A stretch of 33,822 bases of DNA from a virus: the IMG/VR virus record IMGVR_UViG_3300046777_001222, positions 1 to 33,822 of that record. One strand, 5' to 3'. Below the pieces are notes generated by a model, which saw only the letters and a program-made list of their open reading frames with translations, ran no database searches and was not told where the DNA came from. This document shows positions 1 through 33,822 of the stretch, one piece after another. How positions within the stretch are numbered: the stretch's first letter is position 1; each line of letters opens with the position of its first letter. Position numbers and translations under genes: made by a program.

Positions 1-139
1 GGCTAGCGTCAGCGCAAAAACCGCATAAACCCTTGCGCCGCAAGGGATCTCACGTCGCGTCAAATTGGACTCAGGGCTAGACCGTTAAGCGGGGTTTAGG
101 ATCAGTTAACTTAAGCCTAGTGGTTTTTAACTCTTCTCA
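1..139. other. Non-coding leader before the terminase genes
   Basis: I see no convincing coding frame here. In lambda-like phages the DNA just upstream of the small terminase gene is where cos and the terminase-binding sites lie, so this is the natural place to look for a packaging site, but no cos core can be identified by eye. It contains one perfect inverted repeat (30-46) and AT-richer sequence at 90-135 just before the terminase start. Confidence 0.5.
30..46. repeat. Perfect 8-bp inverted repeat
   Basis: CCCTTGCG at 30-37 and CGCAAGGG at 39-46 are exact reverse complements around a single central C. The one-base centre makes it a better protein-binding dyad than an RNA hairpin, although the tip could open to give a short hairpin. 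No T-run follows, so a standard intrinsic terminator is unlikely. It lies about 95 bases upstream of the small terminase gene, so an operator or a terminase recognition site are both possible. Confidence 0.5.
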
Positions 140-664
140 GTGCTGGTTACTTTTGCTGAGTTTGCTGCGATTCGTGGATGCACGAAAGCGGCAGTGACTC
201 ATGCCAGCAAGAGCCGTATCGCGGCGGCAGTTGTGGTGAAGGATGAACGCAAGTGGCTGGACCGCGACCTAGCGCTGGAGTTGTGGAACAAGAACACGCG
301 TGCGACACCGAACTCGAAGGTCAGCCAGGCCGACCCGGTTGATCCGCAGGAGTTGCGGCAGCAGATCGACAAGCTGCCTGATGATGCAATCCCGGATCTC
401 AATGAGAGTCGCGCGAGACGCGAGCACTACCAGGCCGAGCTGGCGAAACTGCAGGTGACGCAGCAGCGGGGTGATCTAGTGCCTGCTGATGAGGTGAAGA
501 AAGAGGCGTTTCAGGTGGGCCGCAGCATCCGCGAGGCGCTGGCGAACCTGGCCGATCGGTTGAGCCACCAGTTGGCGGGCGAGACGGACCCGACGGTGAT
601 CCATGAGGTGCTGACGCGTGAGCATCGGGATGCGCTGCTGGCGCTGGCGGAGGTGGAGCGATGA
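140..664 (+). CDS. Terminase small subunit (Nu1-like)
   Basis: The 174-residue protein should bind the packaging start site and recruit the large terminase to concatemeric phage DNA. The first 50 residues read as a helix-turn-helix (FAEFAAIRGCTKAAVTHA, then a short wing), followed by a linker and a strongly charged helical region from about residue 85 (ESRARREHYQAELAKLQ), as in Nu1/DUF1441-type small terminases. The only start that keeps the HTH is GTG at 140; it has no clear Shine-Dalgarno. The stop overlaps the large terminase start as ATGA, so the two are probably translationally coupled. The family is inferred from layout and from the position before an unmistakable large terminase. Confidence 0.85.
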   Translation: MLVTFAEFAAIRGCTKAAVTHASKSRIAAAVVVKDERKWLDRDLALELWNKNTRATPNSKVSQADPVDPQELRQQIDKLPDDAIPDLNESRARREHYQAELAKLQVTQQRGDLVPADEVKKEAFQVGRSIREALANLADRLSHQLAGETDPTVIHEVLTREHRDALLALAEVER

Positions 665-2514
665 GCGTCTGGCGCGCGGGCTTCATGGACGGGCTGCGAC
701 CTGAGCAGCCGTTGACGGTGAGCGAATGGGCCGATGCGCACCGGCGGCTGAGCAGCAAAGCATCAGCGGAACCGGGGCCGTGGCGCACCAGCCGGACGCC
801 GTACCTGCGCGAGCCAATGGACTGCCTGAGCAGCAGCAGTTCGGTGCAGCGTGTGGTGATGATGTTCGCGGCGCAGACGGGCAAGACGGAAGCAGGCAGC
901 AACTGGCTTGGGTATGTGATCGACCACGCGCCGGGGCCGATGCTGCTGGTGCAACCAACGGTTGAGATGGCCAAGCGACTTAGCAAGCAGCGGCTCGAGT
1001 CGATGATCACTGAGACGCCGGTGTTGGCAGCGAAGATCGCACCGGCCAGGACGCGGGACTCTGGTAACACGATGTTCGCCAAGGAGTATCCCGGCGGTAT
1101 CATGTTGCTCACCGGGGCGAACAGCAGCACGGGGTTGCGGTCGGCGCCGTGCCGATACCTGTTCGCTGATGAGGTGGATGCGTTCCCGAGTGATGTGGAC
1201 GGCGAGGGCGATCCGGTCGCGTTGGCTGAGCGGCGAACAACGACATTCGCGCGGCGCAAAATCCTGCTGACTAGCACGCCAACGGTGAAGGATTTCAGCC
1301 GGATCGAGGCGGAGTATCTGCGCAGTGATCAGCGGCGGTTCTATGTGCCGTGCCCTAGCTGTGGCGGTATGCAGTGGTTGCAGTGGCCGCGGTTGAAGTG
1401 GGACGCAAAGCGGCCGGGTGATGTGCGCTATGAGTGCGAGCATTGCGGTGAGCGGTTCGAGGAACTGCACAAACCGGCGATGCTGCGTGGCGGCGAGTGG
1501 CGCGCTACGGCACCGGCTGACGGCCGGACTGCGGGGTTCCATCTGTCGGGGCTTTACAGCCCGCTGGGCTGGTGCAGCTGGGAGCAGCTGGTGGATGACT
1601 TCCTGCGAGCCAAGGCTGACGCGCCGGCGTTAAAGGCGTTCGTGAACACAAGGCTGGCCGAGACATGGGAGGAGGACTATGCGGCGGCGGTGAGCGCTGA
1701 CGGGTTGCTGGCCAAGCGGCTTGACTATGCGGCGGGCAAGTGTCCTGATGGCGTGGTGCTGCTGACCTGCGGCGTTGACGTGCAGGACAACCGGCTGGCG
1801 GTGAGCGTGTGGGGCTGGGGCGAGGCTGAGACTGGCTGGCTGGTGTGGCATCAGGAGCTGATGGGCGACCCGACGCAGACGGAGGTGTGGGGCCAGCTGG
1901 ATCAGGTGCTGGCGACTGAATGGGATGCGACGGGCGGGCGTGTGCTGAAGGTGAGCCAGACGGCGGTTGACAGCGGCGGCCACTGCACGCATGAGGTTTA
2001 CGCGTACGTGCGCGATCGGGTGCGGCAGGGTGTGGTCGCGATCAAGGGCAGCAGCAGACGCAACAGCCCGGCGGTCGGCAAAGGCAACAAGGTTGATGTG
2101 AACTGGCGCGGGCGTGTGATTAAGCGAGGCGTCACGTTGTTTCAGCTGGGCACCGACACGATCAAGACGACGCTGTTCGGACGGTTGCGGCACAACGAAG
2201 GCGCGGGCGGGTTGTATTTCGGGCAGGCGGCTGATGCGGAATACTTCCGGCAACTGACTAGCGAACGGCAGGCGCTGCGGTACCACCGCGGGTTCCCGAT
2301 ACGGGAGTGGGTCAAGAAAGCAGGCGACCGCAACGAGGCGCTGGACTGCGCGGTCTATGGCTATGCGGCAATGTTGATCTTTAGCCGGCGGATGAATAAG
2401 GCGACGATGTGGCAGCAGCTGCGTGATCAGTTGGAAGGTGCAAAGCGACCAGCGCTAAGATCAAAGCAGCAGGCCGCCCCTGGGCTTGCTAGTGGCTTCG
2501 TTGGCAACTGGTAA
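661..2514 (+). CDS. Terminase large subunit (lambda gpA family)
   Basis: This is the ATP-driven packaging motor and genome-cutting nuclease. The 617-residue length is close to lambda gpA (641). Visible motifs are the Walker-A-like AQTGKTE at residues 71-77, Walker B LFADEVD at 167-173, and the coupling motif LLTSTPT at 202-208. A CxxC...CxxC pair (C231, C234, C259, C262) is typical of gpA-type enzymes. The C-terminal RNase-H-fold nuclease has acidic residues in GVDVQDN (about 381-387), AVDSGG (456-460) and NEALDC (568-573). It follows the small subunit with a 4-base overlap and precedes the head-joining and portal genes in the lambda order. Identification is secure. Confidence 0.96.
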   Translation: MSVWRAGFMDGLRPEQPLTVSEWADAHRRLSSKASAEPGPWRTSRTPYLREPMDCLSSSSSVQRVVMMFAAQTGKTEAGSNWLGYVIDHAPGPMLLVQPTVEMAKRLSKQRLESMITETPVLAAKIAPARTRDSGNTMFAKEYPGGIMLLTGANSSTGLRSAPCRYLFADEVDAFPSDVDGEGDPVALAERRTTTFARRKILLTSTPTVKDFSRIEAEYLRSDQRRFYVPCPSCGGMQWLQWPRLKWDAKRPGDVRYECEHCGERFEELHKPAMLRGGEWRATAPADGRTAGFHLSGLYSPLGWCSWEQLVDDFLRAKADAPALKAFVNTRLAETWEEDYAAAVSADGLLAKRLDYAAGKCPDGVVLLTCGVDVQDNRLAVSVWGWGEAETGWLVWHQELMGDPTQTEVWGQLDQVLATEWDATGGRVLKVSQTAVDSGGHCTHEVYAYVRDRVRQGVVAIKGSSRRNSPAVGKGNKVDVNWRGRVIKRGVTLFQLGTDTIKTTLFGRLRHNEGAGGLYFGQAADAEYFRQLTSERQALRYHRGFPIREWVKKAGDRNEALDCAVYGYAAMLIFSRRMNKATMWQQLRDQLEGAKRPALRSKQQAAPGLASGFVGNW

Positions 2515-2516
2515 CC

Positions 2517-3086
2517 GTGCGCATCCCTAGCCAGATCAGAGCGGGCGACACGATCCAGTGGCGCGACGTGGAAGGCGTTGACAATCTGGGCAACGCGATC
2601 AGCAGCGCCGACTATGTGCTGACCTACTACCTGCGAACTAACACGGCGAGCGAAGGCGCGACGATTGTTGGCAGCGCCTACGGGACCGGGTGGCAGTTCA
2701 CGATTGCTGCGGCCACCAGCACGGGCTTTGATGCTGGGACGTGGTTCTGGCAGGCGGTCGCGACCAAGACCGGCAGCACCGTCACGATGGGCAGCGGCCA
2801 GCTGACCGTGTTGCGATCGCTGAGCTACACGGGTTCCCCCGCTGCTGTTGATGGCCGGTCGCAGGCGCAGCAGGATCTGGATGCGGTGCAGTCCGCGATC
2901 CGTGCGCTGGTATCTGGCGGCGCGGTGCGTGAGTACACGATCGGCAACCGCAGCTTAAAGAAATATGAACTAGCCGATCTGATGCAGCTTGAGTCAAAGC
3001 TCAAGGCTGAGGTCAAGCGTGAGCAGATGGCGGAACTTATGGCCAACGGACTTGGCAACCCCCACAATCTGTTTGTGAGGTTCTGA
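2517..3086 (+). CDS. Head-tail joining protein, W-like with an added N-terminal beta domain
   Basis: The gene sits between large terminase and portal, the place of lambda W. The C-terminal 65 residues (from about 125) match the W pattern: a helix (QQDLDAVQSAIRALVSGG), a beta hairpin (REYTIGNRSLKKYELADLM) and a second charged helix (LESKLKAEVKREQ). W plugs the portal after packaging and lets the tail connector bind. Residues 1-105 are different: a threonine/serine/glycine-rich, beta-strand-rich stretch that looks like a small immunoglobulin-type sandwich, so the protein is nearly three times the size of lambda W (68). The start is GTG at 2517, two bases after the terminase stop. The W call for the C-terminus is fairly firm; the N-terminal fold is inferred. 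Confidence 0.75.
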   Translation: MRIPSQIRAGDTIQWRDVEGVDNLGNAISSADYVLTYYLRTNTASEGATIVGSAYGTGWQFTIAAATSTGFDAGTWFWQAVATKTGSTVTMGSGQLTVLRSLSYTGSPAAVDGRSQAQQDLDAVQSAIRALVSGGAVREYTIGNRSLKKYELADLMQLESKLKAEVKREQMAELMANGLGNPHNLFVRF

Positions 3087-3087
3087 C

Positions 3088-4668
3088 ATGGGACTGAGAA
3101 CTCGACTGTTTCGGGCGATGGGTTTTGAGCCGGTGCGGCCGCGGATGCGGGCGTATCAGGGCGCGCGTGTCAGCCGGCTGACAGCGGACTGGGTGACGAG
3201 CGGCACCAGCGCTGACGCCGAGATCAAGTCGAGCTTCAAGGCACTGCGCAACCGTGCGCGGCAGTTGTGCCGCGACAACGACTACGCGCGGCAGGCGGTG
3301 CGCGCGATCCAGAACAACGTGATCGGGCACGGCATCCGGCATCAGGGGCAGGTGCGGATGCTGCGCGGCGGCAAGCTTGATGAGGCGATCAATGGCCGCA
3401 TCCATGAGCAGTGGGAGAAGTGGATGCACAAGACCCGCTGCGATGTGAGCGGCATCCTTGGCTTCCACGACATCGAGCGCCTGCTGGTGCGCAGCATGGC
3501 CGAGTCGGGCGAGGTGTTTGTGCGGATGATCAAGCGGCCCTTCGGTGATAGCCGTGTGCCGTTTGCGCTGCAGGTGCTCGAGGCTGACTACCTGATCGAC
3601 GATGACGTGCCGCAGGCGGCCGAGGGCAACACGGTGCGGATGGGCATCGAGGTGGATCAATACCTGCGACCGCAGGCGTATCACTTCTACGCGAATCATC
3701 CTGGCGACACATACGCGGGCAACGCGCGCACCAACGGCCGCCGCATTCGTGTGCCGGCTAATGACGTGATCCACCTGTTCCTGCCTGAGCGGCCAGGGCA
3801 GACGCGGGGCGTGACGTGGTTCGCGTCGGCGCTGATGCGGCTTCACATGCTGCAGGGCTATGAGGAGGCCGAGGTGGTGCGTGCGCGGGCGAGCAGCGCG
3901 CTGATGGGATTCATCACCAGCCCCGAGGGCGAGCTGGTGGGTGATGAGGTCTACGAGGGCGAGCGTGTCAGCGAGTTCCAGCCGGGTGTGTTCAAGTATC
4001 TGCAACCGGGCGAGAGCGTCACGGTGCCGGACCTGAACAGCCCTGACGGGCAGCTTGAGCCATTTACGCGGTCGATGCTGCGGGCCGTTGCTGCTGGCGT
4101 GGGTGTTTCGTTCGAGAGCATCAGCAAGAACTTCTCAGAGAGCAACTACAGCAGCAGCCGGCTCAGCCTGCTCGAGGAGCGCGACACCTACCGGGTGCTG
4201 CAGCGGTACATGGTGGAGAACTTCCACCAACAGGTGTTTGAGCAGTGGCTTGAGATGGCGGTGCTTAGCGGCGCGCTAAGCCTGCCTGGGTATGAGACCA
4301 ACCCAGACCGCTATCGCGCTAGCCGGTGGGTGCCGCGCAGCTGGGAGTGGGTTGACCCGCAGCGCGAGGTGGCGGCATACAAGGCAGCTGTCAGGTGTGG
4401 ATTCAAGACGCTGGGCCAAGTGATCGCTGAGCAGGGCGGCGATCTTGAGGATGTGCTGGTGGCGCGTCAGGCTGAGCTGGCGATGCTCGATGAGATGGAT
4501 ATCGTCACCGACACCGACCCAAGTGAGGTGAGTGATAGTGGCGCAGTGCAGGCCCCGCTGGGCATGGGCGCGATGCCGGCATTTGATGACACCGATCCAC
4601 CGATGGAGGAGGAGGAATACGAGGAGGAGTCTGTGCTTGAGGATCCGACCGAGGCGCCTGAGGATTGA
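3088..4668 (+). CDS. Portal protein (lambda gpB family)
   Basis: The 526-residue protein has nearly the length of lambda gpB (533). It forms the dodecameric ring at the capsid vertex through which DNA enters and leaves. Recognisable family stretches include RNRARQLCRDNDYARQAV (about residues 51-68), the LLVRSMAESGEVFVRMI segment (about 132-148), LFLPERPGQTRGVTWFA (about 231-247) and the SFESISKNFSESNYSSSR loop (about 342-359), which is highly typical of lambda-type portals. The final 30 residues are extremely acidic (EEEEYEEES). The gene begins one base after the W-like stop, and its stop codon overlaps the next ATG as TGATG. Confidence 0.95.
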   Translation: MGLRTRLFRAMGFEPVRPRMRAYQGARVSRLTADWVTSGTSADAEIKSSFKALRNRARQLCRDNDYARQAVRAIQNNVIGHGIRHQGQVRMLRGGKLDEAINGRIHEQWEKWMHKTRCDVSGILGFHDIERLLVRSMAESGEVFVRMIKRPFGDSRVPFALQVLEADYLIDDDVPQAAEGNTVRMGIEVDQYLRPQAYHFYANHPGDTYAGNARTNGRRIRVPANDVIHLFLPERPGQTRGVTWFASALMRLHMLQGYEEAEVVRARASSALMGFITSPEGELVGDEVYEGERVSEFQPGVFKYLQPGESVTVPDLNSPDGQLEPFTRSMLRAVAAGVGVSFESISKNFSESNYSSSRLSLLEERDTYRVLQRYMVENFHQQVFEQWLEMAVLSGALSLPGYETNPDRYRASRWVPRSWEWVDPQREVAAYKAAVRCGFKTLGQVIAEQGGDLEDVLVARQAELAMLDEMDIVTDTDPSEVSDSGAVQAPLGMGAMPAFDDTDPPMEEEEYEEESVLEDPTEAPED

Positions 4669-6980
4669 TGGCAACCGATAGACTCAAAGCATTAGAAGAT
4701 CGAAGCGCCGTGATTCTTGCGCGCCCCTATCCAAACGAGCACGCCGCGAGACTGACCGATCCTGATCAGTACGATTCGCTTCGTCGTGAGAATGATGCGG
4801 GCGGTCCCGGCATCGATTTTATCTACGGCATCAAGGAAGGCGGAAGCGAGATTCAAGCGATCCGATTCAGCAGCTTGCGCTACAGCCCGGCCGAGGCGCG
4901 CGACTGGCTGGCTGAGCATGACTTCAGCGCGATCATGTTTGAGGAAGCCACCGGCGACGGCGAGCGGGCCGAACCCGGCGATCTGTCCGAGGGTGATTTC
5001 GTGCGGTGGAACAGCAGCGGCGGCACCGCTCAGGGCCGCATTGAGCACATCATGCGCGAGGGCACCCTGGGCGTGCCCGACACTGAGTTCAGCATCGAGG
5101 CCACACCTGAGGATCCGGCCGCGCTGATCCGCATCTATCGCGAAGGCGATGACGGATGGGAGGCAACTGAGACGATGGTCGGCCACAAGTTTTCAACCCT
5201 GACCAAGATCTCGGCGCTGCGCAGCCTTACCGGCAAGTATCAGCGCGCTGAGGTGACCACCTTCGATGAGGTGCAGGACCGCACCTATGAGTTTCCTTTC
5301 AGCTCTGAGTTCCCAGTCGCGCGTTACTTCGGCAACGAGATCTTGAGCCACGATAAAGAAGCAGCCGACCTGAGCCGCCTGAACGATGGCGCGCCGCTGC
5401 TGTTCAACCACAACCCTGACAGGGTGATCGGCGTGGTTGAGCGGGCATACATCGACGGCAAACGCCGCCGCGGCTATGCACGCGTGCGGTTTAGCCGCAA
5501 CGCCTTTGCTCAGGAGATCCTGAGTGATGTGAAGGATGGCGTTCTACGGAATGTTTCCTTCGGCTACTCCATCGACAAAATGGAGGAGCGTGGCAGTGGT
5601 GACTATGTTGCAACTGCCTGGTCTCCCTATGAGATCAGCATTGTCTCGGTGCCGGCTGACCCCGGCGTCGGGATCGGCCGATCTTTTGAGGCTGACACCC
5701 CTGCTGCTTCGGCAGCACCATCCCCCGATCCTATTCCTCTAATGGAAACCGCCACCCCCGATCTGGCCGTGGTGCAGGCCGAGGCCGCTCAGGCCGAACG
5801 CGCCCGCATCTCGGACATCACTGCCCTGTGCGACAAGCACGGCATGGCAGACCTGGGCCGGCAGCTAGTTGAGTCTGGTCGTTCAATCGACGAGGCTCGC
5901 GCTGCTGTGCTCGACAAGCTCAACATTCACCAGGAGACCGTGACCATGCAGGCCGCCGACCTTGGCCTTAGCGAGAAGGAGAGCCGCAGCTTCTCTTTCC
6001 TGCGCGCCATCAACTTCCTTGCTAACCCAACCGATCGCTCGGCCCGCGAGGCTGCTGCCTTCGAGATCGAAGCCTCCGAGGCTGCTGCGGCCAAACTGGG
6101 CCGTCAGTCACGCGGCATCACCATCCCCCAAGATGTGCTGCGCCGTGACCTGAACGTGGGCGCTGCCACCGCTGGCGGTAACCTCGTCGCCACCGAACTG
6201 GATGCTGGTTCGTTCATCGACCTGCTGCGCAATGCTTCCGCTCTGGATCAAGCTGGCGCCACCGTGCTGACCGGCCTGACCGGCAACGTTGCCATCCCCC
6301 GCCAGTCCGGCGCTGCTACCGCCTATTGGGTGGCCGAGAGCGGCTCGCCCACCGAGAGCCAACAGACCGTGGATCAGGTCAGCCTGACCCCCAAGACGGT
6401 TGCTGCCTACACCGACTACAGCCGCCGCCTGATGCTGCAGTCCAGCATCGACGTTGAGAACATGGTCCGCAACGACCTGGCTCGCGTGCTTGCGCTCAAG
6501 ATCGACGCTGCTGGCCTTTATGGCACCGGCAGCAACAGCGAACCCCTCGGCCTGAAGCTGACCACCGGCATCGGCACCGAGAACTTCGCTGCCGCGATCC
6601 CCACCTTCGCTGAGGTTGTGGCACTCGAGAGCGACGTGGCAACTGCTAACGCACTGCTTGGCAGCCCTGTCTACCTGATGAACGCTGCCATGCGCGGCGG
6701 TCTGAAGACCAAGGCCAAGGATGCAGGCTCCGGCCTGTTCGTGATGGAAGGCAACGAGGTCAACGGCTACCGCGGCGTGCTCTCCAATCAGGTTGAGTCC
6801 GGCGATCTGTGGTTCGGCAACTTCGCTGACCTGATCATCGGCTACTTCTCCGGCCTGGATCTGATGGTTGACCCCTACACCCACAGCACCTCCGGCACTG
6901 TGCGCGTGGTCGCCATGCAGGACGTGGACATCGCTGTTCGCCATCCTGAATCCTTCAGCCGCGGCAACGACACCCTCTGA
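4668..6980 (+). CDS. Fused prohead protease and HK97-fold major capsid protein
   Basis: One 770-residue frame carries four parts. Residues 1-95 are a conserved-looking region (PYPNEHAARL...). Residues 105-185 resemble the small Tudor-like HVA1/DUF2945 domain (DFVRWNSSGG...GHKFSTLTKI). Residues 205-345 are an HK97-type U35 prohead protease with likely catalytic H248 (LFNHNPDRVIG) and S297 (LRNVSFGYS). From about residue 370 a helical delta/scaffold segment leads into an HK97-fold capsid protein (NLVATELDAGSFIDLLRNAS, then IPRQSGAATAYWVAE). The protease would cut itself and the delta segment away during maturation. The ATG at 4668 overlaps the portal stop as TGATG and is preferred over the TTG one codon earlier. 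See also the internal start at 5946. Confidence 0.93.
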   Translation: MATDRLKALEDRSAVILARPYPNEHAARLTDPDQYDSLRRENDAGGPGIDFIYGIKEGGSEIQAIRFSSLRYSPAEARDWLAEHDFSAIMFEEATGDGERAEPGDLSEGDFVRWNSSGGTAQGRIEHIMREGTLGVPDTEFSIEATPEDPAALIRIYREGDDGWEATETMVGHKFSTLTKISALRSLTGKYQRAEVTTFDEVQDRTYEFPFSSEFPVARYFGNEILSHDKEAADLSRLNDGAPLLFNHNPDRVIGVVERAYIDGKRRRGYARVRFSRNAFAQEILSDVKDGVLRNVSFGYSIDKMEERGSGDYVATAWSPYEISIVSVPADPGVGIGRSFEADTPAASAAPSPDPIPLMETATPDLAVVQAEAAQAERARISDITALCDKHGMADLGRQLVESGRSIDEARAAVLDKLNIHQETVTMQAADLGLSEKESRSFSFLRAINFLANPTDRSAREAAAFEIEASEAAAAKLGRQSRGITIPQDVLRRDLNVGAATAGGNLVATELDAGSFIDLLRNASALDQAGATVLTGLTGNVAIPRQSGAATAYWVAESGSPTESQQTVDQVSLTPKTVAAYTDYSRRLMLQSSIDVENMVRNDLARVLALKIDAAGLYGTGSNSEPLGLKLTTGIGTENFAAAIPTFAEVVALESDVATANALLGSPVYLMNAAMRGGLKTKAKDAGSGLFVMEGNEVNGYRGVLSNQVESGDLWFGNFADLIIGYFSGLDLMVDPYTHSTSGTVRVVAMQDVDIAVRHPESFSRGNDTL
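5932..5948 (+). promoter_or_regulatory. Internal ribosome-binding site and ATG for a free capsid protein
   Basis: AGGAG at 5932-5936 lies nine bases before an in-frame ATG at 5946, one of the best Shine-Dalgarno/start pairs in the head region. Initiation here would give a 344-residue protein starting MQAADLGLSEKES, just after the delta-like helices and just before the conserved capsid N-terminal arm. This would supply excess capsid protein over the protease fusion, as internal starts do in several phage head operons. That it is used is inference. Confidence 0.55.
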
Positions 6981-6982
6981 TC

Positions 6983-7189
6983 ATGTTGATCAAGGTCCTA
7001 CGGCAAACAATGCTGGCAGGGCAGGTGGCCAGAATCGGGGATGTCCTTGAGGCATCCCCCTCTGACGCCAAGTTCCTGATCGGTATTGGCAAAGCTGTTG
7101 AAGCCATCGCAGAGGTGGCTGATCTGGCTCAGTTCGGACCTGAGCCGACCCGCAAACCAACAACCCCCAGACGGAGGGCTAAGTCATGA
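6983..7189 (+). CDS. Small conserved head-module protein
   Basis: The 68-residue protein begins MLIKVLRQTMLAGQ, continues with a short beta-rich N-terminal half (VARIGDVLEASPSDAKFLIGIGKAVE) and ends in a basic, proline-rich tail (TRKPTTPRRRAKS). Small proteins of this layout often follow the capsid gene in lambdoid head operons. The ATG lies two bases after the capsid stop, and its own stop overlaps the next ATG (ATGA). Its role is not known to me; a capsid-associated or connector-assembly role is only suggested by position. Confidence 0.7.
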   Translation: MLIKVLRQTMLAGQVARIGDVLEASPSDAKFLIGIGKAVEAIAEVADLAQFGPEPTRKPTTPRRRAKS

Positions 7190-7575
7190 CCATCCACAAT
7201 CTCGGGTCCAAAACGGATCTGCTTGAAGTTCACAACAACGCAGTTGTCGCATCGACCGGCGCTGGCACCCCCGCCAACGTTGATCTGCTTGATTATGAAG
7301 GTGACGTTGCCTTCATCATCGATGCCGCTGCTGCCGGTTCTGGCGTCACCCTGACCGCCAAGATTCAGCACAGCAACACGACCACCAGCGGCGACTTCGT
7401 TGACGTGACCGGTGGCGGCTTCACCGCTGCTGCTGCTAACACCGCCTTCCAGGAGAAGATCTACCTGAACAGCAACGACCTGCGTCGTTATGTTCGCGTG
7501 CTCTTCACCGTTACCGGCGGCACCGGCACCGGCGCTGTTTCGGTGGTTGCTCTCGGCTCGAAGAAGTACAGCTGA
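7186..7575 (+). CDS. Probable capsid decoration or connector beta-sandwich protein
   Basis: The 129-residue protein is dominated by predicted beta strands with alternating hydrophobic residues (VAFIIDAAAAGSGVTLTAKI, then RRYVRVLFTVTGGTGTG). It has good translation signals: GGAGG at 7173-7177, eight bases before the ATG. The gene lies between the capsid gene and the FII-like joiner, where decoration proteins and connectors are found. It shares its layout (Q-x-S motif mid-protein, then RYxRxxxT) with the protein at 7850, suggesting a duplicated fold. I do not recognise a named family; decoration or connector is inference. Confidence 0.65.
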   Translation: MTIHNLGSKTDLLEVHNNAVVASTGAGTPANVDLLDYEGDVAFIIDAAAAGSGVTLTAKIQHSNTTTSGDFVDVTGGGFTAAAANTAFQEKIYLNSNDLRRYVRVLFTVTGGTGTGAVSVVALGSKKYS

Positions 7576-7853
7576 TGGCGCTGACGGAGGATCTCGGCAT
7601 CTTCCTGGCAGACTTCGGCGTCAGCTGCACAGCTGGCGCCGTTACTGCCCTTGGCATCCTGGACATGCCAAGCCAAGTGCTGGCCAATGGCATGGTGCTC
7701 AGCACCGACTACACACTGACCGCCAAGGCTTCTGACTTCGGCACACTGACCCGCGGCAGCTCGATCACGGTTGATGCTGTGGCCTACACCGTGCGCGAGG
7801 TGATGCTGATGGATGACGGCAAGATCGTTCAACTCGGGCTTCAAAAGACATGA
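7575..7853 (+). CDS. Head-tail joining protein, lambda FII-like
   Basis: The 92-residue protein reads like the lambda FII family (Phage_attach). It opens with LGIFLADFGVSCTAG, then GILDMPSQVLANGMVLSTDY, a LTRGSSITVDAVAYTVREV strand pair and MDDGKIVQLGL at the end. FII completes the filled head and forms the docking surface for the tail. Lambda FII is 117 residues, so the length fits. The ATG overlaps the previous stop as TGATG, and the stop overlaps the next start as ATGA. Position between capsid and tail terminator agrees with the call. Confidence 0.75.
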   Translation: MALTEDLGIFLADFGVSCTAGAVTALGILDMPSQVLANGMVLSTDYTLTAKASDFGTLTRGSSITVDAVAYTVREVMLMDDGKIVQLGLQKT

Positions 7854-8179
7854 GCACCATCGTCGGCGGCAACGCGGATCGCCCGCAGAACATCCACACG
7901 TTTGCCGCGATCACCGGCACGACTGGCTCGAGCGCTTCGATCGAGTGTGATGGCACCGTGATCACGACGTTTGACAAGATCACCGGCGGCCAGATCACCT
8001 ACCACCTGCAGGGTTCCATGAATGGCACTGACTGGGCCAACATGGACGAGGCAAAGACAAAGGATGCGGGCAACTACATTCACACCTTTCACGGTTACGC
8101 GGTGCGTTATCTGCGGTTGGATGTGACCGCCAGCGGCGCCGGTCGTAGCATCACGATGACCGTCTGCTGCGACACATGA
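7850..8179 (+). CDS. Small beta-sandwich structural protein
   Basis: The 109-residue protein is rich in beta strands: ASIECDGTVITTFDKI, then ITYHLQGSMNGTDWANM and YAVRYLRLDVTASGAG. The QGS...GTDW...RYLRL pattern is common in phage virion proteins with a jelly-roll or carbohydrate-binding-like fold. It resembles the product at 7186 in layout, so the two may be paralogues flanking the FII-like gene. ATGA overlaps join it to both neighbours. A decoration or tail-connector role is inferred from context. Confidence 0.6.
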   Translation: MSTIVGGNADRPQNIHTFAAITGTTGSSASIECDGTVITTFDKITGGQITYHLQGSMNGTDWANMDEAKTKDAGNYIHTFHGYAVRYLRLDVTASGAGRSITMTVCCDT

Positions 8180-8604
8180 CAACGCGCCGCGAGTCAATCC
8201 TGGCCGCTATTGCTTCGGCGCTGGCAGGCACCACCGGCGTCAGTACGCGCATCTACCGCAGCAGGGTGGAACCGCTCACTAGGGGTGAAAGCCCAGCGCT
8301 GGTGATCGAGCCGATCAGCGACACGGCCGAGCAGAACACCAGCCTGCCGACGCTGGACTGGTCACTGACGGTGCGCATCGCGGTGATTGTGCGCGGCAAC
8401 GTGCCGGATCAGTTGGCTGACCCGACCATCGAGAGCCTGCACGCCAAGCTGATGGCCGACCTAACGCTGGGCGGTTATGCGATCGACGTGCAACCGCAAA
8501 GCGTCAACTTTGAGATGGTCGAGGCGGACCAGCCGGCCGGCGTGATCGCTTGCGATTACCTGGTGCGCTATCGCACCAGTGTGACTAATCTGGCCACAGC
8601 ATAG
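8176..8604 (+). CDS. Tail terminator/completion protein (lambda U/Z-like)
   Basis: The 142-residue protein begins with a helix (TTRRESILAAIASALAGTTG), then alternating strands (ALVIEPISD, LDWSLTVRIAVIVRG), a second helix (TIESLHAKLMADL) and a final strand (CDYLVRYRTS). This alpha-beta order is that of lambda U and related tail terminators, which cap the tail tube and join it to the head. Lambda U is 131 residues. It lies directly before the tail-tube gene. Only one terminator-like gene is present where lambda has Z and U, so which one it replaces is uncertain. Confidence 0.75.
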   Translation: MTTRRESILAAIASALAGTTGVSTRIYRSRVEPLTRGESPALVIEPISDTAEQNTSLPTLDWSLTVRIAVIVRGNVPDQLADPTIESLHAKLMADLTLGGYAIDVQPQSVNFEMVEADQPAGVIACDYLVRYRTSVTNLATA

Positions 8605-8613
8605 GTAGCTACG

Positions 8614-8781
8614 ATGGATGAGTATCACGGCCAAGGCGGGTCTTACGTCTTGGACAAGAAAACCGGCAAGCGCAAGCTCATCGAGCGCACGTCTGCCGAG
8701 TGCACCATGGACTATCCCCTGACCGAGGCCCCAACCAATGGCACTGCTCAGCCGCAAACGCCTGATTCTGGCGAAGATTGA
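8614..8781 (+). CDS. Small tail-module protein overlapping the tail-tube gene
   Basis: A 55-residue frame starts MDEYHGQGGSYVLDKKTGKRKL and ends PDSGED. It fills the space between tail terminator and tail tube and overlaps the tube gene by 44 bases in another frame. Proteins starting with GQGGSYxxDxxTGKR occur in this position in other phages as far as I recall, which is the main reason for calling it. The start is ATG at 8614 without a clear Shine-Dalgarno. Function unknown. Confidence 0.6.
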   Translation: MDEYHGQGGSYVLDKKTGKRKLIERTSAECTMDYPLTEAPTNGTAQPQTPDSGED

Positions 8782-9901
8782 ATCAACCTACGGGACCGAT
8801 TCAAGCCCAGCCGGCACTGATGCAGTGCTGGTCCGCAACCTTGAGATCACCCCGATCGAGTCCGAGACCGTCAGCCGCGACCTGATCCGGCCGTATCTCG
8901 GCAACTCCGACCAGATCTTGGCCAACACTCGCGTGAGCATTACGTTTGAGGCTGAGCTGGCTGGCTCTGGCGCAGCTGGCACTGCGTCGAAGGTGGACGC
9001 GCTGCTGCGCGCCTGCGGCATGTCCGTGACCACTACAGGTTCTGCCATCACCGGCACTGCACAGGCAGGCTCGGCTGGCAGCATCACCCTCGCCGCTGGC
9101 GCAAGCAGCACGAACGACATCTACAACGGCATGGTGATCAGCCTCACAGGCGGCACCGGCAGCGGCAGCAAAGGCGTGATCACTGACTACAACGGCACCA
9201 GCAAGGTGGCCACCGTTCAGAAGTCAACGACAGCCTTCACGCCTGACGCGACCAGTACCTACAGCATCTCGGCAAACGTCGGTTACAAGCCGGTGAGCGA
9301 CAGCTTTGAGAGCGCGACCCTGTACTTCAACAACAGCGGCGTGCTGCACAAAGCCACCGGCTGCCGTGGCACCTTCAGCCTGAACTGCGAAGTCGGCCAG
9401 ATCCCGACAATTAGCTTCACCATGACGGGCATCTACAACGCCCCGACCGATACAGCTGCCCCTGCGGTCACCTACAGCAATCAGGCCACCCCTGCGATCT
9501 TCAAGGCTGGCAACACTGTTGCGGTTTCGATCCTTGGCTATGACTCGGCCTGCGTGCAGTCACTGAGCTTTGATCTTGCCAATGAGGTTCTTTACCGCGA
9601 GTTGGTCGGCTGCGACAAGTCGGTGACCATCACCAACCGCGCCCCTGCTGGCACCGCTGTGATCGAGGCCCCGACCATTGCCGCTAAGGATTTCTTCACA
9701 GTCGCTAACAACGACACCACCGGCCTGGTCACTTTCCAGCATGGCATCACAGCCGGTAACATCGTCACGCTGCTGGCCCCGATTGTGGACATTGGCAACC
9801 CGACCTACTCTGACCAAGACGGCATTCAGATGCTCAACCTGCCTTACGTCGCAATCCCGTCTAGCGCGGGCAACGACGAGATCACCCTTACATTCGCCTG
9901 A
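8738..9901 (+). CDS. Major tail tube protein (lambda V-like)
   Basis: The 387-residue protein forms the hexameric rings of the tail tube. The first 100 residues (LILAKIESTYGTDSSPAGTDAVLVRNLEITPIE...) and the segment after 180 (VGYKPVSDSFESATLYFNNSG...) together read as a phage tail-tube core. Between them, at about 103-180, a separate beta module is inserted (GTAQAGSAGSITLAAGASS, then GMVISLTGGTGSGSKGVITD, VATV, TYSI). This kind of loop insertion is also found in other phage virion proteins. The C-terminal part has two further beta-rich stretches. The stop shares its A with the next ATG. Its position directly before the frameshifted chaperone gene is diagnostic. Confidence 0.88.
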   Translation: MALLSRKRLILAKIESTYGTDSSPAGTDAVLVRNLEITPIESETVSRDLIRPYLGNSDQILANTRVSITFEAELAGSGAAGTASKVDALLRACGMSVTTTGSAITGTAQAGSAGSITLAAGASSTNDIYNGMVISLTGGTGSGSKGVITDYNGTSKVATVQKSTTAFTPDATSTYSISANVGYKPVSDSFESATLYFNNSGVLHKATGCRGTFSLNCEVGQIPTISFTMTGIYNAPTDTAAPAVTYSNQATPAIFKAGNTVAVSILGYDSACVQSLSFDLANEVLYRELVGCDKSVTITNRAPAGTAVIEAPTIAAKDFFTVANNDTTGLVTFQHGITAGNIVTLLAPIVDIGNPTYSDQDGIQMLNLPYVAIPSSAGNDEITLTFA

Positions 9902-10260
9902 TGGCTTTCATTCTCAAGCAGTCCGACACCTACACCTGGCCGGTCGCCTTTGACGTTCCCGTCGATGGCGGCCGCCATGAGCGGCAGACATTTGACGGCG
10001 AGTTCAAGCGCTTGCCTCAAAGCAAGGTCGGACCAATGGTGGCCGAACTGCAACGGCTTGAAGACTTAAGCGAACTGGATCGCATCACCGAGCTGGCGGC
10101 CGAGGTGTTGGTCGGCTGGTCTGGCGTCAGCGATGACAGCGGCAAAGAGATCCCATTCAGTCAAGGTGCACTTGAGCAGTTGCTTGAGGTGCCTTTGCTA
10201 TCGGTGGCGATCCTTAAGGCGTACATGGACAGCATTAAAGGAGCCAAGCGAAAAAACTAA
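9901..10260 (+). CDS. Tail assembly chaperone, G-like
   Basis: The 119-residue protein is the unshifted product of a G/GT pair, made to hold the tape measure soluble while the tube assembles around it; it is not expected in the finished virion. The stretch GWSGVSDDSGKEIPFSQGAL (about residues 72-91), followed by LEQLLEVPLLSVAILKAYMD, is the usual signature of this family. The last sense codons and stop read cga aaa aac taa, so the slippery heptamer ends exactly at the stop codon. Confidence 0.88.
   Translation: MAFILKQSDTYTWPVAFDVPVDGGRHERQTFDGEFKRLPQSKVGPMVAELQRLEDLSELDRITELAAEVLVGWSGVSDDSGKEIPFSQGALEQLLEVPLLSVAILKAYMDSIKGAKRKN
10251..10257 (+). promoter_or_regulatory. Programmed -1 frameshift site (A AAA AAC)
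   Basis: The heptamer A AAA AAC follows the X XXY YYZ rule in the reading frame of the G-like gene and is directly followed by its UAA stop. Slipping back one base continues with cta atc gag and runs without a stop into the frame that ends at 10580. The expected product is 226 residues. A frameshift at this gene is a hallmark of long-tailed phages; use of this site is inferred. Confidence 0.85.
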
Positions 10261-10580
10261 TCGAGGCCGCTGAGCACTGGGCCAGCGGCGGAATCAAGGA
10301 TGATTCACAAGATGATGCGGCGGTGCTTGGCGTGGCGTTGCCTGAGCAGCAGCCTGAAGGCGACCTTGAGGTGTTTGAAGAAAACTGGCCATCGGTGCTG
10401 ATGTGGTGCCGCCTGCAGACGCAATGGCGAACCAGCATGGGCGGGGTGATCGGGTTGGATTATGGCGCCGTGGCGTGGGTGTTTAGACTGTATGAAGTGG
10501 AGGATCAGCGCTCCATGCTTGAGGACCTGCAGGTGATGGAGGCCGCAGCCATGGCAGCCCTGAACGAGCGGAGCGCATGA
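10257..10580 (+). CDS. T-like extension of the tail chaperone, read by -1 frameshift
   Basis: These 107 codons have no convincing start of their own; a GTG at 10323 is internal and lacks a ribosome-binding site. They are reached by -1 slippage at 10251-10257 to give the longer GT-like chaperone. The segment GGVIGLDYGAVAWVFRLYEV resembles the DUF1799-type T domain, which in lambda contacts the tube protein while the G part binds the tape measure. The stop (10578-10580) is one base before the tape-measure ATG. The early part is acidic and linker-like (KDDSQDDAAV). Confidence 0.85.
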   Translation, partial: LIEAAEHWASGGIKDDSQDDAAVLGVALPEQQPEGDLEVFEENWPSVLMWCRLQTQWRTSMGGVIGLDYGAVAWVFRLYEVEDQRSMLEDLQVMEAAAMAALNERSA

Positions 10581-10581
10581 C

Positions 10582-12753
10582 ATGGCGATGAACCTCGACG
10601 CCATGCTCCGCATCAAGGCGGACGTTCAAGGCGAGAACAACATCCGCCGGCTGGGCAACTCAATGCAAGGCCTGCAGGGACAGGCCAAGAATGCTGCGCT
10701 GGGATTTAACAACCTAAAGACTGCTGTCGCAGGGTTCGGCGCAGCCATTGCTGGCAGTGCTGTTGTCGCTGGCTTGACGGCAGTGGTCAAGACCGCGATT
10801 GACGCTGGCGACGAGCTGTTCAATTTGCAGGCAAAGACAGGCGTCGCCGCCAACGCGTTGATTGCTATCGGCAACGCCGCCAAATTGGCCGACGTTGACA
10901 TGGGCACGTTAGGCAAGGGCCTGACCAAGCTCAACGTGAATCTGGTCAAAGCAGCCGAGGGTAACGAGGATCTGTCTCGCAAGTTTCAAGCCCTAGGCGT
11001 TTCGGTCAAGGGTGCCGATGGGCAGGTTGTGTCATCTGACAAAGCGCTAAAGCAGATTGCCGATCGCTTTGCTGACATGCCTGATGGGGCGCAGAAAGCC
11101 GCCGCGGCCGTAGCAATTTTCGGCAAGTCTGGCGCCGAGCTAATCCCATTGCTCAATGAAGGCTCAGCTGCGATGGAAAAGTTCACCTTCAAGGTGGGCG
11201 AAGACTTTGCTGCGAGATCGGATCTGTTCAGCGACACGATCACCGAATTGGGCATCAAGACGCAGGGCTTCGGGCTTGAGTTGACCGACGCGCTGCTGCC
11301 GGCGCTGCAGTCGATCCTTGAAGTGTTCGGGGATCTGTTTGACACAAAGAACGATTGGAATGCACTATTTAGCGTAATCAAGGTTGGCATTCAATCAGTT
11401 GCGGCTTTTATCTTTGCGACGGTGAAACTGTTCGACGTGTTCATCAAGAATGCAGTCGCGGCGTTCCAGGTCATCAGCAAAGCGGTGCAGGGCGACTTCG
11501 CCGGTGCGGCCGAGATCTATCGCACTAGGGTCGGCAGCATGATTGAACAGGCGAAGCAAGACTTCGCGCAGATTCAAAAGCTTTTCACCGATGCGCCATC
11601 GCCCGGCACCGGCCGCCGCACGGGTGGTCGCGCCATGGATCTGGACACTACTGACGCAGACAGGCGCGCAGCGGCAGACGCAAAGCGCGCTGCAGCAGAA
11701 GCCAAGCGTGCGGCGAATGAGCAGCAACGGCTATTTGAAAAGCGACGTGACCTAACGCAAAAGACCAACGATCTACTGAACCAGTATCGGCAGAACGTCG
11801 AGGATCTTGACAACCAGATCGCTGGTGTGGGCGCTGACCCGATGGAGAAGCTAATGCTGCGCCGGCAGCAAGCGACGGCCGAGGCTAGCAGAGAGGTCGA
11901 TCGGATGACGATGGCGGTTGTTGAACTCGCTAGAGACGTGCGCGCTGCTGGTGGCGACTTGGACATTCAACCATTCAGAGAAGCAATCAATGCTTTCTCT
12001 GACCGTCAAAACACGTTGGCACAGCGCGAATATATTGACGGCCTGAACGAGATTGGCCAAAGCGCTCTCGATGCTGCGATCAAGATGTCAGAGTTTGGCG
12101 ATGCCGCATCCCAGCAAACCGATGCTTTATCAGGCGCCCGCGATGGGATCGCCAACTATCTAGAAAGCATCGGCACGCTACGCGAGAACATCAACAACCT
12201 ATCGGGCAATGTGTTCAAAGGCCTTGAGGACGCGATCGTTAGTCTGACAACGACGGGCTCCTTCAACTTCAAGCAGTTTGCACTGTCGGTCGTCGAGGAT
12301 CTGACCCGCATGGTGACGCGCATGTTGATCATTGCGCCGATCTTGCAAGCTATTCAAAGCCTGCTGCCAGGTGGCAATTTCTTGACAGGCACGAGCGCAC
12401 TGTCAACCGTCAAGCTCAGGCCCGGCGGTTTGTTCGCCAATGGCGGCGTGTTTGACGGCGGCATGGTCACCCGCCCAACCGTGTTCCCGTTCGCAAGCGG
12501 CGGCGCTGGTCGCTTCGGGCTGATGGGCGAGGCTGGCCCCGAGGCGATCATGCCACTGAAGCGTGGCAGCGACGGCCGGCTTGGTGTCGCAGGCGGCGGC
12601 GGCACCACCAACGTGGTGGTCAATGTGGACGCCACCGGCAGCAGCGTCCAGGGCGATCAAGGCCAAAGCGCTGCTTTGGGCCGCGCCGTTGCTGGTGCGG
12701 TGCAGGCAGAATTGATTCGTCAGAAGCGTCCTGGCGGCTTACTTGCGGCATAA
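10582..12753 (+). CDS. Tail tape measure protein (lambda H-like)
   Basis: The 723-residue protein sets tail length and is probably ejected before the DNA. At roughly 0.15 nm per residue it predicts a tail near 110 nm. Visible parts: an N-terminal helical region with a hydrophobic, alanine/glycine-rich segment (about 50-75); a second hydrophobic stretch around 270-300 (SVAAFIFATVKLFDVF); a coiled coil at about 360-415 (RAAADAKRAAAEAKRAANEQ); and the lambda-type C-terminal signature at about 615-668, ANGGVFDGGMVTRPTVFPFA followed by GLMGEAGPEAIMPLKR. It is the longest gene after the chaperones, as expected. Confidence 0.93.
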   Translation: MAMNLDAMLRIKADVQGENNIRRLGNSMQGLQGQAKNAALGFNNLKTAVAGFGAAIAGSAVVAGLTAVVKTAIDAGDELFNLQAKTGVAANALIAIGNAAKLADVDMGTLGKGLTKLNVNLVKAAEGNEDLSRKFQALGVSVKGADGQVVSSDKALKQIADRFADMPDGAQKAAAAVAIFGKSGAELIPLLNEGSAAMEKFTFKVGEDFAARSDLFSDTITELGIKTQGFGLELTDALLPALQSILEVFGDLFDTKNDWNALFSVIKVGIQSVAAFIFATVKLFDVFIKNAVAAFQVISKAVQGDFAGAAEIYRTRVGSMIEQAKQDFAQIQKLFTDAPSPGTGRRTGGRAMDLDTTDADRRAAADAKRAAAEAKRAANEQQRLFEKRRDLTQKTNDLLNQYRQNVEDLDNQIAGVGADPMEKLMLRRQQATAEASREVDRMTMAVVELARDVRAAGGDLDIQPFREAINAFSDRQNTLAQREYIDGLNEIGQSALDAAIKMSEFGDAASQQTDALSGARDGIANYLESIGTLRENINNLSGNVFKGLEDAIVSLTTTGSFNFKQFALSVVEDLTRMVTRMLIIAPILQAIQSLLPGGNFLTGTSALSTVKLRPGGLFANGGVFDGGMVTRPTVFPFASGGAGRFGLMGEAGPEAIMPLKRGSDGRLGVAGGGGTTNVVVNVDATGSSVQGDQGQSAALGRAVAGAVQAELIRQKRPGGLLAA

Positions 12754-12755
12754 CC

Positions 12756-13097
12756 ATGGCAGCCACAACTTTCACTTGGATCGCCAGTTACCCTGCAGCG
12801 CAGATCAGCCAACCACGTGTGCGTCGCGTGCAGTTTGGCGATGGCTATGAGCAGCGCTTGCGGTATGGGTTGAATACAGACTTAAAGCAATGGGATCTTG
12901 TGTTTGAAAACAGAACAGATTCTGAGCGCACGGAGATCACGTCATTCCTTAGCGCTCGCGGCGCTGTGGAGCCTTTCAACTGGACAACACCGTTTGGGGC
13001 AACCAACGCTTATGTCTGTGACGAATGGCGAGCGGACCATGTTGGATGCAACAGAAATACAATCACAGCACGCTTCAGGAGGGTGATTGACATATGA
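12756..13097 (+). CDS. Minor tail protein, lambda M-like
   Basis: The 113-residue protein has the M family pattern: a short N-terminal strand, then VRRVQFGDGYEQRLRYGLNT, KQWDLVFENR, a helix (SERTEITSFLSARGAVEPFNW) and a final TITARFRRV strand. Lambda M is 109 residues. M sits in the distal tail between tape measure and tip. The ATG follows the tape-measure stop by two bases, and an AGGAGGG at 13077-13083 inside its end serves the next gene. Confidence 0.88.
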   Translation: MAATTFTWIASYPAAQISQPRVRRVQFGDGYEQRLRYGLNTDLKQWDLVFENRTDSERTEITSFLSARGAVEPFNWTTPFGATNAYVCDEWRADHVGCNRNTITARFRRVIDI

Positions 13098-14638
13098 GCG
13101 AGATGTTCCAGGAGCTGCTCAGCTCCAATCCTTACGCGATCATCGAGCTGTTTGAGCTGCACCTTGACGCGACGCTGCACGGCACGACAGAGATTGTTTA
13201 CTTTCACCCTGGCGCGAATCAGAAGACGCCATCAGGAAACATCATCTGGAAAGGCAAGCCATACCAGGCACTGCCGATCGAGGTCGAGGGCTTTGAGTAC
13301 AACGGCACTGGCCAGTTGCCACGACCGAAGGTGCGCGTCTCGAACCTGCTCGGTAATATCTCGGCGCTGTTGCTGAGTGTCAACAGCTTCACAATCGGCA
13401 ACGACCTAACAGGCGCGAAGGTGATCAGGATCCGCACGTTGAGCAGGTTTCTTGACCCTGTCAATTTCACTGATGGCGTTAACCCTTATGGCGTACCGGC
13501 TGACGAGGAGATGCCACGTGAGATCTACTACATCGACCGCAAGTCAGTTGAGAACAGGGACGTTGTTGAATTTGAGTTGGCGGCCGTGTTCGACCTGGCT
13601 GGTGTGCGTGCACCGAAGCGGCAGGTGATCGCGAACATCTGTCAGTGGAAATATCGCAGCGCTGAGTGCGGTTATACAGGCAGCAACTACTTTGATGAGT
13701 ATGACAACGCTTTAGGGGCCACACCTGCAACCAACTTCAACTCAACCGCATTTGGCGCTCAGCTCAACGTCAACGAGACGTTGAACGAAGGCGACGCGAT
13801 TGTCTCGTCAAATGGTTGGTATCGGGCACTCATGCAGGCTGATGGCAACTTCGTGGTCTACAACAAGGCGAACGTGCCTGTCTGGGCGACTGGAACAAAC
13901 CGTGGTGACGGCACTTGGCGGATCACAATGCAGGCTGATGGCAACCTAGTTATCGCCAATGGCAGCAGCGCGGTCTGGGCCAGCAACACGGTGGGCACCG
14001 CATCACCAACGGGCTTGGCATTCCTTGGCTGGTATCCAACCAACGTGTTGAACGGTCGCTCTGGTGGCTTTGGTTGGGAATGCGTTGGATCATCACCTGC
14101 TAGCGCGGGATTGACTAACACGCAAACAGAAACGTTCACGGTCAGCGGTCGCACGATTACGGTTCAGTTCACTTTCACGTCTGCTGCGTTGCCTGTTGAT
14201 CACTACACAGGTGAGTCGTTTGCATGGAACATCATCAGCAGTCAGTCAATCAGCAGTTCAACAGGCAGCTACTACCAGGGAGAGGTGATCAACCTGCCCA
14301 AGACCCTGAGCAGCAACAACCCGTTCAGAAACAATCACCCAACGCTGGGCACCATGACGGAGGCGGGTCCGCAGTATGAGATCACAGGCGTCAGCGGCAA
14401 CAGCAACAACAGACTCAGCATCACGACGACCGGTCAGCTCATTGTGTACACAGGCGCCAATACTCCGCTCTGGACATCCAGTTACGCCAGCGCTGTCGAG
14501 CCTCTGGTGCAGACCGGCACCGTTGACCCGTTGCGTGATGTATGCGGCAAGCGGATCAGTTCATGCAGGAAACGCTTTGGTGAGTTCAACGACTTACCCT
14601 TCGGATCATTCCCAAGCGCTGGTACGTTCTACGGATGA
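13094..14638 (+). CDS. Tail tip protein L with an inserted bulb-type lectin domain
   Basis: Residues 1-200 match lambda L (IELFELHL, then YFHPGANQKTPSGNIIWKGK and CQWKYRSAECGYTG). The four Fe-S cluster cysteines known in lambda L have counterparts at C183, C192, C484 and C491; the 9- and 7-residue pair spacings match what I recall of lambda. Between C192 and C484 lie about 290 residues instead of about 23. The insert holds a B-lectin-like domain with mannose-lectin motifs QADGNFVVY (258-266) and a variant QADGNLVIA (290-298), each followed by VWA; a degenerate third repeat (TTGQLIVYTGANTPLW) is at about 455-470. The start has AGGAGGG ten bases upstream. The tip core call is secure; the sugar-binding role is inference. 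Confidence 0.9.
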   Translation: MSEMFQELLSSNPYAIIELFELHLDATLHGTTEIVYFHPGANQKTPSGNIIWKGKPYQALPIEVEGFEYNGTGQLPRPKVRVSNLLGNISALLLSVNSFTIGNDLTGAKVIRIRTLSRFLDPVNFTDGVNPYGVPADEEMPREIYYIDRKSVENRDVVEFELAAVFDLAGVRAPKRQVIANICQWKYRSAECGYTGSNYFDEYDNALGATPATNFNSTAFGAQLNVNETLNEGDAIVSSNGWYRALMQADGNFVVYNKANVPVWATGTNRGDGTWRITMQADGNLVIANGSSAVWASNTVGTASPTGLAFLGWYPTNVLNGRSGGFGWECVGSSPASAGLTNTQTETFTVSGRTITVQFTFTSAALPVDHYTGESFAWNIISSQSISSSTGSYYQGEVINLPKTLSSNNPFRNNHPTLGTMTEAGPQYEITGVSGNSNNRLSITTTGQLIVYTGANTPLWTSSYASAVEPLVQTGTVDPLRDVCGKRISSCRKRFGEFNDLPFGSFPSAGTFYG

Positions 14639-15345
14639 CACACTGGAAACACAACGCGCTGGAACATGCGCTCAAGGACGCACCACGCGAGGCGTGCGGG
14701 TTGGTCGTCATCATCAAAGGCCGCGAGCAATATTGGCCCTGCAGCAACCTGGCACCCGCCAAAGACTTTTTCATCCTTGACCCTGACGATTATGCCGCTG
14801 CAGAGGACGCTGGCGAGGTGATCGCCGTGTTCCACAGCCACCCGCAGACACCTGCGCAGCCAAGTCAAGCCGACCGTATGGCCTGCGAAAAGTCCGGGCT
14901 GGTCTGGCACATTTGCAACCCTGGCACTGAGATGTGGTGTGAGATCCGGCCGGAGGGTTACCAGGCGCCGCTGATCGGGCGGGAGTGGGTGTGGGGCGTG
15001 AGCGATTGCTGGACGCTGGTGCGGGACTGGTACAGAGAGGATATGGCGCTCGACCTGCCGGATTGGGAGCGGCCTGCATCACTGCTTGAGTTTCACAATG
15101 CACCCATGTTTGAGCGGTGCTTTGCTGAGGCAGGCTTTGAAGATCACGGCATCAACGAGCCTGAGTATGGCGACGCGATCCTGATGCAGCTTGATGGGTC
15201 ACCCGGCCTGAACCATGTGGCCGTGTACGTGGGCGAGCAGCGGATCCTGCATCATTTGCGCGGGCGGCTCAGTAGCCGTGACATCTGGGGTGGCTACTAT
15301 CAGAAGAGCACAGGCTTAATCGTCAGGCACAGGAGCAGGTGTTGA
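14635..15345 (+). CDS. Tail protein K: JAB metallopeptidase plus NlpC/P60 peptidase
   Basis: The 236-residue protein has two peptidase domains, as in lambda K. The N-terminal JAB/MPN domain shows E19 (PREACG), HSHP at 67-70 and the S77...D80 end of a JAMM zinc motif. The C-terminal NlpC/P60 domain shows the catalytic Cys in GVSDCWTLVRDW (C125) and His in LNHVAVYVG (H194). It probably processes tail-tip proteins or opens peptidoglycan at infection. All expected catalytic residues are present, so both domains may be active. ATGA overlap with the L gene. Confidence 0.92.
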   Translation: MTHWKHNALEHALKDAPREACGLVVIIKGREQYWPCSNLAPAKDFFILDPDDYAAAEDAGEVIAVFHSHPQTPAQPSQADRMACEKSGLVWHICNPGTEMWCEIRPEGYQAPLIGREWVWGVSDCWTLVRDWYREDMALDLPDWERPASLLEFHNAPMFERCFAEAGFEDHGINEPEYGDAILMQLDGSPGLNHVAVYVGEQRILHHLRGRLSSRDIWGGYYQKSTGLIVRHRSRC

Positions 15346-15346
15346 G

Positions 15347-15958
15347 ATGTTCCGCGTTATCAAGGTTTACGGCAAGCTGGCAAAGCATCTAGGGCAGCGC
15401 AGCTTTAAGGCTGCTGTGAAGACCCCGGCCGAGGCGATTCGGTTCCTGCTTGCCAACTTCCCTGACCTACGCGGTGTGCTGTCGGAGGGCGATTACAAGG
15501 TCACCGTGGGCCGTAATCAGCTTGATCTGGTCGATCACCCAGAGCACCTGCATTTCCCTGTTGCTAGCCAAGAGCCGATCAGGATTGTCCCGGTGATCGC
15601 TGGCGCAGAGGGCGTTGGGCAGATCTTGGCGGGTGTTGCGCTGGTGGCATTCTCGCTGCTGTTTGCGCCTGGTGCTGCGCTGGCTGGCGGTCTGTTCACG
15701 CTTGGCCCGCAGGCTGTGTCGATCGGCGTGGGCATCGGCGCCAGCTTGATCTTGGGGGGCGTCGCTCAAATGCTCACCCCTACGCCAACAATCCAACAGG
15801 GGACCGACGGCGACAACGACCCGCGCAAGTCGTACAGCTTCTCTGGTATTCAGAACGTCTCGCGGCAGGGCGTGCCTGTGCCAATCATTTACGGCGAAGT
15901 GTTTACTGGAAGTATTGTCGTTTCGGCTGGCATCAATACTGAAGAGGTTGCGTCATGA
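15347..15958 (+). CDS. Tail assembly protein I-like
   Basis: The 203-residue protein has a ubiquitin-like N-terminal domain (IKVYGKLAKHLGQRSFKAAV ... PIRIVPVIAGAEG, about residues 1-88), as in lambda I. This is followed by a long glycine/alanine-rich hydrophobic stretch (about 88-145) able to form two membrane-spanning helices, and a C-terminal tail rich in KSYSFSGIQNVSRQGVPVP. I is needed for tail assembly in lambda but is not found in the virion. AGGAG at 15331-15335 lies eleven bases before the ATG. The order K-I-J is conserved, and its stop overlaps the J start. Confidence 0.88.
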   Translation: MFRVIKVYGKLAKHLGQRSFKAAVKTPAEAIRFLLANFPDLRGVLSEGDYKVTVGRNQLDLVDHPEHLHFPVASQEPIRIVPVIAGAEGVGQILAGVALVAFSLLFAPGAALAGGLFTLGPQAVSIGVGIGASLILGGVAQMLTPTPTIQQGTDGDNDPRKSYSFSGIQNVSRQGVPVPIIYGEVFTGSIVVSAGINTEEVAS

Positions 15959-18900
15959 CGAAGCGTTTGATCGCTGGTGCTGGCGGCGGTGGTGGCGGTG
16001 GCAAAGGCGGTGGTGGCGGCGGTAGTGCAAACGTCACAAAAGACAATCTTGATTCACGGCAGGTAGCGCGGATCATTGACCTTCTTTGTGAAGGCGAGAT
16101 CGAGGGATTCCCATCTGCTCGTGGTTACACGCTGGGCACGACGGAATACAACACAGCGATGTTGAAGGATGTTTATCTCAACAACACGCCAATCCTTCGC
16201 TCGACTGCCAACCCGTCTGCCGTTCAGGCTTCTGATTACAACTTTGATACAACTGGCGGCGTCTTTGAGTTTCGCACCGGCACACAGAATCAGACCTATA
16301 CGCAGAACGTAGGTGACGCCAACCAGAGCACCACAGTCGTCAACACAAAAGTCACACAGGCAGCGGCGGTTACGCGGTCAATCACTGACCCTGATGTCAA
16401 CGCTGTGCGCGTCACGATCGGCACGCCTGCACTTCAAATCTTCAAGAACAATGGCGACGTCGAGGGCGCTGTCATTCAATACAGGATTCAAACGTCATAC
16501 AGCGGTGGACCATTCTCAACTGTTGTTGAAAGTGAGATCAAGGGCCGCACGGCTGATCTATATCAACGTATTCATCGCATTGACCTGACCGCAGCAGCAC
16601 CGGTTGACATCCGCGTTGTGCGTGTCAATGCAGATGCCGCACCATCAGGTGAGCAGACGGAGAATAGCGACTTTTATTGGTACGACTACACCGAAAAGAT
16701 CAACGCCAAGACCACTTATCCCAACAGCGCACTATTCGCCGTCAAGCTCAGCGCTGAACAGTTCAACAGCATCCCCTCGCGTTCGTACCGCCTTCGTGGC
16801 CTCAAGGTGCGCATCCCTAGCAATGCCACTGTCAACCAGACCAACGGCCGTCTGATCTATGCGGGCACATGGTCAGGCAATTTCGGTGCAGCACAGTGGA
16901 CGACAGACCCTGCGTGGATCCTGTGGGACCTGCTGACCAGCACCCGCTATGGGTTTGGCGATCACATCGACGCTACGCAGCTCGACAAGTGGAGCTTTCT
17001 TGCCGCCAGTCAATATTGCACTGAGGTTGTATCCGATGGCAAAACAGGCCAGGAGCCGCGCTTCTCATGCAATGTCGTCATTCAGACGCAACAAGAAGCG
17101 TTCAAGCTGATCAGCGATCTGTGCTCAGTGTTTCGCGCTATGCCGTTCTGGGCCAATGGCACGCTTGAGATCGCGCAGGACCGGCCGCAGGACTACAGCT
17201 ACATCTTCAACCAGACCAACGTCACCGAGGAAGGGTTCAGCTACAGCGGCAGCAGCTTGAAGACACGGCACACCGTTGCTGTTGTGCAATATTTCGACAT
17301 GAACCTGCGCGACCTTGCCTATGAGGTGGTCGAAGACAAGGCAGGCATTGATAAGTTCGGTGTTGTCAAAACGGAGATCTCAGCGTTCGCCTGCACCAGC
17401 CAGAACCAGGCCCGACGCGTTGGCGAATGGCTGCTGTACACCGAACAGAACGAGACTGAGGTCGTCAGTTTCAAGACGGACATCGCCGCTGGCATCACGG
17501 TGCGGCCTGGTGACCTGATCAAGATCGGTGATCCTGTGCGTGCTGGTGTGGTGCGCTCCGGCCGCTGCATAAGTGGTTCAACAACGACGGTGGTCAAGCT
17601 CGACCGCGATGACGTTCAACTGTTCCCAAGCGGCCCGCCAAATGACTTCACGTTCAACGTGCTGCTGCCTGATGGCACCTTGGCAGTCGTTGCTGGCTCA
17701 AATCTGGTAGGCAACTCAGTCAGTACTGGCACGGTCTTGACTGCAGCGCCTGTTGCTGGTGCGCCGTGGACCATTGGCGACTCCGCCGTTCAGATGTCAA
17801 CGTGGCGGGTGTTGACGATCAAGGAGGAAGGCGACGCCTTTGCTGTCACGGCTGTTGCCCATAACCCAAGCAAGTATGACTACATCGAGCGGGACATCCC
17901 CCTAAGCCAGCGCGACGTATCAGACCTGAACGAACCGCCCGAAACGCCAACGAACCTAGGCGTCAATGAGGTGCTATACGAAAGCAACGGGCAGGTGCTA
18001 TCGAAGCTGATCATCGGCTGGCGTGCTGCTGCTCGTGCTCTCAGCTATGAGGTGCGCTACCGCTACAACAACGGCAACTGGGTGGCAAATACGACCCGCT
18101 CGGTTGACTTCGAGATTGCCAACAGCGACGTTGGCCGCTACGAGATCGAGGTGACAGCACTGGGCGCAATCAACAGCAAGCGCTCGACACCGGCCGTCAA
18201 GACCTTCGACGCGATCGGTAAGACCGCACCACCCGCCACGATCCCTGACCTGTTCATCGCCCCGATTGACGAGCACACGGCTGAGCTGTATTGGCCGCAG
18301 GCGGTTGACCTGGACGTGAAGATCGGCGGCAAGATCCGCATCAGGCACACGCCTATCACGGATGTCACGGCGACATGGGGCAAAGCGAACGACATCGTGC
18401 CAGCCGTTGCAGGCAGCAGCACGCGCAAGATCGTGCCACTGCTTGAGGGCACCTACTTCATCCGCGCTTTTGACTCGCTCGGCAATGAGTCGTCAGGCGT
18501 GGCCACAGTCGTGGTTGACCTGCCCGCTCCTCAGGACCTGCTGCTGGTGCAGGAATACAGAGAGGAAGACAACAGCCCGCCATTCAATGGCACCGGCACA
18601 AACCTGTACTACAACGAGGCCGAGGTGGGCCTGGTGCTGGCGGCGGATGAGCTGGTCGATGACATGGCCACCGATAACAACTGGGACGGCCTGGGCCTGA
18701 TTGACTACATCGGCGGCTCAGCCAGCGAGGGCAGCTACCAGTTCTACGAAACGCTGGACCTTGGCGCCACCTACGACCTTGGCCTGCAGCAGATCCTCAA
18801 GACACGCGCCTACGAGCCGGGCAACACATGGGACGAACGCCTTGACTTGATTGATCTGTGGGATGACATCGACGGTGATGACCTTGGCGCGGCTAACTGC

Positions 18901-19326
18901 CAACTCTTCGTCAGGACCACTGGCGACAACCCGTCTGGCACCCCGACCTGGGCAAGCTGGCAGCCGTTTGTGAACAACACCCACCGTGGGCGCGGGTTTC
19001 AGTTCAAGGTTGTGGCCACCACCACCAACGCGGCGCAGAACGTGGTGATTGAGGAGCTGGGCGTAATCACGCATTTTGAGCGGCGCACAGAGCAGCAACG
19101 CAACTTGAGCAGCGGCGCCGGATCGTATGCGGTCACATTCCCGACAGCGTTCTATGGCACGCCAAGCGTGGGCATCACCGCACAGGACATGGCGACGGGT
19201 GACTATTTCACGGTCGGCAGTATCAGCAGAACTGGCTTTACAGTGACCTTCCGCAATAGTGGCGGTAGCATGGTGAGCAAGACCTTTGACTACCAGGCCG
19301 TCGGTCACGGCAGGCAGATCACCTAA
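15955..19326 (+). CDS. Tip attachment / host specificity protein J
   Basis: The 1123-residue protein is the central tail-tip protein and usually contacts the host receptor. Lambda J landmarks appear in order: DNLDSRQVARIIDLLCEGEIEG near the N-terminus, AWILWDLLTSTRYGFGDHID at about 320-339, the EPRFSCN stretch, QDRPQDYSYIFNQTNV, and FACTSQNQARRVGEWLLYTE at about 478-497. Two fibronectin-III-like domains follow at about 660-865 (the first starts PPETPTNLGV). The C-terminal 250 residues are unlike lambda and end in a small beta module (SYAVTFPTAFYGTPSVGITA). Residues 8-24 are nearly all glycine. J's C-terminus normally fixes receptor choice. Confidence 0.95.
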   Translation: MTKRLIAGAGGGGGGGKGGGGGGSANVTKDNLDSRQVARIIDLLCEGEIEGFPSARGYTLGTTEYNTAMLKDVYLNNTPILRSTANPSAVQASDYNFDTTGGVFEFRTGTQNQTYTQNVGDANQSTTVVNTKVTQAAAVTRSITDPDVNAVRVTIGTPALQIFKNNGDVEGAVIQYRIQTSYSGGPFSTVVESEIKGRTADLYQRIHRIDLTAAAPVDIRVVRVNADAAPSGEQTENSDFYWYDYTEKINAKTTYPNSALFAVKLSAEQFNSIPSRSYRLRGLKVRIPSNATVNQTNGRLIYAGTWSGNFGAAQWTTDPAWILWDLLTSTRYGFGDHIDATQLDKWSFLAASQYCTEVVSDGKTGQEPRFSCNVVIQTQQEAFKLISDLCSVFRAMPFWANGTLEIAQDRPQDYSYIFNQTNVTEEGFSYSGSSLKTRHTVAVVQYFDMNLRDLAYEVVEDKAGIDKFGVVKTEISAFACTSQNQARRVGEWLLYTEQNETEVVSFKTDIAAGITVRPGDLIKIGDPVRAGVVRSGRCISGSTTTVVKLDRDDVQLFPSGPPNDFTFNVLLPDGTLAVVAGSNLVGNSVSTGTVLTAAPVAGAPWTIGDSAVQMSTWRVLTIKEEGDAFAVTAVAHNPSKYDYIERDIPLSQRDVSDLNEPPETPTNLGVNEVLYESNGQVLSKLIIGWRAAARALSYEVRYRYNNGNWVANTTRSVDFEIANSDVGRYEIEVTALGAINSKRSTPAVKTFDAIGKTAPPATIPDLFIAPIDEHTAELYWPQAVDLDVKIGGKIRIRHTPITDVTATWGKANDIVPAVAGSSTRKIVPLLEGTYFIRAFDSLGNESSGVATVVVDLPAPQDLLLVQEYREEDNSPPFNGTGTNLYYNEAEVGLVLAADELVDDMATDNNWDGLGLIDYIGGSASEGSYQFYETLDLGATYDLGLQQILKTRAYEPGNTWDERLDLIDLWDDIDGDDLGAANCQLFVRTTGDNPSGTPTWASWQPFVNNTHRGRGFQFKVVATTTNAAQNVVIEELGVITHFERRTEQQRNLSSGAGSYAVTFPTAFYGTPSVGITAQDMATGDYFTVGSISRTGFTVTFRNSGGSMVSKTFDYQAVGHGRQIT

Positions 19327-20135
19327 TGGCACAGGCAACTGACTACAACATTGCAAACCAGTCAGGCGCCAACTTCCGCGCTGAGCTGAACACGATCCTT
19401 GCAGCGGTCGTCAGTCAAAACTCTGGCTCCTCGGCGCCGACCACCACTTACGCGTACCAGCTTTGGATTGATGCAGGCGCCAGCCCGAACCCACTTCTAA
19501 AGCTGCGCAACGGTGCAAACAGCGCATGGATCACGATCGGTGATGTGACCGTCGCCAACCTTGGTCTGGCTGCTCTGTCTGGTGCAACCTTTACGGGTGA
19601 CATCACGCTTAACGCTCAGTCTGACCTGCGGTTTGCGGATTCTGATAGCAGCAACTGGGTCGCGCTGCAGGCACCTGCCACTGTTAGCAGCAATGTTACG
19701 TGGACCCTGCCCGCTACAGACGGCAGCAGCTCACAGGCACTGAGCACCAACGGCAGCGGCGTGCTGTCCTGGGCGAGCTTTGCAGCACTGGCCACAGCGC
19801 AGACGTTCACCGCTGCTCAGAGGGGCACCATCTCAGCGCTGACTGATGGCGCAACAATCACGGCAGACTTTGCACTGGCGAATAACTTCAGCGTCACCCT
19901 GGGCGGCAACAGGACGCTGGCCAACCCAAGCAACCTGACAGCAGGGCAAAGCGGCGCGATCTGGATCACGCAGGATGGCACCGGCAGCCGGACCTTGGCG
20001 TATGGCAGCTACTGGGACTTCACAGGCGGGACTGCGCCGACGTTGACCACCACCGCTGCTGCTGTTGACTGCCTGGTGTATGCCGTGCAGAGCAGCACCC
20101 GTATCACCGCCACCCTGATCACCAACCTGAGCTGA
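19326..20135 (+). CDS. Tail fibre-type protein
   Basis: The 269-residue protein follows J with a TAATG overlap. Residues 1-80 (YNIANQSGANFRAELNTILA, then TTTYAYQLWIDAG and ITIGDVTVANLGLAALSGAT) are a common N-terminal fibre module. The middle has short beta repeats, and the C-terminal 110 residues (QTFTAAQRGTISALTDGATI, LGGNRTLANPSNLTAGQSGA, TGSRTLAYGSYWDFTGG) are a widespread beta module of phage side fibres. No enzyme motif is seen. A side-fibre or fibre-base role is likely from content and position. Confidence 0.75.
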   Translation: MAQATDYNIANQSGANFRAELNTILAAVVSQNSGSSAPTTTYAYQLWIDAGASPNPLLKLRNGANSAWITIGDVTVANLGLAALSGATFTGDITLNAQSDLRFADSDSSNWVALQAPATVSSNVTWTLPATDGSSSQALSTNGSGVLSWASFAALATAQTFTAAQRGTISALTDGATITADFALANNFSVTLGGNRTLANPSNLTAGQSGAIWITQDGTGSRTLAYGSYWDFTGGTAPTLTTTAAAVDCLVYAVQSSTRITATLITNLS

Positions 20136-22558
20136 TGCTGGTCCCCGGTTCCGCTAACCCGCTCCTGCTTCGTACTGTCGCTGCACCTGCCGCAGGGGGT
20201 ATCTCACGTTCGCTGCGCTTCAACTCAGCCGACTCGGCGTATCTCAGCCGGACCCCCGCATCTGCTGGCAACCGCAAGACTTGGACCTGGGCGGGGTGGG
20301 TGAAGAGGGCCTCACTGTCAACAGGCAATGATCAGTTTCTTTTTAGCGGCGGCACAACCAATAGCAATACAGGGTTCATGGCTCTGTATTTTGATTCAAA
20401 CAGCAAGCTAACACTTGGCACTGCAACAACAAACATTCTGATTACTTCTTCAGTTTATCGTGATCCTTCATCGTGGATGCACGTTCTTTTTTCGTTTGAC
20501 GCAACCGCAGGAACCAACGCAAACAAAGCAAAAATATACATTAACGGGACTGAGCTGACTGCGTTCGATACTGATAACCGGAGCGGTGTGTCAAACCAAG
20601 ATTATGGAATAAATCAATCGGCATTGCATGAGATTGGACGCAACTGCTTTAACTCGGCTCGTTACTTTGATGGGTACTTTGCGGATGTTTTCTTTATTGA
20701 TGGATCTGCCCTGACCCCTAGCAGCTTCACCGAAACCGACGCCACCACCGGCCAGCTCATCCCGAAGGCATACACCGGCAGCTACGGCACCAACGGGTTC
20801 AGGCTTACGTTCGCTGATAACTCCGCCGCCACGGCTACCACGCTGGGCAAGGATGCCGCCGGCAGCAATAACTGGACGCCGAACAACCTGTCGGTCACCG
20901 CTGGTGCAGGCAACGATTCGCTGGTGGATGTGCCGACCAACGGCGCGCAGACGGATACGGGCGTGGGGGGTGAGGTTAGGGGGAATTATGCGGTGCTGTT
21001 GGATCAGTACGTTACGGATAAAACCCGCCTGACAATGGCGAACGGCAATCTTGATGTCACCTTCAATAACAGTGGCTCAAGTTCATCCGCCTTGTCCAGC
21101 ATTGGTGTAAGCAGCGGCAAATGGTATTCAGAATTTACATGCACACAAACTGGCAGCAACTATGCCTTTGTAGGCATTGCGTCTCCCAAAAATAACAACA
21201 TTGACTCTCTAGGGTATGGCGATTCATATGCCTATGTAAGCAACACAGGCAACAAGGCAAATAACGGATCGTTTGTTTCCTACGGCGCAACCTGGACAGC
21301 CAATGACGTGATAGGTGTGGCGCTTGATTTGGATGCTGGCACAATCACTTTCTATAAAAACGGAGTTTCCCAAGGCCAAGCGTATTCGTCTATTTCGGGG
21401 ACATACATTATCGGATGTACTGGCTTCTTAAATTGGAAGTTCTCTGCCAACTTCGGCCAACGCGCCTTTGCCTACACGGCCCCCAGCGGCTTCAAGGCGC
21501 TCTGCACGGCAAACCTGCCCGCCTCATTAGTCACAAAGCCTAATACGGTGATGGACGTGGTGCTGTGGACCGGCACCGGCAGCAGCCAATCAATTTCCGG
21601 CCTCGGGTTTAGCCCAGACCTAGTATGGGCAAAGCAACGAAGCAGTGCTCGGCATAACTGGCTGACTGATACGGTGAGAGGTGTTGGCAAAGGACTTAAA
21701 TCAGATACAACTAATTCAGAGTACACAAACGACGTAGATGGTTACTTAAGCGCATTTAATGCAGACGGCTTCACTTATGTGGCTGGTAGCTCGTCAATAC
21801 TTAATTTCGGACAGAGCGCGGGCACCTACGTCGCCTGGACCTGGGACGCCGGAAGCTCCACCGTCACGAACACACAAGGCTCCATCACTTCTAGTGTCAG
21901 GGCTAACGCGACGGCGGGGTTCAGCGTCTTCACTTATACCGGCACGGGTGCTGCAGGCAGCGTGGGGCACGGATTAGGCGTGGCCCCTAGTCTCTTGATT
22001 TGCAAACAACGTAATGGAACTGCTGATTGGGTCGTTTACCATTCTTCTCTGGGCAGAGACAAATACCTAATTCTTAATTCAACCGCAGCACAAGGTTCAA
22101 TTACCGGATACTGGGGTAACAGTGATCCGACTTCAACGGTTGTCAATTTCAGTGCTGGCTATGGCGGCAACAACGGCACCAGCAACACCTATGTGATGTA
22201 CGCCTTCGCCCCAGTAGTCGGGTACTCTTCTTTCGGCAGTTATACCGGCAACGGCAGCTCAGATGGGCCGTTTGTGTACACCGGGTTTAGGCCGAGGTTC
22301 ATCCTCGTAAAAAATACCTCAGTTAGTGGTGCTTGGGAAATCTACGATTCTGCTCGAAATACTTACAACGTAATGTCACTGACCCTACTTCCTAACACCA
22401 GCGACGCGGAAATCAACGCTGCAAATGGCGTGCGCCTTGACTTTACGTCTAACGGTTTCAAGTGGCGCGACAACGGAAGCAGTATTAATGGCAGCGGAAA
22501 CACGATAATTTACGCAGCCTTCGCGGAGTCGCCATTTAATTACGCCCGCGCCCGCTGA
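20135..22558 (+). CDS. Large lectin-type fibre protein: LamG, SPRY and DUF7483-like modules
   Basis: The 807-residue protein probably recognises host surface polysaccharide. Residues 22-205 are a concanavalin-A-like LamG domain (SLRFNSADSAYLSRTPASAG, WTWAGWVKR, HVLFSFDATAG, KIYINGTELTAF). Residues 300-450 read as a SPRY-type module (SSGKWYSEFTC, VIGVALDLDAGTITFYKNG). From about 455 to the end is a region like DUF7483 (MDVVLWTGTGSSQSISGLGF, SPDLVWAKQRS, then SLLICKQRNGTADWVVYHSS and PRFILVKNTS). This domain set is common in aquatic phages. Parts of the gene are clearly richer in A and T than the neighbours, as expected of exchanged receptor-binding modules. Confidence 0.82.
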   Translation: MLVPGSANPLLLRTVAAPAAGGISRSLRFNSADSAYLSRTPASAGNRKTWTWAGWVKRASLSTGNDQFLFSGGTTNSNTGFMALYFDSNSKLTLGTATTNILITSSVYRDPSSWMHVLFSFDATAGTNANKAKIYINGTELTAFDTDNRSGVSNQDYGINQSALHEIGRNCFNSARYFDGYFADVFFIDGSALTPSSFTETDATTGQLIPKAYTGSYGTNGFRLTFADNSAATATTLGKDAAGSNNWTPNNLSVTAGAGNDSLVDVPTNGAQTDTGVGGEVRGNYAVLLDQYVTDKTRLTMANGNLDVTFNNSGSSSSALSSIGVSSGKWYSEFTCTQTGSNYAFVGIASPKNNNIDSLGYGDSYAYVSNTGNKANNGSFVSYGATWTANDVIGVALDLDAGTITFYKNGVSQGQAYSSISGTYIIGCTGFLNWKFSANFGQRAFAYTAPSGFKALCTANLPASLVTKPNTVMDVVLWTGTGSSQSISGLGFSPDLVWAKQRSSARHNWLTDTVRGVGKGLKSDTTNSEYTNDVDGYLSAFNADGFTYVAGSSSILNFGQSAGTYVAWTWDAGSSTVTNTQGSITSSVRANATAGFSVFTYTGTGAAGSVGHGLGVAPSLLICKQRNGTADWVVYHSSLGRDKYLILNSTAAQGSITGYWGNSDPTSTVVNFSAGYGGNNGTSNTYVMYAFAPVVGYSSFGSYTGNGSSDGPFVYTGFRPRFILVKNTSVSGAWEIYDSARNTYNVMSLTLLPNTSDAEINAANGVRLDFTSNGFKWRDNGSSINGSGNTIIYAAFAESPFNYARAR

Positions 22559-22582
22559 CCCCACTAGAGAACAAGACTTTTG

Positions 22583-22642
22583 TGGGGCGGCTTGACACGG
22601 TGGTAAGGTGGTGGAGCGGCGCAGTGCGACCTGCCCGCCCCA
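22583..22642. repeat. Spaced inverted repeat between fibre and accessory genes
   Basis: TGGGGCGG at 22583-22590 and CCGCCCCA at 22635-22642 are exact reverse complements separated by 44 bases. The interval also has a repeated GGTGGT/GGTGGTGG pattern. This is the largest gap (108 bases) in the plus-strand late genes, so a transcription end or a new promoter would be plausible here. The loop is long and no T-run follows, so a strong intrinsic terminator is not supported. Confidence 0.3.
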
Positions 22643-22666
22643 TGACCGCCGATTGGAGGATCGACG

Positions 22667-23050
22667 ATGACCCAACACTACCCGAAACCCATTGCGCCAC
22701 CGCCAGAAGTCACTGGTGAATGGTGGATTGCGTGGGACGCGCTAGACGAATCCAAGCGACCACGGCTTGAAGACTTCATCGCCGACCGTGCTTCCCAATA
22801 CGCCGCAGACCAGGAGTTAGAGGCGTGCTGCCTGGAGATTATCGACGGGGTGTGCCGTCTTTATCTCGATGAGACCAGGCTTCGTGAGCGCTTAGCCAAT
22901 GACCTCCGCGCCGCCCGCCGCCCCAAGCCGCCGAGTTTGAAGGAGCAGGCGCTGCAGGAACTGGAGGAGCTCAGAGGCGATGCCAACTCAATGGGCATGG
23001 GCTTCGATGCTCCGGCCATCCGCCGCGCACTGGAGCAGCTCGATGACTGA
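22667..23050 (+). CDS. Small acidic accessory protein of cyanophage type
   Basis: The 127-residue protein starts MTQHYPKPIAPPPEVTGEWW. It has a middle AADQELEACCLEIIDGVCR helix and a near-C-terminal RRPKPPSLKEQALQELEEL stretch ending RRALEQLDD. Proteins with the same opening (P-I-x-PPPE) and the same RPKPPSLKEQAL motif are, as I recall, frequent in picocyanobacterial phages and prophages; their function is unknown. The translation start is strong: GGAGG at 22655-22659 lies seven bases before the ATG. It probably opens a small operon running to 23344. Confidence 0.8.
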   Translation: MTQHYPKPIAPPPEVTGEWWIAWDALDESKRPRLEDFIADRASQYAADQELEACCLEIIDGVCRLYLDETRLRERLANDLRAARRPKPPSLKEQALQELEELRGDANSMGMGFDAPAIRRALEQLDD

Positions 23051-23114
23051 CTACCAGTCCACGTTACTTTCTGCCGTTTTGATTGGTTTTATCGTTGCTT
23101 GGTACTTCAAATGA
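23043..23114 (+). CDS. 23-residue membrane microprotein
   Basis: The sequence starts MTDYQSTLLSAVLIGF and ends IVAWYFK: one hydrophobic helix with a polar start and a lysine end. It overlaps the upstream stop by eight bases, and its own stop shares an ATGA with the next gene, so it sits exactly between two coupled genes. Those overlaps and the clear membrane pattern are the evidence. Function unknown; a small membrane modulator is possible. Confidence 0.5.
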   Translation: MTDYQSTLLSAVLIGFIVAWYFK

Positions 23115-23344
23115 CTGACCTATCGCCCGCTGCGCAACAGGTGCTGGATGCTGCCATGCAGTACGAGATCAACCCTGAGTGTTACTCCCGGGAGATTGCC
23201 GCCGCCGCCCTGCGAGCTGCTGCGGATCAGGTATTAGCCGCCCAATGGGAAGGGCGAATACATCCCGATGTAGCGCATAGTCTGGGTATCAACTGGACCC
23301 GTGACGCGCTTCATGCCATTGCCGCCGAGCTTGAAGCCCAGTAG
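23111..23344 (+). CDS. Small accessory protein
   Basis: The 77-residue protein starts MTDLSPAAQQVLDAAMQYEI and is helical and alanine-rich (IAAAALRAAADQVLAAQW ... ALHAIAAELEAQ). The ATG at 23111, overlapping the microprotein stop, is preferred to an upstream TTG at 23099. The opening MTDLSPAAQxVLDA is typical of short proteins I associate with cyanobacterial phages. No function is recognised. Confidence 0.7.
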   Translation: MTDLSPAAQQVLDAAMQYEINPECYSREIAAAALRAAADQVLAAQWEGRIHPDVAHSLGINWTRDALHAIAAELEAQ

Positions 23345-23380
23345 TCATTCCAACTAGACTGTTAGAACGGACCTAGACCT

Positions 23381-23887
23381 ATGTTCCTCCTCAACGGCAA
23401 ACCCCTCAGCCCAGACGTGCCCTTTAAGCACGCTGGCATTCAGTACCCCGCCAACTGGCTCAGGCTGAGCAGCCCGCAGGAGCGCAAGGCGATTGGTATT
23501 ACGGAGGTGCCTGACCCCGAACCCTACGATCAGCGGTTTTACTGGGGGCCTGGTCTGCCTAAAGACCACACGCAACTGGTTGAGCAGTGGGTGCAGCAGA
23601 CACGCACTACCGCGAACACGCTGCTGGCCCCTACGGACTGGATCATCATCCGGGAGGCCGACAACGGCAAAGCTGCTGACCCCCTGCTTAAGACTTGGCG
23701 CGAGGACATCCGCCTGGCTACTGGCGTGAAAGTGACTGCTATCCGCGACACTCTGGACACCGACGAGCTGGCTGCCTACATCACTGGCCCTGATTACCCC
23801 GTGTGGCCTGCTGATCCTTATGCGCCGCAACCGGTGGCAGACGACACCGTGTCGTTTGCGGCCAACAGCACCAGCAGCGGATTCTGA
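23381..23887 (+). CDS. Probable fibre-associated protein with tail-fibre-assembly-like segment
   Basis: The 168-residue protein opens MFLLNGKPLSPDVPFKHAGI and continues with YPANWLRLSSPQERKAIGIT. Its middle holds ANTLLAPTDWIIIREADNGK followed by an aromatic/charged helix. The motif 'A-x-x-LLAPTDWxxxR-x-x-x-x-G' resembles the end of tail-fibre assembly proteins (DUF4376-like), where it guides fibre folding. It lies downstream of the fibre genes, which fits. The ATG has no clear Shine-Dalgarno. A fibre chaperone or fibre-tip role is inference. Confidence 0.65.
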   Translation: MFLLNGKPLSPDVPFKHAGIQYPANWLRLSSPQERKAIGITEVPDPEPYDQRFYWGPGLPKDHTQLVEQWVQQTRTTANTLLAPTDWIIIREADNGKAADPLLKTWREDIRLATGVKVTAIRDTLDTDELAAYITGPDYPVWPADPYAPQPVADDTVSFAANSTSSGF

Positions 23888-24024
23888 TGGCCGTCAAAGC
23901 CAAGACTGGCGCCGCCCGAATTGACCACCAGCCCGGTCCGCCTAAGACAACCAGCATCGGTTACGGCCAGAACAGCCGGCCACGGCGACGCGGCAAGAAA
24001 CCTCGCCGCGGGCAGGGGCGCTAA
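23887..24024 (+). CDS. Small basic protein of cyanophage type
   Basis: A 45-residue frame starts MAVKAKTGAARIDHQPGPPK, continues TTSIGYGQNSRP and ends in a run of arginine, lysine and glycine (RRRGKKPRRGQGR). The start overlaps the previous stop as TGATG. I recall near-identical small proteins (KTGAARIxHQPGPPKTTSIG) in many marine cyanophages just before the lysis region. The strong positive charge suggests nucleic-acid or membrane contact. No known function. Confidence 0.75.
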   Translation: MAVKAKTGAARIDHQPGPPKTTSIGYGQNSRPRRRGKKPRRGQGR

Positions 24025-24033
24025 CCTAGGTGC

Positions 24034-24282
24034 ATGATCGAGCTGATCGCTGCTGTTGCTGGGGCATCCATCAGCGTGGCTGCAATGGGTGCGATGGGTT
24101 TCAGCCGTCGCAATGATGAAGCACGTGATGCCGTGATCCGTTTGACTGCGGCTGTCGAGCACATTGCCACCCAGCTCGAGGTGCTCCACGGTGACATCCG
24201 CGCGGATCGACAGGAAACCTTCAAGCGGCTGAATGGCGTCGAGCAGCGCGTGGCTACCCTTGAAGCACGCCCCCACCGCTGA
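24034..24282 (+). CDS. Membrane-anchored coiled-coil protein, lysis-cassette type
   Basis: The 82-residue protein has an N-terminal hydrophobic helix (MIELIAAVAGASISVAAMGA) followed by an amphipathic coiled coil (RDAVIRLTAAVEHIATQLEV ... RADRQETFKRLNGVEQRVATL). This is the layout of XhlA-type lysis accessory proteins and of similar cyanophage proteins. It sits directly upstream of a second small membrane protein and the endolysin. A holin accessory or antiholin role is inferred from this placement. Confidence 0.7.
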   Translation: MIELIAAVAGASISVAAMGAMGFSRRNDEARDAVIRLTAAVEHIATQLEVLHGDIRADRQETFKRLNGVEQRVATLEARPHR

Positions 24283-24284
24283 CC

Positions 24285-24425
24285 ATGGACGCGCAAACCG
24301 TCGCCGTCATCGCCATCATCCTCGCCGCTGGTAGCGAGATCATCGCGCTGACCCCGCTCAAGTCGAACAGCTGGATCCAACTGCTGCTGCAGGCACTACG
24401 CCTGATGTTTCCCAAGCGTGGCTAA
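24285..24425 (+). CDS. Candidate holin: 46-residue membrane protein
   Basis: The sequence begins MDAQTVAVIAIILAAGSEII and goes on ALTPLKSNSWIQLLLQALRL, ending in MFPKRG. It has one clear transmembrane helix at residues 4-22, a second amphipathic-hydrophobic helix at 30-42, and a basic end, which suits a small two-helix holin. It overlaps the endolysin start by eight bases. I recall the motif SEIIxxTPLKxNSxxQL from cyanophage proteins before the lysin. The holin call is inferred from position and topology. Confidence 0.65.
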   Translation: MDAQTVAVIAIILAAGSEIIALTPLKSNSWIQLLLQALRLMFPKRG

Positions 24426-25479
24426 AGCACCGATCAAACCAAGCGACCTGTTCCGCTACTGGAAAGGGCTGCCGCATCAAATGGCGGCGATCGTTGAATT
24501 GGAAGCGGAGCTGTTAAAGGTTGCACCGGATTTGTTCAATAGAGACCAGTCGTGGTTCCAAACATGGAGCCAAGACGGCAAGCAGGCTGATTTGGGCGCA
24601 GCGCTGCAGCTGATCCAGCAGTTTGAGGGCTGTCACCTTGAGGCTTACCCTGACCCGCTGAGCGGCGGCGACCCGTGGACCATCGGCTGGGGCACCACGC
24701 GCTATAGCGACGGCCGCAAGGTGCAGAAGGGCGACAAGATCAACCGGGTCGAGGCCGACATGCTGCTGCGCAGTGAGGTCGATCGCATTGCTGAAAAGCT
24801 GCGCGCGACCGTGCCGTTCTGGGTGGCGATGAGCGACCAGCAGAAGTGCGCGCTGATCTCGTTTGCCTACAACCTAGGCTCGGGCTTCTATGGCACCGCC
24901 GGGTTCGAGACCATCAGCAAGCGGCTCAAGGCGAAGGAGTGGGCGCAGGTCCCTGAGGCCATGTTGCTGTACCGCAACCCTGGAACGGCCGTAGAAGCTG
25001 GCCTGCTGCGCCGCAGGCAAGCGGAAGGCAGGCTATGGGGCATTGAGTCACAGACCGCCAAGCTGAGCCCTAGCAGCCCGTTCTCAGCGCACATCACGCC
25101 GCACATACGGCTGGGCGAGTTTGCCCTTGACCAAGAGGCCCGCAGGTTCGATCACCAGCACCAGGTCGATACAGCCGCCGAGCTGGCAGCATTCCTCGAG
25201 CGCGTGCGTGGCGCGTTCGGTGGCAAGCCGATCGTGATCACATCGGGATTCAGGCCGCCGGCTATCAACCGGCAGGTGGGTGGGGCGTCAGGCAGCGAGC
25301 ACCTCTACGACGGGCCCGGTGTGGGTGCGGTTGACTTCTTCGTGCACGGGGCGGACATCTACGCGGTCCAGGACTGGTGCGATAAGAACTGGCCCTATAG
25401 CGTCGGCTACGGCGCGCCGAAGGGATTTGTTCACCTCGGCATCCGCAAGGGCAAACCTAAGGTGCGCTGGGAGTATTGA
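24418..25479 (+). CDS. Endolysin: GH24 lysozyme plus M15-type peptidase
   Basis: The 353-residue protein has two cell-wall domains. Residues 62-210 are a GH24 (T4-type) lysozyme with E70 (QQFEGC), D79 (AYPDP) and T88 in DPWTIGWGTT, plus the family's FAYNLGSG (159-166). Residues 230-353 are an M15_3-type D-Ala-D-Ala peptidase with TSGFRPPAIN (285-294), zinc-type residues H305, D316 (GVGAVDFF) and H339 (FVHLGI). The N-terminal 60 residues are helical without a signal peptide, so release would need the upstream holin. GTG at 24418 overlaps the preceding gene. Both catalytic sets appear intact. Confidence 0.92.
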   Translation: MAKAPIKPSDLFRYWKGLPHQMAAIVELEAELLKVAPDLFNRDQSWFQTWSQDGKQADLGAALQLIQQFEGCHLEAYPDPLSGGDPWTIGWGTTRYSDGRKVQKGDKINRVEADMLLRSEVDRIAEKLRATVPFWVAMSDQQKCALISFAYNLGSGFYGTAGFETISKRLKAKEWAQVPEAMLLYRNPGTAVEAGLLRRRQAEGRLWGIESQTAKLSPSSPFSAHITPHIRLGEFALDQEARRFDHQHQVDTAAELAAFLERVRGAFGGKPIVITSGFRPPAINRQVGGASGSEHLYDGPGVGAVDFFVHGADIYAVQDWCDKNWPYSVGYGAPKGFVHLGIRKGKPKVRWEY

Positions 25480-25630
25480 ATCGCGCAATCCGGCCCGGCG
25501 CTTCGGCCGGATCATCGAGCGGGATCATGCGGTAGTCGTCGATGCCGTGGCTCTCAGCGAAGTGCTGCGCCGCGATGTGGGTCGGGAATGGCCCGATGTG
25601 CCACGGGCCGGTGTGGATGATGTAGGTCAT
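25457..25630 (-). CDS. Small protein convergent with the endolysin
   Basis: The 57-residue protein starts MTYIIHTGPWHIGPFPTHIA and ends RIARFNTPSAP. Its final 23 bases overlap the end of the endolysin gene on the other strand. The start overlaps the stop of the upstream membrane-protein gene as ATGA, supporting it as the third gene of a minus-strand operon. The aromatic and histidine pattern (WHIGPFPTHIAAQHFAESHG) is protein-like, but I do not recognise it. Confidence 0.6.
   Translation of the reverse strand: MTYIIHTGPWHIGPFPTHIAAQHFAESHGIDDYRMIPLDDPAEAPGRIARFNTPSAP
25488..25512. terminator. Stem-loop at the convergent gene junction
   Basis: ATCCGGCC (25488-25495) and GGCCGGAT (25505-25512) form a perfect 8-bp stem with a 9-base loop, nine bases after the endolysin stop. 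It could end plus-strand late transcription. It also lies inside the end of the minus-strand gene. No T-run follows on either strand; since cyanobacteria lack Rho, a GC-rich hairpin at this point is still plausible as a terminator. Confidence 0.4.
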
Positions 25631-25770
25631 AGCAAAAAGGCAAACAGGACGACGGCAAATTGGAACCCAAGCAGGAACGATTGCAGTGCGCCAGGGGCGC
25701 TGACGAATGTATGGGCGGCAATAGCCAACCCTGCGGCGGCGATTATGCGGCCGTTCGTGCTGACTGCCAT
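25627..25770 (-). CDS. 47-residue two-helix membrane protein
   Basis: The protein begins MAVSTNGRIIAAAGLAIAAH and has a second hydrophobic stretch (LQSFLLGFQFAVVLFAFLL) at the C-terminus, so both halves can cross the membrane. It starts two bases after the stop of the zinc-ribbon-type gene and overlaps the next gene as ATGA. Its place just beyond the endolysin might suggest a lysis or superinfection role, but nothing in the sequence proves it. Confidence 0.6.
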   Translation of the reverse strand: MAVSTNGRIIAAAGLAIAAHTFVSAPGALQSFLLGFQFAVVLFAFLL

Positions 25771-25772
25771 CG

Positions 25773-26099
25773 TCACGCCCACTGCCGGATCAGAAGGGTG
25801 GCATCAGCCCGGAAGCTGGCGGCCACTTCACGAACGATCTCGCGGGTGATCTTGGTGCCAGCTCGACGCAGATCCATCAGCTGATTACTGGCGCGACCGA
25901 AGGCAGCATCGCGCTCGGCGCGGATCTCCTTGGTGACTTGCTGGCGAGTCTTGCCGCTGTTGCGGGCTGCGCAGACCTGACCGAAGTGGACCAGCTCGCC
26001 AAGGTCGGACTGCATCAGAACAGTAGCTTTGAGATCGGTGCGACCGCAGCAGTCGCAGGTGGTGACGGAATCGTCGAGGCAGAGAGCGGTGAAAGCCAT
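25773..26099 (-). CDS. Cysteine-rich, zinc-ribbon-like protein
   Basis: The 108-residue protein starts MAFTALCLDDSVTTCDCCGR. The CDCCG cluster and a later VHFGQVCAARN give cysteines 15, 17, 18 and 43, which could hold one zinc. The second half is a charged helix (TKEIRAERDAAFGRASNQLM). I recall similar proteins (TTCDCCG...HFGxVCA) in cyanobacterial phages. The ATG at 26099 is chosen over a TTG nine codons upstream. It would be the first gene of a three-gene minus operon. Function unknown. Confidence 0.7.
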   Translation of the reverse strand: MAFTALCLDDSVTTCDCCGRTDLKATVLMQSDLGELVHFGQVCAARNSGKTRQQVTKEIRAERDAAFGRASNQLMDLRRAGTKITREIVREVAASFRADATLLIRQWA

Positions 26100-26236
26100 C
26101 GGTCCGGTGCGTTGATGAACTAACAATACACCACAGACAGCGCATAATGCGCGATCAGGGCGGCCCGTTCACAATCCGTCACACACCGGGCGATCCAGTC
26201 GCGCCCGCTACCGTTGGGGCAAGCGGCGGCGATCCA
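26100..26236. promoter_or_regulatory. Divergent intergenic region with a short palindrome
   Basis: This 137-base space separates the minus-strand gene at 26099 from the plus-strand gene at 26237, so it should hold promoters for both. The one clear element is GCGCATAATGCGC at 26140-26152, a 6-bp dyad around a central A that includes CATAAT, a -10-like hexamer. A good -35 at the right distance is not seen. It may be an operator or a promoter core. Confidence 0.35.
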
Positions 26237-26422
26237 ATGCGGGCCTTCATCGTTGAAGTCTCCGCCACCGTTGTGGTCCGCTCCGACGCTGACCCGGAGG
26301 ACCTGCCGGCTGATGTCTACAGCCGGATCGCTGAGCACATCCACGACGACGACGACATCCTGAGCCTCGAGGTTCAGGCAATGCCCCTGCCGCCGAACCT
26401 CAGTGGACAAGGCGCACATTGA
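26237..26422 (+). CDS. Small acidic protein before the HNH nuclease
   Basis: The 61-residue protein starts MRAFIVEVSATVVVRSDADP, then EDLPADVYSRIAEHIHDDDD and a final LSLEVQAMPLPPNLSG strand region. The beta-alpha-beta pattern is protein-like. ATG at 26237 is preferred over an upstream ATG at 26147, because the extra 30 residues look unstructured. It overlaps the HNH gene by 20 bases. Function unknown. Confidence 0.6.
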   Translation: MRAFIVEVSATVVVRSDADPEDLPADVYSRIAEHIHDDDDILSLEVQAMPLPPNLSGQGAH

Positions 26423-26723
26423 CGGAACCCGCCTGGTCACCCGTCGCTCGGCGCGCGATCAGGTGCTGCTCGCCTGGAACTATCGCTGTGCCTACTGCGG
26501 CGATGACCTAGGCCGATCGCCAACGCTCGACCATGTGGTGCCAAAGGTGCACGGCGGCCTGACGGTGCGCGCCAACCTCGTTGCCTGCTGCCTCAGCTGC
26601 AACAGCCGCAAAGGCCACAAGCCATGGCTTGACTGGTATCGCCAGCAGGACTTCCACACCGAGCTGGGCGAATGGGCCGTGGCCCGGTGGATCACGGGAG
26701 GATCCGACTCAGCAGCAGAATGA
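26403..26723 (+). CDS. HNH endonuclease
   Basis: The 106-residue protein is a compact HNH nuclease with a structural zinc. It has CAYCG (C29, C32), the DH pair in TLDHVVPKVHGG (D43, H44), N58 in RANLVACC, and CLSCNSRKGHK (C63, C66, N67). It makes nicks or double-strand cuts in DNA. In phages such genes are free-standing homing nucleases or packaging helpers; here it is far from the terminase in a small plus-strand island among minus-strand genes. GTG start at 26403. Confidence 0.88.
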   Translation: MDKAHIDGTRLVTRRSARDQVLLAWNYRCAYCGDDLGRSPTLDHVVPKVHGGLTVRANLVACCLSCNSRKGHKPWLDWYRQQDFHTELGEWAVARWITGGSDSAAE

Positions 26724-26781
26724 CCAGCACGCAGATCACCCAATACATCACGGCCAAGTAAGCAATCTCGGGCAGCGTCAT
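26692..26781 (-). CDS. 29-residue membrane microprotein
   Basis: The sequence is MTLPEIAYLAVMYW then VICVLVILLLSRILP: one long hydrophobic helix. Its start overlaps the upstream stop as ATGA, and its last 32 bases overlap the end of the HNH gene on the other strand. It would be the last gene of the long minus-strand chain. The coupling and clear membrane pattern support it; its function is unknown. Confidence 0.5.
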   Translation of the reverse strand: MTLPEIAYLAVMYWVICVLVILLLSRILP

Positions 26782-26951
26782 CGGGCTAGCAGGTGGTCGA
26801 GATACATCTCAGCCTGCCACAGGTCGCTCGAGTAGCGGCACATTCCGTGCGCGCAGCTGCGGTAATACAGCTCGCCGCCACCTTCAGGTTGCAGCGTCTC
26901 GATCCATCCGCCGTCGCGATCAGTACGGCTCAGCACTTCCGGCGCGCTCAT
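26778..26951 (-). CDS. Small hypothetical protein of the minus-strand chain
   Basis: The 57-residue protein starts MSAPEVLSRTDRDGGWIETL. Its C-terminal half has YYRSCAHGMCRYSSDLWQAE then MYLDHLLAR. The two cysteines and histidines (C-A-H-G-M-C) could bind metal. The start lies within the end of the upstream gene (32-base overlap) and the stop overlaps the microprotein start as ATGA. No family recognised. Confidence 0.55.
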   Translation of the reverse strand: MSAPEVLSRTDRDGGWIETLQPEGGGELYYRSCAHGMCRYSSDLWQAEMYLDHLLAR

Positions 26952-27129
26952 CGCGATGGATCCAGTCCTTCAGCTCGACCACATACTGCCGCAGGTACTC
27001 AGCTCGATGCAGGTGCCACGCGTCGCCTGTCGCGAACCACAGACTGTTGTGGCGGTCGATGCCGTCGAGGCATTGCTTGATCAGCGGGCACCACGGTTCA
27101 CGCGTGGCTGTTACCCATTCGCGCGACAT
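26920..27129 (-). CDS. Small hypothetical protein, cyanophage style
   Basis: The 69-residue protein starts MSREWVTATREPWCPLIKQC, then LDGIDRHNSLWFATGDAWHL and HRAEYLRQYVVELKDWIHRD. It is rich in tryptophan and histidine and mostly helical. The ATG at 27129 is internal to a longer open frame whose upstream part looks non-coding. It overlaps the gene before it by 19 bases. I have a faint memory of similar proteins in picocyanobacterial prophages. Function unknown. Confidence 0.65.
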   Translation of the reverse strand: MSREWVTATREPWCPLIKQCLDGIDRHNSLWFATGDAWHLHRAEYLRQYVVELKDWIHRDERAGSAEPY

Positions 27130-27446
27130 GGCTGGAACATCTCGCACCGGGGCGCATAGCGGCCGCCGCTTCGCTTCGATTCTGGCAGCCCCAGATCGCA
27201 ACGTTGCCGGCGCATATCCCACTGCAGACAATCCCAGCACATCCGCGGCGCATCAGCGGGCCGCATAGATGCCACTGCCATCTTGTAGACCGATTGCGCG
27301 CGGATCAGCGCATCAGGCAAGTGAACCGTGCCGGTGTCGGCTTTGATCTGCAACTCAGGCCGCGGGCCCAGCACAACATGGGCCCACCAGTTGCGAGAGG
27401 AGCAGCTGCACACCAGCAGCAGTCGGCCGGCGTGCAAGCTGATCAT
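27111..27446 (-). CDS. Cysteine-rich small protein
   Basis: The 111-residue protein has two parts. Residues 1-55 contain RNWWAHVVLGPRPELQIKAD. The C-terminal half has a cysteine cluster (MCWDCLQWDMRRQRCDLGLP ... APRCEMFQPC), with C70, C73, C82 and C100 as likely metal ligands. The start ATG at 27446 overlaps the upstream stop as ATGA, which favours it over the internal ATG at 27281. Compact cysteine-rich proteins like this often bind zinc, but no role is known. Confidence 0.6.
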   Translation of the reverse strand: MISLHAGRLLLVCSCSSRNWWAHVVLGPRPELQIKADTGTVHLPDALIRAQSVYKMAVASMRPADAPRMCWDCLQWDMRRQRCDLGLPESKRSGGRYAPRCEMFQPCRANG

Positions 27447-27694
27447 TCGCGTTCGCCGTAACTCGGCGCGTGATACAACCGTTCAAGCAACATGCTCGCC
27501 GGCTCGTCGTCGCTGGTCTCAGGCAGGCACAGCAGGTCATCAATGATGGCGGTGGCGATCTCGTCATCAGGCCGCGCCGACCAACTGATCAGCGTCGTGT
27601 CAACTGGTTTCAGGATTAGCAGGCTGACGCGCGGGCTGTGATGCAGCAGCCTCAGCGCCCACCGCTCGAGCCAGTTCAGGTGTGTCTGCTTCAT
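27443..27694 (-). CDS. Small hypothetical protein
   Basis: The 83-residue protein starts MKQTHLNWLERWALRLLHHS and continues PRVSLLILKPVDTTLISWSA, ending in an acidic helix (DDEIATAIIDDLLCLPETSD then LLERLYHAPS). It is bounded on both sides by ATGA overlaps, so translation is probably coupled to the DUF3310-type gene upstream and the cysteine-rich gene downstream. I do not recognise the family. Confidence 0.65.
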   Translation of the reverse strand: MKQTHLNWLERWALRLLHHSPRVSLLILKPVDTTLISWSARPDDEIATAIIDDLLCLPETSDDEPASMLLERLYHAPSYGERE

Positions 27695-27888
27695 GGCTCC
27701 ATGGTGCCAAGGAGTCTGGCGACATACCACTGTGCCTTTCTTAACGATTCGGGCCCTTCCTTGTGGTTCATGCGCCAGATGTACTTCATCACGTTGCCCT
27801 TGCAAAACCCCCGGAACTCTTCCGGTGTCAGCGCGGCATGGATGGCGTCGATGCACTCGATCTCGCCGTGGCGGTAGTGGTCACTCAT
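27691..27888 (-). CDS. DUF3310 family protein
   Basis: The 65-residue protein starts MSDHYRHGEIECIDAIHAAL, then TPEEFRGFCKGNVMKYIWRM and ends SLRKAQWYVARLLGTMEP. This is the typical DUF3310 pattern: an HY near the start, EC/ID-A, F-x-x-GN-x-x-KY-x-x-R and LxKAxWY. Such proteins are common in phage nucleotide or DNA-metabolism regions; their activity is unclear to me. The ATG at 27888 has GAGG nine bases upstream, better than the ATG at 27897. Its stop overlaps the next start as ATGA. Confidence 0.85.
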   Translation of the reverse strand: MSDHYRHGEIECIDAIHAALTPEEFRGFCKGNVMKYIWRMNHKEGPESLRKAQWYVARLLGTMEP

Positions 27889-28111
27889 GGTTGCCATCCT
27901 CGAGCGCGGCCGCCATCACCGACGCTGAGCGCAGCATGGTGCTCAGCTTGATGGGCCGCATTTCCTTCCAGCACGCGTACCGGATCGCCTGCCTGAAGCC
28001 CATGCTGATGTTGCCATCGCCCAGCTTCCGCGCGGCCTCGATCTCCTCGCGGCTCATCCTGATGTTGACCGTGAAGTTGCGGCCTTTGCCGTTGGGCTTG
28101 CGGTCGGTCAC
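27881..28111 (-). CDS. Probable ribbon-helix-helix DNA-binding protein
   Basis: The 76-residue protein starts (GTG) MTDRKPNGKGRNFTVNIRMS. A short strand (RNFTVNIRMS) is followed by two helices (REEIEAARKLGDG then NISMGFRQAIRYACWKEM), which is the order of an Arc/CopG-type ribbon-helix-helix. A C-terminal helix (LSTMLRSASVMAAALED) follows. The GTG overlaps the upstream stop as GTGA. If the call is right it may regulate this small-gene operon. The fold is inferred by eye. Confidence 0.65.
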   Translation of the reverse strand: MTDRKPNGKGRNFTVNIRMSREEIEAARKLGDGNISMGFRQAIRYACWKEMRPIKLSTMLRSASVMAAALEDGNHE

Positions 28112-28377
28112 AACCACTTCTCCCTGAGCAAGAACCGCCGGCACACGGCGATGCACTGCTGCGCGTGCTTCTCGGCCAGGTGGCTTTCGGTGTGGTCGAT
28201 CGCGATCACGCAGGCAGCGTGAAGGTCGGCGTAGTCGGTGTCCCTGAAGTTGGTGGCGATGTCTTGGCAGAACTCCTGCCACAGGCCGGTGTAGGTGCCG
28301 CAGGTGCGGCCACTGGCCTGATACAACGAATCGAGCATTTCGGCGCGTTGCTGGTCGAGTCGGACGCGGGTCAGCAT
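28108..28377 (-). CDS. Small helical protein
   Basis: The 89-residue protein starts MLTRVRLDQQRAEMLDSLYQ and continues ASGRTCGTYTGLWQEFCQDI. A charged helix (HTESHLAEKHAQQCIAVCRR) lies near the end, which reads FLLREKWL. It is helical throughout with several cysteines. It overlaps both neighbours, by 7 bases upstream and 4 downstream. I do not recognise a family. Confidence 0.65.
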   Translation of the reverse strand: MLTRVRLDQQRAEMLDSLYQASGRTCGTYTGLWQEFCQDIATNFRDTDYADLHAACVIAIDHTESHLAEKHAQQCIAVCRRFLLREKWL

Positions 28378-28574
28378 GGTTCCAATGCTTGGCGGATTCT
28401 GAGCAGTTCAGCGCACACGGCGCTGACATGCGGCACGCTACCGGCGCTGCGCAGCTCGTCGATCCTTGCGGTGATCAACAACTGCAACCGGCGGCGCTCT
28501 TCAAGCTGGCCGGCGTTGAACATGCCCGAGTCACTGATCAGCGCTTCGAGCTTGGCGCGGATGTGATCGGTCAT
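28371..28574 (-). CDS. Small helical protein
   Basis: The 67-residue protein starts MTDHIRAKLEALISDSGMFN, then AGQLEERRRLQLLITARIDE and a third helix (VSAVCAELLRIRQALEPC). It looks like a compact three-helix bundle or a coiled-coil oligomer. The start overlaps the upstream stop as ATGA and the stop overlaps the next start by seven bases. No family recognised. Confidence 0.65.
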   Translation of the reverse strand: MTDHIRAKLEALISDSGMFNAGQLEERRRLQLLITARIDELRSAGSVPHVSAVCAELLRIRQALEPC

Positions 28575-28762
28575 CGCAGGCTCGGGTTCCGCTCAGCGGC
28601 GGTCAGTGATGGGTGGTCATCGTCGGCCCATTCGGGCTCTAGCTCGACGTTCAGCAGCTGCTGGTCTGGGTACAGCTCCATCGCGCTGAGAACAGCGGTG
28701 GCAGCGTTCGGCGCCAACAGCTCGACCTGATCGGCCTCAAGGATCACGCGGTAGGTATTCAT
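28571..28762 (-). CDS. Small acidic protein
   Basis: The 63-residue protein starts MNTYRVILEADQVELLAPNA, then ATAVLSAMELYPDQQLLNVE, ending LEPEWADDDHPSLTAAERNP. The beta-alpha-beta N-terminal part and an acidic C-terminal end recall small phage proteins that contact host proteins, but there is no specific match. ATGA overlaps on both sides. Its layout resembles the next upstream gene (28759-28938), and they may be paralogous. Confidence 0.65.
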   Translation of the reverse strand: MNTYRVILEADQVELLAPNAATAVLSAMELYPDQQLLNVELEPEWADDDHPSLTAAERNPSLR

Positions 28763-28938
28763 TGGTGCAGCGCTGGGTCGGTCACAGTTTGCGGGTTGAG
28801 CCATTCCAGTTCGGACCACCACGGCAGCCAGCCTGTTTCGGCAGCGATCTGCTGCGCTTCGGTCAGGCTGTGCGCCGTGATGGCCTCGATCACGTTGGCG
28901 CTGCGGATCTGGAAGTAGAAGCGGCGCATGGTTGTCAT
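28759..28938 (-). CDS. Small hypothetical protein
   Basis: The 59-residue protein starts MTTMRRFYFQIRSANVIEAI, then TAHSLTEAQQIAAETGWLPW and ends LEWLNPQTVTDPALHQ. It has a strand, a helix (LTEAQQIAAETG) and a tryptophan-rich end. Strand-then-helix topology with 'A-x-S-L-T-E-A' is shared in outline with the product at 28571-28762. ATG at 28938 overlaps the upstream stop as ATGA, which decides the start. Function unknown. Confidence 0.65.
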   Translation of the reverse strand: MTTMRRFYFQIRSANVIEAITAHSLTEAQQIAAETGWLPWWSELEWLNPQTVTDPALHQ

Positions 28939-29153
28939 GGCATTTCTGCGGTGGTAAACAAGTTCGCCATCGCTTGTTCGCACAACTCAAGCTGATACAG
29001 GACCGGACTGTTGGTCGCGGGAAACTTGCGGCGATAGTGAACGCCAATCTTGAGCAGTCCAGCGGCGCGCCAGCGGAACAGGGTGCGCTCGCTTATCTGC
29101 AGATAGTCAGCTGCCTGACGTTGCGTGACCCATGGGGTTGCGGAGTTTGTCAT
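28935..29153 (-). CDS. Helix-turn-helix DNA-binding protein (excisionase/MerR-like)
   Basis: The 72-residue protein starts MTNSATPWVTQRQAADYLQI and continues SERTLFRWRAAGLLKIGVHY. This is the HTH_17/excisionase pattern: TQRQAADYLQIS (first helix), then ERTLFRWRAAGLL (recognition helix), then a wing (HYRRKFP). A C-terminal segment (LYQLELCEQAMANLF) could dimerise. It probably binds a phage operator or attachment DNA. ATGA overlaps join it to both neighbours. Confidence 0.8.
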   Translation of the reverse strand: MTNSATPWVTQRQAADYLQISERTLFRWRAAGLLKIGVHYRRKFPATNSPVLYQLELCEQAMANLFTTAEMP

Positions 29154-29278
29154 GGCTTCAGGTTCTGATGGCAGGCGGGATGGTTGTGGTGCGCTTTCAC
29201 GGCGTCGGTGCGGCCGGTGTCGAGACCGGCCACATAGACCATCAGCAGCAGAACAGCGGCGGCGATGCGGTTGATCAT
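29150..29278 (-). CDS. 42-residue membrane or exported peptide
   Basis: The sequence starts MINRIAAAVLLLMVYVAGLD and goes on TGRTDAVKAHHNHPACHQNL. A short basic N-terminus, a hydrophobic core (IAAAVLLLMVYVAGL) and a polar histidine-rich end (HHNHPACHQ) give a signal-anchor look, with possible metal binding outside. ATGA overlaps on both sides. Function unknown. Confidence 0.55.
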   Translation of the reverse strand: MINRIAAAVLLLMVYVAGLDTGRTDAVKAHHNHPACHQNLKP

Positions 29279-29469
29279 GATGCGAGCGCCTTGCGGACGC
29301 GGTAGCGGGTGATGTGAAGCGAGTCAGCGATCTGGCGCTGGCTGCGGCCGGCATGGGCCAGCACGCGAACACGGCGATCGGTGGAAGCGGTCAGCCAGTC
29401 GATCAAAGCGACCAGCACCAGCAGCGGCAGGAACAGCTTCCAGATCACCAGGGCAGTGGCGGTGAGCAT
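29275..29469 (-). CDS. Membrane-anchored helix-turn-helix protein
   Basis: The 64-residue protein has a long N-terminal transmembrane helix (TALVIWKLFLPLLVLVALID, residues 5-24) and a C-terminal HTH-like segment (RVRVLAHAGRSQRQIADSLH, then ITRYRVRKALAS), i.e. the 'S-Q-R-Q-I-A-x-x-L-x-I-x-x-x-x-V-R-K-A' pattern of resolvase/LuxR-type HTHs. The ATG at 29469 is chosen over one at 29523, since the extra 18 residues look unstructured. A DNA-binding domain fixed to the membrane is unusual for so short a protein. ATGA overlap with the next gene. Confidence 0.65.
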   Translation of the reverse strand: MLTATALVIWKLFLPLLVLVALIDWLTASTDRRVRVLAHAGRSQRQIADSLHITRYRVRKALAS

Positions 29470-29519
29470 GGGTCGGTGTCGGGTGGACTTCGCCACAATA
29501 CGCCACCGGTAGCAGCGAA

Positions 29520-29804
29520 TCAAGCGGCCTTGTCACATTTGTTCATGCCGCCGGTGACTCGCAGGATCTGCCGCATGTCCGCCTCCTCGACGTGCTGCAG
29601 CGTCACCGTCACCGGCACACGCAGCACCGGCTTTGACTGCATCGACGCAGCCCATCCCACCGTGTAGTCCGGCACACGCGTCTCGACCGTGAACCACTTG
29701 AACCCGCACGCTTTGCACAACCGATAGCGCACCACCTGGCTCGGCAGTTTGTTGTTCGTGTGCTTCACGCGGAGATCACTGCTACAGCACTTCGGACAAT
29801 TCAT
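29520..29804 (-). CDS. Zinc-ribbon protein with NrdR-like N-terminus
   Basis: The 94-residue protein starts MNCPKCCSSDLRVKHTNNKL with a second CxxC in YRLCKACGFKWFTVET, giving C3, C6, C30 and C33 as zinc ligands. This layout is like the NrdR or Ogr/Delta zinc ribbon, and the F-x-T-V-E-T end is typical of NrdR. The NrdR ATP-cone domain is missing, and the C-terminal 45 residues are unlike it. A transcription-factor role is possible. It is the first gene of the long minus chain. A GTG two codons upstream is an alternative start. Confidence 0.75.
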   Translation of the reverse strand: MNCPKCCSSDLRVKHTNNKLPSQVVRYRLCKACGFKWFTVETRVPDYTVGWAASMQSKPVLRVPVTVTLQHVEEADMRQILRVTGGMNKCDKAA

Positions 29805-29813
29805 TGGCACGAT

Positions 29814-29829
29814 GGGGCAACTACGCCCC
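29814..29829. promoter_or_regulatory. Short dyad in a 31-base divergent spacer
   Basis: GGGGC (29814-29818) and GCCCC (29825-29829) flank a six-base AACTAC loop, in the middle of the only 31 bases between the minus-strand zinc-ribbon gene and the plus-strand gene at 29836. The spacer is too short for two independent full promoters, so either these overlap or one gene is read from farther away. The dyad could be an operator. Confidence 0.35.
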
Positions 29830-29835
29830 GGCTAG

Positions 29836-30051
29836 ATGGATTTCGGCAAATGGATGGCGGTAGACATGCCACCAGAGAAGCTGTTCAAACTCGAAGCCAA
29901 CTGCCGCGGGCTGGCCGAACACGGCAACGTCGGCCTGCTCGCGGCGCAGCTGCTGCGGCAAACCATGCGGCAGCAGGAAATGCTCCAGGCGGCGGTCCAT
30001 GAGATCGCGCGCCTGGAACTGATGATCATGAATCAGAACACGTCGTCCTGA
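29836..30051 (+). CDS. Small helical protein, isolated on the plus strand
   Basis: The 71-residue protein starts MDFGKWMAVDMPPEKLFKLE, then ANCRGLAEHGNVGLLAAQLL and ends in a helix (QEMLQAAVHEIARLELMIMN). It is mostly helical and looks like a real coding frame. Its last 19 bases overlap the end of a minus-strand gene. No Shine-Dalgarno is seen before the ATG. I do not recognise the family. The isolation of a single plus-strand gene between two minus-strand operons is notable. Confidence 0.6.
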   Translation: MDFGKWMAVDMPPEKLFKLEANCRGLAEHGNVGLLAAQLLRQTMRQQEMLQAAVHEIARLELMIMNQNTSS

Positions 30052-30407
30052 ATCACCGTGCCGCCGGTCGCCTTGGCCAGGCTTGTGGCCGCGGCCTCGG
30101 CAGTGGCGCCCGCCTCCTCGATCGCTTTCTGCGTCTTGTAGTCAGGCTCAATCGCCATCGACACATACGCGTCACCGCCGCTGGCCGGCTCCTTGCGCCA
30201 GCCGCTAATCCGCATCGGGATGTTGCCCCGATCGTTCGGCGTGGCATTCATCAGGTAATTGGCCATCGCATACGCCTGATCGGCCGGCACCCCGATCACG
30301 CCGTCATACATCGGATAATTCTTCGATGCGTCGTACCGGTCGCGCAGCCGCTCGCGCAGCTTTTGCTCGGTGTTTCTGAACAGTGCGCCGTTTGCTTTGA
30401 AGGTCAT
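30033..30407 (-). CDS. Recombination-operon protein with SSB-like C-terminal tip
   Basis: The 124-residue protein starts MTFKANGALFRNTEQKLRER, then YDASKNYPMYDGVIGVPADQ, and a beta segment (NIPMRISGWRKEP, DAYVSMAIEP). Its end reads GGTVIQDDVF, an acidic-hydrophobic tip like the 'DDxxF' of bacterial single-strand-binding proteins. It sits in the RecE/RecT operon, where a phage SSB is expected. An OB fold is possible but not provable by eye, so SSB is inference. The start overlaps the upstream stop as ATGA. Confidence 0.65.
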   Translation of the reverse strand: MTFKANGALFRNTEQKLRERLRDRYDASKNYPMYDGVIGVPADQAYAMANYLMNATPNDRGNIPMRISGWRKEPASGGDAYVSMAIEPDYKTQKAIEEAGATAEAAATSLAKATGGTVIQDDVF

Positions 30408-30595
30408 GATTCGTTGTGGGTGATGGTGTTGGCCTTCTCGTATTGCTCAACCTCGGCCAATGGGTAGAGCACGAAACCGGGCGTCCTGAAATAGGCGGGG
30501 CCCTTGCCTGCCTTGCGCCAGCGCATCAGCGTGTCAGGGTGCAACCCCCAACGCTGCGCCAGCTGCGGCGCGGTCAGATAATCAGAAGAGGTCAT
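30404..30595 (-). CDS. Helix-turn-helix protein (excisionase-like)
   Basis: The 63-residue protein starts MTSSDYLTAPQLAQRWGLHP, then DTLMRWRKAGKGPAYFRTPG and FVLYPLAEVEQYEKAN. This is the canonical HTH_17 pattern: LTAPQLAQRWG (helix 1), PDTLMRWRKAGKGP (recognition helix) and YPLAEVEQYE. Such proteins act as excisionases or operon regulators. The start ATG at 30595 lies within the end of the RecT-like gene (14-base overlap). No integrase is in view, so excisionase rather than regulator cannot be decided. Confidence 0.85.
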   Translation of the reverse strand: MTSSDYLTAPQLAQRWGLHPDTLMRWRKAGKGPAYFRTPGFVLYPLAEVEQYEKANTITHNES

Positions 30596-31259
30596 CGGCC
30601 ACAATCTCCACGGGTTCGGGGTCAGGGTCTGCCGTGATCTTGGCGTTCAGGTCGTCGAGCGTCGTTGTTTCAGGCGCTTGCTCAGTGACCTTGACCGGCT
30701 CGATATCCACTACTTCCTCCTGGCTCTGCATCCCGAGCAACATGTCGCTGGCGTACAGCCTGCCCCAGAATGCCGCGGCCCGGTAGCGGATCATCAGCTC
30801 CGGCATCGTCTGCCATTTGCTGCCCGACTTCGTGGCCCAACCCTCTTTCTTGGCCATGGCCATCGTGATCGTCGGCCCCTTCAGCTCCTGCTGACTGGCC
30901 AGGTCAGTCGCGACGGCATAACACGCAAGGCTGTCGCCTTCGCCGCTCAGCTCAAACCGTAACGGGCTGAACCGGCCGCAGCCATTGACCATCGCGATGA
31001 TGAAACTGCTGCTCCACGACGGGCGGCCGTGGATCACATGCAGGTGCTGCATCGCCAGAAACGGGCTGATGCCCATCCGGTTGGCGATCTCAAGCGCAAC
31101 CAAGCAGTTGGCGAAGCCCTGCTGTCCTTGGAACTGTGGCGGAATCAGCGTGCTGCTGGCAAGCGCTTTGGCGATCCGCTGGGCGTCCTCGAACGCCTTA
31201 ATCCCCGAGAAGACGGAGCCGGTGCTGGTGATGGTGAGGGCGGTGGATTGGTCGGTCAT
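30582..31259 (-). CDS. RecT-like single-strand annealing protein
   Basis: The 225-residue protein pairs complementary single strands after RecE-type resection. Family-type stretches include FEDAQRIAKALASSTLIPPQ, FANCLVALEIANRMGISPFL, AMQHLHVIHGRPSWSSSFI and PELMIRYRAAAFWGRLYASD. After about residue 180 there is an acidic linker (EEVVDIEPVKV ... DPDPEPVEI) ending VADDLF, an SSB-like tip. Its start overlaps the small gene at 31256 as ATGA. With the RecE-like gene it forms a complete exonuclease/annealase pair. Confidence 0.9.
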   Translation of the reverse strand: MTDQSTALTITSTGSVFSGIKAFEDAQRIAKALASSTLIPPQFQGQQGFANCLVALEIANRMGISPFLAMQHLHVIHGRPSWSSSFIIAMVNGCGRFSPLRFELSGEGDSLACYAVATDLASQQELKGPTITMAMAKKEGWATKSGSKWQTMPELMIRYRAAAFWGRLYASDMLLGMQSQEEVVDIEPVKVTEQAPETTTLDDLNAKITADPDPEPVEIVADDLF

Positions 31260-31417
31260 GGTTGGAAGTCCGTGTCGATGTAAATACCAGCTAGATAGCG
31301 CTCTCTTGCATAACGCCGCATGTTGATCCGGTCCGTCTCAATGTCTGGGTGGATTAACGGCGGCGGCGGCATTAACGGCTTGAGCCTGTCCGGCGCGTAA
31401 AGGTTGCGGTTCTTCAT
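31256..31417 (-). CDS. 53-residue protein between exonuclease and annealase
   Basis: The sequence starts MKNRNLYAPDRLKPLMPPPP, then LIHPDIETDRINMRRYARER and ends YLAGIYIDTDFQP. It has a proline-rich middle and a charged helix. It overlaps the RecE-like stop by one base (TGATG) and the RecT-like start by four (ATGA), so it is an integral gene of the recombination operon. It might bridge the two enzymes, but that is only suggested by position. Confidence 0.6.
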   Translation of the reverse strand: MKNRNLYAPDRLKPLMPPPPLIHPDIETDRINMRRYARERYLAGIYIDTDFQP

Positions 31418-32256
31418 CAGTAAGTCTCGATCTCAGGTGAGTTAGGCAGTGAACCATCAGCCCGCGGCCGCATCCATGCGGGCAGGCTGAGCGGCTCGAT
31501 CTGGTCGCTGTATCCGGGCCAGGTGTTGCTGGCCTTGCATTCGACCAACCGGGCCAGATCACGCGCGGCGGTCTCGGCGCCGATCTGGATCATCTCCGCA
31601 TCGGCGGCATAGACGGCGCAGCAATACGGCGGCTTCTTTTCCACGCAGATGAAGATGAACTGATCGGGCCGGTGGCCGGTGGCCGCCTCAACCCCGTCGA
31701 GGTACCAGCTGGCCTGCACGTGGTAGCGATAATTCGCCACGCTGCGCTGGAAGCCGCTCGGGCTGGCATCCTCGGTCGTCTTGAGGTCGATGATCAGGTT
31801 GCCGTCATTGGTCAGCCAGTCCGGCCGGCACTTGCATTCGGCGCCGGTGGTCGGATCGGTCCACATGTGCGTGGTCTCGGCCTTGCCCTGCCAATGAAGC
31901 AGCATCGCCGCGGCCGGGTGGCGCCAGACTGATTCGGCCATGCGGCTGATGGTGGCGCGGTCGTCGGCGTCGATCAGTTCGCGGCCACCGGCTTCAGCTT
32001 GGAACTTGGCCCATACTTCCTTGCCCGCTTTGTATCGGCGGTCAACGGCAGGGGCCACGGCATAGCGGGCCTCAAACTGATCAGCCTCAAGCGTCAGCGC
32101 GTGGACAGCAGTCCCGAGCCGCATCGCATCAGTTGGCTCAGTGGGCACCCGGTTCTGGTCGATGTAGCGCGCCCAGTAGTGCAGCGGGGATTTTGCGATG
32201 AGATCCAAATGAGACTTTGAGATGGCGGGGTGGGCGTGGTAGTCGGCGTTCTCCAT
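31417..32256 (-). CDS. RecE-like 5'-3' exonuclease (PD-(D/E)XK, DUF3799-type)
   Basis: The 279-residue protein resects double-strand ends to leave 3' tails for RecT. Motifs visible: LGTAVH at 47-52, E127 in GKAETTH, D146 in CKCRPDWL, the core IIDLKTT (D157, K159), and Q181...Y185 in VQASWYLDG. The order H-E-D-DxK-Q-Y is that of RecE/lambda Exo family nucleases. The N-terminal HPAISKSHLDLIAKSPLHYW is also typical. It is the first gene of the minus operon; its promoter lies in the dyad at 32254-32311. ATG at 32256 is supported by that layout. Confidence 0.93.
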   Translation of the reverse strand: MENADYHAHPAISKSHLDLIAKSPLHYWARYIDQNRVPTEPTDAMRLGTAVHALTLEADQFEARYAVAPAVDRRYKAGKEVWAKFQAEAGGRELIDADDRATISRMAESVWRHPAAAMLLHWQGKAETTHMWTDPTTGAECKCRPDWLTNDGNLIIDLKTTEDASPSGFQRSVANYRYHVQASWYLDGVEAATGHRPDQFIFICVEKKPPYCCAVYAADAEMIQIGAETAARDLARLVECKASNTWPGYSDQIEPLSLPAWMRPRADGSLPNSPEIETY

Positions 32257-32311
32257 GGGTTGCAGAGACTTGCGCCATCCTATAGGGTGTTGCTGCCAGA
32301 TGCAACCTATG
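32254..32311. promoter_or_regulatory. Divergent promoter dyad covering both start codons
   Basis: CATGGGTTGCA (32254-32264) and TGCAACCTATG (32301-32311) are reverse complements at 10 of 11 positions; the outer CAT and ATG are the start codons of the divergent genes. Exactly at the centre (32279-32286) is the palindrome CCTATAGG. Read outward in each direction this gives TTGCA(G/T), 15 bases, TATAGG as a -35/-10-like pair, then about 22 bases to the ATG. The spacer is shorter than the usual 16-18, so promoter function is inferred; the symmetry is directly visible. Confidence 0.6.
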
Positions 32312-33822
32312 ACCTACTCAGACTTCCTAGCCTCAAAGTCCACCGCCTGCCCTGCAGTTGGGTTTGACCCGCAGCAGTTCACGGCGCCGCTGTTCCCATT
32401 TCAGCGTGACATCGTGACCATGGCCTGCCGCGTTGGCAGGTTCTGCATCTGGGCCGACTGCGGCATGGGCAAAACCGCCATGCAGCTGGAATGGGCATCC
32501 CAGGTTTGTCGTCACACCAAAGGCAACGTCCTTGTCTTAGCCCCGCTGGCCGTCGCACACCAGACCGTACGGGAGGGGGCCAAGTTCGGCATCCCATGCG
32601 CGTTCGCTGCAACCCAGGCCGAGGTGCAGCCCGGCATCACGATCACTAACTACGAGAAGCTCGGCCACTTCGACCCGGCGGGATTCGATGGCGTGGTGCT
32701 CGATGAGAGCAGCATCCTTAAGGCGTACACCGGCAAGATCCGCAATCAGATCATTGAGTCGTTCGCGCAGACGCCATTCCGGCTGGCCTGTTCAGCAACA
32801 CCAGCGCCGAACGATCACATGGAGCTAGGCAACCATGCCGAGTTCATCGGTGTGATGACCCGCACCGAGATGCTGGCGATGTTCTTTGTCCACGACGGCG
32901 GCGATACCAGCAAATGGCGGCTCAAGGGTCACGCTCAGTCGAAGTTCTGGGAGTGGGTCTGCAGCTGGGCCGTCACCATTCGCAAGCCATCAGATCTGGG
33001 CTACGACGACGGCAGCTTCATCCTGCCCGAGCTTCAGATCAATGACTGCACCGTCGAGACACCACGCGAGGCGATGGCTGACGACGCCGGCCAGATGGCG
33101 CTGTTTGCCATGGAAGCCCGCACCCTGAGCGATCAGCGACATGTGCGCAAAGCATCGCTGCAGATGCGCGTTAATGCAGCCGCAACCCTGGCCAATAACA
33201 GCACCGAGCAATGGCTGATCTGGTGTGATCTCAACGACGAATCCAAGGCGCTGACTGCTGCCATTGATGGCGCGGTGGAGGTGTCAGGCAGCGACAGCGA
33301 CGATCACAAGCAACAGTCCGCCATCGACTTTCAAGATGGCAAGATCCGCGTGCTGGTCAGCAAGCCCAGCATCTTCGGATTCGGACTCAACTTTCAAGGC
33401 TGCCACAACGTCGCCTTCGTTGGGTTGTCTCACAGCTACGAGGCGTTCTATCAAGCCATCCGCCGGTGCTGGCGATTCGGGCAGCAGCACCCGGTCAACG
33501 CGCACATCATTTACGACGTGGCCGAAGGCCGCGTGATCGACAACATCCGCCGCAAAGAAGCGGACAGCATCGCAATGGCTGAATCAATGGTCACCATCAT
33601 GAAGCAAACCACCATGGAACAACTGAAAAAGATCCAGCGCCAAGTGGCGCCACACATCACTGAGCACAAGTCCGGCGACAACTGGGACCTGTACATGGGC
33701 GACTGCGTTGAGAGCATTAAGCAACTTGACTCAGACAGCATTCACTACAGCATTTTCAGTCCGCCGTTCGCGTCGCTTTACACCTACTCGAACAGCGACC
33801 GGGACATGGGCAACAGCCGCAA
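32309..33822 (+). CDS. SNF2-type helicase fused to a DNA methyltransferase (cut by window end)
   Basis: The frame is open to the last base; about 504 residues are visible. Helicase motifs appear in order: CGMGKTA (Walker A, about 51-57), VVLDESS (motif II, about 128-134), CSATPAP (motif III, about 160-166), SKPSIFGFGLNFQG and QAIRRCWRFGQ (motifs V-VI, about 380-391). From about residue 460 a methyltransferase begins: LYMGDCVESIKQLDSD, then SIFSPPFASLYTYS, where SPPF is the motif IV of N4-cytosine/N6-adenine enzymes. The rest of the methyltransferase lies beyond the window. The helicase domain may move along DNA to deliver the methyltransferase or act in replication. ATG at 32309; no Shine-Dalgarno. 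Confidence 0.92.
   Translation, partial: MTYSDFLASKSTACPAVGFDPQQFTAPLFPFQRDIVTMACRVGRFCIWADCGMGKTAMQLEWASQVCRHTKGNVLVLAPLAVAHQTVREGAKFGIPCAFAATQAEVQPGITITNYEKLGHFDPAGFDGVVLDESSILKAYTGKIRNQIIESFAQTPFRLACSATPAPNDHMELGNHAEFIGVMTRTEMLAMFFVHDGGDTSKWRLKGHAQSKFWEWVCSWAVTIRKPSDLGYDDGSFILPELQINDCTVETPREAMADDAGQMALFAMEARTLSDQRHVRKASLQMRVNAAATLANNSTEQWLIWCDLNDESKALTAAIDGAVEVSGSDSDDHKQQSAIDFQDGKIRVLVSKPSIFGFGLNFQGCHNVAFVGLSHSYEAFYQAIRRCWRFGQQHPVNAHIIYDVAEGRVIDNIRRKEADSIAMAESMVTIMKQTTMEQLKKIQRQVAPHITEHKSGDNWDLYMGDCVESIKQLDSDSIHYSIFSPPFASLYTYSNSDRDMGNSR

Follow-up and report, generated by a model that had tools for sequence, protein, structure and literature searches.

A bulb-lectin module in the putative Fe-S loop of a lambda-type tail-tip protein L from a metagenomic virus

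The tail-tip protein L encoded in the window, i.e., the complete 33,822-nt (33.8 kb) metagenomic contig of virus record IMGVR_UViG_3300046777_001222, is a hub of the gpL type in which the 22-residue loop of the [4Fe-4S] domain has been replaced by a module of ~290 residues, consisting of a lectin and a domain nested within it, that probably serves as a sugar-binding head. Under this proposal, the L protein of the window would bind the cluster, form a trimer, display the insert outwards, bind sugars and play a role in adsorption.

Protein L and the site of the insert

The gene lies in a standard lambda-type tail operon, tape measure-M-L-K-I-J and then fibres, as judged by Pfam and PHROG matches (Table 1). 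An earlier note on this DNA had assigned the open reading frame to the lambda-type tail-tip protein L, and the gene order and the Pfam, PHROG and phmmer matches agree with this assignment. The match to Phage_tail_L reaches 190.3 bits at a cut-off of 25 and covers residues 32-211 plus the C terminus. In phmmer searches of the PDB, the ends of the protein match the hub of F2 pyocin (residues 12-205 and 478-511) and gpL of lambda (E 3.9e-25).

Cysteines are found at positions 183, 192, 330, 484 and 491. Four of them had been described as retaining the pairwise spacing of the Fe-S motif, with about 290 residues between the second and the third. Indeed, the pairs are of the C-x8-C (C183/C192) and C-x6-C (C484/C491) types, and 291 residues were counted between Cys2 and Cys3 vs. 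22 in lambda (Cys182 to Cys205; PMC10721106). The fifth cysteine, C330, which had not been mentioned, is poorly conserved (10 of 40 relatives). That the insertion lies exactly between Cys2 and Cys3, as proposed, is evident from relatives with ~60% identity in the core (e.g., L144, L146, and L150-L152), in which the loop at this position has just 21-22 residues. Both the start (TGSNYFDEYDN) and the end (DPLRDVCGKR) of the compact loop are retained in the window protein, with ~270 residues added between them.

Table 1. Features of protein L and of the neighbouring tail genes in the window
Feature	Positions	Strand	Evidence
gpM homologue, distal tail protein	12756..13097	+	PF05939 2.4e-28
Tail-tip protein L (minor tail protein), 514 aa, carrying the insert	13094..14638	+	PF05100 3.2e-56; PHROG 18 minor tail protein 3.9e-85; gene order
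N-terminal hub domain I, lambda gpL-like, residues 1-182	13094..13639	+	phmmer 8iyk_L residues 34-207, 25vf_7 residues 12-205; Foldseek 8iyk_L E 1.5e-13
First Cys pair C183-x8-C192, Fe-S motif	13640..13669	+	Conservation in relatives
Inserted segment, ~residues 206-477, net ~270 aa over 22-aa compact loop	13709..14524	+	Cys2-Cys3 spacing 291 vs. 21-22
B-lectin subdomains 1 and 2, residues 210-300	13721..13993	+	Motifs, Pfam, phmmer, AlphaFold2, Foldseek
Nested beta domain, residues 301-437, between lectin subdomains 2 and 3	13994..14404	+	pLDDT; ~135-column gap in gastrodianin overlay
B-lectin subdomain 3 with degenerate sugar site, residues 438-475	14405..14518	+	Alignment, AlphaFold2, Foldseek
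Second Cys pair C484-x6-C491, Fe-S motif	14543..14566	+	Present in 40/40 lectin-type and 24/24 compact relatives
gpK homologue, JAB + NlpC/P60	14635..15345	+	PF14464 6.5e-17; PF00877 6.2e-14
gpI homologue	15347..15958	+	PHROG 32 7.5e-49
gpJ homologue, central fibre	15955..19326	+	PHROG 31 1.9e-201; weak C-terminal H_lectin PF09458 0.0016

The virus probably infects picocyanobacteria. The nearest relatives of its large terminase are those of Synechococcus phages S-CBS1 and S-CBS3 (50%), and short DNA matches of the window point to the same two phages. A search of genome contigs gave one partial match, in a MAG (L153), which is of no use for host assignment. Within positions 1-12000 of the window, the terminase, the portal and some of the upstream tail genes resemble those of S-CBS1 and S-CBS3, in which an annotated L-K-I-J set is absent; together, this suggests modular exchange of the tail tip.

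The lectin prism and the nested domain

The insert had been reported to carry two copies of the monocot mannose-lectin signature, and these were located at residues 248-256 (QADGNFVVY) and 280-288 (QADGNLVIA). The B-lectin is genuine, and the match that the earlier note had called for within residues 235-305 was found. The Pfam family B_lectin (PF01453) matches residues 246-297 (2.9e-7) with 31.4 bits, just below the curated cut-off of 32.4, which is exceeded in relatives (L059, 41.0 bits; L136, 103.3 bits; L140, 101.6 bits). In phmmer searches of the PDB, residues 239-310 match the B-lectin pyocin L1 (E 2.6e-17), gastrodianin (6.8e-15) and several plant lectins at levels far beyond chance. 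The weaker third repeat of the earlier note is real as well, but it is located around residues 440-461 rather than 455-470. It is degenerate in the window protein (TTTGQLIVY, residues 444-452) and explicit in relatives, e.g., QNDGNLVLY in L059 and QDDGNLVYR in L067.

In an AlphaFold2 model based on 64 aligned sequences, residues 210-475 have pLDDT values that are mostly 88-97, with 78 near residues 311-320 and 411-420. Foldseek overlaid the whole of the 110-aa gastrodianin on this model over 244 columns (TM 0.91, rmsd 1.6 Å), which indicates a closed lectin prism interrupted by ~135 residues. According to the model, the lectin is a complete, three-subdomain β-prism II that is closed by the third repeat (residues 438-475). 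A second model, based on 24 sequences, agrees on the insert, with a TM of 0.89 for gastrodianin but an rmsd of 7.5 Å.

The 145 residues that the earlier note had left unassigned appear in the Foldseek overlay as a separate domain, residues 301-437, nested between repeats 2 and 3. It is modelled with pLDDT values of mostly 88-96 as a β-rich fold with one helix. A profile search against PHROGs gave no convincing match to the nested domain; the profile consisted of 12 rows, one of which was a hand-joined composite of two L136 pieces. Against the PDB, the profile matched only flagellin hook IN (6xi1, E 3e-6); this similarity was spread over four stretches, the best covering 40 positions, and was rejected as a match of composition or repeats.

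The predicted fold is shared with gastrodianin (1xd5), pyocin L1 (4le7) and a lectin of M. smegmatis (4oit), which all contain the B-lectin prism with QxDxNxVxY sites. In contrast to the insert, these are stand-alone proteins with nothing nested between repeats 2 and 3. In the window protein, the sugar site is full in repeat 1, lacks the Tyr in repeat 2 (A288) and is degenerate in repeat 3. Thus, perhaps one canonical site is left.

Conservation, proposed role and alternatives

The whole of L, including the insert, is under purifying selection, which is somewhat looser in the insert: among close relatives, dN/dS is 0.07 in the core, 0.10-0.15 in the parts of the insert and 0.12 at the C terminus with the second Cys pair. 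Scans of IMG/VR yielded 73 loci with the window protein as query and at least 80 with an alignment of 24 sequences. The lectin-type insert recurs in >70 distinct viral sequences. Apart from the metagenomic origin of the contig, nothing suggests that an unrelated lectin gene was misassembled onto L or that the gene was called wrongly, and such an artefact is exceedingly improbable. It was rejected on the basis of recurrence, i.e., the same uninterrupted frame is present in ~70 distinct contigs, which stem from many samples and have identities as low as 41%, and the selection across the insert argues against it as well.

It would also be conceivable that cluster binding has been lost in this lineage and that the four cysteines form disulfides or are relics, in which case the insert would sit in a plain surface loop. 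In both AlphaFold2 models, pLDDT is below ~60 around the cysteines (<50 at residues 166-195 and 479-486 in the 64-sequence model). In addition, the entire Cys module has been lost from L in two related groups of the open ocean, whilst the rest of the protein is kept. Nevertheless, loss of the cluster in the lineage of the window is improbable. The four cysteines and their neighbourhoods (CQWxYRSxEC and DVCGKRxSSC) hardly vary among 64 diverse sequences, and the lowest dN/dS of the protein, 0.013, is found around the first Cys pair. C183 is present in 40 of 40 lectin-type relatives and C192 in 36, and both are present in all 24 compact relatives; in the remaining four lectin-type relatives, the second cysteine is displaced, e.g., to C-x14-C. 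All full-length close relatives with the insert have both pairs at its edges. The lambda gpL overlay is confined to the N-terminal part (206 columns). As the Cys segments are modelled with low confidence, it is conservation and homology, rather than the predicted fold, that support the picture of a stapled loop. A displaced second cysteine (CQWEYKGGADGTREGC, C-x14-C) is seen in the lectin-type proteins L126-L131 and L138, in which the sugar-site motifs are degraded.

Somewhat less remote, though still unlikely, is a structural or decorative function of the insert, e.g., in stabilisation of the tip or in contacts of L with L or J; its lectin fold would then bind little sugar. The third site is degenerate in much of the family, and several relatives drop canonical residues of repeats 1 and 2 whilst keeping the fold. 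In L066, L104, L109, and L126-L131, most sugar-site residues are gone from at least one repeat. Since these relatives keep the insert, sugar binding is not essential to its retention. Moreover, constraint is strongest in the core and the first Cys pair. On the other hand, the Q, D, N, V and Y residues of repeats 1 and 2 are retained in ~60-80% of 40 diverse relatives, and the presence of nine lectin repeats in L136, L140 and L253 fits better with avidity than with a fixed structural role.

The preferred reading remains that of a sugar-binding head on the Fe-S loop. In lambda, the Fe-S domain is located at the outer surface and L is trimeric, and what the cluster does in the tail tips of siphophages has been described as open (PMC10721106). 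The prism is expected to have its two ends side by side, so the loop could carry the lectin without the Cys pairs being pushed apart, and the cluster would be a staple that fixes the base of the loop. With three copies of L per tip, three lectin heads would point sideways from the cone and might provide reversible, avidity-based attachment to mannose-like sugars on the host surface, such as an LPS O-chain, a capsule or another glycan. This reversible contact would come first and would be followed by a committed contact via gpJ or fibres. The weak H-type lectin end of gpJ and a virion protein encoded downstream of gpJ (20135-22558), with SPRY and DUF7483 (1.5e-114) matches in Pfam, indicate that other adhesion modules are probably present on the tip. 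The lectin insert suggests that uncultured siphophages, probably of picocyanobacteria, use sugars as receptors, and its location in the Fe-S loop suggests a route for adding sugar-binding heads to a conserved tail tip.

The arrangement was new to the author of the earlier note, but it is not without precedent: in the solved hubs of vB_DshS-R4C, a marine roseophage, and of RcGTA, the gene transfer agent of R. capsulatus, the halves of the same Fe-S motif flank an oligosaccharide-binding-like domain (PMC10276861; PMC7296036). The R4C hub consists of an attachment domain (residues 1-141), an ion-binding domain in two segments (142-161 and 244-266) and an oligosaccharide-binding domain (162-243) (PMC10276861), and the g13 hub of RcGTA is similar in outline (PMC7296036). 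In the R4C sequence, we found Cys 147/157 and 244/251 flanking the inserted domain (162-243). Thus, L of the window is like these hubs in having an N-terminal attachment domain, a split four-Cys Fe-S domain and a domain of a saccharide-binding type between Cys2 and Cys3. However, the R4C hub belongs to the families PF09931 and PF09356, neither of which matches L of the window at E<=1 in Pfam, and the R4C and RcGTA inserts are ~80 aa and resemble phage LKA1 gp49 and the T4 hub instead of a B-lectin, with no report of a nested domain. Lambda gpL (8iyk) and the F2-pyocin hub (25vf) are members of the same family with the same four-Cys spacing, and lambda also has the same gene order, but their Cys2-Cys3 loop of ~22 residues carries no lectin.

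The evolved Dit proteins of siphophages follow the same principle: carbohydrate-binding modules are inserted in a loop of the distal tail protein, likewise a conserved component of the tail tip (e.g., PMC10688798; PMC7291167). There, the carrier is Dit and not an Fe-S hub, the modules are different, and the hosts are mostly Gram-positive. A literature search, which was incomplete and covered few subscription papers, turned up no account of bulb lectins in tail proteins of phages. From these comparisons, a sugar-binding-type domain at the Fe-S loop has precedent, whilst a bulb lectin at this site is a different fold and appears to be new.

Inserts in the L family

A survey of the matches listed gave 169 distinct L cores, which were kept by similarity, so that the following frequencies are not population estimates. 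Among these listed cores, 56 have a compact Cys2-Cys3 loop (51 with 21-22 residues and five with eight), 76 belong to the lectin class by motif, with five more of the same length class, and four (L136, L140, L250, and L253) have nine Q.DGN-type motifs in multi-lectin inserts that are 577-730 residues long. In 17 listed cores, the same loop holds an insert of another kind, with a length of 107-275 residues. One of the multi-lectin proteins, L136 (4001-6823), is 941 aa long and has nine Q.DGN repeats; its extra repeats sit inside the nested domain, at a third level of insertion, with a piece that corresponds to the start of this domain at 301 and one that corresponds to the rest of it at 750. 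Of the non-lectin inserts, two were read, those of Synechococcus phage S-CBS4 and L148, and both have Ala-rich, helix-like arms flanking a core without an assigned family. The S-CBS4 protein, gp036, is an L with a 260-aa insert between Cys2 and Cys3, as in the window, but this insert is not a lectin and contains extra cysteines. As the loop takes lectin, multi-lectin and non-lectin inserts, it is an insertion hotspot in this L family. A second insertion point lies after Cys4 and before the C-terminal LPFGSFPGVG motif, where 11 of the 169 listed cores (L145, L181, L184, L196, L204, L208, L217, L218, L224, L228, and L232), which have a normal 22-aa Cys2-Cys3 loop, carry 214-243 unassigned residues.

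In a quickly built, unrooted tree of the cores with long branches, from which the inserts were left out, 37 lectin-type rows are on one side of a single branch with an SH-aLRT of 83, which is not strong, and the multi-lectin rows are on another branch (SH-aLRT 99). The non-lectin inserts require a minimum of two changes on the starred branches, and so do the tail inserts. Lectin modules outside L, sought in compact-L loci as a sign of exchange, were not found among 143 lectin-profile ORFs, a weak result as the flanks comprised just a few kb. Among 60 rows spread over named phages, each match listed was a single piece. Thus, such inserts look uncommon in cultured phages, with S-CBS4 as the sole case found.

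A more general idea is that the Cys2-Cys3 loop of gpL-type hubs is an evolvable display site, where the cluster acts as a metal staple that would maintain the fold of the hub with any insert, and unrelated adhesion modules, both bulb lectins of one to several prisms with nested domains and non-lectin modules, are swapped; this is tentative and clearly less probable than the role proposed for the window protein. If true, it would provide a function for the widely kept tail-tip cluster, and loss of the cluster would couple display at the tail tip to iron or oxygen. Proteins in which the loop is empty or contains a lectin, several lectins or an unrelated module are natural variants for testing the role of the cluster as a staple.

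The two groups without the cysteines, both abundant, are those of the Prochlorococcus phage MED4-184 type (L004, L339-L418) and the marine virus AG-345-A17 type (L002, L259-L338). Both lack the entire C-terminal four-Cys module, the motif being absent from all of 58 and 61 distinct complete L homologues, respectively. In both groups, the L homologues end in ...PKR..TR.[DE]FPS[VI]GTF or similar. As the known members are from phages of Prochlorococcus MED4 and from a Pacific single cell, the loss possibly reflects iron sparing in open-ocean phages. The L proteins of the AG-345-A17 type (L002:4358-4810 and homologues in L259-L338) have an insert of ~150 aa in another loop. This insert gave no sequence match to solved structures; its HPL ... 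C..HG..M motif is conserved in 51 of 52 distinct proteins and resembles the His-Cys-His-Met copper ligands of cupredoxins.

Follow-up and report, generated by a model that had tools for sequence, protein, structure and literature searches.

A predicted bidirectional promoter overlaid by a helically phased direct-repeat array, with a BldC/RdfS-like protein as candidate binder, between the recombination and helicase-methyltransferase operons of a phage

Bacteria commonly have bidirectional promoters, in which 7-25 bp separate the two transcription starts (PMC10268837, PMC12825309). RNA polymerase engages such a promoter either way, one binding event excluding the other, and in five E. coli examples the basal activity was too low for interference between the two directions (PMC12825309). 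Transcription is also regulated by RDFs and by BldC, whose binding sites are direct repeats with a period of about one helical turn (PMC7498355, PMC11963761, PMC5859096). The Apl protein of phage 186 represses pR and pL from seven direct-repeat sites one helical turn apart (PMC7498355), RdfS binds with a spacing of 10 bp per molecule (PMC11963761), and BldC is a small HTH protein that assembles head-to-tail on direct repeats approximately one turn apart (PMC5859096). Here, we compare with these systems a 58-bp spacer between two divergent phage operons. A literature search found neither a published description of this spacer nor work on transcriptional switching in S-CBS/S-LBS-type siphophages.

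The window analyzed is the whole 33,822-nt stretch of the virus record IMGVR_UViG_3300046777_001222. The spacer (32254-32311, CATGGGTTGCAGAGACTTGCGCCATCCTATAGGGTGTTGCTGCCAGATGCAACCTATG) extends from the exonuclease start codon to the helicase-methyltransferase start codon, and the features of the locus are collected in Table 1. The exonuclease ATG at 32256 (-) holds, and the helicase-methyltransferase ATG at 32309 (+) is upheld by the alignments of most relatives, which begin at that methionine. The methyltransferase part of the fusion matches PHROG 67 at residues 455-516. The phage is akin to siphophages of cyanobacteria; by DNA, the nearest named relative of the 33.8-kb record is Synechococcus phage S-CBS3, with 79% identity over the helicase-methylase gene. 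The record has no PF04542 match for a phage-encoded sigma factor; S-CBS1 and S-CBS3 do carry a PF04542 sigma factor. An NrdR-like zinc ribbon (E 4e-7) is present in another small protein of the recombination operon (29520-29810, -).

Table 1. Features of the divergent locus; promoter elements are predicted, and counts refer to dereplicated class A relatives.
Feature	Coordinates	Strand	Details
Predicted -10 of the exonuclease-operon promoter, TAGGAT	32277..32282	-	T, A, and final T 12/12 each; second-last A 9/12
Predicted -10 of the helicase-methyltransferase promoter, TAGGGT	32283..32288	+	T 12/12, A 10/12, G 12/12, final T 12/12
Predicted -35 of the exonuclease promoter, TTGCAT	32300..32305	-	TTG 12/12 in relatives with other right-hand genes
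Predicted -35 of the helicase promoter, TTGCAG	32260..32265	+	TG 9 and 11 of 12, weaker than the other -35
10-bp-phased direct-repeat array	32260..32309	+	TTGCAGAGAC TTGCGCCATC (CTATAGGGTG) TTGCTGCCAG ATGCAACCTA
Dyad of the initial annotation	32254..32311	.	Arms 32254-32264 and 32301-32311; centre CCTATAGG at 32279-32286
RecE/exonuclease VIII-like PD-(D/E)XK nuclease	31417..32256	-	First gene of the leftward operon; DUF3799 E 2e-41; PHROG 412 exonuclease VIII E 5e-103
RecT-like single-strand annealing protein	30582..31259	-	Exonuclease operon; PHROG 561 E 2e-78
Hth66, 63-aa winged-HTH protein	30404..30595	-	Exonuclease-RecT operon; HTH_17 E 4e-9
SNF2/ResIII-type helicase fused to DNA methyltransferase	32309..33822	+	Opens the rightward operon; truncated by the record end; PHROG 62 helicase E 1e-65

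Within the spacer, two putative sigma-70-type promoters stand back to back, with each -35 (TTGCA) just inside the other gene's start codon and 17 bp between -35 and -10 in both directions. The central CCTATAGG is the product of two abutting divergent -10 hexamers, ATCCTA followed directly by TAGGGT. TANNNT was found on both strands at the predicted spacing (T1, A2, and T6 at 10-12/12). Both promoters are weak by strict sigma-70 consensus, taken as 9 or more of the 12 hexamer bases: each hexamer matches at 3-4 of 6 positions, and a consensus scan listed no site here. The predicted starts (~32295 on the plus strand and ~32270 on the minus strand, giving leaders of roughly 14 nt) are ~21-25 bp apart and thus fall within the published 7-25 bp definition of bidirectional promoters; RNA polymerase would occupy one orientation at a time. 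Competition between the two promoters is not to be assumed, since the five E. coli examples showed no interference. By its sequence, the site is a putative compact bidirectional promoter of a known kind. As in the bacterial bidirectional promoters of Warman/Grainger (PMC12825309, PMC10268837), a short segment would serve both orientations with near-symmetric -10s; however, those promoters share reciprocally placed bases at a usual start spacing of 18 bp, whereas here the -10s abut and the starts are predicted only.

Comparison with relatives indicated which bases of the spacer are kept. Class A, defined by TAT(A/G)(G/C) near spacer column 28, comprises 48 loci with 30-31 unique spacers (58-mers), or 12 after dereplication. 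In the 12 dereplicated spacers, the invariant or near-invariant columns include ATNNTA abutting TANNNT together with a TTG 17 bp upstream of the leftward hexamer, so that the two -10 hexamers and the minus-strand -35 stand at fixed distances while other columns vary. The -10 facing the helicase gene reads TAGCAT or TAGGAT in relatives. The spacing between this core and the exonuclease gene is constant, whichever of three genes lies on the right: the helicase-methyltransferase, a different LRPYQ helicase, or a 341-aa protein ~115 nt away. With the other right-hand genes, the right start codon and the arm symmetry (2-7/11) are lost and the core is kept, which argues that the conserved object is the pair of abutting promoters, as read from these alignments. 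Among close relatives, 57-58 of the 58 spacer bases are identical, although the exonuclease is only 90-91% and the helicase 95-96% identical.

Class B relatives, many of which have the same exonuclease and helicase-methyltransferase pair, have spacers of 81-97 nt without CCTATAGG and without the arms. They retain a TANNNT facing each gene, the exonuclease -10 being TAGYAT (TAGCGT in one), and TANNNT precedes the helicase gene here as well. In most of them, including all with this helicase adjacent, the right-hand TANNNT is 26-27 bp further toward the right-hand gene, as measured from the start of the third 10-bp unit described below; the exonuclease -10 stays within that unit.

The same 58 bp also contain a 10-bp-phased direct-repeat array that is far more significant than the dyad and was absent from the initial annotation. 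WTGC (TTGC/ATGC) begins at 32260, 32270, 32290, and 32300, that is, in four of five slots at exactly 10 bp, with CTATAGGGTG in the third slot. Such an array has the at least three direct repeats approximately one helical turn apart that are expected of a phased operator. Four or more phased units at any period of 8-12 were obtained in 0 of 100,000 shuffles. The window has no other array of at least four units, and in the scanned loci all arrays of this size lie upstream of the exonuclease gene. Class B spacers carry four to five 10-bp units, most of them WTGC-initial, directly after the exonuclease start codon (in L120, with five perfect units, TTGCGGCGAG TTGCGGGTAA ATGCTAGCGG ATGCAGCAAG ATGCGCTACG). 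In 14 dereplicated class B spacers, pairs of WTGC were separated by 10, 20, and 30 bp 18, 12, and 9 times, respectively, whereas distances that are not multiples of 10 never occurred more than three times and shuffles gave 0.07 at distance 10. As a guard against hand-picking, 640 four-letter motifs were scored blindly at five periods (8-12). First rank went to WTGC at period 10 in class B (23; null maximum, 3) and to period 10 in class A (9; null maximum, 3). Period 10 again led in class C (L063, L311, and others), whose spacer lies between an LTLRDYQ helicase and the exonuclease and whose Hth66 variant is ~45% identical, with a purine core and a weak signal (13; null maximum, 8).

The array register is kept upstream of the exonuclease gene in relatives even where the helicase promoter has moved; since the exonuclease -10 is still in unit 3 when the class B helicase TANNNT is displaced, the register is independent of the helicase promoter position. 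Its orientation is less constant. Part of the periodic signal in class A is on the opposite strand (ATGCTATACG ATGTGGCTTG TTGCGTCACG in L040), and some class A relatives have only three units, on the opposite strand, even with an Hth66 of 98% identity in one case (L006). Thus, array strand and unit number vary even between phages with near-identical Hth66. When five WTGC units at 10-bp steps were sought across viruses, at least 120 stretches were returned, and no Hth66 relative was found among those listed. Among these, only L277 is accompanied by a RecT relative, and its repeats fall within coding sequence, as do those of L192. With matches that lack Hth66 and repeats in coding DNA, the bare WTGC pattern is unspecific outside this gene context.

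Two arrangements at related loci were observed in passing. A ~900-nt insertion in L092, L009, L010, L088, and L020 parts the exonuclease promoter and array from the helicase gene, and the array (TTGC, TTGC, ATGC, ATGT at 10 bp) stays with the exonuclease. In L140, L137, L101, and similar loci, a helicase gene that is not adjacent to the exonuclease carries a promoter-like element of its own, TTGCA(A/C)-N17-TACG(G/C)T, ~60-20 nt upstream of its start, and this element is nested in the inverted repeat CTTGCAA..CGTAGCA / TGCTACG..TTGCAAG. By eye, the arrangement at L101 and L140, TTGCAA...TACGGT, differs from that of the divergent spacer.

The array could in principle be a passive feature. The spacer would then be a bidirectional promoter and nothing more, with the WTGC periodicity being a relic of tandem duplication or a set of -35-like elements to which no regulator binds. 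We regard this as unlikely, though deserving of serious weight, as promoter elements alone explain the dyad and the best-conserved columns, and bidirectional promoters of this start spacing (7-25 bp) are frequent in bacteria (PMC10268837, PMC12825309). However, the units keep the WTGC core while their other six positions diverge, displacement of the helicase -10 leaves the 10-bp register intact, and the non-promoter units at 32270 and 32290 keep WTGC too. Of the promoter elements, the helicase -35 coincides with unit 1 and the exonuclease -35 overlaps unit 5.

If the array is an operator, its conserved repeats, being direct and 10 bp apart, fit a head-to-tail binder. The most likely one, as judged from sequence, predicted structure, and analogy, is Hth66, encoded two genes after the exonuclease and found in every relative with enough flanking sequence. 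A profile built from 42 Hth66 homologues matched RdfS first (8dgl, E 2e-6) and then BldC (E 0.02). For the AlphaFold model (pLDDT 85), the top-scoring solved structures were RdfS and BldC, both in Foldseek (probability 1.00, TM ~0.7) and in VIA-align (Z scores of 8.1 for RdfS and 7.1 for BldC); lower-ranked matches included further excisionases and the DNA-binding protein of phage P2 (4lhf). Both sequence and predicted fold therefore place Hth66 among the RdfS/BldC-like winged-HTH proteins. The co-occurrence of Hth66 and the array is confounded by shared ancestry. A search covering integrases of the tyrosine family (PF00589) found no match in the record; since no tyrosine integrase was found, though the record may be an incomplete fragment, a purely regulatory role of Hth66 would be the simpler reading.

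Binding of the array by another protein appears improbable. The candidates are another excisionase-like HTH_17 protein of the operon (28935-29372, -; HTH_17 E 1e-5, listed start uncertain), which some relatives also have there, an RHH-like protein (27881-28429), or a host regulator. Both phage genes are nearby, but across the array-keeping relatives the two are patchy (the second HTH_17 protein) or far more divergent, whereas Hth66 is present throughout.

The initial annotation had drawn attention to a dyad rather than to the array, and all its coordinates proved accurate. The arms CATGGGTTGCA and TGCAACCTATG match at 10 of 11 positions, CCTATAGG is centred on 32282.5, and TTGCAN-N15-TATAGG occurs once per strand in the whole record, here only. 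With the start codons excluded, 15 of 26 interior positions are symmetric, compared with a shuffle mean of 6.6 (P = 0.0007); the dyad exceeds chance, modestly. CAT...ATG symmetry is automatic for any divergent pair of ATG genes, and the start-codon symmetry, which had been thought meaningful, is not conserved (L006, L008, L040). TGCA, present in both arms, is self-complementary, so a WTGCA direct repeat also reads as an inverted repeat, and the two inverted arms are at the same time array units 1 and 5 and both -35s. The dyad is a by-product of the mirrored promoters and of the palindromic TGCA within direct repeats and, as far as the sequences of relatives tell, is not itself the functional unit. 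The proposal that divergent promoters overlap on the same DNA and exclude each other stood, but not in the form of a shared TATAGG at 15 bp. As a real -10, TATAGG was rejected, because the conservation maximum falls on TANNNT at a spacing of 17 bp and TATAGG straddles both hexamers. For CCTATAGG as a target affected by methylation we found no evidence, many relatives having GTATAGC instead. A symmetric dimeric repressor that would switch both genes from the arms and centre of the 58-bp dyad is very improbable, for although the interior symmetry is above shuffles and persists in the closest relatives (L013, L014), the arms match at only 2-7 of 11 positions in class A relatives that keep the promoter core, are absent from class B with the same genes (the gene pair without conserved arms being what the initial annotation had said would speak against its dyad), and, like the centre, are accounted for by two mirrored promoters without any symmetric protein.

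Based on the promoter-like conservation, the array with its strict period, its recurrence upstream of the exonuclease gene, and the kinship of Hth66, all read from sequence, we propose with a probability of roughly 0.6 that the spacer is a minimal bidirectional promoter combined with a phased operator, most likely bound by Hth66. The 10-bp WTGC direct repeats would overlie both promoters, and Hth66, by its kinship with RdfS and BldC, would bind them head-to-tail with one protomer per helical turn, blocking or reshaping both promoters at once. We infer repression rather than activation, and the outcome would be an Apl/Cox-like negative feedback on the RecE-RecT operon and the helicase-methyltransferase operon, as exerted by 186 Apl at pR-pL.

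On this proposal, the site combines in a new place two kinds of element that are already known, a bidirectional promoter and an Apl/BldC-type phased direct-repeat operator. It resembles the pR-pL region bound by 186 Apl, with P2 Cox (PMC7498355), in having a small phage HTH/excisionase-type protein (here a candidate), one-turn direct repeats over two opposed promoters, and a regulator gene within one of the operons. In contrast, the 186 promoters are convergent and those described here divergent, and Apl is also an excisionase, whereas no tyrosine integrase was found in this record. BldC and RdfS (6ama/6amk, 8dgl), to which Hth66 is similar by profile and predicted fold, form head-to-tail oligomers with approximately one protomer per 9-10 bp. 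However, BldC recognizes AATTNNNN(C) (PMC5859096) rather than the WTGC core, and RdfS has an extra N-terminal helix, whereas the Hth66 model has no helix before the first strand.

More tentatively, and with somewhat less than even confidence, we suggest that a filament-forming regulator of the BldC/RdfS type coats a whole 50-bp bidirectional promoter in one-turn steps and may thereby control both replication/recombination operons in phages without a detected integrase, the repeat register being kept throughout this group of phages while its strand is sometimes flipped and the promoters beneath it move. The locus offers a worked example of a striking dyad that arises as a by-product of mirrored promoters and palindromic TGCA in direct repeats. 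It also provides a candidate pair of regulator (63 aa) and operator (a 60-bp fragment) that is found again in dozens of environmental phages, which vary naturally in repeat orientation and promoter position.
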